Virus record (IMG/VR): IMGVR_UViG_3300020118_000066
Coordinates: 1-50,477 of that record
Origin: a virus
Length of the DNA stretch: 50,477 nt
Reading direction: 5' to 3' (one strand)
The translations under genes were made by a program, and so were the position numbers. Below the pieces are notes generated by a model that saw nothing but the letters and a program-made list of their open reading frames with translations, was not told where the DNA came from and searched no databases. Of this stretch, positions 1-50,477 are shown piece by piece. Every line of letters starts with the position of its first letter. The first letter of the stretch is position 1.

Positions 1-272
1 ATTGTTTCTTGTCTATCTACCGTCAAGGCGGCATCTGTCCACTCCACACCGATCGCCCCCAGTGCAAATACACCATCGACCTCTGCATCAGCCAATTGAA
101 GCCATGGCCGATCTACGTTGACGGAGCGCCATACGTGCTACAGGAAAACGATGCCCTAATCTATAGCGGCACGGATAGCCCGCATTATCGCAACCGGATC
201 GAAGATGGAAATCATTGCACGCTGGCGTTTTTTCATTTCGTGAACGAAGACTTTGTGGGTAGGCTAGAATAA
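1..272 (+). CDS. 2OG-Fe(II) oxygenase, C-terminal part (5' end cut off by window edge)
   Basis: The frame is open from base 3 with no stop before the edge, so the TTG at base 9 need not be a true start and the gene probably begins outside the window. The visible part has the layout of the catalytic half of a small prolyl-hydroxylase-like dioxygenase: an HTD (His-x-Asp) metal pair just after a Tyr-Arg-x-Gly-Gly turn, a DRPQC segment, a Trp-Pro-Ile strand, then a distal SPHYRNR segment supplying the third metal histidine and the 2-oxoglutarate-binding arginine. Such enzymes hydroxylate protein side chains or other small targets with Fe(II), O2 and 2-oxoglutarate. The substrate is unknown. A second enzyme of the superfamily lies at 13929-14744. 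Confidence 0.6.
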   Translation, partial: CFLSIYRQGGICPLHTDRPQCKYTIDLCISQLKPWPIYVDGAPYVLQENDALIYSGTDSPHYRNRIEDGNHCTLAFFHFVNEDFVGRLE

Positions 273-575
273 TTAACAACCATCGATGCTGCGGGGAAAC
301 GGCATTGATGTGGGTGAGTTCGGTAGCCGGGAAGTAGAGCGAGGGGTACGACAGGCGAAGGTCTTTGGCTGCACCTGCAGACCTGGTGCGAGCATGGCCG
401 CGTAGGTCACACCTGCCGGCCGTGCGTAGCTAAATGGTGCGCTGAAATCGCGCGCTCGGAGCGGCATCACGCCGCCCAAGTGGCGCTGCGGTTCGTGGAT
501 CCCGTTTCAGAACGCATCTCCAGGGCGATTCTCGCCTCTGGACACAAACCCCATAGACGAAAGTGAGGATTCCCT
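273..575 (+). other. Gene-poor stretch with a start-less cysteine-rich frame
   Basis: No intact gene is seen here. One frame (327-566) is open for 79 codons and has a zinc-finger look around 384-450 (Trp-Cys-x-x-His, then Cys-x-x-Cys and Trp-Cys), but it contains no ATG, GTG or TTG near its beginning. Another frame opens with ATG at 286 and stops at 405. The two overlap where a single indel would join them, so this may be a frameshifted small zinc-binding gene, or an error near a contig end. The ribosome site GTGAGG at about 564-569 belongs to the next gene. Confidence 0.35.
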
Positions 576-832
576 ATGGCAAGCTCCCGAAAGAAGTCCA
601 AGCGCTTGTCCGCGGACGAGCTGGCAATCCTAGAGCTCGTGCAAGACCTAGAAATCCTGTGGAGGATCGAGGAAGTAGACCGCCTGATCTCAACCGTCCG
701 GAGGTCCGGTATCCGTGGGACTGGCGGGAATGCAAGCTCCATGACATGGGATGGATGGCCCCGGCGGAAGTCGGATGTCCAGGCTGCGAAGAGGACGCTG
801 AGCATCGTGAGTTAACGGGCGGCATTCTCTAG
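576..832 (+). pseudogene. Small zinc-finger-like protein, apparently frameshifted
   Basis: ATG at 576 follows a good ribosome site (GTGAGG, about 564-569). The first 40 or so codons give a lysine-rich start and a regular amphipathic helix, and then protein quality falls away. The overlapping frame 563-832 becomes protein-like at just that point: RPEVRYPWDW, then Cys-Lys-Leu-His and CPGCEEDAEH, ending at 832 shortly before the helicase gene. A single one-base change near 690-705 would join them into a protein of about 85 residues with a Cys/His zinc site. I see no slippery heptamer, so an indel or sequencing error is likelier than programmed frameshifting. Without a shift, the 576 frame ends at 815. 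Confidence 0.45.
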
Positions 833-848
833 ATGGGGTGAGGGGCAA

Positions 849-2081
849 ATGGAACAGAGCAGCGAACAAATAGGTTTAATCTCAGCAGCCCTAAAGATGG
901 CGATCGACAGCCATTTAGAGGCAGATCCCACCAAGGTACTCGAAAATCCACGCGGCGCATTAGACGGCTATATCGAGATCCTGAAGGCCGCGCGGCAAAT
1001 GCTCTCGAGCGGGTCGCTTAGTTGGCAAAAGGCCATTGGAGGGGAGCTGGTGCGGGCCGGTGAGCTCGCCAGCTATATCGACCAGGAATTCCCATGGCTG
1101 ATCGAGCCGCTCCTTTGCAGGGGCTTCCTGACGCAGATTCAGGGCGCCCCCAAGGGCGGCAAATCCGCCTTTTCGCTCTACCTGTCGCTCCTGGCCGCGA
1201 TCGGCGGTTGGGCGGCCATTCCAGAGCTTTCCCGTACCCAGCCGGCGACACCACTTCGGGTGCTCTACGTCGCCTGGGAAGACCCCAAGATCATGATGGC
1301 CAAGCGCCTGTCGATCTTCGGTAGCGGGCTTGGCCACGCGCGGACCTTCCTGCCAGAGAACCTTACTTTCCTATTTGCCCCAACGTTCTTTGCCAATCGA
1401 AATGACCATGTGGCCGCCCTCTCGGAAGTCATCACTGACACCAAAGCGGATATTGTGGTGATCGATACGCTTTCTTATGCCCATGAGTGCGAAGAAAACG
1501 CTGCCGATCAGATGCGTATCCCCATGGGCAATCTAACCAGAATGGCCGGCGACATGAACGTCTCCATCCTATACGTCCACCATACCGCCAAGGGGTCTAA
1601 GGATAAGTCCACTTGGGAGCGTGGCCGCGGGTCGGCCGCTATTGCTGCCGCCTGGCATATCCTGATTGATTGGGGCCAGCGGGAAGACGGGTCGGACGCT
1701 AACCCCGTGACCATCACCTCAAAGCTTGGGGTCGACGCCTCCTGGCTGGTTCATTACAACAAGGAATTTGGGGATCCACTTAAGCCCAAAAAGGTTACCT
1801 CCGTCAGTTGGGATATCGAGTCAACAGAACGCGAGACGTCCACTACCTTCAAGAAAAAGACAGAACGAGATGGTGAGGGTAGGGTCCTGGAGGCGCTTCA
1901 GGCCCTCGTCATTGCCGCCCCCAACAAATTCGTGCCTGGTCGGGACATCGTGGAGGCCATGGGCCATCAGGGATTCGGGAAATCGGTGGTTTACAAGTAT
2001 CTTGGCAATCTTGAGAAAACCTTCCAAGCGGTCAGAAAAACAGAGGGAAAAACCACGTTTTACGGTCTGACAAACATCTAA
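849..2081 (+). CDS. RepA-like AAA_25 family replicative helicase/ATPase
   Basis: A RecA-fold ATPase of the RepA/AAA_25 type. Walker A is GAPKGGKS at residues 99-106. A YVAWEDP strand follows at about 140-146, Walker B is DIVVIDTLS at 201-209, and the sensor-like LYVHHTAKG is at 241-249, followed by the RGRGSAA segment near 258-264 typical of this family. Relatives are hexameric plasmid or phage replicative helicases, or primase-helicase partners. The last ~70 residues look like a winged-helix region. ATG is preceded by GTGAGGGG. The gene lies directly upstream of a cluster of short repeats, the arrangement of a replication initiator beside its origin. At 410 residues it is longer than minimal RepA because of N- and C-terminal extensions. 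Confidence 0.85.
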   Translation: MEQSSEQIGLISAALKMAIDSHLEADPTKVLENPRGALDGYIEILKAARQMLSSGSLSWQKAIGGELVRAGELASYIDQEFPWLIEPLLCRGFLTQIQGAPKGGKSAFSLYLSLLAAIGGWAAIPELSRTQPATPLRVLYVAWEDPKIMMAKRLSIFGSGLGHARTFLPENLTFLFAPTFFANRNDHVAALSEVITDTKADIVVIDTLSYAHECEENAADQMRIPMGNLTRMAGDMNVSILYVHHTAKGSKDKSTWERGRGSAAIAAAWHILIDWGQREDGSDANPVTITSKLGVDASWLVHYNKEFGDPLKPKKVTSVSWDIESTERETSTTFKKKTERDGEGRVLEALQALVIAAPNKFVPGRDIVEAMGHQGFGKSVVYKYLGNLEKTFQAVRKTEGKTTFYGLTNI

Positions 2082-2090
2082 TATGGGTTT

Positions 2091-2211
2091 GTCCACTATT
2101 CGTCCACTCGTCCATTTTGATGAAAAAGGGCCATTCGTCCACCGTCCACTCCCCTTTAAGGGAGTGGACGAGTGGAGTGGACGAGTCCACGCGTGGACGA
2201 ACAAAGTGGAC
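2091..2211. repeat. GTCCAC/GTGGAC repeat cluster (candidate origin or operator)
   Basis: Nine exact copies of the hexamer GTCCAC or its complement lie within 121 bp: forward at 2091, 2102, 2137, 2144 and 2185, inverted at 2164, 2177, 2193 and 2206. A near copy GTCCAT is at 2110. Two pairs form palindromes: 2144-2153 with 2160-2169 (10-bp arms, 6-nt loop) and the perfect 14-bp palindrome 2185-2198. Most copies are followed by T or preceded by CG, so the true unit is probably CGTCCACT. It sits just after the RepA-like gene and before a terminator, fitting iterons, though repressor operators are also possible. Confidence 0.6.
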
Positions 2212-2271
2212 GAACCAAAAACTGTGAGATTTTATGTCTAAAAAGTGACCTAATACCCCACCCCAGCCTAG

Positions 2272-2313
2272 GGGTCTGGGTGGTTCTTAAATGGCCACCC
2301 AGACCCTATTTTT
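2272..2313 (+). terminator. Strong Rho-independent terminator
   Basis: A perfect 12-bp stem, GGGTCTGGGTGG at 2272-2283 with its complement at 2295-2306, has an 11-nt loop and is followed directly by TATTTTT. It should end transcription of the RepA-like operon before the promoter a few bases downstream. Confidence 0.9.
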
Positions 2314-2316
2314 ACT

Positions 2317-2345
2317 TTGACAGGCTTGGTAATGGGGGCTAATCT
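2317..2345 (+). promoter_or_regulatory. Sigma70-type promoter for the packaging/structural operon
   Basis: A perfect -35 box TTGACA (2317-2322) is followed by a 17-bp spacer and a -10 box TAATCT (2340-2345) that keeps the key T1, A2 and T6. It lies just after the terminator and about 40 bp upstream of the gene at 2388, so it is well placed to start the long rightward late transcript. Confidence 0.7.
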
Positions 2346-2387
2346 TTTGGTATGAGATAGGGTGGAAACAGGGAATGGGAGGAACCA

Positions 2388-3065
2388 ATGTCCCTGTTGA
2401 TGGCCCTTGCCCTTCTTACCCAGGACAAGATCGTCTTCAAAGCCGCAAAGGACTCCAAGCCAGAAGAACTCAAAGAAACAGCAAAGGCCATCCATGCCAG
2501 AATTTCAGAGTACGGGTACAAAGAAATCCTTGTCTGGGAAGGAATCGATAAGATTACCCTAGAATCACCCATTTCGTTCGAAGCCAGTATGAGGCCAAAG
2601 CTTGAACAATTCGCCCTCAAGAGAGCCTCTAGCGTTGAAATCCGGTTTGTTTATCCAATGACCCCCGCCGAAGCCGAACAGTTCAAGCCCTTGGTCGGAG
2701 CCCCAAAGGGCGCCGTATGGGAGAACACCTCTGTAGGCTGGATCCCATTTAGAGACGCGCCTATCCTCAAGGTGTCTAAAATGGTCACCTGGAAGCCAAG
2801 CACGGGTATTCAGTCCGTTACCGCGGGGCCGTTTAACGAGAACCAGGCTCATTTAGCGTGGAACGAAGCGGCCACCAAACAGCTTCTTGAATACAAGGAC
2901 ATGATCCCCAAGTGCCGGCTGTTCCTGGATGGTGAGTACGTAGACGCACGAGTTAATATCACGTGGACCAAGCCCACCATGAAATGGACCTTGGGTAACC
3001 CAGAGGGATGGGACGTAACTGGCGTCTGTCTGAATCATCCGCTTTCGATCCAGTTGACCAAATAG
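2388..3065 (+). CDS. Hypothetical protein, first gene of the structural operon
   Basis: ATG follows a near-ideal ribosome site (GGGAGGA, about 2375-2381). The 225-residue product is soluble, with no signal peptide or membrane segment. The N-terminal ~100 residues alternate helix and strand with many Lys and Glu; the C-terminal part is rich in Trp and strand-formers. I do not recognise a family. Being first behind a strong promoter and just ahead of the terminase genes, it may act in DNA handling or late expression, but nothing in the protein shows this. Confidence 0.7.
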   Translation: MSLLMALALLTQDKIVFKAAKDSKPEELKETAKAIHARISEYGYKEILVWEGIDKITLESPISFEASMRPKLEQFALKRASSVEIRFVYPMTPAEAEQFKPLVGAPKGAVWENTSVGWIPFRDAPILKVSKMVTWKPSTGIQSVTAGPFNENQAHLAWNEAATKQLLEYKDMIPKCRLFLDGEYVDARVNITWTKPTMKWTLGNPEGWDVTGVCLNHPLSIQLTK

Positions 3066-3077
3066 AAGGACTCACGT

Positions 3078-3236
3078 ATGGCGCGCCCCAAAGGCAGTAA
3101 GTCTGATCCTATCGGACGGCTTATCGTGGAGCTCGAGGCGAAGTACAAAGTGGTGGACACCCGCATCAAGGCCCTCCGGGAATCCAGGCGCAAAATGATG
3201 GCCAATTACCGGATCTTGAGGAAAATGGGCTTGTAA
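3078..3236 (+). CDS. Small basic helical protein (52 aa)
   Basis: ATG at 3078 has an AGAAGGA ribosome site 7 bases upstream. The product starts MARPKGSKSDP, an AT-hook-like Arg-Pro-Lys-Gly tract, and continues as one long charged helix (Glu-Leu-Glu-Ala-Lys ... Arg-Arg-Lys). It falls 12 bp after the preceding stop and just before the terminase small-subunit candidate. A DNA-associated role is plausible from its charge; no family is recognised. Confidence 0.6.
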   Translation: MARPKGSKSDPIGRLIVELEAKYKVVDTRIKALRESRRKMMANYRILRKMGL

Positions 3237-3264
3237 ATAACCCACGCAGTGGTACGTTGGGTGC

Positions 3265-3666
3265 ATGGAGGAAAACAACCGCACTGCCACCACCAAGATG
3301 TTGGGTGGGGTGACCGGTAAGGGCTTCCTCCCCGGGCAATCCGGGAACCCCAGCGGTCGCCCCAGAAGCGTTGCCAACCTCATTCGGGAACACACTAAGA
3401 ACGGCGCCGAACTGGTGACCTTCTTGCTGGACGCGCTAAGAGACCCAGACTGGAAGCCCGCCGACCGCCTCAAGGCGGCCGACATGCTTCTGGACCGCGG
3501 CTGCTTCCCCAAGGATTTAGGAGCCGGCAATGGAGGACAGCCCCCAGTCTTCGATGTCGAAAAACTCACTGACACAGAACGAGATTTCATCTCTGCTTTC
3601 CTTGCTGGACTCTCTACCATCCAAGCACGCCTTAGAAGCGGAGAGGCTGAAGCGCAGCCTCAGTGA
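3265..3666 (+). CDS. DUF5681-type protein, probable terminase small subunit
   Basis: Residues 20-35 carry the signature GFLPGQSGNPSGRPRS of the DUF5681 family, whose members are common immediately before phage large terminases. A helical region follows (Asn-Leu-Ile-Arg-Glu-His, then an Ala/Leu-rich stretch with RLKAADMLLDRG, reminiscent of small-terminase helices). The 3' end overlaps the large terminase gene by 137 bases in another frame, so the two are translationally linked. The ribosome site is weak. Role assigned by family context: recognition of phage DNA and loading of the packaging motor. The exact C-terminal extent inside the overlap is less certain. Confidence 0.65.
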   Translation: MEENNRTATTKMLGGVTGKGFLPGQSGNPSGRPRSVANLIREHTKNGAELVTFLLDALRDPDWKPADRLKAADMLLDRGCFPKDLGAGNGGQPPVFDVEKLTDTERDFISAFLAGLSTIQARLRSGEAEAQPQ

Positions 3667-5209
3667 GTTCGTTAAGGCCGCTTGGCACCTTGTAGAACCC
3701 GCTACTCCACTCGTTTGGAATTGGCATCTCGAGGCGATCTGTCTTCATCTCCAGGCCGTCACCGAAGGACGCATCAGAAAACTGATTATTAACGTCCCTC
3801 CGCGCACGGGTAAGTCCACCATCGTCTCTGTGCTCTGGCCTGTGTGGGAATGGACGCGCAATCCTTCGGTGCGCATGATGTTCGCCAGCTATGCTCAGCA
3901 GCTATCGCTTCGCGACTCCGTGCGCCGGCGCCTGGTGATCCTGTCGGAATGGTTTCAGGAGCGGTGGCCTGGCGTCAAGCTCTCGAGCGACCAGAACGTC
4001 AAGCACGAGTTCCAGAATACCGCGCTCGGGTACATGGTCGCTACAAGTACTGGAGGTACCGTCACCGGCCGCGGCGGCGATCGGCTCGTGTTGGATGACC
4101 CCAACGACGCCACACAGATGGAATCTGAAGTCGAGCGAGAATCAGCGCTAACGTGGTTTGATTTGCAATGGTCCACTCGAGGCAATAACCCCAACACCTA
4201 TGCCGAAGTCATCATCCAGCAGCGCACGCACGAACAGGATATTACGGGCCATGCCCTCAGGCAAGGCGAGTGGACGCACCTTAAATTGCCGATGGAATAT
4301 GCTGGCGCGAAATGCGCCACCGTTATAGGCTGGTCGGACCCAAGGGAGAGCGTCGGGGAACTGCTGGATGCGAAAAGGTTTTCGAAAGAAGCGGTCGAAA
4401 CCCTCAAGCGCCGGCTCGGGCCTTACGGGGCTTCCGGTCAGCTCCAGCAAGAGCCCTCCCCAAGCGAAGGCGGCATCATCAAGCGCGCCTGGATCCGCAA
4501 CTATCAAAGGGATGGCGATTACATTTCATTGCTCCATCACCGCTTCCCCATCCAGGACTGCATTCGGTTTGCGACAGTCGACCTCGCGGTAACGAAGAAA
4601 GACACCGACAAGGCAGACCCAGACTACACCGTCATAGCCGCGTGGTGCGTGTTCAACATGGTTGGCAAAGGTCCGGTGCTTTGCCTTCTGGACCTCTTCC
4701 GGGAGCGCGTGGAGGGCCCGGACATCGAACAGCACATCATCGCTTGGCACAACCATTACAAATTCTCCATGGTGGGGATTGAAACGATTGGCTTTCAGCT
4801 ATTGATTGCCCAGTCGCTCTTGCGCAAAGGCGTGCCAGTTCGCGAGATGTCCAATAGCTTGGAGGCGATCTACCGGCTTGATCGGGACAAGGTGGCGCGC
4901 GCTTATTCGGCCACGCCACTCATGGCCGACGGCCGGTTCTGGGTGCCCACCTATGCGCCTTGGCTTGGGGAATACATCAAGGAGCTTACGGTGTTTCCGA
5001 ACTACGGCCATGACGACCAGGTCGACGTGACGTCCGCGGCGGTGTCCATTGCGGAGCTCATGCACCCGAGAGAATTTTCCGAAGAAGCCAAGCCCAAGCG
5101 GCGCGTGGAAGAGCACGTCGCGCAGGATGATATTCCAGTACGGGTAGACGTCTACGGGGGCGAAACCGATGGCGATCCCATGGCCGGCTTCCGGGTGCCG
5201 CGGCCTTGA
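3530..5209 (+). CDS. terL: Terminase large subunit (packaging ATPase and nuclease)
   Basis: The 559-residue product is the DNA-packaging motor. The ATPase half has Walker A VPPRTGKS (residues 89-96), an adenine/translocation strand MMFASYAQQLS near 116-126 and Walker B RLVLDDP (185-191). The RNase H-like nuclease half has FATVDLAV with Asp351, a VGIET strand (Glu418) and the closing acidic HDDQVD (494-499). It cuts concatemeric DNA and drives it through the portal, whose gene follows. TAGGAG lies about 8 bases before ATG 3530; an internal ATG at 3554 is an alternative. The gene is intact. Confidence 0.95.
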   Translation: MEDSPQSSMSKNSLTQNEISSLLSLLDSLPSKHALEAERLKRSLSEFVKAAWHLVEPATPLVWNWHLEAICLHLQAVTEGRIRKLIINVPPRTGKSTIVSVLWPVWEWTRNPSVRMMFASYAQQLSLRDSVRRRLVILSEWFQERWPGVKLSSDQNVKHEFQNTALGYMVATSTGGTVTGRGGDRLVLDDPNDATQMESEVERESALTWFDLQWSTRGNNPNTYAEVIIQQRTHEQDITGHALRQGEWTHLKLPMEYAGAKCATVIGWSDPRESVGELLDAKRFSKEAVETLKRRLGPYGASGQLQQEPSPSEGGIIKRAWIRNYQRDGDYISLLHHRFPIQDCIRFATVDLAVTKKDTDKADPDYTVIAAWCVFNMVGKGPVLCLLDLFRERVEGPDIEQHIIAWHNHYKFSMVGIETIGFQLLIAQSLLRKGVPVREMSNSLEAIYRLDRDKVARAYSATPLMADGRFWVPTYAPWLGEYIKELTVFPNYGHDDQVDVTSAAVSIAELMHPREFSEEAKPKRRVEEHVAQDDIPVRVDVYGGETDGDPMAGFRVPRP

Positions 5210-5267
5210 TGCGTATCTAATTCTTTGCCCCTTGCCATTGACAGCCGTTGTCCCACACTGATAGGAG

Positions 5268-6755
5268 ATGGCTAATCCACTCCTGCAGAGGACAATCAAC
5301 GACGTCCTGTACGGGTACCAGCTATCCGCCACCTACAAATCCGCTTGGGTCTACGAGCAGTCCTACGCGCTTTCCAAAGACCCGGACATCTGGGAAGTCT
5401 TCCTCCGCGATACGTCGTTCGCCTCGAGCGTCGACCGCTTTCAAAACTCCATCGTCAGGCCTTTCCGGGTAGAGCCCCCCAAGGGGACCAAGAACACCCA
5501 GAGCAAGCGCGCGGCGCGCATCGTTGAGGACGGCATCCATCAGTCGATGCTGTTTGACGACATGCGCAAGCGTCTAGCCCTGGGACGCGCTCTTGGTCGC
5601 TCCTATGAGTTCGTGGTCTGGGATTACGTCCATTGCTCGCTGGGCGGCTTCCCTGAGATGGATTGGATGGTCCCTATTGCCTTTGAGAATATCGATCGCA
5701 GGCGTATCCATTGGGTGCCTGAATGGGGCCAGGAGCCCGATGGAACGCCCAAAAAGCGCACGCATCGGGAGCTGTACAACACCAACACCAATCAGTGGCA
5801 ACCCATCTCCACGGACTTCGAAGACGCGCTGATTGAGGACATCTACCCCGTCAGCGAAGACCGTGTTGGTCAGGGCCGCGGACTCTTGGAGCATTGCTAC
5901 GTCTACCACTACCTGAAATCGGTGTTCATCGAGAAATGGGCGCAGGGCATCGACCGTTGGGCCAATGGCATCGTGATCGGCAAGATTGATACTGCGCGGC
6001 CTAGTTCACTTGGCAAGGCCGGCGCCACACTCCAAAGCGCCATGCAAGCGGTGTTGCAGAAGGCGCGCAGCGAACACGTCATTGTCTTGGATAAGGCCGA
6101 TGAAATCGAAGTGGTCGAAACTAGCGGCACCGGCCACGAGATGATTAACTCTGCCCTCGAGTACATCGATTCCTCGGTGGAGCGGCTTTGGAACGGATCG
6201 GTGCGGCCCTCTGGGCACGCTACGTCCACGGGTGCTCGCGCTCAGTCGGAGACGGAATCCGATACCTCAGAGTCGTTCTACCAGCCCTATCGCCAGCACC
6301 AGGACGAAATCCTGACGCGGGATCTGGTTGGGTACTTCTGGCGCCATCCGGTCAACAAGATGAATCGCTTTAAGCTTGGCCTTGGCATGGCGGAGCGTCC
6401 GCACTTCTCTAGCGAACAGGTCAAGCGTAAAGATCCGCTCACCGCTATTCAGATTGTGGCTCAGGCCAGGCAGGCTGGAATCCCGCTTCTCAAGAGCGAA
6501 GTCTACGAAGACCTGGAGTATTCTCAGCCCGAGCCCGACGAGGATGTCTTCGACGGCGCCATGGCTATGATGGGCGAAGATGGTGGCCTTGATGCCGCCG
6601 GCGCCGCGGGTGGCTTCCGTCCCCAAGGCGGGGAAGCCGCGCAAGCCAAGGAAGCGAAGGACGATAAAGATCTAGCCATGGCAGAGGCTTCTGGGGCCTC
6701 GGAGGGGGGTGATAACAAACCTTTTCCTAAAGCAAAGCCCGGCTCGGACAAGTGA
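5268..6755 (+). CDS. Portal protein, DUF935 / Mu gp29-like
   Basis: The 495-residue protein matches the DUF935 portal family of Mu-like phages in length and in features such as the conserved KWAQGIDRWANGIVIGKID-like core (about residues 225-243), the segment EIEVVETSGTGHE and a SVERLWNGS helix. The portal is the dodecameric ring at the capsid vertex through which terminase pumps DNA and to which the tail attaches. The last ~70 residues are acidic and Gly/Ala-rich (MAMMGEDGG onward), a probable disordered tail. AGGAG lies directly before the ATG. A TTGACA at 5238 has no convincing -10 box. Confidence 0.88.
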   Translation: MANPLLQRTINDVLYGYQLSATYKSAWVYEQSYALSKDPDIWEVFLRDTSFASSVDRFQNSIVRPFRVEPPKGTKNTQSKRAARIVEDGIHQSMLFDDMRKRLALGRALGRSYEFVVWDYVHCSLGGFPEMDWMVPIAFENIDRRRIHWVPEWGQEPDGTPKKRTHRELYNTNTNQWQPISTDFEDALIEDIYPVSEDRVGQGRGLLEHCYVYHYLKSVFIEKWAQGIDRWANGIVIGKIDTARPSSLGKAGATLQSAMQAVLQKARSEHVIVLDKADEIEVVETSGTGHEMINSALEYIDSSVERLWNGSVRPSGHATSTGARAQSETESDTSESFYQPYRQHQDEILTRDLVGYFWRHPVNKMNRFKLGLGMAERPHFSSEQVKRKDPLTAIQIVAQARQAGIPLLKSEVYEDLEYSQPEPDEDVFDGAMAMMGEDGGLDAAGAAGGFRPQGGEAAQAKEAKDDKDLAMAEASGASEGGDNKPFPKAKPGSDK

Positions 6756-6823
6756 TTTTTAATGCTTGACGAATGCGCATTCGTGCGTAACAATAGTCGC
6801 AACGGAGACGCGAGGGGGAACGG

Positions 6824-7465
6824 TTGCGGCTTACAGCCGGATCTTGTAGCGGGCAATCCGCTACCATTGTCGGTGGTGGACCATCACTCCGAGGGTTTGA
6901 CCTCTCGCGTCTCTTTGGTAAGCGCAATATCATCTGCATCAACGCAGCGTTCCGCCACGTCTCATTTGCGGATGCTGTCTTCAGCGAGGATATACGTTTC
7001 ATCGAGCGCTTCGGAAACGAACTCCAGCTATTCCAGGGCAAAGTAATCTGGCATTGCCTGAAGGGCGTTGACCCAGAGCGCGGATTAAAGGCCTGCCCTA
7101 AGATCACCACAATCCTGGAGCGTAGGGACGATAAATACTGGTCGACCTCGCTTGATTCCCTTTCGTTCAGCAGCAATTCTGTAGTCGGGGCCATCAACTT
7201 GGCTGAGATTCTGGGGTGCCATACCATTTACATCCTGGGGGTGGATTGCCGAGCGGAAGGCCTCATGGTTGAGAACTTCCACAGCGACTATCCGCAAGAG
7301 TGGCAAGTCGGAGCCATGCAGGCACTCAACTGGAAAAGCGACTTCGAGCATTGGGTAGCGCCGAACTGCAAGGCCAACGTGGTGAACGTCATCAATCCTT
7401 CTTACGAATCGACCCTCGAATGCTGGCCCAAGATGAGCCTGGAGGCTTTCTGTGATGTGGCATGA
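6824..7465 (+). CDS. DUF115-like (MptE/Maf-related) protein, possible glycan-modifying enzyme
   Basis: The 213-residue product has the ATIVGGGPSLRGFD loop (13-26), then IICINAAFRHVSFADAVFSED, the pattern of Rossmann-like DUF115 proteins: a glycine-rich GGGPS nucleotide loop, an Asn-Ala 'ordinary person' strand and an acidic Ser-Glu-Asp. Relatives include the motility-accessory (Maf) sugar transferases and phage proteins in sugar loci. The start is TTG at 6824 with GAGGGGG ahead; the frame is closed by a stop at 6794, so no longer start exists. It opens the modification island and overlaps the next gene (ATGA). Substrate unknown. Confidence 0.65.
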   Translation: MRLTAGSCSGQSATIVGGGPSLRGFDLSRLFGKRNIICINAAFRHVSFADAVFSEDIRFIERFGNELQLFQGKVIWHCLKGVDPERGLKACPKITTILERRDDKYWSTSLDSLSFSSNSVVGAINLAEILGCHTIYILGVDCRAEGLMVENFHSDYPQEWQVGAMQALNWKSDFEHWVAPNCKANVVNVINPSYESTLECWPKMSLEAFCDVA

Positions 7466-8055
7466 TTAAAGTCATTTCCTATTACAGCCCTGAATACGCA
7501 AAGTATGCCCAGCGGCTCACGGCCTCTCTCGTGCGCTTTAGCTGCGATTACCAAGTGGTCAACATGCCAAAGTTCCGAAGCTGGCACGACGGCGTATCCT
7601 TCAAACCCACCTACATCATGCACGCCATGGATAACTTCACAAGCTATGACGGCGTGCTTTGGTTGGATGCAGACTGTTATCTGAAGCGCGCGCTACCGTG
7701 GGATGAGCTGGCCGGCGCGGATATCGCCGCTACTCGCTTCCGCTGGAGCCCATCCCATAAGAACGAAATGCTGACAGGCACGCTGTACTTCGCCAACAAC
7801 CAGAAAACAAGGCTCCTGGTGGAGCAATGGGCTGGTGACACCAAGAAGTATTCGCACAGCGACACCCCAGAACAGGATTCGTTGCTCTACCTCGTGCAGA
7901 CTTGGGGCCATTCGATCCTCTTCAAAGACCTGGGGATCGATTGGACGTACATCGATGATCCCCTGGTGAAGCAGCAATACCCGAAAGCTGATCCCATCGT
8001 GGTCCATACCCAGGCCTCTCGGGAGGTGAAAAAGCTTGGGCAAGCTAAAGCGTAG
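7462..8055 (+). CDS. Glycosyltransferase, GT-A fold with DxD motif
   Basis: The 197-residue protein begins MIKVISYYSPEYAKYAQRL, the first strand and helix of a nucleotide-sugar transferase. The metal-binding DAD sits at 69-71 in DGVLWLDADCY. A later SHKNEMLTGTLYFAN strand and EQDSLLYLV helix (acidic acceptor or base region) fit family 8-like transferases. It would move a sugar from a nucleotide donor to an unknown acceptor in the cytoplasm. The start overlaps the upstream stop (ATGA), so it is co-translated with the DUF115-like gene. Confidence 0.75.
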   Translation: MIKVISYYSPEYAKYAQRLTASLVRFSCDYQVVNMPKFRSWHDGVSFKPTYIMHAMDNFTSYDGVLWLDADCYLKRALPWDELAGADIAATRFRWSPSHKNEMLTGTLYFANNQKTRLLVEQWAGDTKKYSHSDTPEQDSLLYLVQTWGHSILFKDLGIDWTYIDDPLVKQQYPKADPIVVHTQASREVKKLGQAKA

Positions 8056-8161
8056 GCGCAAGGTGAGGCCGAAGCCGAAGGTTCGCAGGGTGCGGATTAA
8101 GGGTGGACATACGCTTGAGATCGTGGACTGGCCTATAGGCGACCAGAACCTAAATGGGTGA
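8036..8161 (+). CDS. Small very basic protein (41 aa)
   Basis: TTG at 8036 is about 9 bases after a GGGAGG site. The frame encodes MGKLKRRRKVRPKPKVRRV followed by a short strand-like tail, and ends inside the start of the next gene. It overlaps both neighbours, like the other genes of the island. A third of its residues are Lys or Arg. The start codon and small size make it uncertain; it could also be a chance frame in basic-codon sequence. Confidence 0.4.
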   Translation: MGKLKRRRKVRPKPKVRRVRIKGGHTLEIVDWPIGDQNLNG

Positions 8162-8828
8162 TCCGAAAGTAACGGTCTTGATGCCCGTGGCGCGCGCCGA
8201 TCGCGCTCAGGCCGCGGTCAAAACCTGGACCGCAGCCGGCTACGACATGGTGCTTTACCAGGACAGCGGCACGACGCCATTTACCAATCAACCCACCCTG
8301 ACTGGCCCATATCAAGGAGTATGGCATGCCACTAATCTTCTGGCTCGGTTTGCTCTTAGCCTCGGCGCCGATGTCTGCGTGTTTGCTGGTGATGATATGG
8401 AGCCGGATCCGACCAATTCCCCGGTATCCATTGCAAGAGAGTACCTCGAGCGTTTCCCCGATGGCCTTGGCCTTATGCAGCCATGCGGCGATCCACAAGG
8501 CGTTGATGGAAGTGGTAGACCAGCTTCGGCAAGGATCTGTGGATCACCCTGGTTTGGCGCTGGCTGGATTCTCCGTGCGTATCGAGGGCTCGGGCCAACT
8601 CTGGGACTGTACTACCATTTTTATGCCGACGAAGAGCTACATGATGTCGCGGCCACCCTTAACCTACTTGTGATGCGGCCAGACCTGACGCAGTACCACA
8701 AGCATTGGAGCTGGGGACATACCCAACGCGAAGCGTACCACGAGAAAGCCAACACTCATTTCCAGTCCGATCAGCGGCTTTTCTTTGAGCGTCAGAAGAA
8801 CGGTTTTCCTGGGAGCGAACTCTTGTGA
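8154..8828 (+). CDS. Glycosyltransferase-like protein (GT-A)
   Basis: The 224-residue product opens with KVTVLMPVARADRAQAAV, the Rossmann-type first strand of family 2-like transferases, and has the acidic AGDDMEPD at about 78-85 in the position of the metal-binding DxD. GSPWFGAGWILRAYRGLG and YADEELHDVA resemble the acceptor side and its catalytic acidic residues. Substrates are unknown. It overlaps the next gene by the GTGA stop/start. The family call rests on motif order; the fold is likely but the sugar cannot be told. Confidence 0.65.
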   Translation: MGDPKVTVLMPVARADRAQAAVKTWTAAGYDMVLYQDSGTTPFTNQPTLTGPYQGVWHATNLLARFALSLGADVCVFAGDDMEPDPTNSPVSIAREYLERFPDGLGLMQPCGDPQGVDGSGRPASARICGSPWFGAGWILRAYRGLGPTLGLYYHFYADEELHDVAATLNLLVMRPDLTQYHKHWSWGHTQREAYHEKANTHFQSDQRLFFERQKNGFPGSELL

Positions 8829-9286
8829 AGCTATCCGAACTCGTTTTTTCCTCCACTCGCTTCCTGATGCTCGGAAAGTGCGACAAGGAGTTGCAGCTCT
8901 TCCGCGAGATGGGTTGCGAGGGGATCGCGGTCAATGCCGCTCCAGGCGACCTGAGCGACGAAGACTATTACGGCAGGATAACGTTCATTGACGGCAACTT
9001 AAACCACGAGGCGCACTTTACCCGCCTGATGAACGGCAAGTGGGTCAAGCCGCTGACCGTCAAGGACATCTTCGACCAGTGGGGGGATAAGAAATACAAC
9101 CTCATCATGATCGATGTGCCGATGCTCACGCGGTATCTCTGGTACTCAGAACAGATCCAGGTCCATATGCCGAAATATCACCTCCTGCGCGAAGATGGCC
9201 ACAATGAAGCCGTGGTGGAGAAGGCCAAACAACTTGGGTATGCGGCAATCGTGATTGAGGGGGATTGGCTCCTCTTGTACAAGTGA
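8825..9286 (+). CDS. Hypothetical protein of the modification island
   Basis: GTG start overlapping the previous stop (GTGA). The 153-residue product has a Rossmann-like alternation: STRFLMLGKCDKELQLF, then YNLIMIDVPMLTRYLW in the place where a SAM or nucleotide enzyme keeps its acidic strand, and AAIVIEGDWLLLYK at the end. I do not recognise the family; a small methyltransferase-like or partner domain is possible. Its place among glycosyltransferases suggests a role in the same pathway. Confidence 0.6.
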   Translation: MKLSELVFSSTRFLMLGKCDKELQLFREMGCEGIAVNAAPGDLSDEDYYGRITFIDGNLNHEAHFTRLMNGKWVKPLTVKDIFDQWGDKKYNLIMIDVPMLTRYLWYSEQIQVHMPKYHLLREDGHNEAVVEKAKQLGYAAIVIEGDWLLLYK

Positions 9287-10068
9287 GGATAATCAGCCTC
9301 TCCTTCTTCCGTCATGCCAAGAGTAATTATGAAATCCCCGCATGCGGGGAAAATATGGGCGTGTTTTTCGCGAACTTCCTCCATTCCCTCATCCATGCCC
9401 ATTGGGCCGTCTGGGATGCCAATTGGTGGCTTGAGATCGCCCACGATGATCGGGTAACTGAACTGCGGGAGTTTCGGTTTCTTGAGGCTCTGGAGCGGCA
9501 TAGCTTAATCCGTCTCCGAGACTGCGGCGCTGCTAAGACGCTGTGCGGATCAATGCTCTGGCGCATGGATCCAGTGTTCGACAAGGATGTGGAAGTGGTG
9601 GTGTGCCGGGACATCGACAGTCTGCCGATGCACCGGGACCGCAAGATGGTCGAGGCCTTCATTGCCTCGCGCGGCACCGTTCACGCCATCCACGACAGCG
9701 AGAGCCATTCTGGGCCGCTGATGGGCGGCATGATCGCCATTAAGTCTGCCGGCTTCCCATACTCCAAAGACCAGTGGGAAGCGCTCAAAACCGGATATGA
9801 CCTTACCGAACACGGTTCCGACCAGAGGTTTTTGAATGAACACCTATACCCAAGAATTGCTTCAAACCTTCTCGTTCATACTCGCCGGCCTACTCTGTCT
9901 TACCCTTGCCTGCGCAGCTATCCAGCACTTACGCAGGAAACCGCGCTAGACCACGCAGTACGGCATATTGGCGCCGGTTATTCCACCGACGCAGTCATGA
10001 AGATCCTCGAGAACACGGAGTATCCGAATAAGGCCTTGATTGAGGAGTGTTGGAACTCCACCAAATGA
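9283..10068 (+). CDS. Glycosyltransferase-like protein with Asp-Ile-Asp motif
   Basis: GTG at 9283 overlaps the preceding TGA, the linkage used across this island; a TTG at 9265 in the same frame is less likely. The 261-residue product begins MRIISLSFF and carries VEVVVCRDIDSLPMHRD, with DID at 110-112 as the likely metal-binding motif. HDSESHSGPLMGGMIAIKSAGF resembles the region that closes over the donor sugar, and GSDQRFLNE near 190-200 has the DQ-x-x-x-N/F pattern common in family 8-like enzymes. Substrate unknown. Confidence 0.7.
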   Translation: MRIISLSFFRHAKSNYEIPACGENMGVFFANFLHSLIHAHWAVWDANWWLEIAHDDRVTELREFRFLEALERHSLIRLRDCGAAKTLCGSMLWRMDPVFDKDVEVVVCRDIDSLPMHRDRKMVEAFIASRGTVHAIHDSESHSGPLMGGMIAIKSAGFPYSKDQWEALKTGYDLTEHGSDQRFLNEHLYPRIASNLLVHTRRPTLSYPCLRSYPALTQETALDHAVRHIGAGYSTDAVMKILENTEYPNKALIEECWNSTK

Positions 10069-10241
10069 AGCCCTGCGAGATATGTGGCACGAATACGGCG
10101 GGCTTGGCGTACGTCAACGGCTCGCATCATCCGTGCTGCGGTCCATGCCTTACCAAGCTAGAGAAGAAAACGAAACCGGATCATTGTGAATGTGACTGTC
10201 ATTTGAGTTACGACAACCAAACCTGTTGTGTCTGCCAATGA
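10065..10241 (+). CDS. Small cysteine-rich zinc-binding protein (58 aa)
   Basis: ATG at 10065 overlaps the upstream TGA. The product has four paired-cysteine sites in 58 residues: Cys-x-x-Cys at 4-7, Cys-Cys-x-x-Cys near 30-34, Cys-x-Cys-x-Cys near 47-51 and Cys-Cys-x-Cys at the end. It probably binds two zinc ions and is likely to be a protein- or RNA-binding adaptor. No family is recognised. It is locked in the island by overlaps on both sides. Confidence 0.65.
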   Translation: MKPCEICGTNTAGLAYVNGSHHPCCGPCLTKLEKKTKPDHCECDCHLSYDNQTCCVCQ

Positions 10242-11308
10242 AAATCTGGAATCTCGACGCCCATGCGGCAGTCATTACCGACGTCAAGAAGCAACTTGGC
10301 GAGCTTGGCCACCAGGTGGATAGCTGGAACTTGACGGGTCATTACTGGACTCAGAATCTACCGCAGCGCACAAGCTGGCGCGGCTTCAAGACGGACTTTA
10401 TCTGGGATTACAGTCCACAGAAGTGCAAGGAAGAGCACGGCGAGCACCTGGCGCAGTACGACGCCACGCTAGTCTGTTATCCGCCGCTCATGGTGCGACT
10501 CTTCGATGCCATCGACAAGCCGATGATTCAGTATCTCCCGGTGCGCTATGACCTTTGGACCACCGACAATCGCCAGCGGTGGGAGAGTTATCACCAGTGG
10601 TGGGGCGAGCGGGTGCGGGAAAGGCGTCTCTTCGTGGCCGCCAACTCCCTGTACGACGTCTTCTACTGCAAATACTTCACCGGCATCGAGCCCGCTTACA
10701 TTCCATCGATTTGTGATTACGTGGGGGTCCAGTATGCTCCTGAGAATCGCCCTGTTCTTCTATGGGATTCTCGAAGCGAAAAGGTCTCTAGCCTGTTCAT
10801 TCAAAACCTTCAGGATCAATTGGCACTCCCGCGGCAGTATTACGGAGGACGGTACGAGTGGGCCAATCTAGTTAAGCATCGCGCGATTGTCCACGTTCCG
10901 TACAACGCCTCCATCATGTCGTTCTTCGAACACTATTGGATGAACATTCCACTGTTCGTCCCGACGCCGGAATACATGCTGGAGCTCAAGCGGCTGTATG
11001 GGGCGATCGGGGAGATTACCCACAACCAGTGCGCGAACCACGCGCCCCCGGGATCGTTCATCGGCGGCACCTTCAGCGCTCCGGATCCGAACGAATACGA
11101 TGACATCGCCTCTCTGCGCTGGTGGATGAAATTCTGGGATATGTTTGTCCTTCCCCACGTTACCTACTTCTCCTCCATCGCAGACCTGCGACAGAAACTT
11201 GCCACCGCGGATCTGCCGGCGATCTCGGCTGCCATGAAGCAGGAGAACGCGAAGCGCAAGGCGGATGCGCTGGGCAAATGGCGCGAATTCATTGGGGGCG
11301 TCAAGTGA
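10238..11308 (+). CDS. Probable GT-B-fold glycosyltransferase
   Basis: ATG 10238 overlaps the upstream stop. The 356-residue product starts MKIWNLDAHAAVITDVKKQL and has AQYDATLVCYPPLM followed by KPMIQYLPVRYDLW, the Rossmann half of a GT-B enzyme where a target or partner name is read. The second half has RPVLLWDSRSEK, then KHRAIVHVPYNASIMSFFEHYWMNIPLFVP, which matches the nucleotide-sugar end of GT-B enzymes (a helix that begins with Ser/Phe-Glu and a following Pro-Leu strand). The donor and acceptor are unknown. One of the larger enzymes of the island. Confidence 0.6.
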   Translation: MKIWNLDAHAAVITDVKKQLGELGHQVDSWNLTGHYWTQNLPQRTSWRGFKTDFIWDYSPQKCKEEHGEHLAQYDATLVCYPPLMVRLFDAIDKPMIQYLPVRYDLWTTDNRQRWESYHQWWGERVRERRLFVAANSLYDVFYCKYFTGIEPAYIPSICDYVGVQYAPENRPVLLWDSRSEKVSSLFIQNLQDQLALPRQYYGGRYEWANLVKHRAIVHVPYNASIMSFFEHYWMNIPLFVPTPEYMLELKRLYGAIGEITHNQCANHAPPGSFIGGTFSAPDPNEYDDIASLRWWMKFWDMFVLPHVTYFSSIADLRQKLATADLPAISAAMKQENAKRKADALGKWREFIGGVK

Positions 11309-11916
11309 CCTATTCCACCCAAGGTGAAGACGACGCCCTGATGGTCTATTTTGGGAAGCACGTTGGGCGCTTCCTGGACATTGGCGCCGCGAACGGGATC
11401 ACGCTTTCCAATACCCACCTTATGGCCCAGGCTGGCTGGAGCGGCGTTTGCCTGGATGCCAACGCCCAAGAGCTTTTCAACCTCAACAACCTCTACTGGG
11501 ATAACCCGCGCATTGAGATCGTCCAAGGCCTGATTTCCGACGGCCACGGTCTTAAGGAGTTCTGGAATGCGAAAAGCGCCAACACCTCGACGTCGTCCCG
11601 GCGAATGCAAGATCGTGGACGGGAGCGATTGGGCGCTCGTCAATGCTGGGTGGCTGGAATTACCTTATCAGACTTGTTTGTGCAATTCGGCTATGACTTC
11701 GACTTTATCAACATCGATCTGGAGGATGGAACGCTGCCCATTATGCGGGCACTCCCGATTGATAAGCTCAGACAATGTCGGGCTCTTTGCATCGAACACC
11801 TCAAGCCGGAATGGTATTTCGGTGAGAACGAAGAAAACGAAATCAAAGCGTGGGGCGAAGTAAATGGGTTTCGGGTGCTTTTGAGGACCGATGAAAATGT
11901 GGTGCTCGCCAAATGA
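11305..11916 (+). CDS. FkbM-family SAM-dependent methyltransferase
   Basis: GTG 11305 overlaps the preceding stop. The 203-residue protein begins TYSTQGEDDALMVYF, then the SAM loop RFLDIGAANG (22-31), CLDAN as the acidic end of strand 2, the ANTSTSS segment typical of FkbM proteins, and FINIDLEDG in place of the usual ID-x-EG. These enzymes O-methylate sugars or polyketides and recur in glycan loci. ITLSDLFVQFG and the closing VLLRTDENVVLAK also fit the family. Probably methylates a sugar laid down by the neighbouring transferases; that is inference. Confidence 0.75.
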   Translation: MTYSTQGEDDALMVYFGKHVGRFLDIGAANGITLSNTHLMAQAGWSGVCLDANAQELFNLNNLYWDNPRIEIVQGLISDGHGLKEFWNAKSANTSTSSRRMQDRGRERLGARQCWVAGITLSDLFVQFGYDFDFINIDLEDGTLPIMRALPIDKLRQCRALCIEHLKPEWYFGENEENEIKAWGEVNGFRVLLRTDENVVLAK

Positions 11917-12398
11917 CTGATTTAGGGGTTCATTCGCACCTTCCGTGGCTGGCAAGTCTTGCGGCTCAGACCAAGGGCACATTCCTTGAGCTCGGCACGG
12001 GCGACTATTCGACGCCGTTTCTTAATGCTGCGGTGGCCAATCGCGGCAGACTCTTGATTAGTTACGAGACCGAGAAATGGTGGGCCGAGAAGATCGCTCA
12101 CTTTGAGAGCCCGGACCATCGAATCGTCATGGTGGACAAGTGGGATGATGTGGAATTCCCGGAAGCAGACGTTGCCTTTGTTGACTTTCACCCTGGGGAC
12201 GAACGAGTCAAGGTTATCCGTCGCCTACAGGGAAAGATCAAGTTCATCATTGCCCACGATACAGAGGCGGATATTCCACCGGCCGCTGGGGCCTATGGAT
12301 GGGCCTCGCTGGATGGGGTCTTCAAGTACCAAACCATCCTGAAGACTTTCCGACCGTGGTCTACGGTCTACAGCGACGTGGAGGAATTCAAGCCGTGA
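11913..12398 (+). CDS. SAM-dependent methyltransferase-like protein (class I)
   Basis: ATG 11913 overlaps the upstream stop (ATGA). The 161-residue product has GTFLELGTGDYSTPFL (22-37), a SAM-binding first strand and glycine loop, followed by RLLISYETEKWWAE, with the acidic Glu ending strand 2, and DVAFVDFHPGDERV. FIIAHDTEAD is likely strand 5. It is small for the class and lacks a clear substrate domain. Likely another modification enzyme of the island; target unknown. Confidence 0.65.
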   Translation: MTDLGVHSHLPWLASLAAQTKGTFLELGTGDYSTPFLNAAVANRGRLLISYETEKWWAEKIAHFESPDHRIVMVDKWDDVEFPEADVAFVDFHPGDERVKVIRRLQGKIKFIIAHDTEADIPPAAGAYGWASLDGVFKYQTILKTFRPWSTVYSDVEEFKP

Positions 12399-13066
12399 AC
12401 CAGGCGGAAAAAGACTTCTGCGATATGGTCATGGTGGCCGGCGTCCACGAGGCGAAGTATCACACCTTCGACTACGTTGAAACCATCCTGCGCGAGGAGA
12501 TCACTGGGGACTTCGTGGAATGCGGGGTCTTCTGTGGCGGTCATGCCGCGGTGGCTTCCTACGTCTTCCGGAAGTGGGGCGTTAAAGATCGCAAGATCCA
12601 CCTGTTTGATTCATTCTGCGGCATCCCCAAAGCCGGTCCAGAAGATTGCGCCGACGTCCACGCCACCTATGGGACGTCTTCAGGGAAAATGGAGACGAGC
12701 GGCAAGTGCGCTATCGGCATGCAGCAGATAAAGGATTACTTCCGTGGCTGGGAGATCCCCACTGATTATCTCGTCTTCCATCCTGGCTGGTTTGAGGAAA
12801 CCATGGCGGAAGACGCCAAGCATATCGGGCAAATTGCGTTCCTGCGCATTGACGTCGACCTCTACAGCTCTACCAAGACCTGCTATGAGCACCTTTACCA
12901 CAAGGTTTCTAAAGGTGGCGTGGTGGTGGATGACGACTACGGCTTTCACTCCGATGAGCCAGGCCCCGCGTGTCGTAGGGCTATGCGCGAGGTGATCGGC
13001 CAGCCGGCCAATGTGTTCGAGGTAAACGGGCATCCAACCACTTCGTTCTGGAGGATCCCGACGTGA
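12395..13066 (+). CDS. TylF/macrocin O-methyltransferase-like enzyme
   Basis: GTG 12395 overlaps the previous stop. The 223-residue product shows the TylF order: DFVECGVFCGGHA (39-51) as SAM loop, HLFDSFCGIPKAGPED (69-84) with the acidic ribose-binding Asp, the LRIDVDLYSST metal strand (150-160) and KGGVVVDDDYG (173-183). TylF enzymes are Mg-dependent sugar O-methyltransferases. It is the third methyltransferase in a row, which suggests a methylated glycan. The intact motifs argue for an active enzyme. Confidence 0.85.
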   Translation: MNQAEKDFCDMVMVAGVHEAKYHTFDYVETILREEITGDFVECGVFCGGHAAVASYVFRKWGVKDRKIHLFDSFCGIPKAGPEDCADVHATYGTSSGKMETSGKCAIGMQQIKDYFRGWEIPTDYLVFHPGWFEETMAEDAKHIGQIAFLRIDVDLYSSTKTCYEHLYHKVSKGGVVVDDDYGFHSDEPGPACRRAMREVIGQPANVFEVNGHPTTSFWRIPT

Positions 13067-13932
13067 AGCTGATCGGCCTCATGCTGGTCCGCAACGAAGC
13101 TTGGATTTTGGGCATGACCGCTCGTGCGGCGCTTCGGTGGTGTGATTCGCTTCTCATATTCATGGACCGTTGCACAGACAATACCGACCGCATCGTTGAT
13201 GGTCTCGTTAAGGATTGCGGCGCTGACCGTGTCTCCTATCAGCATACCGAGCAAGCCGAGCACTGGAATGAAATGGATATCCGCCACCAGATGCTAGTGG
13301 ATGGCCGCGGGATGGGCGGTACACACTTCGCCATGATCGATGCTGACGAGGCGGTTACCAACAACCAATTGGACAACGCGCGAGCTTATACTGCAGCACT
13401 TAAGCCGGGGCAGGTGCTTGACTTCCCGATGATCTGTCCGCACCGTGGGCTGGATAAGTACCGAGACGACCATACCGTTTGGAGTAGATCGCAGCTTAGT
13501 ATTTCATTCTGTGACAGGCCCGATCTAGCTTGGCGTGCTCGCAATGGCTATCAATTCCATCAGCGCTGCCCACAAGGTTCCGGGGATCATGCCAACCCAC
13601 TAGCTAACGATAAATCCAAGGGCGGCGCCTTCCACTTCCAGTGGGTTTCGTGGGACCGCATTACCGCCAAGCACCGCTGGTACAAGATGAACGAAGTAGT
13701 GCGGTGGCCGAACCGAAATACTCCGTTCGAGGTGGACCGCATCTATTCGCAAGCTTTGGATGAAGACGGGCTCCGTACGCGGCAGATTCCCAAAAGCTGG
13801 TTTGGGGACTACGAGATGCACTTCGTCTATCCCGATCATCAGCCATGGCACATGGTGGAGTGCCAGCGGATGTGGGAGCAGCACGGGCCGGAACGCTTCC
13901 ATGGTCTGAATCTTTGGGGCTGGCCGTCATGA
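13063..13932 (+). CDS. Family 2/92-like glycosyltransferase
   Basis: GTG 13063 overlaps the previous stop. The 289-residue product opens IGLMLVRNEAWILG (4-17), the 'RNE' start of GT2- and GT92-like enzymes acting on named targets, then SLLIFMDRCTDNTDRIV with its Asp-x-Cys-Thr-Asp-Asn nucleotide loop, and FAMIDADEAV with DAD at 93-95 as metal site. The C-terminal half holds many Trp and His residues (KGGAFHFQWVSWDRITAKHRWYKMNE). It is intact and the best-defined GT-A enzyme here. Acceptor unknown. Confidence 0.8.
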   Translation: MKLIGLMLVRNEAWILGMTARAALRWCDSLLIFMDRCTDNTDRIVDGLVKDCGADRVSYQHTEQAEHWNEMDIRHQMLVDGRGMGGTHFAMIDADEAVTNNQLDNARAYTAALKPGQVLDFPMICPHRGLDKYRDDHTVWSRSQLSISFCDRPDLAWRARNGYQFHQRCPQGSGDHANPLANDKSKGGAFHFQWVSWDRITAKHRWYKMNEVVRWPNRNTPFEVDRIYSQALDEDGLRTRQIPKSWFGDYEMHFVYPDHQPWHMVECQRMWEQHGPERFHGLNLWGWPS

Positions 13933-14744
13933 CGATCCCCCCGTTTAAGGTTTTGTATGAAGCCCCCAGGATTGTGCTGTTTCCCGACTTCGTTAGCCAG
14001 CAGGAGGCGGATAAACTCCTCGAGCTTGCGGAGCCTAACTACCGAGATTCCACCGTGGTCGACATGGAAACGGGTGGCCCAACCACCAATGACTACCGAA
14101 CTGGCGAGCTTGCGTTAATAGACACTAAAGCTGACGTTTCTATAGCCATCCAGCAGCGCGTATCGGAGGTCTGCAAGACCAGGCTAAAGCAGCATGAAGG
14201 GCTGCAGGTCATCAAGTATGGAGTTGGGAATCAATATCTACCCCATACGGACTGGTTTGATTATCGCATCAAAGGGATGCTCAAGGTGATGCGCCAGGGT
14301 GGGCAGCGGGTATTCTCGGTCATCATCTGTCTAAAGGAAGCCCAGAAGGGTGGCGAAACGGAGTTCCCGAAGCTGAAGCTGAAGATCAAGCTGAAGCCGC
14401 GCGAGGCGCTCATTTTCGATAACCTTAGGGCGGAAGATAAAGTCCCAGACTTGGATACCACCCATGCTGGGCGCCCAGTCACGATCGGTGAAAAGGTCAT
14501 TGTTGCATTCTGGATCCGAGAGCGCGCGTTCGACGGCAGCGAAGAGCCGCCGAATGGGATGATAACCATGGAGGATCTTAAGAAGATTCGCACCATGCGC
14601 GAAGAGGCGTGCGCCGCGGATCTCCCTAAGTTCCTGGAGCACTATAACTGCATGCTGCGCGTCGTCTCGAGCCCCTATCTTGATGGCGACGGCATGCTCA
14701 ACATACAGACCGATATGATTATCGAATCCAAAAAGGAGGAATGA
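13929..14744 (+). CDS. Prolyl 4-hydroxylase-like 2OG-Fe(II) dioxygenase
   Basis: ATG 13929 overlaps the preceding stop (ATGA). The 271-residue product has the P4H alpha-type layout: FPDFVSQQEADKLLELA at 18-34 as lead-in, YLPHTDWFD with His106 and Asp108 as iron ligands, GGETEFP (141-147), the distal iron histidine in TTHAGRP (His179), and the 2-oxoglutarate lysine in GEKVIVAFWIRE (Lys189). All three iron ligands and the anchor are present. Such enzymes hydroxylate proline, or occasionally other residues, in proteins. After residue 200 a ~70-residue tail has no clear family. It ends the run of sugar genes, 3 bp before the GroES-like gene. Confidence 0.85.
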   Translation: MTIPPFKVLYEAPRIVLFPDFVSQQEADKLLELAEPNYRDSTVVDMETGGPTTNDYRTGELALIDTKADVSIAIQQRVSEVCKTRLKQHEGLQVIKYGVGNQYLPHTDWFDYRIKGMLKVMRQGGQRVFSVIICLKEAQKGGETEFPKLKLKIKLKPREALIFDNLRAEDKVPDLDTTHAGRPVTIGEKVIVAFWIRERAFDGSEEPPNGMITMEDLKKIRTMREEACAADLPKFLEHYNCMLRVVSSPYLDGDGMLNIQTDMIIESKKEE

Positions 14745-14747
14745 GCG

Positions 14748-15410
14748 GTGGTTGACCAGTTCTCTATCATCCAGGATAGGCTTGATCCCGACAAGGTTTA
14801 TCCCTATGCGGATCACGTGCTCATCAAGAGGCACGTCAACGAAGAATCTAAAGGTGGCATCCTGATCGTGAACGGTGAGAAATCAGAATGCTGCTATGGC
14901 GAAGTCCTTCGGGTTGGTGGCGGCTGGACTGCCGAGGCAACCGGCGAGGTGTTCCCCCCGGAGCTCAAGCCCGGAGACTGGACGGTTTCCATGGATTACA
15001 TTGGAGAGAAGGTCAAGGACGGCGTCAACCTCGTCAATTACAAGCTCATCCGGGACCACGGCATCTGGGCCAAGGTCAAGGTGGACCGCACGGAGCTAGG
15101 TGGAATCCGGCTGGTCGATATCGACCCCTACGAGAATAAGCTCCTAGTGCGCATCACAGAGGAATTGAAAACCGCAGGCGGCGTCCTGCTTTCCGATAAT
15201 CACCAACTCCGCGGATATACCATGGCCACCGTGATAAAAGTTGGTCCAGGCAAGCGGGATAGAAAGACCGGCTTCCGATACAAAATCGAAGCCAAGCCAG
15301 GTGACAGAGTATGCATGCTGCGGTATGCTGGAGCGATCGTCAAGCTGGACCACGAGAATCTGAGACTCATAGAAGACACGGACATTCATTACATCGAGGT
15401 GAAGAAGTGA
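14748..15410 (+). CDS. Tandem-fused GroES-like (Cpn10) co-chaperonin
   Basis: The 220-residue product contains two GroES-like modules. The first (about 18-110) has ADHVLIKRHVNEESKGGILI, the beta-strand and mobile-loop region, then YGEVLRVGGG and LKPGDWTVSMDYIGEKV. The second (about 124-217) repeats the plan: ENKLLVRITEELKTAGGVLL, ATVIKVGPGKRD, AKPGDRVCMLRYAGAIVKL and a closing strand. Single-domain phage co-chaperonins such as T4 gp31 cap host GroEL during capsid folding. The double form recalls chloroplast Cpn20. GTG start preceded by GGAGGAATGAG. Its place just before the remaining head genes fits capsid folding, or enlarging the GroEL cage for a large or modified client. Confidence 0.8.
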   Translation: MVDQFSIIQDRLDPDKVYPYADHVLIKRHVNEESKGGILIVNGEKSECCYGEVLRVGGGWTAEATGEVFPPELKPGDWTVSMDYIGEKVKDGVNLVNYKLIRDHGIWAKVKVDRTELGGIRLVDIDPYENKLLVRITEELKTAGGVLLSDNHQLRGYTMATVIKVGPGKRDRKTGFRYKIEAKPGDRVCMLRYAGAIVKLDHENLRLIEDTDIHYIEVKK

Positions 15411-15718
15411 GCGAAGACGGATGGACTTGGAAGATCGGCATTCTAAACGGCGTTGGCTCGGCAGCATGGCAGGAGCTTAGCGGTAAGGTTAGGCGAATCA
15501 CACAGCTCCAGAGCGTGGATGCCGGCCTCTTTCCGACGAAGTGCGCCCCGTCCATTGGGGCGGCCGATCGTGAGCCCCAGTTTGATGTTCCTGGGCTGGT
15601 GGTTGTTTCTGCGGATCCAGACCCACAGCTCGCCGCCACCCTTGACCGTGTTTGGGGTGGCCTTGGACTGGTGATGCCTAAGAACGGGAAGTCGATTCCT
15701 GGGATGAAATTGGTATGA
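15407..15718 (+). CDS. Hypothetical head-region protein
   Basis: GTG 15407 overlaps the preceding TGA. The 103-residue product begins SEDGWTWKIGILNGVGSAAWQEL and is moderately strand-rich, with no cysteine pairs, membrane segments or recognised motif. It overlaps the next gene by ATGA. The head-operon context suggests a morphogenesis or regulatory helper, but nothing can be claimed from the sequence. Confidence 0.6.
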   Translation: MSEDGWTWKIGILNGVGSAAWQELSGKVRRITQLQSVDAGLFPTKCAPSIGAADREPQFDVPGLVVVSADPDPQLAATLDRVWGGLGLVMPKNGKSIPGMKLV

Positions 15719-15921
15719 GCGACCCAGAAGAATCGGAGCGTTACGCCGCCATCGTCGAAAACAACCAATTGATGCGGACGCTCCTGAAGCGTATGGATAC
15801 GCTTGAGACCCGCGTCAAAGCTCTGGAGGATCACTGTAGGCTGTCCAAGGATTCAAGGTGTCCTTATTGCGGCCATCCAAATTCCCACGAACCGTGGTGC
15901 GAAAACAAGCACCCGAAATAA
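15715..15921 (+). CDS. Small coiled-coil protein with C-terminal zinc knuckle
   Basis: ATG 15715 overlaps the previous stop. The 68-residue product has a helical N-terminal part with heptad-like leucines (ENNQLMRTLLKRMDTLETRV and on to KALEDH) and a C-terminal CPYCGHPNSHEPWC, a Cys-x-x-Cys plus His/Cys zinc site. A small dimeric adaptor is likely. Family unknown. Confidence 0.6.
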   Translation: MSDPEESERYAAIVENNQLMRTLLKRMDTLETRVKALEDHCRLSKDSRCPYCGHPNSHEPWCENKHPK

Positions 15922-15923
15922 TT

Positions 15924-16790
15924 ATGCTTAGCGCACACGAGCAGCTCCACCGCTTCTTGGAGAAGCGGTCTACCGTCTTCTTCCAGGCCATGATGAACTT
16001 GGCCAAGTCGCACTACGGCCGATTCGATGGCGGGAAGCAAGACGCCATAAAAGAAATGGCTTACGTCATCGGCCGCACCATGATCCTGGCGGATCTGAAC
16101 GGTCGTAAGCGTCTATTGATGGAGGCTGACAAGGTCGCCAGCAAGTTCGCGGAAGAAAAGACACCCATCAGTAGCCTGCCGTTTGAAGAGGCGATCGAGG
16201 ATCTTGTATCCAGGGAACCTCGGCTTGCGAAGAGTTATATCGAGGTTAGCACACTTTACAATACCAGCCATACTTTTGCGCTTGCCCGCAGCGTCGACCT
16301 CAACCTAACGAAGCGCCTAGCCTCCGAGATTGAAAACATCACCAAGACCGGCGGCAACATGTTTGACTTCGAGAAGGTAGCAGAGGCCATTACACCATTC
16401 ACGCGCGCCTATGCGGACAACGTCTTCCGGACCAATACCGCAACAGCCTTCAATAACGGTCGCTTTGCGCAGGCGAAAGATCCAGACGTAAAGCAGGTAA
16501 TACCAGCGATGAGGTTTACCAGCTTGTGCATGCCAACGAGTCGGCCTTGGCACGTCGCTGCTGATGGAATGATCGCTGCCACAGATGACGTGATCTGGAA
16601 GACCTTCCATCCGCCACTTGGCTGGCAATGCCATTGCTCCGCGGACTTCGTCAGTAAGTTCGAGCTGGCCCGCCGCGGGCTTGTCAACGATGACGGGTCC
16701 GTGAAGCGCTTCCTCCCAGCCACATTCAACCAGGCTCATCCTGACGTTGGGTTTAGACCGTCCACGATTACTTTTGATGAGGTCGCGTAG
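15924..16790 (+). CDS. Mu gpF-like minor head / head morphogenesis protein
   Basis: ATG 15924 is 3 bp after the previous stop; the frame is open further upstream but the overlap would be long. The 288-residue product has the family's typical C-terminal domain: YADNVFRTNTATAFNNGRF, then PRMR-like PAMRFTSLCMPTSRPWHVAADG and HPPLGWQCHCSADFVSKFE, with the paired Cys-His-Cys. In Mu, gpF (gp30) is a minor capsid component needed for head assembly and sits after the portal. Here the modification island separates it from the portal gene. Length is shorter than Mu's protein. Confidence 0.85.
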   Translation: MLSAHEQLHRFLEKRSTVFFQAMMNLAKSHYGRFDGGKQDAIKEMAYVIGRTMILADLNGRKRLLMEADKVASKFAEEKTPISSLPFEEAIEDLVSREPRLAKSYIEVSTLYNTSHTFALARSVDLNLTKRLASEIENITKTGGNMFDFEKVAEAITPFTRAYADNVFRTNTATAFNNGRFAQAKDPDVKQVIPAMRFTSLCMPTSRPWHVAADGMIAATDDVIWKTFHPPLGWQCHCSADFVSKFELARRGLVNDDGSVKRFLPATFNQAHPDVGFRPSTITFDEVA

Positions 16791-16794
16791 GGCC

Positions 16795-16968
16795 ATGGCC
16801 AGTACGGACAAGAAAATCAGGATGACAATCGTTCTGGAGAACGCGCTGTATCGCCTCTTCCACGCCAAGGCTTGCGAGGTAGGCGCCACTCACAACGGCG
16901 TTATTCGCCTGCTAATCCAGAAATACTTGGACGGAACATGCACCTGCAAGCGGCCCAAAAAGGGCTAA
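16795..16968 (+). CDS. Ribbon-helix-helix (Arc-like) DNA-binding protein
   Basis: ATG 16795 is 4 bp after the gpF-like stop; upstream in-frame codons belong to gpF sequence in another frame. The 57-residue product has the RHH plan: KKIRMTIVLEN as beta strand, ALYRLFHAKACEVG as helix 1 and THNGVIRLLIQKYLDG as helix 2, then a basic CTCKRPKKG tail. RHH proteins are dimeric repressors or relaxase-type binders that insert the strand into the major groove. Its position inside the head operon suggests regulation of late genes. A second RHH gene lies at 46520-46696. Confidence 0.65.
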   Translation: MASTDKKIRMTIVLENALYRLFHAKACEVGATHNGVIRLLIQKYLDGTCTCKRPKKG

Positions 16969-17035
16969 TGCGCACTTTTCCATAGCACCCCGTTTGCTTC
17001 TTTGCTCATCGGTAAATCACGCTACCGTATGAGTA

Positions 17036-18601
17036 ATGAACTTCGCCAATTGGTTCGGAACAAAAACGTTCTCGAGCAACGCTGGCGCGACACTTCAAGA
17101 AGTCGTTCCCCCGGTTATTAACGGCGCGAACTACACCGCCTTTGAAACAGGCGATGGCTGGTTTACCATCCGGGACATCTTCATCTTTGGTGAAGTCCCA
17201 AAGGGCGTCAAAGAGGCCCCCGAAGATGTCAAGGGCCAGCGCATGGCCCAGATGGTGGCTAACGCGCGCATCAAGTACGAGAACGAAAAGTACGCGGCGC
17301 CTGCCCATAAGGGCCATCACAAGATGCTGGAGTTCCAGGACCCCGAGTTCCTGGGCTTCGTCCTTCCCAAGCGCGTTGGGCAGATCATGCTCGACGGCAA
17401 GCTTCAGGATGCCGTGTTCGGGGACGTCAAGGTCAAGGCCTCTGCCTTTGAGAGAATCCTAAAGGGCGAGCTGCCTTACGTCTCCCCAGAAGTCGACTGG
17501 ACCAAGTGGGAATTCTCTTCCCTGTCCTTCCTTGATTCTAAGCCACCTCACTTCAAGGGACCTCTCATCACCATTGGAGAGGTCATCAAGGATACGACCG
17601 CCCGTTTCGAGGTCGAAAGTTCCACAGTGAAAGGCAAGTTTATGGCCGGTGATGCCAAGAAGGACGAGAAGAAGGAAGTCTCCGACGGCGAGGCCAAGAA
17701 AAAGCAGGAATTCGCCAACAAGAAGTCCAAGGCCAAGATGGATGACGGCGCCGGCGATGGTGATGGCGGTGATGCTGGTGATGGCGGCGATGCCGGTGGC
17801 GATGGTGGTGACGCCGGATTTGACGGCGGCGATGGCGGGGATGCCGGCTTCGATGACGGCGGGGACGGCGCGTTCAAGGCGCTCGGCTCGCGCGTGGCCA
17901 AGATGGAAGCCGGCTTCGAGGCCATGGACAAGTCCATCGGCAATATCCATTTCAAAATGGGCCTCCCGTACAGGGGGGCTTACATGCAGGCGGAAACGTT
18001 CAAGAAGCCTTCTTCGAATGCCCCCAGAGAACAGGACGGAGGTGCTGGAGTGACCAAGGGAAGCCAGGCTCAGAACCAGGTCAAGTTTGAAAACGATCCC
18101 GAGGCGCGCGCCAAGTTCGCGGCCCTTGAGATGCAGACCAAGGCGCTCGAGGACAAGATCGCCAAGCGCGAGCTCGAGGAAACGATTACCAAGCGCGTCA
18201 CTGCGGCCTTTGAGGATCTCAAGGGCTATCCACTGACGGACACCGTCAAGACGGACATTGCGGAGTTTGCCAAGGACGAGGCGCTCCTCAAGCGGTATGT
18301 GGCGTCGATCAAGGCGCAGACTCCGAAGGATCCCCCCAAGTCGGTGGCAGCGTTCCAGGCGGTTGGGATGAGCGTCAAGCCGGTCACGGGCACCGATCCG
18401 GACATCGCGGAGTTCCAGGCGCAGGGGCAGGAGAAGGCGGAAGCGGCCATCCGGTACGCCATGGCTTACGAGGCGTGGAAGGTTAGCCCCATGGCCAAGT
18501 TCTCCAAGTTCCGCTCTGACCGCAAGGCCTTCATCAAAGAGTACATGGCGATGGACGCCACCGGGCATGCCCTGGATTCGATTCTTCCTGGAGGTTTCTA
18601 A
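17036..18601 (+). CDS. Prohead protease fused to scaffold (Mu gpI-like)
   Basis: The 521-residue product combines two parts. Residues 1-180 look like Mu gpI-type proteases: AAPAHKGHH (His91/94/95), DPEFLGFVLP, GELPYVSPEVDW, then the SSLSFLDSKPPHFKGP segment (161-176) with candidate catalytic serines. A Lys-rich stretch and an acidic Gly/Asp spacer (about 238-278, runs of GDGG and DAG) lead to a helical C-terminal scaffold (TKALEDKIAKRELEETITKR near 375-400). In Mu, protease and scaffold share one gene, with internal starts giving scaffold alone. The 67-bp gap upstream is long for this operon, and the ribosome site is weak. The protein should be cleaved during head maturation. Confidence 0.75.
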   Translation: MNFANWFGTKTFSSNAGATLQEVVPPVINGANYTAFETGDGWFTIRDIFIFGEVPKGVKEAPEDVKGQRMAQMVANARIKYENEKYAAPAHKGHHKMLEFQDPEFLGFVLPKRVGQIMLDGKLQDAVFGDVKVKASAFERILKGELPYVSPEVDWTKWEFSSLSFLDSKPPHFKGPLITIGEVIKDTTARFEVESSTVKGKFMAGDAKKDEKKEVSDGEAKKKQEFANKKSKAKMDDGAGDGDGGDAGDGGDAGGDGGDAGFDGGDGGDAGFDDGGDGAFKALGSRVAKMEAGFEAMDKSIGNIHFKMGLPYRGAYMQAETFKKPSSNAPREQDGGAGVTKGSQAQNQVKFENDPEARAKFAALEMQTKALEDKIAKRELEETITKRVTAAFEDLKGYPLTDTVKTDIAEFAKDEALLKRYVASIKAQTPKDPPKSVAAFQAVGMSVKPVTGTDPDIAEFQAQGQEKAEAAIRYAMAYEAWKVSPMAKFSKFRSDRKAFIKEYMAMDATGHALDSILPGGF

Positions 18602-19119
18602 TGGCTAACCAGACCTCTGCCGTTCAGAAGGTTGTCAAGACGATCTTCAGCGCCCCGATGCAGTTCACGGTGGCGAACGCCATCACCATTCCGGTGGGCG
18701 TCTATACGATGCTCCCCGGAACGAGCGGCGACACCGCGAACCGCGGCCTTCTGGATAATTACCAGAACGTCAAGACCGCGATTTTCACGGGGTATTGCAT
18801 CAGCGCTTCCAGCCCTGGTGATCTGTCGACCACGAACACCGTGGTTGGCAATACGTCGCCGGCGGCGGGCTTTCAGAAGCCTGATGCGTCCTGCGAGACA
18901 GGCCCGCACATCTGGGTTCAGCAGAGCATCACGGGCGGCTCGGCGCAGTCGGACGTCGGCAAGAAGGTCTGGCTCACCAACAACAACGACCTGACGCTGA
19001 CCGACCAGACGACCCCCGGCCTGTCGAGCGTGGTTGGCCGCGTGGTGTACTTCTGGTCCGCAACCTCTGAAGACGTGCTCATGTACGGCATGATCGGCTT
19101 CGATCTCATGACGAGCTAG
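18601..19119 (+). CDS. Probable head decoration protein
   Basis: The 172-residue product is strand-rich, Thr/Ser/Gly-rich and low in charge, the composition of virion surface proteins. It sits between protease/scaffold and the major capsid protein, the slot held by decoration proteins in many tailed phages. ATG overlaps the previous stop (TAATG). AITIPVGVYTMLPG and GLSSVVGRVVYFWS resemble beta-tulip or barrel strands. Assigned by position and composition, not by a family motif. Confidence 0.6.
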   Translation: MANQTSAVQKVVKTIFSAPMQFTVANAITIPVGVYTMLPGTSGDTANRGLLDNYQNVKTAIFTGYCISASSPGDLSTTNTVVGNTSPAAGFQKPDASCETGPHIWVQQSITGGSAQSDVGKKVWLTNNNDLTLTDQTTPGLSSVVGRVVYFWSATSEDVLMYGMIGFDLMTS

Positions 19120-19138
19120 TAGCTAGGAGAAATGACAG

Positions 19139-20128
19139 ATGGCTAATCCAGTTTCGGTTGGCGCACTCCTGACGGCTGGACTTCGTCCTGAGTTCGCGAA
19201 CGTCTACCGCTTCAACTACACGGGCGTTGAAAAGCGCCTGCGCGACGTGGTCTGGCTGGACGCGACGTCCGACAAGATCAAGGAAATCTACGGCTACCTG
19301 CAGGCTGCGCCGTATCCCGTGCGCTGGCCCCGCGGCGCCGTTATTGATTCGAAGGACATTCTGTCCGTCCAGTTCTCGGTGCCCAATTTCGATTGGGGCC
19401 GCCGGATCTACATCCACGACAACGACATCCAGGACGATCAGACACAGACGGCTTACGTCGTCGCCCGCGAGCTTGGCGCCCACTGGGCCACGCTTGCGGA
19501 GCGGGTGTTCTACCAGGTCATGCAGAGCACGACGGACGCCAACCTGCTCCCGGCGATCCCGGTTGCCGCGGACGGCCTGAACCTGTACAGCGGCTCGTCC
19601 CGCTTCGGCGTGGCCACCGGCAACCAGTTCACGTCCACCGGAACTTCTACGGTGCAGCAGATCATCAACGACATCTACACCGTCAAGCAGACCTTCATCA
19701 ACTTCCAGGACACGGAAGGCCAGCCGCTCATGGATCCCGCGACGATCCAGGGCAACGGCTTCCGCATCTTCCATGGCCCGTCCATCACGCTCGTCATGGA
19801 GCAGGTGGCCAAGGCCATGATCGTGCCGATCGGCGCGAATACCGCTACGTCGAACGCCGGCGTCAGCAACCTGGTCATGGCCTCTGGGACGCCGATCGAC
19901 TTCGAGAACAACCAGCGCATCACTGGCACGAGCTACTACTCGTGGATGAAGGGCCTTTCGAACGATAAGCGCGGCTTCTTCCGCCAGGTTCGTCAGGGCT
20001 TCTTTGAGTCCGTCGGCAACTGGGAAGTGTCGGATCACACCCGTAACACGGGCGAAATCTACATCCAGTTCAAGACGCGCGAAGGCTACGGGCTGGCGCT
20101 CCCGTACAACACGATCAAAACGGTTTAA
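19139..20128 (+). CDS. Major capsid protein, Mu gpT-like
   Basis: The 329-residue product follows the protease and decoration genes and has Mu gpT-like character: GALLTAGLRPEFANVY at the start, then VWLDATSDKIKEIYGYL, RRIYIHDNDIQDDQTQTAYVVARELG (HK97-fold spine helix with Asp/Gln before it), ERVFYQVMQSTTDANLL, and a TRNTGEIYIQFKTREGYGLAL end. It is the main HK97-fold shell protein and the expected substrate of host GroEL with the GroES-like gene upstream. AGGAG precedes the ATG. Codons are strongly G/C-ending, as expected for a highly made protein. Confidence 0.85.
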   Translation: MANPVSVGALLTAGLRPEFANVYRFNYTGVEKRLRDVVWLDATSDKIKEIYGYLQAAPYPVRWPRGAVIDSKDILSVQFSVPNFDWGRRIYIHDNDIQDDQTQTAYVVARELGAHWATLAERVFYQVMQSTTDANLLPAIPVAADGLNLYSGSSRFGVATGNQFTSTGTSTVQQIINDIYTVKQTFINFQDTEGQPLMDPATIQGNGFRIFHGPSITLVMEQVAKAMIVPIGANTATSNAGVSNLVMASGTPIDFENNQRITGTSYYSWMKGLSNDKRGFFRQVRQGFFESVGNWEVSDHTRNTGEIYIQFKTREGYGLALPYNTIKTV

Positions 20129-20162
20129 GGCTGTCTCTAGGCTTTGAAGGAGGAACAGAAGC

Positions 20163-20906
20163 ATGGCCAAAGACACTCTTCCTGCGGTTAGTCTGCCTGA
20201 AGCGAAGAAGGTAGAGCAGTTCAAGGTCGATCTTGGGTTCCTTGAAGGCCTCAAGAAAGACGTCAAGACCAACGATTCCGTTGCCACCAAGGTCTACTGG
20301 TTTGGCACACTTCCGATGCTCGGCACCCAGACCATCAAGCGCTTGGACCGCGAAACCGGTGGGGTTGAGAAAGTCGAATCCACGGCCGGCGAACTTTTCA
20401 ACAACCCCCATCAGGATCAGATGTGGGTGGGCCGCTGCCCCTGGTTTCAGAACATCTCAGTGCGCGGCTGCACCTTCAACGCCTATACGTCGCTTCCGGT
20501 CAGGACGGGCATGGAGAGCCCTGGAAAGATCGGGGAAAACAGAAACATGAAGGCCGGCCTCATCGCGGAGTTCACCAAGGAACAGGTGGACTTCATTCTG
20601 AATGAGGTCCGGTTGACCTTCGTGCGCCCTCCGGTGTCTCCAACGCGGCCGGAAACCGCGGAGATCTATCGCGTGGTTGAGTCTGACGGGAAGTACCTCC
20701 ATCAGGCGCAGGTGTTGATGCACGACGCCATGAAACTGAGTGGGCTCCCCCCGGATCCCAGCAGATTTGTTTCCAGCAACTTCGATCCGAACAAGCACCA
20801 CCCGGTGTCGGACTTCATTTACCTCCGCGAAATCCCTGATGCCGGGATGTGGCCTGATCTGATGGCGCTGTTCAGCAATCCGCCCCCTTCTCTGTCTGGG
20901 AGGTAA
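20163..20906 (+). CDS. Hypothetical virion protein after the capsid gene
   Basis: A strong GAAGGAGGAAC ribosome site precedes this ATG, suggesting high expression. The 247-residue product has a Lys/Val-rich start, a TFNAYTSLPVRTGMESPG turn and a C-terminal HDAMKLSGLPPDPSR stretch. No family is recognised. Position right after the capsid suggests a head-associated or head-tail protein. Confidence 0.65.
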   Translation: MAKDTLPAVSLPEAKKVEQFKVDLGFLEGLKKDVKTNDSVATKVYWFGTLPMLGTQTIKRLDRETGGVEKVESTAGELFNNPHQDQMWVGRCPWFQNISVRGCTFNAYTSLPVRTGMESPGKIGENRNMKAGLIAEFTKEQVDFILNEVRLTFVRPPVSPTRPETAEIYRVVESDGKYLHQAQVLMHDAMKLSGLPPDPSRFVSSNFDPNKHHPVSDFIYLREIPDAGMWPDLMALFSNPPPSLSGR

Positions 20907-20915
20907 TGGCGCCGT

Positions 20916-22265
20916 ATGGCCACGATGACTCAGGCCCAGGTTCAAAGCGCATATTCCAATGCGGCCAAGATCATCGATCAGACGCGGCGCTTTGGGGCCG
21001 TTAACGCCACCAACCTGATTTCACTCCTGCAGACCTATGAGGCCAGCTATGGTGGCGACTTCATCCGGCCGGCAGAGCAGGCGATCCAGCAATGCAGGGC
21101 GGCTATCGCGGGCATCGTCACTCCTGGCTATATCCAGAGCGTTCTTACGCCTTGGATTCAGCAGTACATGCTCTCGGTGGTCGGGCTGACCAATCTGACC
21201 AACATTCAGGCTGCGCTTCAGCAGCTCTACGTCTACATGGCCCAGAACAAACTGGCGGTTCAGAGCAGGGGCATTACTTACGGTACCCCTACCGCCATTA
21301 CGAGCATCACCGGGGCGGCAAACTCCGGTAACGGTCAGATCATCCGCTTGACGCGCGATCAGTGGAATTACCCTATCGAAAATATCTGGCCGGATCAGAA
21401 ACTAGCCCAGTGCGTCCAGGACTCTCAGACTGGCTCCAAGCTTGGTCAGGAAGTGTTTACGGTTAACGGCAACGTGCCATACGTCGACCAGATCAAGCGA
21501 AGCGGTTCCGGGCTGAATGCCACCTTTGTGGCACGTACCACGGACGACACCAATCCTGGCCTCTTCAACGCCAGCTTCGATCAGTTCTCTAGCACCACGG
21601 GTGATCGCCTGAACCCAAACGGCATCACCAACTGGACCAGCCAGAACGGTGATAGTTCCAGCTTCTATACGTTCGACAATACCAATATCTTCCGGGTGGC
21701 GCCTTCGGTGACTTCGACCACGTCCTATTCGCTAAATATGGTGGCGTCCAACGTCATTTCGCAGCTCTTGAGCGCCAAGGGAACGAAGCTGAACCAGGCT
21801 ACGCCCTACATGCTGGCGGTCATTTATAATGCCCAAGTCAACAGCGCCACCGGAACGCTGACCGCGCGTATGGGCAACGTAGGCGCCTCGGTGACGGTAG
21901 ACGGCAAGACCGGCTGGCAGGTATTGACGGTGCCGGGGACCATGGGCCAGGGCGCGTGGCCGAAGAACTTCGCGGTGGCCAACGGGTCTAACTGCCAGAT
22001 CGCCATCGAATACGCCAAGACTGGCGGAACCGGCCTCCTCATCGGTGAGGCACTCTTCCTTCAGGGCCAGTCTCACGACAATACGTGGTACTGGGTGATT
22101 CCCGCCAGCAACGCCACGTATGCGCCGTGGAAGTTTGGCGACCAGCTCCGCTGGGCCGATCAGGACGGCGTTTCTACCGCGTGCAATCAGAACATGTTCT
22201 GGCGCGGCTTTGGGGTGTATATGCCGTCCAGCAACGGCTCCTCCATTACTTGGGCGGATGCTTAG
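20916..22265 (+). CDS. Hypothetical structural protein with beta-sandwich-like C-terminus
   Basis: The 449-residue product starts with an all-helical part (TQAQVQSAYSNAAKIIDQTR, then repeated Gln/Ala helices to about 120). It continues with Ser/Thr/Gly-rich strands such as SSFYTFDNTNIFRVAPSVTS and LTARMGNVGASVTVDG, which resemble a carbohydrate-binding-module-like beta sandwich. GGAGG at 20899 precedes the ATG. Probably part of the virion; a surface glycan-binding or vertex role is possible but unproven. Confidence 0.65.
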   Translation: MATMTQAQVQSAYSNAAKIIDQTRRFGAVNATNLISLLQTYEASYGGDFIRPAEQAIQQCRAAIAGIVTPGYIQSVLTPWIQQYMLSVVGLTNLTNIQAALQQLYVYMAQNKLAVQSRGITYGTPTAITSITGAANSGNGQIIRLTRDQWNYPIENIWPDQKLAQCVQDSQTGSKLGQEVFTVNGNVPYVDQIKRSGSGLNATFVARTTDDTNPGLFNASFDQFSSTTGDRLNPNGITNWTSQNGDSSSFYTFDNTNIFRVAPSVTSTTSYSLNMVASNVISQLLSAKGTKLNQATPYMLAVIYNAQVNSATGTLTARMGNVGASVTVDGKTGWQVLTVPGTMGQGAWPKNFAVANGSNCQIAIEYAKTGGTGLLIGEALFLQGQSHDNTWYWVIPASNATYAPWKFGDQLRWADQDGVSTACNQNMFWRGFGVYMPSSNGSSITWADA

Positions 22266-22273
22266 AGGTTGAT

Positions 22274-22615
22274 ATGGCACTTACTCGAGGCGGAACGTTC
22301 ACGGTGGCCAGCGGTGCCACACTCTCTACCACCAACGATCTGCAGATTACCGATGGCTCCATGGAAATTGTCGGATTCCAGATCAATGGAACGATCATTT
22401 CCACGGCGATGACGTTCAACGCCTCCGTGGACGGAGTCACATTTCAGCCCCTCAATACTCAGGCGGGGTCGGCCCTGTCCGTGACCATCAAATCTAACGA
22501 AACGATTGGCTTGAGCCAGGACGTGCGCGCCCAGCTTGGCCGCTGGCGTTTCTTGCAGCTCATCATGGGTTCTACCGAGACGAACGGAGCGACGGTTACG
22601 GCGCTCATTAAATAA
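22274..22615 (+). CDS. Small strand-rich virion protein
   Basis: ATG 22274 with AGAGG ahead is the better start; a longer frame overlaps the upstream gene out of frame. The 113-residue product is Thr/Ser/Gly-rich (TFTVASGATLSTTNDLQI, VDGVTFQPLN), the pattern of a small beta-sandwich. It resembles in plan the protein at 32782-33183 (beta-sandwich with SSDG-x-x-W turns). Function unknown. Confidence 0.6.
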   Translation: MALTRGGTFTVASGATLSTTNDLQITDGSMEIVGFQINGTIISTAMTFNASVDGVTFQPLNTQAGSALSVTIKSNETIGLSQDVRAQLGRWRFLQLIMGSTETNGATVTALIK

Positions 22616-22624
22616 GGTGTTTAC

Positions 22625-23080
22625 GTGGCTTTGCTGGACGATTACCAGGCGCGTATCAATACGCAGCTCCGTACCAATTGGAGCAATCCCGGGAACACTA
22701 CAGCCACGACCCCTAACACGGCGCTAGAAACTCTTGCGGCCTCCGATGTGGCCGGCCGCTTCCTTGCCGCCACTGCGGCGACCTACGACTCGACGAACCC
22801 AATCCACGTTGACGTCGCGGTGTTCGCCGTGGGGCTCAAGCTGCAGGTCTGGACAGGGCAGGTGGATAACTCCGTCTACGAGAACTATGTAGAGTCGTTC
22901 ACCAAGGCTGGTATGGTCTTGGGCCACGATCGCCTGACTCCGCAGACGGATTCCACGAAGACCCGCACGCCTGATCCCGCTGGCGCCAAGGTTGCCGCCG
23001 ATTGGACCACTTTCATTGGGGTTGTTCCCGCCATTCCTACGAACAGCCAGACGGTGGATGCCTCTGGCCAAAATACGTGA
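22625..23080 (+). CDS. Hypothetical head-tail connector-region protein
   Basis: GTG start 9 bp after the previous stop. The 151-residue product begins with the helix LLDDYQARINTQLRTNW, followed by AASDVAGRFLAAT and a mixed helical middle. In Mu-like phages a protein of about this size (gp36) sits before the gpG-like gene, but I see no clear family match. Likely a connector by position only. Confidence 0.55.
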   Translation: MALLDDYQARINTQLRTNWSNPGNTTATTPNTALETLAASDVAGRFLAATAATYDSTNPIHVDVAVFAVGLKLQVWTGQVDNSVYENYVESFTKAGMVLGHDRLTPQTDSTKTRTPDPAGAKVAADWTTFIGVVPAIPTNSQTVDASGQNT

Positions 23081-23092
23081 GGAGGTTATGGC

Positions 23093-23749
23093 GTGGGCGA
23101 CTTCTTTGATCCTAACATCAAGATCCACGGGGCCAACATACAGGCGGTAATTCGACTCCAAGGGGAGCTCGAGAACCCCGTCGCCCTCATGAAGAAGCTT
23201 GGCGCCATGGTGCTTGGCGCCTCCCAGCAGGCCTTCAAGCTGCAGCGCTTTGGGGATATCCCGTGGGCAGCGCGCTATCCAGCCCAGAAGCCTCCGAAAC
23301 TGAACATCGCTGGCGCCGTCAAGGACTTTGCCGAAGGCCGAAAAGCTCCGAAGCCTAATCGCTTCTTCGATCGGCCGGCGCTGATTGATGAGGGTATGCG
23401 CGGCGGTCTCCAGGGCTCGCTTACTTATCGAGCGGTGCATTCCTTGTCCTTCGAAGTCGGGACGATCAAGCGGCATGCGTGGGTCCATCAGCACGGCGGG
23501 ATTACCACTCAGCAGATCACAAAGCCAGTAAGGGATGGGATCCGAGGCTTTCTAAAGAAGAAGTCCCACTCCATCGGCCGCGGCTTGAAGGTCAAGCCGT
23601 CTGATTACGAGTCCAAACTGGCACCGCTCCTTAGAAAGCGGGTCCTGCGCACCCACGTAGGCGCGCGCCCATTTGTCGGAATTCATGCGGAACTCTGGGG
23701 TGATATGCTCCGCGCGGTTGAGGAGCATTACAAAGGGCTGGTGAAGTAA
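23093..23749 (+). CDS. Virion morphogenesis protein, Mu gpG-like
   Basis: GTG start with GAGGAGG 8 bases upstream. The 218-residue product has basic, helical segments and the family's features: a HAWVHQHGG strand/turn around 125-133 and the ending RVLRTHVGARPFVGIHAELW, where ARPF(V/L)G is the hallmark of the phage virion morphogenesis family (tail completion, Mu gpG). It probably joins tail to head. The next gene starts on its last base pair (TAATG). Confidence 0.75.
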   Translation: MGDFFDPNIKIHGANIQAVIRLQGELENPVALMKKLGAMVLGASQQAFKLQRFGDIPWAARYPAQKPPKLNIAGAVKDFAEGRKAPKPNRFFDRPALIDEGMRGGLQGSLTYRAVHSLSFEVGTIKRHAWVHQHGGITTQQITKPVRDGIRGFLKKKSHSIGRGLKVKPSDYESKLAPLLRKRVLRTHVGARPFVGIHAELWGDMLRAVEEHYKGLVK

Positions 23750-24246
23750 TGGCCTCCCCACTTACCAGCAGCGTCCTATGTGTCCCTGGGACGCTTAGTT
23801 TTGGCGGTACCGTGATGGGACTCCTCCGGGACATGGTGTTTGAGCCGCGTTCCCAGGTCCGCTCCATCTATGCAGAGGAATGGGGCGTCTACGTGGACCA
23901 CATTTACTGCGGCGATCGCCCCGTGTTTAAGGGGGTGCTCCGGTATCCTGATACCGACGCCATTAGCACTCTGCCGCCGGCGGGGGCGTTTTCCTTCTCC
24001 TACAACCAGACGACCAGCCGTCCTGGCACGCCGCAGTACTCCCGCGGTGGGGTTCTCCTATTCACGCCAACCGCATCAGCGGCCCATCCTGGGGTCAAGC
24101 TGTACAACGCCATCCCACTGATTGACGAGGCGGCGCAGATCCAGATGTCTTTGGGTGAGGAATACGGCCTTGCGGTGGCGTTCATGGGAACGCCGGATTC
24201 TCAGGGAAGAGTTTATGCCACTGGTTTGGTGGGAGGTCTGCCATGA
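23749..24246 (+). CDS. Hypothetical tail-region protein
   Basis: ATG overlaps the previous stop. The 165-residue product has a hydrophobic start (SSVLCVPGTLSFGGTVMG), then EEWGVYVDHIYCGDRPVFKGVLRYPD, a strand-rich Tyr/Val/Phe pattern typical of small tail tube or hub-linked proteins. No family is recognised. It overlaps the next gene by ATGA. Confidence 0.6.
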   Translation: MASPLTSSVLCVPGTLSFGGTVMGLLRDMVFEPRSQVRSIYAEEWGVYVDHIYCGDRPVFKGVLRYPDTDAISTLPPAGAFSFSYNQTTSRPGTPQYSRGGVLLFTPTASAAHPGVKLYNAIPLIDEAAQIQMSLGEEYGLAVAFMGTPDSQGRVYATGLVGGLP

Positions 24247-24479
24247 ATGACGATCTGGTTGACCTTTACGAAGCCTTCCAGCGCGGGGGCCATGGCTTGA
24301 CCATTGCCGAGTGGAAGGCAATGAGCTCCGAAGAGCAGGCGGCCGCCATTGAGGCATCCAACCGCATCGCCACGGAACGCGCAGCGCTGGTGGCTTACTA
24401 CGTCCTTTACCCAATGGAAACCTTGAAAATGGTTGTTGGTGAGGAGGCCGCCGTCAAGGCGGCTCTAACGAGCAAGTGA
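24243..24479 (+). CDS. Small helical tail-region protein
   Basis: ATG overlaps the upstream TGA. The 78-residue product is acidic and all-helical: DLVDLYEAFQRGGHGLTIAE, then an Ala/Glu-rich helix. It overlaps the next gene (GTGA). In tailed phages, pairs of small overlapping genes here sometimes make tape-measure chaperones by frameshifting; no slippery site is obvious in the overlap. Confidence 0.6.
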   Translation: MNDDLVDLYEAFQRGGHGLTIAEWKAMSSEEQAAAIEASNRIATERAALVAYYVLYPMETLKMVVGEEAAVKAALTSK

Positions 24480-24979
24480 ACGAGGTAACGCTCCTAACGA
24501 GCATCAAAACGCTGCTGATCGCCCAGACCTGGAGCGGCGGAAGTGTTGTCTTCCCGTCCAACTCCGTCTACATCACCGCCAATACGGAGGAGGCGACTTC
24601 GTTTGCACTAAAGAACCTTAGGGCTCCGATCGCCCTCATCCGACCAGGAACTGGCGCCAGCGACCCAAAGTTTGACGAGCTTCCGGACCTGATTTATCTG
24701 GATGTGGAGGTCAGGATCATCCAGATCAATCCTGGCGATCCCGTTGGGGAAAACGTCCTGATCGGCGCCAACAAGACCCAGGGTACAGGGCGCTCCGAGG
24801 GCCGCGGTCTCTTTGAGATCGAACAGCAGCTTTACACGGCCATTGGCAAGCTGAATGCAGCCCAAGGGATCACCATTCAGTTCAGAAACAAGGGAGCGCT
24901 GACGGCTGGGACGCTCGAGAACGGCACCTATTTGGCGTACCGAGACCATACTTTCCAAGCCATTTGCACGATGACGTAA
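24476..24979 (+). CDS. Probable tail terminator-like protein
   Basis: GTG start inside the previous gene's stop. The 167-residue product starts with helix LLTSIKTLLIAQTWSG and goes on to strand-rich LIYLDVEVRIIQINPGDP and a helix near LFEIEQQLYTAIGKL, the alpha-beta plan of small tail-terminator proteins. Family membership is uncertain. It precedes the gene at 24981, which would fit tail assembly order. Confidence 0.5.
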   Translation: MNEVTLLTSIKTLLIAQTWSGGSVVFPSNSVYITANTEEATSFALKNLRAPIALIRPGTGASDPKFDELPDLIYLDVEVRIIQINPGDPVGENVLIGANKTQGTGRSEGRGLFEIEQQLYTAIGKLNAAQGITIQFRNKGALTAGTLENGTYLAYRDHTFQAICTMT

Positions 24980-24980
24980 T

Positions 24981-25823
24981 ATGGGCACCGTACCGAACGA
25001 GGGCGAAGTCAAAGTCAAAGTAACTCTCGTTACTGACGACGCCAAGCAGAAGCTTGCGGAGATTAAAAAGCACCTCCAGAAGAACGAGGCGCTGCGCAAG
25101 ACCGTCGTTGACCGCATCAACCGCGAGGGGATGGATTCCACGGGGAATACTCGCAAGACAGAGCGGACGATCGCAGACAGGCTGCTAGAGCGCATCGTCC
25201 CGAAGATGCACGGGTATAACCCGAACATGACCATCAGCCGCCTTGGGCGTTATCTCCCAGGAAGCGGCCTCATGGGGGCTGGCACGATCAGCGGCCCAGG
25301 CCTGCCCGGGCTTGGCGGCCTTGCCAGGAATGTCGTCAACAAGGCGATGGGAGCCATTAACCCATTTCCATCTGGCGGCATCGGCGGCTCGAATGTCACG
25401 GGCGGCGCCGGTAGCACGCTTGCGCTTGCGGCAGGGCTCTATACCGCGGCACAGAAGACCTCCAAGTTTGCGGGTTTAGCCCTCGCCTATTCCATGAAGA
25501 GCGGGGAAGCTGCGGCCAAGACGCCAGCGGGGCAGTTCCTAAGCGACCTAAACAGCACGTTCTCCTATATCAACAACTATCTCGGATCTTTCAAAGACGC
25601 CGAACAGCGCCTTGCGGATTGGGATGATGCTGTGGCGGCTGTGACCGGAAAGCTCCCAGATACCCAGTTCTACCGCCCGAAGTTTCAGCGCCAGGCGCTT
25701 GCGGAGCGGCAGTTCCAGGACATGGTTGCCAGGAATGCCGCTTGGACCAAGGCTGGCGCTCTTGGGAAGAGCGGCGCAGTAGATCAGATTGAGGATGCGA
25801 TTGCGCATTCGATGAGCCGATGA
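24981..25823 (+). CDS. Tail-region protein; only candidate for a short tape measure
   Basis: The 280-residue product is Lys/Arg-rich at the N-terminus (DDAKQKLAEIKKHLQKNEAL, helical) and has a Gly/Ala/Pro hydrophobic middle (about 95-165) with GLGGLARNVVNKAMG and STLALAAGLYTAA, like the membrane-active patches of tape-measure proteins. It is far too short to span a long tail. If it is a tape measure the tail is very short; otherwise it may be an ejected internal protein. No family is recognised. Confidence 0.5.
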   Translation: MGTVPNEGEVKVKVTLVTDDAKQKLAEIKKHLQKNEALRKTVVDRINREGMDSTGNTRKTERTIADRLLERIVPKMHGYNPNMTISRLGRYLPGSGLMGAGTISGPGLPGLGGLARNVVNKAMGAINPFPSGGIGGSNVTGGAGSTLALAAGLYTAAQKTSKFAGLALAYSMKSGEAAAKTPAGQFLSDLNSTFSYINNYLGSFKDAEQRLADWDDAVAAVTGKLPDTQFYRPKFQRQALAERQFQDMVARNAAWTKAGALGKSGAVDQIEDAIAHSMSR

Positions 25824-27376
25824 GCCTGACTAGAGACTGGGCGATCAGTTACGGTTCCTTCAACGTGGGCGGCTCCACGGCCCGCCAGATTGACGGCGAG
25901 GTCAGGCACACCTACGAAAACAACTTCGAAACCTCGATCATCGATTTCGATTTCATCACGACGGCAAGCACCGACGCTGCATTCACGACCGAGTGCAAGG
26001 CTTGCGAAGATGCGTTCCGGATCCCGCGCCTAGATTTCGTATTCACCCAGAACGGGCAGACTAGGCTATCGCTTAAGCAGAGCGATAACACCGGCTTGGA
26101 TGCAAACCCCACCATCACCAAGACCGGGGATCCAGCGGATACCGGACGGTCCATCAAGTACCACGTCCGGATCGAATTCGGCCGCCCCGCGGATAATCTG
26201 AACAATAGCTGCCGGCGGTTCTCCACCATCAACGTCGACTATTCACAGAGTCGCCAGCGTACCATCACGATCGCTGGCGTCTATACAGCGAACCCCTCTG
26301 GCGTGGTCGGAGCCTACGAGCAATATCTTGCGGCCATCGCTGCCTACGCCACTACGGCCACCAACGCCATCGATGCTACCGCCTCGTGGGAAAAGATCGG
26401 AGAGCCTCAGGTCGAACAGAACGCCACCGACAAGCTGTGCAACTTCAAGGTGGTATTCAAGGAGGTCATTTATAACCAGGCGGTCAATACCAAGGATGTG
26501 CCAGAGCTGGTCGACCCGCTCATGCTGATTGACGTTGAGCGGTTCTCGTGGGATTCAAGCGATGATTCCGGCTTTCAGGCTGGAGTAGGAACGAACGGTA
26601 CTACTAGCGGCCAGAGCGCATTTAGTGGTACCGGAGCCACCGGAAACCCTGGCCCCCTCGGGAATACCACGGGTGGCACCACGGATGTCACTCAGGTCAT
26701 GGGTGGTACCGGCCCCACGCTCACCAATCAGAACGCCAATGAAAAGCCGTGGCTTATCCACGTGTCGTATACGGTGGCGGTAGACAAGACGATCACGACG
26801 GACCTGGCTGGAAAGTATAAGAGCACCATCCGGCCGCTCCTCATCTCAGCGGCGCAGAGCTATGCGGTTGGCGCTTCGCTTACGCTCATCGAAGACAAGC
26901 CGGAATACGACGCCTATTACAACCGCATCAGCTCAACCATGCAGTTCATCGCCTATATCAACAACATTGTGGAGCGTCATGTCACGATCAGTGACCGGAC
27001 CAACTTCGGGGCTGCGCTGACGGGCCTTTGGTCCAAGGGCGCATTCGACAAATATAAGTACCAGGGACAGGGGGTGAAGATCCGGACGGTCTTGGAGGAG
27101 TTCGTGGCGATCGATACCTATAACGGTGCCGTCATGGCCATGATTAACTCCCTGGCCGGCACGCCTCCGGACTCCTCTCCCACCAGCTCATTGGGAGATA
27201 ACTGGGCTGTGATCTCAAGGGAGCCGCGCGGCACGAGCATCAACCGAGGCATCTCAGACGGCGGCACGACCAATTACATTGCCTCGTGGGCCATTGAAAC
27301 GGTCTTGGAATACGGCGTCTTTAGGACCGCTAACATCGCCACAGCCGGGACTGTTAACGCAAACGTGGCGACCTAA
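25820..27376 (+). CDS. Large tail/baseplate structural protein
   Basis: ATG overlaps the previous stop. The 518-residue product is strand-rich at both ends with a Gly/Thr/Asn linker near 253-300 (NGTTSGQSAFSGTGATGN). Paired cysteines CKACED lie near 60. It has the size of a sheath or hub protein, but I find no sheath signature. With the next gene it forms an overlapping pair (TAATG) and is likely to be a tail or adhesion-site component. Confidence 0.55.
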   Translation: MSLTRDWAISYGSFNVGGSTARQIDGEVRHTYENNFETSIIDFDFITTASTDAAFTTECKACEDAFRIPRLDFVFTQNGQTRLSLKQSDNTGLDANPTITKTGDPADTGRSIKYHVRIEFGRPADNLNNSCRRFSTINVDYSQSRQRTITIAGVYTANPSGVVGAYEQYLAAIAAYATTATNAIDATASWEKIGEPQVEQNATDKLCNFKVVFKEVIYNQAVNTKDVPELVDPLMLIDVERFSWDSSDDSGFQAGVGTNGTTSGQSAFSGTGATGNPGPLGNTTGGTTDVTQVMGGTGPTLTNQNANEKPWLIHVSYTVAVDKTITTDLAGKYKSTIRPLLISAAQSYAVGASLTLIEDKPEYDAYYNRISSTMQFIAYINNIVERHVTISDRTNFGAALTGLWSKGAFDKYKYQGQGVKIRTVLEEFVAIDTYNGAVMAMINSLAGTPPDSSPTSSLGDNWAVISREPRGTSINRGISDGGTTNYIASWAIETVLEYGVFRTANIATAGTVNANVAT

Positions 27377-29658
27377 TGGCTACTACGCCGAAAAGCGAAG
27401 CCTACCTTGAGGATAAACCGCTCCTCAACAGCGCCACCGTTAGCTGGTCGCTTCGCTCTGGAACGTCTCCGGTCATCGGCTCGTTTGAGATGATCCCGGA
27501 GGATGCGGACGCGCTATTTCAGAACGGCGGGCGCAAGTCTCCGGTAACACTCAAGATCATCCCACCGCAGGGGAATCCGGTCACGGTATCCAATCTTTGG
27601 ATCCTGAACATCGCCCCAGGCCCCAATCCATTCATTGTATCGGTAACGGTCGCTGACCGTCGTTGGTTCTGGAGCTATGCCCACACCCTTCGCCGGCTGA
27701 ACATGCGCCGTAGGGTTGGAAACAAGCTGGCAATCGCTTCCGATCAAGCGCCAGTTCAGCTTAACCAGTCCATTCCAAACTTCGATTACTGGCCATGGAG
27801 CCTGAACAGCGGTGCCGTTTGGCAGGCGGTGGACGTCATCCGAAATGTCATGACGAGCCAAGTGGACGGCATCTTGGCCAAAGAGCGGCAGTATTGGGGC
27901 GTAATGGCAGACCTGACAATTGATAACAGGATTACGAGTGGTGGCAGCAGCACTCCAATCGAAGACCTACAGCTAGATGACAGCGGCGACGGTGCCTTGG
28001 CGCGCATCATGAAGTATCTCCCGGAAGCGGAGGTTACGGTTGACTATGACGGCACGGTCATCGTTTTCTCGAGGTCCGGTGGCGATGAGGCGGATTTGTA
28101 TAACGCCATCTTGCCTGAAATCCCAGGCGGTGGCCATGCCGCCCTAGTGTCCAACGCGGCGCTTAGGCCTTCAAAGATCAATGTGAAGTTCACGCCTGAG
28201 GTTGAGGTCCGCTTTGATGCTCTGGAGAACGCTACCGCGAGCGCCACGGGATCCGCGAATCACGATGTAGATACCACGGTCGGGCCTACCGGCGGCAGTA
28301 TCAAGGTGTCCTATAAGCGCCAGTTGGATAACGTCCTACCCAGCGTTGACTATCAGTTGAACGTGAACGGCAACACCATCCCCATGGGGGTTTATATCCT
28401 CATGGATGATGCCTTCAACTCGTGGGGAAACCTGCCCATCGCCGGCCAGGCAACCAAGTTGGACCACCCGCTCATTCAAAAGGCCTTCGTGCCTTATATG
28501 GATCTATGGTCCAAGCTAAACAAGATCGGACAGCAGCCGGGGCCGAATGGCAACGCGGATCCGTGGGTTGAGCGCATCGCCGCGGTGCAGAACAATTACA
28601 GGATCACCTACCGCATACCCTCAGCGTGGCGCAACCAGATGTTCTCCATGAGGGCTTACAGGGTTGCCACGATAGACCCCCAAAGCGGCATGCGTGGGCC
28701 GTCGCTCGTCTATGGCGATTACTGCTTGGTCTACAGTCAGAGGCAGCAGGCCAGGAATGCCCAGGCGGGCAACGTGTTTGACTGGGCGCAGAACCGCTCT
28801 GGCTATCCGGCAAGCGGAATCCTGGATTCCACCGCAGCGCCATCTCCCGCCTACGTCACCGTTATTGACGAGGATCAGGGGGTCATTCACTTCAATTACC
28901 GGATTGACATCAATCGCTTGATTGAGATGATCCTGCCGTCAAAGCTCAAGGTCGACGGCAACGCGATGCCGACTACGGATGTTACAAACCGAGATAGGGC
29001 CATAACCTTCGATACTCTGAACAAGGCTGGTGGATATGCTTCCTTATCCCCGTCGTTCCAGGCCGCCGTGGTTTTGACGTGCGTGCCCGCCAGCCCAAAC
29101 AACATCAACCAGCTTTATAGCGTGTCCGTCACGCCGGGAGACGTCCAGGGGCTCATTCCGCAGGGCGCACAGTCCGGGCTCCTCAATGCCCAAGGCCCGG
29201 AAATGGACATCCATTGTGGCTTGGATACAGCCCGCATCATGTGGCTCGATAGCCGGTCCTCGGATATTGAGGCTCTGTTTGGTATCGCCGGTGGCGCGGC
29301 GAGCTCCACGCCGCTGACTCCAAACCTAAAGGGTCTTGTGATTAATGGCGAGGATGGTAGTTTAACAACAGGCGCTTCTCTCGTAAATCTTGCGCGCGCT
29401 GAGGCCGCAAAGGTCTACGCTTCGCTCGTGGATCATTACGAGGGGACCGTGACAGGAGGAATGAACGGCAACGTGCATCTGAACGGCATGACCACCGATA
29501 TAACCCACCGGCTTGATCCAAATGGTATGACGACCACGCAGTTAACATTGCCGTCCACTTTCGAGAGATTCTCAAAACAGATTGACGTTTTCCGGTGGCT
29601 CAGCAGCACGTCTCGCGCGGTTATTTTGAAGCTCGTTCAACCTCAGGGTGGTGCTTAA
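27376..29658 (+). CDS. Large tail protein, baseplate-hub-like
   Basis: The 760-residue product begins with a strand-rich domain (ATVSWSLRSGTSPVIGSFEM, later SVTVADRRWFWSYA) recalling tail-hub proteins that make OB-like beta barrels, and it has aromatic-rich Trp/Tyr/Phe segments, fibronectin-like YRITYRIPSAWRNQMF and a Met/Asn-rich end. It overlaps the previous stop and is 1 bp from the next gene. A hub role is inferred from size, order and fold; confirming it would need a profile search. Confidence 0.55.
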   Translation: MATTPKSEAYLEDKPLLNSATVSWSLRSGTSPVIGSFEMIPEDADALFQNGGRKSPVTLKIIPPQGNPVTVSNLWILNIAPGPNPFIVSVTVADRRWFWSYAHTLRRLNMRRRVGNKLAIASDQAPVQLNQSIPNFDYWPWSLNSGAVWQAVDVIRNVMTSQVDGILAKERQYWGVMADLTIDNRITSGGSSTPIEDLQLDDSGDGALARIMKYLPEAEVTVDYDGTVIVFSRSGGDEADLYNAILPEIPGGGHAALVSNAALRPSKINVKFTPEVEVRFDALENATASATGSANHDVDTTVGPTGGSIKVSYKRQLDNVLPSVDYQLNVNGNTIPMGVYILMDDAFNSWGNLPIAGQATKLDHPLIQKAFVPYMDLWSKLNKIGQQPGPNGNADPWVERIAAVQNNYRITYRIPSAWRNQMFSMRAYRVATIDPQSGMRGPSLVYGDYCLVYSQRQQARNAQAGNVFDWAQNRSGYPASGILDSTAAPSPAYVTVIDEDQGVIHFNYRIDINRLIEMILPSKLKVDGNAMPTTDVTNRDRAITFDTLNKAGGYASLSPSFQAAVVLTCVPASPNNINQLYSVSVTPGDVQGLIPQGAQSGLLNAQGPEMDIHCGLDTARIMWLDSRSSDIEALFGIAGGAASSTPLTPNLKGLVINGEDGSLTTGASLVNLARAEAAKVYASLVDHYEGTVTGGMNGNVHLNGMTTDITHRLDPNGMTTTQLTLPSTFERFSKQIDVFRWLSSTSRAVILKLVQPQGGA

Positions 29659-30462
29659 ATGCCACATACTGCAGTATCGATGGCCCCGAACGGTCCCGGC
29701 ATCCTTGCGATGCGCCACCGCGGCTTTGACCAGGATAACCCGAAGTGGGATCTAGAGAAGCGAGCCATTCTCTTGGGCTATGAGGTAACTGGCCGCGATG
29801 ATTCGGATGGGCCGAACTCCGTTGGCCACTGGAAGGAAGACGTCGACACCCGTGGCGACCTCAACTGCGCCAATTATTGGCAGTCCGATGATTACTCCAA
29901 GCGTGGCGTTGGGTGCTGGAGCTGGGGCTACCCTGCCGTCATTTCCGAAGCCGGCAGCAGAGATCCAGTCCAGAATACGACCGGCGGTCAGGGGGATGTA
30001 ACGCAAACTGGTGGCAGCGGTGGTAAGGCTAAGATCTTGCCGATCGGAATGGGCGGCAATCCAGACAAACGATTCAAGCCAAAGACCCCAATGATTGTCC
30101 AGCCCGAGGGTCAGGGCGGCGGGGATCCTGATGCGCAGGGCGCAGCTGGCGATCCCGGTAACGCCGGCGGCGCTGGGGCCGCTAACAGCGCCGGCAGCGG
30201 TGGACAAGATCCAGGCACTGTCGACCTCGGCGGCGGATGGCAATATAACGATGGCGTATTGGTTTACAACGGTCCAAGCGCGGGTCAGGTTGACTCTCTT
30301 TCTGGGTTTAACGGCGGCTACTGGAGCGGTGGCTTTGTCGGATTTAACGGCGTAAACAACATTGCGGGTGGTGGTAGCGGCTTTGCTGGCTTTAGCGGTG
30401 TTCGCAACCTTGCCGGCGGCGGAAGCGGTTTCCCTGGATTCTCGTATAGCCGGGGAAGGTAA
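29659..30462 (+). CDS. Glycine-rich virion protein
   Basis: The 267-residue product has a folded N-terminus (ILAMRHRGFDQDNPKWDLEK, Trp-rich to about 95), then a Gly/Asp/Ala-rich stretch (about 110-195) and FVGFNGVNNIAGGGSGFAGF, a Gly/Phe/Asn-rich C-terminus with a repeated G-F-x-G-V-x-N motif (three tandem units). This is typical of fibre-attachment or adhesin-tip proteins. No catalytic motif is seen. Confidence 0.6.
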   Translation: MPHTAVSMAPNGPGILAMRHRGFDQDNPKWDLEKRAILLGYEVTGRDDSDGPNSVGHWKEDVDTRGDLNCANYWQSDDYSKRGVGCWSWGYPAVISEAGSRDPVQNTTGGQGDVTQTGGSGGKAKILPIGMGGNPDKRFKPKTPMIVQPEGQGGGDPDAQGAAGDPGNAGGAGAANSAGSGGQDPGTVDLGGGWQYNDGVLVYNGPSAGQVDSLSGFNGGYWSGGFVGFNGVNNIAGGGSGFAGFSGVRNLAGGGSGFPGFSYSRGR

Positions 30463-32766
30463 ATGCCAAACGTTCGCAATCTTCCTGTAGGAACAGTCGG
30501 GTGGAACGGCTCCAGCACCAGGGAAAATCTGCAGGAGGATGTATTCATTACATGCGACAGTCGTTTGGTGGCCGTCAACGTTGGTCCGGATGGTACCTAT
30601 GGAAGCCTCGTATACGACACCAACCAAAACAACGAATACGACGCCGAGCGTAGCGCCTACCTACAATCGGCGTTTCGCGTGCTTAAGCATCCCCTTGGGG
30701 ATGCCAACGCCATTGCCTTTCAGCTAAACCGAAGCGGCAACGGAGAAACCAAGGGCGGCTGGTTTGTAGACAAGGGTGACGGATCTAGCAGCACTCAAAG
30801 CACCGGCGCCGGTAATGTCGCCACCTCCGGAAGCGGCATGGTTGCAACCACCGGTCAGGGCCAAGCCGTTAAGGCTGGGGCCGCCCCCGAAGAAGTAGTT
30901 ACCACTCCAGGTAAAGCGGGAATCGTCGTTGGCCAGGGAAGCTATACCGATAATGGACCATTTCACGTAGGCAACAAAACAGACAAGCATAATCACGGAG
31001 CCGATGCTGACGGGAATCCCATCAACGCGCTTCATATCTGGACGGGCGCCCTCTTCTACAGGAATCAGGTTGAAGACGGGCCGCTTAGGTTTGAAAAGAT
31101 ATATAAGCAGGGGGAAGACAAAAGCATTGTCGTCCCGGTCCATCTTGCGTGGAGCGGCAGCGATTGGGCCTGGTGGAGCACTACCGATACCTATCATCCG
31201 GATTACCCGTACAATCCATCGATCCCAACAAATCCAGGAATCCCAACTTATCCAACTTACCCATCGATTCCAACTGGTGGTAGTAATCCTATTCCAACGG
31301 GTGGCGGTAGTCCTGGAGGTGGCGGCGTTCCAACCGGCGGCGGCGGTGGCGGCCAGCCTGGCGGCGGATTTACGCCGTTTACCGGCGACCTTCCTGGCGT
31401 TCCAACGGGACATACTCCAATCGTCTCCGGAGGCGATCTAGAGGGGCCGTGGGGTGGCGGGACTGGTACACCTGGAATCCAGCCGACTTCACCGACGGGT
31501 GGAGATCTAAGTGGCGGCGCCCCAACTGGATACGTTCCCATTTCGTCTGGAGGCCCCGTTGGCGGCGGCGGGCCCGGTTCAGGTGGCGGAGGAACACCCG
31601 GTGGCGGAAGCTCCGGTGGTGATAATGGTTTGCCGCCAAGTTTTGGTATCGACCCATCTACCGGCAGACCATACGGTTCCAACCCCACACCAGATCCCAT
31701 AGACGACCCAAGCGCCGGCGATCAAGGGGACCTATTCGCAACTCAAACGCCCCCCAATACCGGGAACCCACCTGGCGGCGGCGCAAATCCTGGCGGCGGA
31801 AGCCCTAAGCCATTTGACAATAACCCAAACCCGCCACCGAAGCCCAAGAACTTCGATCTGCCGTTTGATCCTGGCGGCACGACATTTGACATGGCACAAA
31901 ACTCCCAGGCTGGAAAACCGTTCAACATGATCAGTATTGCTGGGGCGCTCAACACTACCGCCCAGACGTTTCAGGCTCAAAATTACAATCCAGGATCTTC
32001 AGATTCCGGAGCTTTTACTAAACCTAATTCACAAGCCCTTTCGAAATCCGCAAGTACATCTCCACTGACTGGGGCGATGTCGTCATTCGCCGCGCAGGGC
32101 GGATCCACCTCCGCTGGAGTTACCGCCTCCGGATCTCCATTCCCGGCAAATACCAGCGGCGCGCAGGGAGATCCGTGGGTCTATACGGCAACGCCCAGGG
32201 GTCAATCCTTTGGTGGCGCTCCGCGATCTAGATATAAGTCTGGTACAGCAAACGGTGGCATTGTTTACCACCCTGTAGAAACAGACCTTCGAGATGTTGG
32301 CAACGGAATGAAGCCGTCTGGTGTAACCCTCAATACATTCCTGGTGATGACCGCCCCTGGCGCCTACTTTGGGTGTGGTGTTCCGGAGCTTGTTAACGGC
32401 GGCATCAAGAGCGGTTATCGTTGGGGGGTTGATTCGACAAACGGTGATCTTGTCTTCTATTCCATCAGCTCTAGCCAGGCTGCCATTGAGGCCATGCGGT
32501 TTGGAAATACCACACAGCGAATCAGCTTTGCCTCTCAGATGGGAGTTAATGGGACGCTTGCTCACAACAATACCTCGGCAAGAACCTGGACATTCCAAGA
32601 CGCCAGTGGATACGTCATTTGCTCTTCGGGCAATGTCGGCTTCTATGGTACCACCCCCGGTGCCCAGAAAACGGTTACTGGCTCAAGGGCCGGTAACGCA
32701 GCTTTGGCAAGCCTACTTACGCAATTGGCTGGATATGGTCTAATAGTAGACGGAACGGTAGTGTAG
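30463..32766 (+). CDS. Gly/Pro-rich tail fibre protein
   Basis: The 767-residue product has a short folded start, a Pro/Ile/Thr tract near 243-270 (YNPSIPTNPGIPTYP), then about 190 residues rich in Gly, Pro, Ser and Thr (PGGGGVPTGGG and similar), and a folded Gly/Ser C-terminus. The low-complexity part is not a strict Gly-X-Y collagen repeat but gives long runs suited to proline hydroxylation and Ser/Thr or hydroxyproline glycosylation. It lies in the fibre block. Probably a fibre or stalk; the adhesin function is inferred. Confidence 0.65.
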   Translation: MPNVRNLPVGTVGWNGSSTRENLQEDVFITCDSRLVAVNVGPDGTYGSLVYDTNQNNEYDAERSAYLQSAFRVLKHPLGDANAIAFQLNRSGNGETKGGWFVDKGDGSSSTQSTGAGNVATSGSGMVATTGQGQAVKAGAAPEEVVTTPGKAGIVVGQGSYTDNGPFHVGNKTDKHNHGADADGNPINALHIWTGALFYRNQVEDGPLRFEKIYKQGEDKSIVVPVHLAWSGSDWAWWSTTDTYHPDYPYNPSIPTNPGIPTYPTYPSIPTGGSNPIPTGGGSPGGGGVPTGGGGGGQPGGGFTPFTGDLPGVPTGHTPIVSGGDLEGPWGGGTGTPGIQPTSPTGGDLSGGAPTGYVPISSGGPVGGGGPGSGGGGTPGGGSSGGDNGLPPSFGIDPSTGRPYGSNPTPDPIDDPSAGDQGDLFATQTPPNTGNPPGGGANPGGGSPKPFDNNPNPPPKPKNFDLPFDPGGTTFDMAQNSQAGKPFNMISIAGALNTTAQTFQAQNYNPGSSDSGAFTKPNSQALSKSASTSPLTGAMSSFAAQGGSTSAGVTASGSPFPANTSGAQGDPWVYTATPRGQSFGGAPRSRYKSGTANGGIVYHPVETDLRDVGNGMKPSGVTLNTFLVMTAPGAYFGCGVPELVNGGIKSGYRWGVDSTNGDLVFYSISSSQAAIEAMRFGNTTQRISFASQMGVNGTLAHNNTSARTWTFQDASGYVICSSGNVGFYGTTPGAQKTVTGSRAGNAALASLLTQLAGYGLIVDGTVV

Positions 32767-32781
32767 AAAGAGGGGAAACGG

Positions 32782-33183
32782 GTGGCTGTAGTTAGCGGAG
32801 AGAGCAGGCTTCAGAAGTTCGGCGCATCGGCCAACGGAAGCACTCAAGGAGTTGTGCTGATTGGGCCGGTTGTTATTGCATCTCCCACCGCCGGTTTCAG
32901 CAATGGCAACGTCCCATATCTAAGGAATTTCGGCGCCTCCGTTGCGAAGGGCGGCTCCTCTTCTTTCTTCCAGCTCCAGATCTCCAGCGACGGAAGTAGC
33001 TGGACAGAGATCGAGCGCATTGAAATCCCGGATTCTGGCGTGGTCAATCTAAGCTATGGGGTTCCGGTCCCTATCTGCAATGCCGGCCAGCAATTCCGGG
33101 TCTTTGCCACTCAGGGCACCGCGGCCCGCATGTCTGCCAGCTTGTTTGGTAAGGCCACTGTTGCGGACATCGTTGATCTATGA
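32782..33183 (+). CDS. Small beta-sandwich virion protein
   Basis: GTG start behind GAGGGG. The 133-residue product has FFQLQISSDGSSWTEIERI, the turn of a discoidin-like or phage tail beta-sandwich, and RVFATQGTAARMSAS. It overlaps the fibre gene (ATGA). A fibre-linked binding or tip domain is likely, but the family is not certain. Confidence 0.6.
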   Translation: MAVVSGESRLQKFGASANGSTQGVVLIGPVVIASPTAGFSNGNVPYLRNFGASVAKGGSSSFFQLQISSDGSSWTEIERIEIPDSGVVNLSYGVPVPICNAGQQFRVFATQGTAARMSASLFGKATVADIVDL

Positions 33184-35732
33184 GCGTCCAAAGTAACGTT
33201 CCGGATTCTGCATTTAGTGGATTCATTCCAACCACGATAACCGCTGGGTCTGTTATATTCAGCGATGGGAGTCAGCTAACCGGAAACACTTCTTCTATTT
33301 TTCTTGATATCACTAACACACGCCTTGGTGTCGGCACTTCCTCACCGTCGAATACCCTCCAGGTAAACAGTTCGAAAGGTATCACCACGCTAAACGCCGG
33401 AAACGGTGCCGTAGAAATACTGTCTGGCGGGGCGCTCAACGCCCTAAAGTGGTATGGGGCCAATAACCTCCAGATAGGCTACGACTCGAACCTTGCGAAC
33501 ATCGGGAACGGCGCGGCCGGCTCCAATGTAATGACCTTTGCCACATCTGGATTCGTCGGCGTAGGATGCGTTCCATCTGTTCATTTCCACATCAAGAGCG
33601 CCAGCGCTACGAACGTGATTGCGGACACCTCAAGCGCTACCGCCCAGATCCTCTTTGGCCTCAGGCGCAACAACACGATCAACTACTGGGAACTGTACAT
33701 GGACACGCTGGGCGACGGGACGAACGACTTCGGCCTGTTCGACAACGTGGCTAATGCCTTGATCTTCCGTGTGGACCCTAGCACCGATTACACCGGCTGG
33801 GGTGCTAATTCTTTCACCCCAGGGCGACGGGTGGACATCAAGGACACGGCCAACCCTCAGCTTCGGATCACGCAAGGGGCCAGCGCCTACGCCGAGTTCC
33901 AGGCGGATTCCGGCGGTGTCCTGACCATCACAACCACCGGGAACAGCGTCAAACTGCCTTACCTGACCGCTGGGCAGGTCGTATTTCCTGGGACCGGCGG
34001 GGCGCTCACGGGTTCGTCTTCGCTTTTCTGGGATAATACGAATTACCGTATTCGGCTCGATTCGCCGACTCACACGGGCGGCATTACCTGGGGGACCGCA
34101 GACGGGTATTTCTCGGCAGAAACCGCCGTATCCCCATTCAACGGGGTCAATGACAACGTTTTGTACATTGGCTATAACCGTGGACATATCGCGGCCCCGT
34201 CAGATCCATCCTACATGCTGTCGCTGGAGTCCCACTATTTCGACGGCGTTACGCATTGGATGGAGTGGAACTGGGACTACCAGAATTCTAGCGGAACGGT
34301 AAATAAGCGGTTCTTCTCCCAAACGATCAACAGGACCACGCACGCTTCTCAGGCGGCCTTCCTGGAACTGGACGACTTCTTCCTTCAGAACAGCTCCGTC
34401 TATTTTGCTCGCTTCACCAAGACGTCGCAACTCATTCAGTTCTTCAATGCCGCTGGAGTCGCAAAGTTCATCTTCGATACCACGACGCTGCCAACCCTCA
34501 CGGTCGATGCCGCTCGCCTACATACGACGGCAGCGAGTAGCAATATCTTTCTTGGGAGCCAAGCTGGGAACTACACCCTAACGGCAACAAACTGCACTGG
34601 CATTGGCTCAACGGTTTTCGGGGCCTTGACGAGCGGCGCGGCCAATACTGCCGTTGGGAACGCCGCTCTGACACTGGTGACTTCAGGTGGAAGCAATACC
34701 GCTGTCGGATCAGGGGCTCTTCAGACGGTAACCACGAACGGCTCGAATTGTGCTTTTGGGGCTTCCGCACTATCTAGCAATACGGCAGCAAACAATAGCG
34801 CCTTCGGCACGTCGGCAATGCAGAACAATACGAGCGGCAGCACCAACAGTGCTTTTGGGTTCGGTGCTTTGTTTACTAATACGACGGCGGGCGATTGCAG
34901 CGCTTTCGGCTTCCAAGCACTCAATGCATCCAACGGTGCAAGTTGTAGCGCCTTCGGTGTCAACGCGCTTTTGAGAAATACTTCGGGGGCAAACAACTGC
35001 GCCTTTGGTGTAAGCGCTTTGTCAAATGCCCTCACCCAGGGAGCCAATTGTGCCTTTGGAAGTAATGCTCTTGCGGCGACCACTGGCGCAAGCTCTACCG
35101 CGATTGGGAACAGCGCTCTGAATACCGCGACCAACGGCGATAACACCGCCGTAGGGGCAAGCGCAGGGTCTACCGTTACCACTGGCGTAGGATGCGTATT
35201 TGTCGGTGAACTCGCCGACACCACCACGGGCACCTTCAATTTTGCCTGCGCTATAGGTTACTCCGCAAAGGTCGGAGCCGCTTCGACCATGGCTCTTGGT
35301 GGCACTGGAGCAAATGCTCTCTCGGTGTGCATCAATCAGACGACGGCAGCGCGGCGGCTCGACGTGCTGGACGCCTCCAATCCACAGCTACGTTTGACCC
35401 AGGCAGCGGCTTCTGTCTACGTGGATCATGGCATCGACTCCACCGGGCTCTATACGATCACTCCGACCGGCGGAAGCACTTCCCCTAGATTGAAATTCGC
35501 CAACGTCAGCACGGCATTCTACGGAGGAACCCCGGCAGCCCAGGGGACTGGAGGTCAGAACGTCACGAACAACGTGACGGATTCTGGGTCAACAGCGGGC
35601 ACGATTCCGGACATCACCGATGGCGTGACCTATGCCAACGATTACACGAATCTCAGGCGGGCACTATTCCAGCTCGCCAGGATGCTGAAGCAGGATCATG
35701 ACCAGCTAAGAGCGATGGGTATTTTGACTTAG
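33180..35732 (+). CDS. Long tail fibre with Ala-Val/Phe-Gly-x-x-Ala-Leu repeats
   Basis: The 850-residue product starts overlapping the upstream stop. Residues 1-480 are Gly/Ser/Thr/Asn-rich with aromatic turns. Residues about 488-660 hold about 11 repeats of the form Asn-x-Ala-[VF]-Gly-x-x-Ala-Leu (for example NTAVGNAAL, NCAFGASAL, NSAFGFGAL), the trimeric beta-helix style found in phage fibres and trimeric adhesins. The last ~45 residues form a coiled coil (RRALFQLARMLKQDHDQLR). The usual S74 self-cleaving chaperone domain after such repeats is not seen. Confidence 0.8.
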   Translation: MSVQSNVPDSAFSGFIPTTITAGSVIFSDGSQLTGNTSSIFLDITNTRLGVGTSSPSNTLQVNSSKGITTLNAGNGAVEILSGGALNALKWYGANNLQIGYDSNLANIGNGAAGSNVMTFATSGFVGVGCVPSVHFHIKSASATNVIADTSSATAQILFGLRRNNTINYWELYMDTLGDGTNDFGLFDNVANALIFRVDPSTDYTGWGANSFTPGRRVDIKDTANPQLRITQGASAYAEFQADSGGVLTITTTGNSVKLPYLTAGQVVFPGTGGALTGSSSLFWDNTNYRIRLDSPTHTGGITWGTADGYFSAETAVSPFNGVNDNVLYIGYNRGHIAAPSDPSYMLSLESHYFDGVTHWMEWNWDYQNSSGTVNKRFFSQTINRTTHASQAAFLELDDFFLQNSSVYFARFTKTSQLIQFFNAAGVAKFIFDTTTLPTLTVDAARLHTTAASSNIFLGSQAGNYTLTATNCTGIGSTVFGALTSGAANTAVGNAALTLVTSGGSNTAVGSGALQTVTTNGSNCAFGASALSSNTAANNSAFGTSAMQNNTSGSTNSAFGFGALFTNTTAGDCSAFGFQALNASNGASCSAFGVNALLRNTSGANNCAFGVSALSNALTQGANCAFGSNALAATTGASSTAIGNSALNTATNGDNTAVGASAGSTVTTGVGCVFVGELADTTTGTFNFACAIGYSAKVGAASTMALGGTGANALSVCINQTTAARRLDVLDASNPQLRLTQAAASVYVDHGIDSTGLYTITPTGGSTSPRLKFANVSTAFYGGTPAAQGTGGQNVTNNVTDSGSTAGTIPDITDGVTYANDYTNLRRALFQLARMLKQDHDQLRAMGILT
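34641..35170 (+). repeat. Tandem Asn-x-Ala-[VF]-Gly-x-x-Ala-Leu coding repeats in fibre gene
   Basis: About 11 units of roughly 16 codons, each with Ala-[Val/Phe/Ile]-Gly-x-x-Ala-Leu preceded by Asn-x or Ser-x. The protein motif is well kept, but the DNA differs from copy to copy, so the expansion is old or constantly reshaped. Several units carry a cysteine before the AFG. Confidence 0.8.
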
Positions 35733-35759
35733 ACACTACGACGCAAAGGAATAGAGCAA

Positions 35760-36125
35760 ATGGCTAAGTACTGGCTGTATATGAGACCAGACTCCAGGAT
35801 CAGCGCGGAGTCCCTGGATATTAAGACCATGACCTTTCGCCAAAGGTCATGCTATTCCGGCGAGCAACTGAAGTACCTGATGGTTCCGGGGACCATCAAA
35901 GGAGAGGTCTGGGAGCTTCCTGACGACAGATTGGCGGCCATCAAAGAAGAGGTAGCAAGCCTAAATATCCATCCACACCCAGTCCGTGATGGCGCTTTCA
36001 TGGTTAGCGAAAAGCCCGGAGACCCCCTTGGAAAGCTGCTGACGATTCTGCCTCTAGATAAAGCGCATGAACGTGGTTACCTGCATTTGGCCAGTCCGGA
36101 TCCGTATGAGAATCTTTTTAATTGA
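35760..36125 (+). CDS. Hypothetical protein after the fibres
   Basis: The 121-residue product begins AKYWLYMRPDSRISAESLD and ends in PYENLFN. It is mixed alpha/beta with no signal peptide. A perfect 10-bp stem-loop (CATGACCTTT / AAAGGTCATG, loop CGCC) lies in its 5' part at 35828-35851. AAAGGAA precedes the ATG. No family; could be a fibre chaperone because of its position. Confidence 0.55.
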   Translation: MAKYWLYMRPDSRISAESLDIKTMTFRQRSCYSGEQLKYLMVPGTIKGEVWELPDDRLAAIKEEVASLNIHPHPVRDGAFMVSEKPGDPLGKLLTILPLDKAHERGYLHLASPDPYENLFN

Positions 36126-36139
36126 AGGAGGAAACAGAG

Positions 36140-36364
36140 ATGGGCGACGAAGCACCGATGGTTGATGCCCCCAAGATGTCCAAGCGTGACGAGCTATCAC
36201 AGGCGGTCAAGGCGGAACTCATGGAGCGTGGGCGCAGGTGCATGGCTAGGATCGAGGTGATCCTGAAAGAGGAGAATTGCCTCCTAACCGCCGAGATCCA
36301 CTTCGAAGAAGCGGCCCCAGGAAAGTGGGTTACCGTCTGCAATCCTGGCGTTAAGGCGCTCTAG
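36140..36364 (+). CDS. Small hypothetical protein
   Basis: ATG 36140 follows an ideal AAGGAGG site (36125-36131), which decides this start over an in-frame TTG at 36122 inside the same motif. The 74-residue product has helix MSKRDELSQAVKAELMERGR and a strand-rich end (LTAEIHFEEAAPGKWVTVCN). It is followed 2 bp later by the glycosyltransferase-like gene. No family recognised. Confidence 0.6.
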   Translation: MGDEAPMVDAPKMSKRDELSQAVKAELMERGRRCMARIEVILKEENCLLTAEIHFEEAAPGKWVTVCNPGVKAL

Positions 36365-36366
36365 CG

Positions 36367-36936
36367 GTGCGCTGCTTCACATTCCACACCGGCGGAAAGT
36401 ACGCAGCAAACGCGGAGGCCCTAAAGGCTTCGGCGGAAGCGGTGGGGCTTGAATGTGTCGTTTATGAGCGTCCCGATCTAGGCTCCTGGTGGAAGAACTG
36501 TAACCAAAAATGCGAGGTTGTCTACGAGGCCCTCAAGCGCTTTGGAGACGAGCCGATTATCTGGAACGACTCGGATACCCGCTACGTGTCCTACCCAAAA
36601 CTCTTCGAGAGCATCGAAGAGGACTTTGCGGCCTATTACATGACGCCGGCTGTTTCCATTGGTGGGACGATGTTCTTTAACGGCGCCTCCAAGGCCTTGC
36701 GCTATGTAGATGCCTGGCGTAACAACGTTCAGGCAAACCCAGAAAACGAGGACGATTCAATCAATTTCCGTCGCGCGCTTCAGGCGATTAGGCCGCGTTC
36801 CATCTTCCATCTACCGCCAGCCTATTGCTGGAACGAGAAAACCATGCGAGCCGGCTTCCCGGGCACTATACCGGTCATTGAACATTCGTACATTGGAGCC
36901 CACGATTATCCGGTGATTCTTGCAAAGGACGCATGA
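36367..36936 (+). CDS. Glycosyltransferase-like protein with Asp-Ser-Asp motif
   Basis: GTG start 2 bp after the preceding stop. The 189-residue product begins RCFTFHTGGKYAANAEAL as a first strand and loop, and has EPIIWNDSDTRYVSYP with DSD at 68-70, the DxD metal site of a GT-A enzyme. AVSIGGTMFFNGASKALRYV and ENEDDSINFRRAL follow the order of family 8-like transferases (as at 7462-8055, but only distantly alike). It lies with the fibre and lysis genes, away from the main island. Substrate unknown. Confidence 0.65.
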   Translation: MRCFTFHTGGKYAANAEALKASAEAVGLECVVYERPDLGSWWKNCNQKCEVVYEALKRFGDEPIIWNDSDTRYVSYPKLFESIEEDFAAYYMTPAVSIGGTMFFNGASKALRYVDAWRNNVQANPENEDDSINFRRALQAIRPRSIFHLPPAYCWNEKTMRAGFPGTIPVIEHSYIGAHDYPVILAKDA

Positions 36937-36951
36937 CGGGATTCCTCCTTC

Positions 36952-36984
36952 GCGGGATGCCTAGTCCTAGGCTAGGCATCCCGC
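36952..36984. other. Perfect 13-bp stem hairpin without U-tract
   Basis: GCGGGATGCCTAG at 36952-36964 pairs with 36972-36984, loop TCCTAGG. No T-run follows on either strand, so it is not a classic intrinsic terminator. It lies 20 bp before the next start and may be an RNA processing site or weak terminator, or protect mRNA ends. Confidence 0.65.
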
Positions 36985-37003
36985 CCTCACGGAAGGGTTG
37001 TAT

Positions 37004-37225
37004 ATGTCGATGAGCGTTGATGATTGGCAGAAAATGGTTGAGCTTCTCAAGAAGCAGCGTGAGGACTTCAGGGAAGATACCAAGCTAATCTGCCAAAAAG
37101 AGGTATCGGACTCCATTAAAAAACACGAGTCCGGATCGTGGTCCCACAATCCGAAAAGGGCATTAACTTTGGGCGCCCTTGTGGTAGGATTAATCGAAGG
37201 CATAAGGAAACTTTTGCATAGCTAG
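37004..37225 (+). CDS. Small protein with C-terminal membrane segment
   Basis: ATG 37004 has GGAAGGG 7 bases upstream; a TTG at 36998 is less likely. The 73-residue product has a charged helix (VDDWQKMVELLKKQREDF) and ends with LTLGALVVGLIEGIRKLL, a single hydrophobic helix with basic flank. It precedes the lipase and holin-like genes. It could be a holin-related or anchor protein (N-in, C-out topology unknown). Confidence 0.55.
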   Translation: MSMSVDDWQKMVELLKKQREDFREDTKLICQKEVSDSIKKHESGSWSHNPKRALTLGALVVGLIEGIRKLLHS

Positions 37226-37243
37226 TAGTGGGTGAGGGGGAGT

Positions 37244-37951
37244 GTGGAAACGGAGACGTTACGCCGTCTGGCCCACGCCGCTGCAGATGCTTACGAACCT
37301 CCCGACGGTAGCCTAATCCTCAAAGATCACCTAGGGCAGTGCCGCGGCTTCATGAAAATGTACGATGTCCCCGAAATCTACATCAGCGGCACTAACAGCC
37401 GCAAAGACTTCTTGATTGACGGGAAGTTTCTTCAGGTAAAGACCCTAACGGATGGCCGCATTCATGGCGGGTTTTTAACGGAGTTCGAGGACATCCAAGC
37501 CGATATTTTCGACTTCGTGCTCTCTCAGAAACAGCGCACCGTTCGGGTTAGCGGCCATAGCCTCGGGGGCGCCATTGCTACATTGCTGGCTGTTGAGCTC
37601 GCCAAGGATGGCTTTCAGGTGGAGCTCGTTACGCTCGGAAGCCCGAGGGTTGGGGATGCCGAATTCGTCGAGACATACGGGCGCTGCAATATAGATCACG
37701 CCCGAATCGTGCATGCAGACGATATTGTGCCGCGCCTTCCAAAGCTTAGGTATAGGCACGTCTGCGATCCGTTGCACATTGATTCAGAAGGCAAGATCAT
37801 CGGTAAAGTACGAGGTTTCTTTCATTGGGTCTGGTTTATCGATGAGATTCTATTCTCTGATCTGGATGGACAATCGATAAATGACCATGGAGTTATTAAC
37901 TACCTTATTGCGCTTGAACGATTTTTAGATACAACGGGAGGAAGTAAATGA
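37244..37951 (+). CDS. Class 3 lipase-like esterase in the lysis cluster
   Basis: Start set at GTG 37244 because GAGGGGG lies 4-10 bases upstream; GTG 37232 (four codons earlier) is also possible. The product of about 235 residues has the alpha/beta-hydrolase nucleophile elbow VSGHSLGGAIATLLA (serine at ~106), the LGSPRVGD strand, the ARIVHADDIVPRLP loop with the acid, and SINDHGVINYL with the catalytic His (~215). This is the class 3 (fungal-type) lipase triad layout. It probably cleaves lipid esters of the host envelope at lysis. No signal peptide is present, so export would need a holin. Confidence 0.8.
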   Translation: METETLRRLAHAAADAYEPPDGSLILKDHLGQCRGFMKMYDVPEIYISGTNSRKDFLIDGKFLQVKTLTDGRIHGGFLTEFEDIQADIFDFVLSQKQRTVRVSGHSLGGAIATLLAVELAKDGFQVELVTLGSPRVGDAEFVETYGRCNIDHARIVHADDIVPRLPKLRYRHVCDPLHIDSEGKIIGKVRGFFHWVWFIDEILFSDLDGQSINDHGVINYLIALERFLDTTGGSK

Positions 37952-38133
37952 CTGCCATTCTGATGAGGTTCATTCCTGGTCAAAAGGCCCTAGCGATGGT
38001 CCTCACGCCGGCAATGATTTTCGTGGATCACGCCCTACACCTTGGGATTTCAGACTTGAAAGTAACTGCGGCCGCTGGAGTATGCGCCGCCTACATCGTG
38101 GCTCACTTCTGGAGGGGAAACAGCAATGCGTAG
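37948..38133 (+). CDS. Holin-like protein with two membrane segments
   Basis: ATG overlaps the lipase stop. The 61-residue product has two hydrophobic stretches, ALAMVLTPAMIFVDHALHLG and VTAAAGVCAAYIVAHF, with a short charged linker between and basic ends. Small two-segment membrane proteins beside lysis enzymes are typically holins that form pores at the set time. It overlaps the lipoprotein gene. Assigned by topology and position only. Confidence 0.6.
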   Translation: MTAILMRFIPGQKALAMVLTPAMIFVDHALHLGISDLKVTAAAGVCAAYIVAHFWRGNSNA

Positions 38134-38332
38134 GCTCAAGATCCTTGCAACCTCGGCGGCGATCCTTTGCATGGCGGCGTGCGCCCAGATCACGTCCATG
38201 AAGGATGGATTCGTCGGCACGCCGATCAATCAGGCCGGCAGAGATATTCCCGCATGGTACCACCTTGGCGAGGCGCTTAATCCGTTCGTGCATGCCGTCA
38301 TCGCCATCCTCAGGACCGTGCTTGGTCTGTGA
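38126..38332 (+). CDS. Small lipoprotein
   Basis: The 68-residue product has a signal-II style start (MRRLKILATSAAILCMAAC): two to three basic residues, a hydrophobic core and a Met-Ala-Ala-Cys lipobox, giving a lipid-modified Cys19. The C-terminus has a second hydrophobic helix (FVHAVIAILRTVLGL). Its place after the holin-like gene suggests an outer-membrane spanin-like (o-spanin) role, though no i-spanin partner is obvious. A signal-peptide protein also lies at 39621. Confidence 0.55.
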   Translation: MRRLKILATSAAILCMAACAQITSMKDGFVGTPINQAGRDIPAWYHLGEALNPFVHAVIAILRTVLGL

Positions 38333-38505
38333 CAATCAGCGAATGGCTCGTTCGCTGGAAGTTTAGGCAGCTTACGGAACAGGCTGTCTCTGAGTTGATG
38401 GAGATAGTTAGGGGGATGGGCAATGGCGAGCGTGTTTCTGGCATCCATGCCGTGGGCCAAATGCGACGAGCGAGTCAGGAGAGCGATCGGCCAGTCGAAC
38501 GTTGA
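38329..38505 (+). CDS. Small protein overlapping its neighbours (58 aa)
   Basis: GTG 38329 overlaps the lipoprotein stop by the GTGA pattern used throughout this phage. The frame gives a helical, basic protein beginning TISEWLVRWKFRQLTEQAV. It overlaps the next gene by 83 bp in another frame, which lowers confidence. No family. Confidence 0.4.
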   Translation: MTISEWLVRWKFRQLTEQAVSELMEIVRGMGNGERVSGIHAVGQMRRASQESDRPVER

Positions 38506-38797
38506 GCACCCATGCATCATAAGGGTTCTTGAGGCCTGTAAACGGCTGAAATTCAAGGCGGAATCACCCGGCTTTCTTAAGGATTGCTGGGCTCATATTG
38601 CGATCCCTAAGGAGAAGATTGCAATCTATGTACGAGACTTTCTCGAATCTACCCGTATCGAGAAAGAGCGCCTCAAATGGCAGGCGCATGGTTGGAGAAT
38701 GCTTGCCGTCACCCACAAGAATCTAGACAGGCTTTCTGACGCCGATCTAGATAAGCATCTAAAAGAAGCCGTTCGCTGGCACGGGAAGGTGAGCTAG
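38423..38797 (+). CDS. Hypothetical protein, loosely like a very-short-patch endonuclease fold
   Basis: The 124-residue product ends with a pattern such as HIAIPKEKIAIYVRDFLES, then RLKWQAHGWRMLAVTHKNL, that recalls the core strands of Vsr/type II restriction endonuclease folds (Lys-x-x-Ile-Ala-Ile-x-Val, Gly-Trp-x-x-Leu-x-Val). The catalytic Asp and Glu are not clear. It is followed by a metallophosphoesterase on the same transcript. Role in this phage unknown. Confidence 0.5.
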   Translation: MASVFLASMPWAKCDERVRRAIGQSNVEHPCIIRVLEACKRLKFKAESPGFLKDCWAHIAIPKEKIAIYVRDFLESTRIEKERLKWQAHGWRMLAVTHKNLDRLSDADLDKHLKEAVRWHGKVS

Positions 38798-39612
38798 TGA
38801 AGTGTCATGAGGTACGGCTAAAGGTCAAAGGCAAGCCATCGCACATCGAACTGATTAGTTTTTGCTGCGCCCACTTCGGCCACAAGGCGTGCGACCGTAA
38901 GCGGCTTTATAGCTGGCGCGACTGGCTCCTCAGGGGCCCCAATCGATTCGCCTTCAACCTGGGCGACGATATGGAGAACGCAATCCCAGGCGACGAGGTC
39001 CACAACTCCATGATGTGGGACAGCGACAAGCACCCGGAAGAGCAGTACGTCGAAGCGGCGGATTTCTGGCGTCCCGTGGCTGAAGTGGGCAAGCTCCTGA
39101 TGACCCACGATTCGAATCACACCTGGAGAACTGAGGCAAAAACAGGCCGTAGCGTGGCGCGCGAGCTTAACGTCTTTTTACAGGGCCAATCGCTATCGAA
39201 AACTCAAACTAGGCCACTTCACGACGTTTCTCCGCGCTGGGGCGGTTGGCAGGCCCTTACGAAGCTAAGGGTTGGGAGGCAAGAGTACAAGATCCACTCC
39301 TGGCACGGCGCCGGCGGATCCTGCACGCCAGAATCAGCCCTCCGTAAGTGCCGGGAACAGGAGCGGCATCACGTTGCGGACGTGTTTCTGATGGGCCACT
39401 TCCACCAGCCGATCGCTTGGGGCAAGGAATACATGGACTTCTCAGCGAACGGCATGGATGCCGTCGCTCGCCAACGCTGGTTTGGCGTAACCGGTGGCTT
39501 CCTGGGCTGGCATGGAACTTATGCCGAGCGTCAGGGCCTTGGCCCAAATCGCCGTGGGGCAATTGTCGTAAGGCTTGGAGTTCAGGATTGGGATGTGAAG
39601 ATTACCACCTGA
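38797..39612 (+). CDS. Calcineurin-like metallophosphoesterase
   Basis: GTG start overlapping the previous TAG. The 271-residue product shows the metallophosphoesterase ligand order: HFGHKACD (26-33), NLGDDME (54-60), THDSNH (103-108), the histidine pair in IHSWHGAGG (167-174) and the closing MGHFHQ (199-204). It should bind two metals and hydrolyse a phosphoester (phosphoprotein, nucleotide or nucleic acid). Such genes are frequent in phages but their substrate is usually unknown. The motifs are intact. Confidence 0.75.
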   Translation: MKCHEVRLKVKGKPSHIELISFCCAHFGHKACDRKRLYSWRDWLLRGPNRFAFNLGDDMENAIPGDEVHNSMMWDSDKHPEEQYVEAADFWRPVAEVGKLLMTHDSNHTWRTEAKTGRSVARELNVFLQGQSLSKTQTRPLHDVSPRWGGWQALTKLRVGRQEYKIHSWHGAGGSCTPESALRKCREQERHHVADVFLMGHFHQPIAWGKEYMDFSANGMDAVARQRWFGVTGGFLGWHGTYAERQGLGPNRRGAIVVRLGVQDWDVKITT

Positions 39613-39620
39613 GGTGCTGT

Positions 39621-39905
39621 ATGAAGTCCATTCGCAAGCTGCTCGCTATCGCGTTTGTGGTCTTCCTGATTGCAACCATGGCGATGTGCCTAACGGTGCC
39701 GGCGAATGCTCAGGTTTGGAAGACGTGGACCATAGTTTTCAGATTCAAGGATAATGCGGGCGCCCCACCCTGCCGCCTTTATTTGACCATCATCGCAGAT
39801 ACCGAGGGGCAGGCAGCGATCGACGCAAACAAGTTCCTTTACGAGCAGCTCCAGCCTGGGCCGTATGGCAACCTCATTTACATGGAAGCACAGCGCAAGG
39901 AATAG
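39621..39905 (+). CDS. Small secreted protein with signal peptide
   Basis: ATG 39621 is 8 bp after the previous stop with TGAGGTG ahead. The 94-residue product begins with a signal-peptide core (KLLAIAFVVFLIATMAM) and an Ala-Asn-Ala-Gln cut site near residue 30, then VWKTWTIVFRFKDNAGAPPC and a helical end. It should be exported. Position in the lysis/late cluster suggests an envelope role. No family recognised. Confidence 0.6.
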   Translation: MKSIRKLLAIAFVVFLIATMAMCLTVPANAQVWKTWTIVFRFKDNAGAPPCRLYLTIIADTEGQAAIDANKFLYEQLQPGPYGNLIYMEAQRKE

Positions 39906-39960
39906 ACCCCAACCTGTCGGCCCCGAGAAAGCGCGGCCGATAGTTGCTTCCCCTAACTCT

Positions 39961-39994
39961 GAGCCCCAGGAGATCCCTGGGGCTCGGTTTTTTT
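39961..39994 (+). terminator. Strong Rho-independent terminator after the late operon
   Basis: Perfect 10-bp stem, GAGCCCCAGG at 39961-39970 with 39976-39985, loop of 5, followed by GG and seven T residues (39988-39994). It closes the rightward late transcription unit before the integrase region. Confidence 0.9.
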
Positions 39995-40036
39995 GGTACG
40001 GCTTAGGTCTACTCGAGCTATGATCACGCGCAAGGG

Positions 40037-40213
40037 ATGCCTAGACCAAGGGGGCGTCCTTTCGTCAACCGGGATAGGTGCCAGCAATGCGGCAAGAGAT
40101 ACACCAAGACGAGAGATTGGCAGCGTTTCCACAATCCCCACTGCCGCAACCTCTGGCACAGCGCCCAAAGGCGAAGGGCGCTAATGGCGTACAAGTCGCG
40201 TAAAAGAGGCTAG
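40037..40213 (+). CDS. Small MYM-like zinc-finger protein (58 aa)
   Basis: ATG 40037 opens a frame of Arg-rich start (MPRPRGRPFVNRDR), then Cys-x-x-Cys-Gly-Lys, a middle of 15 or so residues, and His-Asn-Pro-His-Cys-Arg-Asn-Leu-Trp. The plan Cys-x-x-Cys ... Phe-x-x-x-x-Cys-Arg-x-x-Trp is that of MYM-type zinc fingers used in protein or DNA binding. It runs tail-to-tail with the integrase gene. It could assist excision, but this is position-based only. Confidence 0.6.
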   Translation: MPRPRGRPFVNRDRCQQCGKRYTKTRDWQRFHNPHCRNLWHSAQRRRALMAYKSRKRG

Positions 40214-40258
40214 AACGGCCTCTAGAGCCATCTATATCACACACGCATGGCAAAGCAT

Positions 40259-41212
40259 TCAGGTAGGTCTATTGCGCGGATGCTTGTCGTAAGCCTCATC
40301 CAAATGCGCGGTAGACACAGCCAGATACTTCTGCGTCGTTTCAAGCCTCTTGTGTCTCGCCAGCTTGCGGATGCTCTCAAGGTCAGCGCCGGCGTTCAGC
40401 AGATCGGTGCAGAACGAATGTCGGAATTGGTGTGGATGAACGTGCTTGTTCAGGGCCTTTTTCCCAACTTCAGCGACGATATTCCAAATCCGAACTCGGT
40501 CAAGACGTCCAGCCGTGTACGACAGGAAAAGAGGCGCCCAGTCGGATGGCTTCTCCCAGCGCCTTGCCAGCCGATTGCGAACCGGAAGGTAGGCTTTAAG
40601 CGCGGCGACCGCCTGTGGCGTCAAGCGCCCAACGCCATCGCGCTTTCCCTTGCCTTGTCGGATAATAACGTGCGGTCTTGCATCGTTCATCATCACGTCT
40701 TGAATGTCCAGGTGGCATAGTTCTGAAGCGCGTAGCCCGGTGGCGTAAAGGGTCTCGAAGATCGCATGATTGCGCTCCCGGTTCCCGCGCTCCCATTCCA
40801 TCGTTCTAGAGAACTCCAGCATGTCTATCATTTCTTCCTCTGGAAGCGGCTTGGGATCAGTCTCTGGAACCTTGATGGCGGGCAACATCTCCAGGGGATT
40901 GCGATCGATCTTGCCGATCCTCATTAACCACTTGTACCAGCTACTAACCGCGGATTTGTGGCCCTGCGTGGACGCCTCTTTTACTCCGGTGAGCCGGATA
41001 GCCTGCATCCAGCGCAGCAAGCATGAATAGTCAACGTACTCCTTAGCCTTCCGATCAACCTCCGACAAATCCTTACCTTCGCCCGAGAGGTGCGTCACAT
41101 AGCCGTCGATATACTGCTTGTAGGTTGTGATGGTGTTCTTGGAGTACCCCTGGACCGCTAGAGTGCAGAGGAATTCCTCAGCGAGCTTTCGGACATCCAC
41201 CCCTGCGCGCAC
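40259..41212 (-). CDS. int: Tyrosine recombinase / phage integrase
   Basis: GTG start with GGGAG ahead on the minus strand. The 317-residue product has an N-terminal SAM-like core-binding domain (about 5-105: LAEEFLCTLAVQGYSKNTIT, then SSWYKWLMRIGKIDRNPLEM) and a complete catalytic domain: Arg161 in TGLRASEL, Lys190 in QGKGKRDG, the HQFR box (261-264), His287 in ARHKRLETT, and the nucleophile Tyr296 in QKYLAV. The family cuts and joins DNA at short inverted-core sites. It is intact and probably the phage integrase, with the attachment site within a few hundred bp (see 41664-41699). Confidence 0.9.
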   Translation of the reverse strand: MRAGVDVRKLAEEFLCTLAVQGYSKNTITTYKQYIDGYVTHLSGEGKDLSEVDRKAKEYVDYSCLLRWMQAIRLTGVKEASTQGHKSAVSSWYKWLMRIGKIDRNPLEMLPAIKVPETDPKPLPEEEMIDMLEFSRTMEWERGNRERNHAIFETLYATGLRASELCHLDIQDVMMNDARPHVIIRQGKGKRDGVGRLTPQAVAALKAYLPVRNRLARRWEKPSDWAPLFLSYTAGRLDRVRIWNIVAEVGKKALNKHVHPHQFRHSFCTDLLNAGADLESIRKLARHKRLETTQKYLAVSTAHLDEAYDKHPRNRPT

Positions 41213-41717
41213 GGTCGACTCTCCCTTGTCCCCGAATAATTGACCAGGGGATGAGAGAGACAGACCGGGACACGTACGATCTCTCCGCCCTACGCAGAGA
41301 GGCCGTTTCCGAGTGCGACTTCCCTCTTACCCCGTACCTGCCCCGGTCGTCAACGCAAACCGAGCCCATATCTCAATCTTTATGGGCCATTGGTTCACGT
41401 AGATTTAGAACCCTTGACGTGTAATATTGAATCAAGTTATGCAAAAAACGAATCAGGTAATTCACTAGAGGCCTAATTGCGTGAAAATATTTATTCAGGA
41501 GTGGAATTTTTTATTGGACATGCGGCATGGTTCAGAGTATTATCTTTGCGTGAGCAACGACCAAAAGAGCGCGACGAATCCCGTAGACGCCATGTCTGTC
41601 GTTGCTCACAACACTTCTGGCGTGGTGGCTGCGGGATTCATCGAGCTTTTTTTCGTCGAGCGCGCTGGCACTACTTCAGGCGCTTTAAGTAGTGCCAGCC
41701 GCCCGTGGAGGCTGGCC
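41213..41717. other. Long intergenic region between integrase and early genes
   Basis: No convincing gene. An open frame at 41251-41424 (57 codons) has no good ribosome site. A frame at 41481-41915 starts in AT-rich sequence, but its N-terminal ~79 residues look unlike protein, and the real gene starts at 41718 in the same frame. 41400-41530 is AT-rich, with a weak + strand promoter (TTGACG 41414-41419, TTATGC 41437-41442) and the long inverted repeat at 41664. The integrase promoter must lie here on the - strand but I see no clear boxes. Confidence 0.5.
41664..41699. repeat. 13-bp perfect inverted repeat (candidate attachment/operator site)
   Basis: GCTGGCACTACTT (41664-41676) and its reverse complement at 41687-41699 flank a 10-bp spacer. 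T-rich sequence lies upstream, not downstream, so it is no + strand terminator. The arm and spacer sizes are near those of tyrosine recombinase core sites and of operator dyads; it lies ~450 bp from the integrase start. Confidence 0.5.
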
Positions 41718-41915
41718 ATGCAAAACAGGGGAGTAGCTGACCTTGGTGCGGATGGTGACGAGAGGCCGTCCGAGTGCCACCTAGGTCAGCCAGCGTGTGG
41801 GTATCCTACCAACTGGTTCGAGCTTGGTGCAACCCTATGTTCTGAGGGGTTCATTACCGCCGATCGCCTGGAGCGCGCCCTTGAGGCGGTGCGCCTGGGG
41901 GTGGCCCGTGCATAG
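41718..41915 (+). CDS. Small hypothetical early protein (65 aa)
   Basis: ATG 41718 has GGAGG (41707-41711) 6 bases upstream, an excellent ribosome site that decides this start over the open frame to 41481. The product is helical at the end (FITADRLERALEAVRLG) with Cys residues near 20 and 27. It overlaps the next gene by GTGCATAG. Function unknown. Confidence 0.6.
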   Translation: MQNRGVADLGADGDERPSECHLGQPACGYPTNWFELGATLCSEGFITADRLERALEAVRLGVARA

Positions 41916-42102
41916 AATCCAAACTGTTCGCCTCTACAAGTGCATCTGTCGAGATTGCGAACGCGAATGGGCTGCCCCGTTTACTTCGGATGGATATGCC
42001 GCTGATGGCGGTGGCGAGCATTGCGAATGCGGCTCGACAGATATCGACGTCCAAGGCGAGGTAGACCCGCTTGAGTATGGGCCAGATAGGAGCGGCGAGT
42101 AA
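41908..42102 (+). CDS. Small zinc-ribbon protein (64 aa)
   Basis: GTG 41908 overlaps the previous stop. The product begins HRIQTVRLYKCICRDCEREW and has a second Cys-x-Cys pair (EHCECGSTDI): a zinc ribbon of the Cys-x-Cys-x-x-Cys plus Cys-x-Cys kind. The ATG of the next gene overlaps its stop. Likely a small DNA/RNA-binding or adaptor protein. Confidence 0.6.
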   Translation: MHRIQTVRLYKCICRDCEREWAAPFTSDGYAADGGGEHCECGSTDIDVQGEVDPLEYGPDRSGE

Positions 42103-42269
42103 TGCCTATCGATCCCGCGCTCTTCCCCGATCTTCCATGGCGCTGGAGAGTCTTCGGCCCCGAAGGATTCATCGGCCATGTGGAAGCCACTGTTGACGAG
42201 GTGATGCAAGCAATGACCGTGTTCTACGGCGCCGTAGACCGTGAATATCTGACCATTGATCTCCTATGA
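42102..42269 (+). CDS. Small acidic protein (55 aa)
   Basis: ATG 42102 overlaps the upstream TAA. The product starts PIDPALFPDLPWRWRVFG, then a helix VEATVDEVMQAMTVFY, and ends in LTIDLL. It is acidic and rich in Trp and Phe. No family; the overlap chain and codon pattern support it as real. Confidence 0.55.
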   Translation: MPIDPALFPDLPWRWRVFGPEGFIGHVEATVDEVMQAMTVFYGAVDREYLTIDLL

Positions 42270-42360
42270 AACTCTCTTATCCCTATCTTGGGGCCCTCAC
42301 CGGGCCACACCCTTAAAACGTAGGCTCCCTCTCTCAATAGCTGGGTGAGGGCATTCAGAT

Positions 42361-42395
42361 CGGCGGCCTGGGCGGGACGTGGGACCAGGCCGCCG
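42361..42395. other. 11-bp inverted repeat in the leader of the ATPase gene
   Basis: CGGCGGCCTGG at 42361-42371 pairs with 42385-42395, loop 13, no T-run. It lies between 42269 and the gene at 42453. The same leader has TCCCTCTCTCA at 42326, a motif also found before the helicase gene (43864). Likely regulatory. Confidence 0.45.
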
Positions 42396-42452
42396 GGATG
42401 AATGAAAGAGACGGGGCGCTGTTCGCCTCTCTCGTATTGTGAAGGAGGCGTC

Positions 42453-43355
42453 ATGGCTGTTAAGGAAAAGCCAGCAGTGGATCATTCGGCAATCAGTGGG
42501 CCGAGCAACGGCAACGGAGGTAGCGACACGCTGAACACGCTTGCGGCGGCGCTGTCTCTGCCACAGCCGGAAGTCACTGATTCGTTTGGTGATGTAATCC
42601 GTGGGAAGGTGTTTGAGCCCCCAAAGATCATGGTGTACGGGATCGACGGGGTTGGAAAATCGACCTTCTGCGCTCAGGCCCCCAGCCCCATCTTCATCCA
42701 GGCTGGGCTCGACAAGGGCCTCGAGCAGATCGGCCCCGCGCGCTTGCCGATTTGCGAGAGCTACGCGGACCTGATTTCGAAGCTGGATCGCGTGGCCAGC
42801 GCCAAGCACGAGTTCAGTACCTTGGTGGTTGACAACCTATCAGCAATAGAAGCGCTAATCTATAAGCGGGTATGCGAGGCAAACAGGTGGCCGACTATCA
42901 CGTATCCCGGCTTCGACCGCGGCGAAAAGCTGGCCACCCGCGAGTGGCTCGAGATCCTCGATATCCTGAACAAGTGCCACACTCGCGGAATGGCCATTCT
43001 GCTAGTCGCCCACGCGCGGCGGGAGCGGCTTGGCGATCCCGAGAATCCCACCGTCGAGCAGTATGCCCCCGCCCTGCACACCAAGACCTCTGGTGAGCTG
43101 TTCCGCAAGTGGGTCGATGCGACGTTCTTCCTTACCCGTCGCATGGCCGTCCGCACGGAAGGCCAGGGGCTTGCCGAGAAGAAGATCGGCGTGGCGGTCG
43201 GGGCTGACGGTGGAGAGCGGGTGATCCGAACCACATGGACACCCGGATCTGCAGCCAAGAACCGATACGACATGCCGGCTGAAATCCCGCTTCCCAAGAC
43301 CGGCTCTTGGGACTCTGTCATGGGTTACATCGCCAGCTTTTACGAACAGAAATAG
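42453..43355 (+). CDS. AAA_24-family ATPase (Sak4-like recombination protein)
   Basis: ATG 42453 has AAGGAGG (42442-42448) at ideal spacing, chosen over the longer open frame to 42402. The 300-residue product has Walker A GIDGVGKS (63-70), the strand SPIFIQAGLDKGL, Walker B TLVVDNLSA (123-131) and LLVAHARRE (sensor). This is the AAA_24/Sak4-like ATPase family of phages, RecA-fold proteins found with DUF669 single-strand-binding-like partners and used in phage DNA annealing or recombination. The N-terminal ~45 residues are Ser/Gly/Asn-rich and disordered. It is followed 9 bp later by the DUF669 gene. Confidence 0.85.
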   Translation: MAVKEKPAVDHSAISGPSNGNGGSDTLNTLAAALSLPQPEVTDSFGDVIRGKVFEPPKIMVYGIDGVGKSTFCAQAPSPIFIQAGLDKGLEQIGPARLPICESYADLISKLDRVASAKHEFSTLVVDNLSAIEALIYKRVCEANRWPTITYPGFDRGEKLATREWLEILDILNKCHTRGMAILLVAHARRERLGDPENPTVEQYAPALHTKTSGELFRKWVDATFFLTRRMAVRTEGQGLAEKKIGVAVGADGGERVIRTTWTPGSAAKNRYDMPAEIPLPKTGSWDSVMGYIASFYEQK

Positions 43356-43364
43356 GAGGATTAT

Positions 43365-43847
43365 ATGGCTGACCTTGGAAACTTCGATGCCAATCAGGTG
43401 GAACCCAGTCAGGCGTTTGACCTCATTCCCGATGGCTGGATCGAGGCTATGATCACGGAGAGCGACAAGAAGACCACGGCGAAGGGTGATGGCAAGTACG
43501 TCAAGCTGACGCTGTCAATCATCGACAGTCGCTATCCGAATCGGCTGCTGTGGGACAACCTGAACCTCGAGAACCCGAACCAGCAGACCGTCAACATTGC
43601 CCGCGGCACTCTGTCTGCAATTTGTCGGGCTGTCGGGGTGTTGACGCCGCGCGATTCCACACAGCTCCACAACATTCCCATGCTCGTGAAGGTCGGGCAT
43701 GAGACCCGCAAAGACAACGGCGAGGTGAAGAACGTGATCAAGGGCTATAAGGCGCGGGATGCAGCGGCACCTGTGCAGCCGGCACCAATCCAGAAGCAAA
43801 TGGCAGCGGCCACGCCGAACGGCGGCGCCGCTCCCTGGAAGAAATAG
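43365..43847 (+). CDS. DUF669-family protein, single-strand-binding-like partner
   Basis: The 160-residue product matches DUF669: an NFDANQVEPSQAFDLIPDG start, KYVKLTLSIIDSRYPNRLLWDNL strand region, NIARGTLSAICRAVGV helix and NIPMLVKVGHETRKDNGE with KGYKAR. DUF669 proteins pair with Sak4-like ATPases and are thought to act like single-strand-binding proteins (OB-like fold). The disordered Ala/Pro/Gln tail (PVQPAPIQKQMAAATP) ends in AAPWKK, like the tails of single-strand-binding proteins that recruit partners. GGAGG precedes the ATG. Confidence 0.85.
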   Translation: MADLGNFDANQVEPSQAFDLIPDGWIEAMITESDKKTTAKGDGKYVKLTLSIIDSRYPNRLLWDNLNLENPNQQTVNIARGTLSAICRAVGVLTPRDSTQLHNIPMLVKVGHETRKDNGEVKNVIKGYKARDAAAPVQPAPIQKQMAAATPNGGAAPWKK

Positions 43848-43874
43848 CGCGGGCGCATGTGAGTCCCTCTCTCA

Positions 43875-43896
43875 TTGGGCTGCTTGTGCAGCCCAA
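43875..43896. other. 9-bp stem-loop before the helicase gene
   Basis: TTGGGCTGC (43875-43883), loop TTGT, GCAGCCCAA (43888-43896). No T-run follows. The upstream motif TCCCTCTCTCA (43864-43874) occurs also at 42326. Likely a regulatory or RNA-stability hairpin. Confidence 0.5.
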
Positions 43897-43943
43897 CCTA
43901 GAGTGACTCAAGGTAGGTAGGCAGTTAAGTAGAGAGAGACTAG

Positions 43944-45590
43944 ATGGATCTGCGGGTCTATCAAACAGAGGCCGTCAACGCACTCTGGAAGCACATCCGA
44001 GAGCGCGAAGACAACCCTGTGCTAGTCCTTCCCACGGGCGCCGGCAAGGGTGTCATCCTCGCTCAGATCGCAAAAGACGTGGTTGCCTGGGGCGGGCGCC
44101 TCGCCATTGTGTCGCACGTGAAGGAGCTCCTAGAGCAGACAGCCAAGAACATCCAGATGATGGCACCGGAGATCCCTATTGGCGTCTACTCTGCCGGCCT
44201 TGGCAGTAAGGATACCGGGTATGCGGTGACGGTTGCCGGAATCCAGTCCTGCTATGAGAAGGCCAGCGAGTTCGGAAAGCTAGACATCATCGCCATCGAT
44301 GAGGCGCACCGCATCCCCGAGGACGGCGAAGGGATGTACCGGACGTTCTTGGATGCAGCGAAGGCAATCAACCCATTGGTTCGCCTGATCGGTCTTACGG
44401 CCACCCCATACCGCCTTGGGACCGGCATGATCGCCAAGCCTGAAAACCTTCTGAACAAGGTCGCCTACGATATCGGCGTCAGGCAGTTGATCGTGCAGGG
44501 CTACCTATCGCCGCTCAAGTCCAAGTCCAGCGTGGAGAAAGTAGACGTTTCAAGCGTGTCGGTGCGCGGCGGGGAGTTCGTTCAGGGCGAGCTCCAGAAG
44601 GCTGTCATGGGGGACGAAGGGCTGGTGGTAAGGGCCTGCTGCGACATGGTCGCCAGGGTCGACACTCGCAAGGCGGCCCTGGTGTTCTGTGCTGGTATCG
44701 ACCATGCCAAGATGGTGGCGCAATTCCTAAAGGACCTGGCTGGCGAAGACCAGGTCAAAACAATCTTCGGAGACACGCCAAGCGACGAGCGGGCGGCCAC
44801 CATCCAGGCGTTCCGAGACGGCAAGCTCAAGTACCTCGTGAACGTGGATGTGCTGACCACTGGTTTCGACGCCCCTAACGTCGACTGCGTGGCGGTATTG
44901 CGTCCGACGATGTCCCCAGGCCTCTGGGTACAGATGGTGGGCCGTGGGTTCCGCCTCGCTCCAGGCAAGACCGATTGCTTGGTGCTTGACTTCGGTGGCA
45001 ACTTGATGCGCCACGGGCCTGTCGACCGCATCGTTATCGATGAGCGCAGGCGCGGTGCTGGCGAGCCGTGGAAGGAATGCCCCGTCTGTCAGGAAGTAGT
45101 TCCGATCGGCTGCGATGTGTGCCCGGATTGCGGCGGGCTATTCCCGAGAAATGAAGTCGGCAAGCGTGAAGTGAACCACGACGTCACGGCGGCTGACAAG
45201 AGCATCCTTTCGGAGCCCGAAGATGTTGCGTCTATCCAGTATGTCAAACACCGGAAAATGAAGGATGGGCGCTTCTCGATAACGCTGCGCGTCATCTATA
45301 GCTACGGACTTGCTGAAGTGTCGGAGTTTGTCTGCTTCGAACATCAGGGCTTCGCCAGGGACAAGGCGGCTAAGTGGTGGCGCGCCAGATCGTCAGAGCC
45401 AACGCCGCTCACGGTTGATGGTGCCCTCAATTTAATCAAGCAGACTGGCATCAAAGAGCCAAGAAAGATTGCGTTGGTTTCTGATGGAAAGTATCTGCGC
45501 GTCGATCGTGCCATTGATTTTCGATTCAACGATAAGCCTCAAATTGTCGAGTCGGGCGAGACTAAAGAGCCATTCGGCATGGCTTCGTGA
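43944..45590 (+). CDS. DEAD/DEAH-box superfamily 2 helicase with C-terminal zinc finger
   Basis: The 548-residue product shows the SF2 motifs: Walker A LPTGAGKG (29-36, with Gly in place of the usual Thr/Ser), DEAH (119-122), LTATPYR (151-157), then the second RecA lobe with VFCAGIDHAK, QAFRDGKLKYLVNVDVLTTGFD, and motif VI QMVGRGFR (330-337). Two Cys pairs follow (CPVC at 379-382, CDVCPDC at 390-396). A helicase that resects or unwinds branched DNA would complete the ATPase/DUF669 cassette. The last ~150 residues (VKHRKMKDGRFSITLRVIYS) form a further domain. Its start has only the weak GAGAGAG. Confidence 0.9.
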   Translation: MDLRVYQTEAVNALWKHIREREDNPVLVLPTGAGKGVILAQIAKDVVAWGGRLAIVSHVKELLEQTAKNIQMMAPEIPIGVYSAGLGSKDTGYAVTVAGIQSCYEKASEFGKLDIIAIDEAHRIPEDGEGMYRTFLDAAKAINPLVRLIGLTATPYRLGTGMIAKPENLLNKVAYDIGVRQLIVQGYLSPLKSKSSVEKVDVSSVSVRGGEFVQGELQKAVMGDEGLVVRACCDMVARVDTRKAALVFCAGIDHAKMVAQFLKDLAGEDQVKTIFGDTPSDERAATIQAFRDGKLKYLVNVDVLTTGFDAPNVDCVAVLRPTMSPGLWVQMVGRGFRLAPGKTDCLVLDFGGNLMRHGPVDRIVIDERRRGAGEPWKECPVCQEVVPIGCDVCPDCGGLFPRNEVGKREVNHDVTAADKSILSEPEDVASIQYVKHRKMKDGRFSITLRVIYSYGLAEVSEFVCFEHQGFARDKAAKWWRARSSEPTPLTVDGALNLIKQTGIKEPRKIALVSDGKYLRVDRAIDFRFNDKPQIVESGETKEPFGMAS

Positions 45591-45912
45591 CGTAGAAAAA
45601 TCGCTTCGGGGATGGGTCAGAGGTGGCAGTTGGCAGAGAGGGGTGCAGTAGGGTACCGGGGTTGAGAAAAAGGAGGGAGCTTGGGAAACGTTGTTGTGGC
45701 CCCAATGGATCCAATCCAGCGGGCCTCATTCCTGAGCTCCCTCCCCTATCTCTAATGAAACTTTCCCCACTGTGGAGGCGAGGGGGATCTAGCCTTCCAC
45801 ACCCGCCCTTGTGTGGCTACGCAAGGGCGTTGGTGGGTGGCTCATGTGGGCCAACTCGCGAGGAGGAGACGCGAGACTTTAAGGATGAGAGGGGAAAGAC
45901 GGGTAGGAGGCC
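45591..45912. other. Non-coding stretch with nested inverted repeats
   Basis: No gene is seen in 322 bp. GGAGGGAGCT (45672-45681) pairs with AGCTCCCTCC (45735-45744). Nested inside, GGCCC (45698-45702) pairs with GGGCC (45721-45725) around the palindrome TGGATCCA. Two more hairpins follow: CGCCCTTG/CAAGGGCG (45804-45811, 45822-45829) and CTCGCG/CGCGAG (45855-45860, 45870-45875). Open frames across it overlap recombinase sequence and have poor protein character. A structured RNA or recombinase site is possible. Confidence 0.45.
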
Positions 45913-46545
45913 ATGGCGTCGACTTCTGGGGCAGAGTGGAATCTTGCTACGGAGTTGGTTCCAAATCGATCGGAGATGGGACGTGTGCTTGGCGATGCGA
46001 AGGCTTGGAACGCAAGGGATTACGTTCTCTACGCCTTCTTGGCGCACACGGGCCTACGGATCTCAGAGGGGATCCACGTCCGTAAGAGCGATCTGGTGAA
46101 CGGCAAACTGCGGGTGATTCGGCGGAAGAAACGGGTGCTTCAGTTCTCGTCCGTCGAAATCAGCGATACGGTCTGGAAGCTCATGACGGAGTGGGCCGCG
46201 AAGTTCTCAGGCGATGAGTACCTGTTCCCAGGGAATGCCAAGCCCTGCATTATCAAGCGGCGTAACGGAAATGTGGAGCAAGTCCCGAACTGCACCGGCC
46301 ATCACCTTCACGTTAGGTCTGCTCAGACAAATTGGCGCGGCCTCATCTCTCGAGCTGGACTATACGTGAGGGGTCGTGGGGTGCATCAGTGCCGGCATTA
46401 CTTCGCCACCGAGATGTACGCAGCGACGAAGGATCTACGGGCTACCCAGGTGGCGCTGGCGCACAGCTCATCCACGATGACCGAGAAGTACGCCCATGTG
46501 GTCGACCAGCGCGAGAAGGTTAACCTCGTTCAGCCGGTGCTTTGA
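45913..46545 (+). CDS. Short tyrosine recombinase, catalytic domain only
   Basis: ATG behind AGGAGG. The 210-residue product starts almost directly in the catalytic domain: Arg49 in TGLRISE, a Lys cluster (RRKKR 70-74), HQCR (158-161), His184 in LAHSSS and the nucleophile Tyr193 in EKYAHV. All key residues are present, yet the SAM-like core-binding domain found in the 317-residue integrase is missing; no upstream frame supplies one. It might act with another DNA-binding partner, be a resolvase/invertase or directionality system, or a relic. It overlaps the minus-strand ribbon-helix-helix gene by 26 bp at its 3' end. Confidence 0.75.
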   Translation: MASTSGAEWNLATELVPNRSEMGRVLGDAKAWNARDYVLYAFLAHTGLRISEGIHVRKSDLVNGKLRVIRRKKRVLQFSSVEISDTVWKLMTEWAAKFSGDEYLFPGNAKPCIIKRRNGNVEQVPNCTGHHLHVRSAQTNWRGLISRAGLYVRGRGVHQCRHYFATEMYAATKDLRATQVALAHSSSTMTEKYAHVVDQREKVNLVQPVL

Positions 46546-46696
46546 AATGGTTTTCGATGATCTCGTTCAGAATGAAAGCTACGGAGAGCCCTCTCTTATC
46601 GGAGAGGGCCTTCAGCTTCTCAAAGTTCTCGGCTTTGACGCCGAGAGAATGCCACTTCTCGCCAGTCTTTTTCACGGCCCTTCCTTTCTTAACCAT
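46520..46696 (-). CDS. Ribbon-helix-helix regulator (Arc/CopG-like)
   Basis: The frame on the minus strand from ATG 46696-46694 to TAA 46522-46520 gives 58 residues with the RHH plan: a basic start (MVKKGRAVKKTGEK), strand KWHSLGVKAE, helix 1 NFEKLKALSDKRG and helix 2 LSVAFILNEIIENHF. It is well formed, and its promoter lies at 46704-46731. The -10 box ends only 7 bp before the ATG, so the mRNA would be leaderless or nearly so. Opposite, the + strand promoter is overlaid by 10-bp spaced repeats. Probable repressor of the rightward early promoter. Confidence 0.65.
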   Translation of the reverse strand: MVKKGRAVKKTGEKWHSLGVKAENFEKLKALSDKRGLSVAFILNEIIENHFKAPAERG

Positions 46697-46703
46697 CAAA
46701 CAC

Positions 46704-46731
46704 AGTATATCCGTACGTCAACTATTTTCAA
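46704..46731 (-). promoter_or_regulatory. Promoter for the ribbon-helix-helix regulator
   Basis: On the minus strand TTGAAA (46731-46726), 16-bp spacer, TATACT (46709-46704). The start codon follows 7 bp after the -10 box, implying a leaderless transcript as in lambda's cI from PRM. Confidence 0.6.
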
Positions 46732-46736
46732 GCGTA

Positions 46737-46771
46737 ATGCTGTTTTATGCTTGACAATGCTTGATTATGCT
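46737..46771. repeat. Four ATGCT repeats at exact 10-bp spacing (probable operator)
   Basis: ATGCT occurs at 46737, 46747, 46757 and 46767, all on the same strand and exactly one helical turn apart. The repeats cover the -35 box and spacer of the rightward promoter and lie beside the regulator's own promoter. RHH proteins bind such tandem sites cooperatively. Confidence 0.7.
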
Positions 46772-46778
46772 GTATGAT
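46751..46778 (+). promoter_or_regulatory. Strong rightward early promoter
   Basis: TTGACA (46751-46756), 16-bp spacer, TATGAT (46773-46778). It heads the run of small genes from 46829 and is overlaid by the ATGCT repeats, so it is likely repressible. Confidence 0.75.
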
Positions 46779-46828
46779 ACAGCTAGACGATTGGCAAGAA
46801 GAGACAAGGACAGATGAACGGAGGAAAT

Positions 46829-47005
46829 ATGAGCCACGGATTGAGCTACGCGGCGAATCGGATCGACCGGAAGCTGTTCTTTTCCTGGGACAAGGAGCAG
46901 AACGACACTGATTTCCTGCTTGTCCCCGAGGACTGGACGGACGAGTACGCCAAGACCCAGATCCCCAAGGGGGGATTCTTCATCTGCATCGAGAGGTTAG
47001 GCTAG
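46829..47005 (+). CDS. First small early gene after the repressible promoter
   Basis: ATG 46829 has GGAGG 4-5 bases upstream; an in-frame ATG at 46814 is weaker. The 58-residue product (SHGLSYAANRIDRKLFFSWD, ending GGFFICIERLG) is rich in aromatic and charged residues. Directly behind the regulated promoter, it should be among the first proteins made. No family recognised. Confidence 0.6.
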   Translation: MSHGLSYAANRIDRKLFFSWDKEQNDTDFLLVPEDWTDEYAKTQIPKGGFFICIERLG

Positions 47006-47007
47006 TC

Positions 47008-47280
47008 ATGGGCATGAGCAGGGGCGGCGGGGGCTGCGAGAAGTGCCGCAACCCCCTGGAGAACCCGGAGGCGGTCATCGTGACTCATCGGTGCGCCCGA
47101 CGCTCTGCCTTCGACGGCTATCAGGAGCGGCGGTCGGATTGGTCGGCTGTGCAGTGTGTCTGGTGCGGGGTGTCATGGCGCACAAAGGCGAAATACGTTT
47201 CAGCCCGAAAGAACGCCCCTGAGAAGTATTGGAATATGACATTACCAGAACTCCGGGCTGCGCTTGGGATTGCGCAATAG
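47008..47280 (+). CDS. Zinc-binding early protein with two Cys pairs
   Basis: The 90-residue product has GGGGCEKCRNP (Cys-x-x-Cys) and QCVWCGVSWR (Cys-x-x-Cys), with His/Cys between (VTHRCARRS), a zinc-ribbon-like set. The C-terminus is a helix (LPELRAALGI). It follows 2 bp after the previous stop. Family unknown. Confidence 0.6.
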   Translation: MGMSRGGGGCEKCRNPLENPEAVIVTHRCARRSAFDGYQERRSDWSAVQCVWCGVSWRTKAKYVSARKNAPEKYWNMTLPELRAALGIAQ

Positions 47281-47289
47281 GAGGAAAGT

Positions 47290-47724
47290 ATGAGCCGATC
47301 TGGATACTCGGACGACTGCGAAAATCTGGCGCTCTGGAGGCGGGCCGTGGAGAACGCCATCAAGGGCAAGCGCGGTCAGGCGATCCTGAAGGAGATGGAG
47401 GCCGCCCTACTCTCGCTGCCACAGAAGCGGCTGACGGCTTACGAGGTGGCGAACCCTGGAACCGGGGACGTCTGCGCCATCGGAGCCGTCGCCCTGAAGC
47501 GTAGGCTCGACAAGGGCATGGACCGTCTGAAGGCGCTCGAGGAGATCGACAAGGTTTACCCGGAGGGGTGCGAGGCCGACGAGTTCATGGAGGAATTCGA
47601 CGTCGCCGGGGCGCTCCTCCGAGAGATCACTTACATCAATGACGAATCCCAGCGCCATGACAGCCCGGAGAAGCGGTACGAGAAGATGCTTGAGTGGGTC
47701 CGCGAGAATATCGTGAAGGTCTAA
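47290..47724 (+). CDS. Hypothetical early helical protein
   Basis: ATG behind AGGAGG. The 144-residue product is mostly helical (LALWRRAVENAIKGKRGQAI, then KRYEKMLEWVREN) and has a CAIGAVALKRRLDKG segment. No membrane or cysteine pair. It may be a host-takeover or anti-defence protein, as many genes here are, but nothing in it shows this. Confidence 0.6.
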   Translation: MSRSGYSDDCENLALWRRAVENAIKGKRGQAILKEMEAALLSLPQKRLTAYEVANPGTGDVCAIGAVALKRRLDKGMDRLKALEEIDKVYPEGCEADEFMEEFDVAGALLREITYINDESQRHDSPEKRYEKMLEWVRENIVKV

Positions 47725-47737
47725 AGTGGAGAAAGTC

Positions 47738-47863
47738 ATGAGCACAACCAATAACGAAATCGCCGGCGGGATCCTTGGGTGTGCCCTGCTTATCGGGATC
47801 GCGCTGATGCTGGCGATGTGCGCCGGGGTGGTGTTTTGGATCTGGAAACACGCACTTGCTTAG
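47738..47863 (+). CDS. Small single-span membrane protein (41 aa)
   Basis: ATG 47738 is preceded by GTGGAGA. The product has a short Asn-rich start, then the hydrophobic run IAGGILGCALLIGIALML through AGVVFWIW, and a basic end. A one-span inner-membrane peptide is likely. Position among early genes suggests a host-membrane effect; function unknown. Confidence 0.55.
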   Translation: MSTTNNEIAGGILGCALLIGIALMLAMCAGVVFWIWKHALA

Positions 47864-47901
47864 GGATGATTTTTCTACCACACTTTTGAAAGGGATGGGA
47901 C

Positions 47902-48210
47902 ATGGGCAGCAACAAAGATCGCGCGATCCGCTACCGGAAGCAGGGCAAGAGCTACGAGGAGATCGCCAAGACGCTCGACGTCAACAAGACCACCGTCTGG
48001 GGCTACCTGAAGGCCGCCGGCCTCGTCAAGAGCTACCGCAAGCCCGAGAAGATCGGCAAAAAGATCGGCCCACCGGATGAGCCCAAGAGCCGTATCCCCA
48101 TGGGCCTCAACGGCCTTTCGCGCCACTGGAGATCGGCCGAAAAGCTGATCGACCGCGCCAAGCGCATCAAGGCTGCGGTCAAGGAACTCAACAAGGCGCT
48201 CCACAGTTAG
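47902..48210 (+). CDS. Helix-turn-helix DNA-binding protein
   Basis: ATG behind AAAGGGATGG. The 102-residue product begins KDRAIRYRKQGKSYEEIAK and TLDVNKTTVWGYLKAAGL, a homeodomain-like HTH (helix, turn and recognition helix: EEIAKTLDVNKTTVWGYLK), then a basic linker and a C-terminal amphipathic helix (AEKLIDRAKRIKAAVKEL). Likely a regulator of early or middle phage genes. Confidence 0.75.
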   Translation: MGSNKDRAIRYRKQGKSYEEIAKTLDVNKTTVWGYLKAAGLVKSYRKPEKIGKKIGPPDEPKSRIPMGLNGLSRHWRSAEKLIDRAKRIKAAVKELNKALHS

Positions 48211-48230
48211 ACGAATGCGAGGGTACGACC

Positions 48231-48431
48231 TTGACGAATGACGAGCTGTCGAAGATCGCAGACAGGGCTACCGCCCCGACGTCGATGGGGTACGGCTTCA
48301 CTCACTACAGGCAAGATGTCCTTGCGCTGATGAAGGCCCTTCTGGAGGAGCGGAACGGCTTCGAGAAGCTGGCCGAGCGGGTCAAGAAGCTCGAGAGATT
48401 GATGGACTCAATTCACCCTGGGTGGGATTAG
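48231..48431 (+). CDS. Small helical protein (66 aa)
   Basis: TTG 48231 with GAGGG 7 bases upstream. The product is helical with a C-terminal coiled coil (EERNGFEKLAERVKKLERLM). The leader motif AATGCGAGGGT (48214-48224) recurs at 49603. TTG start is uncertain but supported by the ribosome site. Confidence 0.5.
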   Translation: MTNDELSKIADRATAPTSMGYGFTHYRQDVLALMKALLEERNGFEKLAERVKKLERLMDSIHPGWD

Positions 48432-48474
48432 ACGTCACGACTGAACTTACTTTGATTTTTGAATGGAGGAACAG

Positions 48475-48762
48475 GTGGCGAAAAACAAGGTGAGTCCCGT
48501 GGTCGTGACCACGGCCCATCGCGGAGTGTTCTTCGGGTACGGCGTCCCGTCACCCGAGAAGGTCATCCGGATCGAGAAGGCTCGCATGTGCGTCTACTGG
48601 GACACGGCGGCGAAGTCGGTCCTGGGCATGGCCGCGAACGGCCCCACCAAGGGCTGCCGGATCGGGCCTGCGGTTCCCGCGATCACGCTAACCGACGTGA
48701 CCTCGGTGATGGAGATTTCGGAAGACGCGGCGAAGAAATTCGAGGAGGCACCGTGGGCCTGA
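48475..48762 (+). CDS. DUF6948-like early protein
   Basis: GTG 48475 follows GGAGG (48465-48469); ATG 48463 in the same frame would put the site inside the gene. The 95-residue product has VVVTTAHRGVFFGYG, then ARMCVYWDTAAKSVLGMAANGP, CRIGPAVPAITLTDVTSVMEIS, the conserved plan of a phage family I recall as DUF6948. Function unknown. Its end overlaps the start of the repeat protein. Confidence 0.65.
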   Translation: MAKNKVSPVVVTTAHRGVFFGYGVPSPEKVIRIEKARMCVYWDTAAKSVLGMAANGPTKGCRIGPAVPAITLTDVTSVMEISEDAAKKFEEAPWA

Positions 48763-49364
48763 TCTTCCACTCCGGTAGCGCCGAGGCGGTAGCCGAGGCG
48801 CACGGCTCCGGCGACGGCTACGGCTCCGGCTCCGGCGACGGCTACGGCTACGGCTCCGGCTCCGGCGACGGCTACGGCTACGGCTCCGGCGACGGCTACG
48901 GCGACGGCTACGGCGACGGCGACGGCTACGGCTACGGCGACGGCTACGGCTACGGCTCCGGCTCCGGCGACGGCTACGGCTACGGCTCCGGCGACGGCTA
49001 CGGCTCCGGCGACGGCGTCAAGCTCTACTCCAAAGCTCTACTCGACGCCGCCGTAGGCGGCGACCGCGCCGCCCAGCTCCGCGCTGGCGGCGCAACGTTG
49101 GCCTATTGGCGCTCGAACAAGGAAGGTCGGCCGTGCAACGGCGGAAGCGGCGATCCCGTCAAGCCTGGGACGATCCACGAAGAGAGCGGCAAGACGCCGT
49201 GCCAGCGAGGGATGCTGCACGGAACGCTGGCCCCCTGGAAGTGGAAAGGCGAAAGGCTCTGGGTCGTGGCGCTCTGGAACGCGGTTGAAGTGGACGAGGA
49301 CAAGATGGCGGCCCCGAAGCGGGAGATCATCTGCGAAGTGCCGTGCTTCTGTCCTTCACGGTAG
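48753..49364 (+). CDS. Gly-Asp-Tyr-Ser repeat protein with conserved C-terminal domain
   Basis: GTG 48753 with GAGGAGG upstream and overlapping the previous stop. The 203-residue product has residues 18-88 built almost only from Gly, Asp, Tyr and Ser in the units DGYGYG and DGYGSG. The following domain (about 90-203) has a set of Cys and Trp residues: GTIHEESGKTPCQRGMLHG, then APWKWKGERLWVVALW and PKREIICEV, seen in many small phage proteins. The repeats are presumably flexible and might form condensates, but that is a guess. Function unknown. Confidence 0.6.
   Translation: MGLIFHSGSAEAVAEAHGSGDGYGSGSGDGYGYGSGSGDGYGYGSGDGYGDGYGDGDGYGYGDGYGYGSGSGDGYGYGSGDGYGSGDGVKLYSKALLDAAVGGDRAAQLRAGGATLAYWRSNKEGRPCNGGSGDPVKPGTIHEESGKTPCQRGMLHGTLAPWKWKGERLWVVALWNAVEVDEDKMAAPKREIICEVPCFCPSR
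48804..49016 (+). repeat. GGCTAC/GGCTCC/GGCGAC hexamer repeat
   Basis: Tandem six-base units coding Gly-Tyr, Gly-Ser and Gly-Asp, with very little change between copies, so slippage is likely to vary the length. It covers residues 18-88 of the protein at 48753-49364. Confidence 0.8.
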
Positions 49365-49378
49365 ACCAAGTGTGACCT

Positions 49379-49582
49379 ATGACGAAGATCAAATCGCCCC
49401 CGGGACTTAGGCGGGTCGAAACGTCGCCCGCCGGACGAGATTGCTTCTGGTCCAAGAGGCACCGCACCGGCTGGGCTTGGCCGCAGTTGTTCAATCCGGA
49501 TCGGTTCTGGGTCATCTGGGACGGGCATCGGGTGGCGACGGCCTTCCCCAAGGAGTACCTGACGGAGATACGTGGTTCTTAG
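49379..49582 (+). CDS. Small Trp/Arg-rich early protein
   Basis: The 67-residue product has many Trp and Arg residues (DCFWSKRHRTGWAWPQLF, then RFWVIWDGHRVATAF), one Cys and a Phe-rich end. Its ribosome site is weak. No family. The aromatic-basic composition suggests a nucleic acid or membrane contact. Confidence 0.5.
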   Translation: MTKIKSPPGLRRVETSPAGRDCFWSKRHRTGWAWPQLFNPDRFWVIWDGHRVATAFPKEYLTEIRGS

Positions 49583-49609
49583 CGGATTACTACAGCAAAT
49601 GAAATGCGA

Positions 49610-49671
49610 GGGTGGACCAGAGGGGCGACAGTGGGGGAAAACCCATCGTCGAGGAGTCCTCTGGCCCACCC
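49610..49671. other. Imperfect 14-bp inverted repeat in a leader
   Basis: GGGTGGACCAGAGG (49610-49623) pairs with CCTCTGGCCCACCC (49658-49671), one mismatch, loop 34. It lies in the leader of the gene at 49692 and starts within AATGCGAGGGT, also seen at 48214-48224. A leader structure or binding site is likely. Confidence 0.45.
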
Positions 49672-49691
49672 TGCGAAGGAGATTGTAGCTC

Positions 49692-50018
49692 ATGAGAAGC
49701 TATCCGGACGGTGACAGCATTCACGATGAATGCTCCAAGGCGTACCGCGAGATCGAAGCGGAAAACGCCAAGCTTCTTCTTCAGATCCAAGAGCATCAGA
49801 ACAAAGCCGCCGAGTGGGTCGAGTACGTCTTCGAAAAGAACACGGAGGCTCGATTCAAGACCGGCTACATGCGCGGCTTTGTCCAGGGGCTCGCGGAGGC
49901 GTTCCGGCAAGGGCTCCATTTAAAGCAGACCGAAAAGCGGGTTGATCTTGCACCGAAGAAGCCAGAGGACATCCAACTCCGCGAGTGGAAGCCGGATGTA
50001 TTCGGTGATGCCTACTAA
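49692..50018 (+). CDS. Coiled-coil early protein
   Basis: The 108-residue product has an N-terminal helix with heptads (ECSKAYREIEAENAKLLLQI and QEHQNKAAEWVEYVFEKN), then GYMRGFVQGLAEAFRQGL. GAAGGAG lies upstream of the ATG. A dimeric helper is likely; function unknown. Confidence 0.6.
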   Translation: MRSYPDGDSIHDECSKAYREIEAENAKLLLQIQEHQNKAAEWVEYVFEKNTEARFKTGYMRGFVQGLAEAFRQGLHLKQTEKRVDLAPKKPEDIQLREWKPDVFGDAY

Positions 50019-50055
50019 ATCTTGCAATCACTCCGACATGGAGACGGAGGACGAC

Positions 50056-50271
50056 ATGGGAAAGTTCTACAAGAGCGACGGGTACGAGAAAACGACGTGG
50101 AAGCACAACGTGAGCGCCGGGATGCGCCGGAGCGCGGCAGACCGTCGCTGCCCGAAGTGTGGGCGTGGTGGTGCGCTCAAGAGGGACAGCAACATCGCTA
50201 TCGGGACGGCGGTCTACTGCCGCTGGCCCGAGTGCGGGTACGAGCGGGTCAACGAACCTATTCGTGGATGA
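50056..50271 (+). CDS. Zinc-ribbon early protein (71 aa)
   Basis: ATG 50056 has GGAGG (50046-50050) 5 bases upstream; an ATG at 50038 in frame is less well placed. The product has RRCPKCGRGGALKR and YCRWPECGYERV, the Cys-x-x-Cys and Cys-x-x-x-x-Cys of a zinc ribbon. Likely a regulator or adaptor. Confidence 0.6.
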   Translation: MGKFYKSDGYEKTTWKHNVSAGMRRSAADRRCPKCGRGGALKRDSNIAIGTAVYCRWPECGYERVNEPIRG

Positions 50272-50290
50272 GCTATTCGGAGATAGACCG

Positions 50291-50477
50291 ATGATTACGA
50301 CGTGCTCCAAGTGCGCGGAAGCCTACGAGGCCGGGAGCGAAGAGCAAGCCTACCAAGCTGACCGACTCTGCCCTCGCTGCGTGGATTGGCCGGTGAAGTG
50401 CCCGGATTGTGGCGCTGGTCCGGTCTACTCCAAGACGATCACCTACACATTCCAGTACGGCCCCTATCCGAACGGCG
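50291..50477 (+). CDS. Zinc-finger protein, 3' end cut off by window edge
   Basis: ATG 50291 opens a frame that runs off the right edge. The first 62 codons have three Cys-x-x-Cys pairs (TCSKCAEAY, LCPRCVD, KCPDCGAGP), a zinc-rich protein. The reading frame matches the one entering at base 3 of the window if the ends are joined (see findings), but this could be chance. Confidence 0.55.
   Translation, partial: MITTCSKCAEAYEAGSEEQAYQADRLCPRCVDWPVKCPDCGAGPVYSKTITYTFQYGPYPNG

Follow-up and report, generated by a model that had tools for sequence, protein, structure and literature searches.

A probable virion-glycosylation island between the portal and gpF-like head genes of an uncultured Mu-type phage and its relatives

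In the Mu-type head module of an uncultured virus, known from a record of 50,477 bases that was analysed over its whole length (hereafter the window), the genes for the portal protein and the gpF-like head protein are separated by an island of ~12 genes (positions 6824-14744, ~8 kb) that is rich in predicted glycosyltransferases and methyltransferases. The locus raises the question of what these enzymes modify and why they are encoded among head genes. The original prediction, made from the window alone, had proposed decoration of either the virion or the host surface and had kept a role in DNA modification open. We consider the locus to be a virion-glycosylation island, with a probability of about 0.7 and with a putative acceptor and glycan.

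The head module comprises a terminase (3530-5209), a Mu-type portal protein that forms the left border of the island (5268-6755, plus strand; PF06074 (Portal_Mu), 3e-28), the gpF-like head protein at the right border (15924-16790, plus strand, start trimmed; PF04233 (Phage_Mu_F), 2e-11), and a Mu-like gpT major head protein with a weak match (19139-20128; 1e-4). The virus has no close isolate, because neither DNA similarity to the island region nor tblastn with the portal, Cpn10, GT2, and TylF proteins yielded a match among 50,697 phage records. A scan of genome contigs gave two weak matches, one of which lies on the same contig as a viral locus and is binned as Planctomycetota. A chimeric assembly was rejected, since colinear islands are present on independent contigs.

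Pfam and PHROG matches placed the island genes where they had been described. After gene starts had been trimmed to the preceding stop, 10 of the 11 junctions inside the island were found to be 4-bp ATGA or GTGA overlaps, which agrees with the predicted overlap of nearly all genes. The sole exception is a 98-bp gap between the genes for the glycosyltransferases GT1 and GT2, the position at which three sister islands (L068, L069, and L075) carry a fucose-synthase gene. All island genes described below are on the plus strand and together encode four GT-A glycosyltransferases, a sialyltransferase-like DUF115 protein, four methyltransferase-like proteins, and a prolyl-4-hydroxylase, so that glycosyltransferases and O-methyltransferases are encoded side by side; sugar-nucleotide genes are absent from the window's own island, in contrast to its sister islands.

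The first gene (6824-7465) encodes the DUF115/MptE-like protein, which matches PF01973 below the cut-off (3e-4) and has its nearest counterparts in phage proteins labelled as sialyltransferases (PHROG 4603, alpha-2,3-sialyltransferase, 8e-24); the profile of its family also reaches solved bacterial alpha-2,3/8-sialyltransferases of the CstII type (5e-4). GT1 (7462-8055) is a GT-A-type glycosyltransferase that matches Nucleotid_trans at 0.002, below the cut-off, and xylosyltransferases at 0.009 by its family profile. Neither GT2 (8154-8828) nor GT3 (9283-10068) had a family match, and a PDB search by sequence was uninformative for both. Their class is settled by the structure-based comparison that had been proposed as a check, since the predicted folds match GT-A enzymes in the PDB (~1e-5 for GT2, model pLDDT 89; ~1e-6 for GT3, model pLDDT 76); because the TM-scores are modest, these model-based matches support the fold class and not a substrate. 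The fourth enzyme, a GT2-family glycosyltransferase that serves as the hallmark of the islands (GT2fam, 13063-13932), matches PF13704 (Glyco_tranf_2_4) at 2e-8. DxD-type motifs are invariant in the family alignments of all four: D69/D71 of GT1 in 10 rows, D80-D81 of GT2 in 12 rows, D116/D118 of GT3 across its relatives, and DADE in GT2fam, which was found in 21 viral loci. Four of the roughly five predicted glycosyltransferases with DxD motifs are thus upheld; the fifth, given as the 10226 gene and here trimmed to 10238-11308, was not backed as a glycosyltransferase by family or structure in Pfam, PHROG, and further searches and is left unclassified. A further glycosyltransferase had been noted at 36367; it belongs to the GT1 family, retains the DxD motif, and lies downstream of the tail-fibre region (36367-36936, plus strand).

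Three methyltransferases had been predicted, and all three were recovered: an FkbM-family enzyme (11305-11916, start trimmed; PF05050, 3e-8), a TylF-type O-methyltransferase (12395-13066; PF05711, 2e-35), and the class I methyltransferase-like MT2 (11913-12398), for which Pfam gave no match but which falls in a conserved family, 7 members strong, that has the motif ELGxGxxSTP. The count rises to four with a short protein (8825-9286) that lacks a Pfam match and groups with FkbM proteins in a local profile. Between GT3 and the unclassified gene lies a small Cys-rich, possibly zinc-binding protein (10065-10241, start trimmed) with a weak RING-type match (0.015). The last island gene (13929-14744) encodes the predicted prolyl-4-hydroxylase-like 2OG-Fe(II) oxygenase (PF13640, 2e-12), which matches solved bacterial and algal prolyl-4-hydroxylases at 4e-22 and keeps the iron-binding HxD...H motif and the 2OG-binding Lys in register with known enzymes in the alignment.

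Between the island and gpF lies a gene that the original prediction missed (14748-15410, plus strand), encoding a tandem two-domain GroES/Cpn10 co-chaperonin (PF00166, 5e-26, in two stretches). Both domains exceed the cut-off and carry GGI/V-type mobile loops (GGILI and GGVLL), and among solved proteins the closest are Cpn23/Cpn20, which are two-domain proteins of the chloroplast type. It is followed by two small genes on the plus strand before gpF (15407-15718 and 15715-15921, starts trimmed), with homologues in loci L003 and L004.

The island truly breaks a conserved gene pair, as had been predicted, because 25 of 29 loci in which both genes were recognised have the portal and gpF within 700 bp, compared with ~9.1 kb in the window. 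These loci come from a scan seeded on gpF only, which returned 43 relatives, and clustering of their portals at 70% identity gives 19 groups, of which 15 keep the two genes within 700 bp. Larger gaps hold cargo: a Gfo/Idh-type oxidoreductase and two glycosyltransferases in L032, a protein with a methyltransferase domain in L035 (the gpF of which was not among the ORFs that were counted), and an ADP-ribosyltransferase-domain gene beside a P-loop kinase-like gene in L029.

Recognisable versions of the island, similar in gene order, occupy the same site in about a dozen uncultured phages. For instance, in L022, which has a portal 44% identical to that of the window and a portal-gpF gap of 14.7 kb, the order runs portal, DUF115, GT1, GT2, the 8825 homologue, FkbM, GT3, MT2, TylF, an epimerase/dehydratase, GT2fam, a three-domain Cpn10, and gpF. 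Locus L069 has terminase, portal, island, and gpF in succession, without Cpn10, and most of the island order is common to L068, L074, L075, and L080. Enzymes encoded in the sister islands include a GDP-L-fucose-synthase-type enzyme (NF047922, 1.5e-82, under the model's strict cut-off), a dTDP-glucose-dehydratase-like sugar 4,6-dehydratase (6e-57), a polysaccharide pyruvyl transferase (1e-12), and more methyltransferases; among 51 further proteins scanned were 9 epimerase/dehydratases, 7 FkbM proteins, and 5 pyruvyl transferases. The prolyl-4-hydroxylase gene was found in this phage only among the relatives recovered.

Placement was also surveyed through a scan seeded on the GT2fam gene only, which returned the 21 loci. 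In 20 of these, on several phage backbones, genes for head, packaging, neck, or tail functions surround GT2fam or are no more than 4 kb away, and in 12 it is just upstream of gpF. Most of the set lies upstream of both terminase genes (small and large) in L071, where the portal adjoins gpF and a DUF115 gene comes after gpF. L073, L078, and L082-L085, which represent other backbones (L085 has an HK97-type protease and capsid), carry related sets amid the neck genes that precede the major tail protein; head genes follow GT2fam within 4 kb in L072, and L086 is a fragment without informative flanks. In the GT2fam tree, sequences group mostly according to where the set is inserted, and the deep branches are weakly supported, which suggests that transfers between backbones are real but few. 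On the question whether the island moves as a unit, posed earlier as a check, sets with a similar order occur in roughly a dozen phages; the tree does not show frequent movement.

The closest known case is the island between portal and protease of Corndogvirus (Corndog gp35-gp38, Firecracker gp33-gp36), Cluster O mycobacteriophages that carry an O-methyltransferase and glycosyltransferases between the portal and capsid protease genes (PMC4351075). Virion proteins of Corndog and Che8 are reported to be glycosylated (Freeman et al. 2023, as described in PMC12363180), and capsid glycosylation in Che8 is attributed to gp110 (PMC12363180). As in Corndogvirus, the modification genes of the window lie between the portal and the next head gene, and its TylF is homologous to the O-methyltransferase gp33/gp35 (4e-12 pairwise, 1.3e-17 by profile, with shared motifs). 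However, the Corndogvirus stretch has four genes in ~2.8 kb rather than ~12 in 8 kb, lacks DUF115, FkbM, prolyl-4-hydroxylase, and Cpn10 genes, and stands beside other capsid and protease families. The Che8 gp108-gp110 locus likewise combines glycosyltransferases with a TylF-like domain (the window TylF is homologous to the C-terminal part of gp108, 2e-10), but it maps to the right genome end, outside the block of virion genes, and the islands contain no relatives of its gp109 and gp110. A phmmer search among the island proteins found no homologue of the glycosyltransferases Che8 gp109/gp110, Corndog gp38, or Firecracker gp34-gp36. By analogy, the window island likely works like the Corndog system, with one enzyme family in common, and we claim no common descent of the islands because the glycosyltransferases are not detectably related. 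The capsid glycosyltransferase of chlorovirus PBCV-1 (2p6w, 2p72, 2p73), which glycosylates a viral capsid protein in a virus that is eukaryotic, unlike that of the window, shares its GT-A fold class with GT2 and GT3, and the comparison (TM-scores 0.37-0.51, 9-13% identity) is no evidence of a shared substrate.

Assignment of the enzymes to a methylated-glycan pathway, as originally predicted, is well supported, whereas the protein hydroxylation predicted with it is plausible, judging from the prolyl-4-hydroxylase match in this one phage. The enzymes would be made late, alongside the head proteins, from a single compact series of translationally coupled genes. Drawing on host sugar nucleotides, the GT-A glycosyltransferases and the sialyltransferase-like enzyme would assemble an oligosaccharide on a protein of the virion surface, and the TylF/FkbM-type methyltransferases would cap this chain by O-methylation; sister phages would add GDP-fucose, deoxy-sugar, and pyruvate steps of their own. 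The prolyl-4-hydroxylase may act on a virion protein rich in proline, and this hydroxylation might make acceptor sites. As guesses, candidate acceptors are the protein encoded at 18601 (23% Ser/Thr) and a Pro/Gly-rich fibre-like protein (30463-32766) with up to 14 Pro per 50 residues. When Ser/Thr content was compared between structural proteins of phages with and without the island, no usable signal emerged, because the sets were too unequal in size and the proteins too unequal in length. It is rather doubtful that the prolyl-4-hydroxylase makes hydroxyproline in a fibre protein of the 30463 type for the island glycosyltransferases to O-glycosylate and the methyltransferases to cap, as a phage version of plant-type hydroxyproline glycoproteins.

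Of the two surfaces named in the original prediction, the virion is favoured because the islands are steadily placed inside virion genes of several backbones. The main rival, that the enzymes alter LPS, capsule, or another glycan of the host cell surface in the course of infection or lysogeny, for instance to exclude other phages, is unlikely but is kept in play by the sugar cluster of the Prochlorococcus phage P-SSM2 (~193-205 kb), a type of cyanophage cluster for which host-surface modification has been proposed. That cluster encodes a relative of the hallmark GT2-family enzyme (3e-32) and shares a GDP-fucose-synthase relative, nucleotide-sugar epimerases, and a methyltransferase with the islands; an adjacent 2OG oxygenase gene has no match to the window's prolyl-4-hydroxylase. 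Sugar-nucleotide and glycosyltransferase genes of this LPS-type cluster are matched in sister islands, but the window lacks the sugar-nucleotide genes. Moreover, the window encodes a tyrosine recombinase, so lysogeny is possible, which would suit a change of the host surface. In contrast to the islands, however, the P-SSM2 cluster adjoins metabolic genes, hli among them, in the part of that genome that was read, whereas a location outside the virion gene block, typical of cyanophage clusters, is not found for the window island; enzymes co-expressed with head proteins just before lysis would also come late for a surface change.

A second alternative, that the portal-gpF gap simply tolerates unrelated insertions whose enzymes share no common pathway, draws on relatives with different cargo, such as the ADP-ribosyltransferase-domain gene of L029, and is improbable given that similar sets in similar order recur across roughly a dozen diverse phages as well as elsewhere among virion genes. 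Decoration of hypermodified bases in the phage genome is the least credible option and is very improbable: phage glycosyltransferases are known to glycosylate DNA (work cited in PMC12619734), but PF00303 (thymidylate-synthase type) is absent from the window and six related records, some of them fragments, no base-modifying family was found among the other window proteins scanned, and the sugar-nucleotide and pyruvyl-transferase genes of the sister islands, together with the TylF/FkbM enzymes, better fit a free or protein-bound glycan.

For the virion-glycosylation reading, Cluster O mycobacteriophages already provide a known example of a glycosylation island located between portal and protease genes. 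What is new is the size of the island and the range of its enzymes, its occurrence across uncultured phages whose heads are of the Mu or the HK97 type, the presence of sugar-nucleotide genes in some of the islands, and, in the window, the prolyl-4-hydroxylase and the tandem GroES; no paper on these islands was found in the literature searched, the scope of which excluded most subscription journals. Reported phage virion glycosylation involves small gene sets in a few mycobacteriophages, and the islands described here are much larger and more diverse. With GT2fam, DUF115, and GT2 as hallmark genes, such islands can be found in metagenomes. Phages coated with glycans may thus be widespread beyond those held in culture, a prospect relevant to adsorption, to recognition, and to the stability of the particles.

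In the window and in three of its viral relatives (loci L022, L003 and L004), gpF is directly preceded by fused GroES/Cpn10 proteins with two or three domains, which are encoded at 14748-15410 of the window, L022:15669-16598, L003:1859-2563 and L004:774-1466. Their closest solved structures are the chloroplast-type tandem Cpn20/Cpn23, and the protein of the window retains the mobile-loop motif in both domains.

Within the island of sugar- and methyl-enzyme genes that lies between portal and gpF, the sole gap (window 8056-8153, between the glycosyltransferase genes GT1 and GT2) coincides with the site of a fucose-synthase-type gene in the relatives L068, L069 and L075, which suggests that such a gene was lost or gained at this position. 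A related island on a 114-kb phage contig includes a radical SAM enzyme gene (L073:6413-7030, 1e-8). In the relative L029, portal and gpF are separated by two different genes (7339-9971): one encodes a domain of the ADP-ribosyltransferase exoenzyme type (4e-13), the other resembles a P-loop zeta-type kinase. Immediately past the tail-fibre region, the window encodes a class 3 lipase domain (37232-37951, 2.5e-25; PHROG annotation esterase/lipase), and the small genes adjoining it could be lysis genes.

In the gpF protein of the relative L042 (2557-4281), a conserved stretch containing Cys is followed by a long insert, which starts with FPAGTLV and finishes with VANGIISAN before the gpF sequence continues with CRC; from its sequence, the insert resembles an intein/Hint domain. 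The portal ORF of the relative L032 (1905-4403) comprises 832 aa, and its C-terminal part, judged by eye, looks like a topoisomerase IB catalytic domain.

One 4,726-base contig is present both as a viral record (L086) and in a Planctomycetota metagenome bin (L089, from a scan of genome contigs), which hints weakly at a Planctomycetota host.
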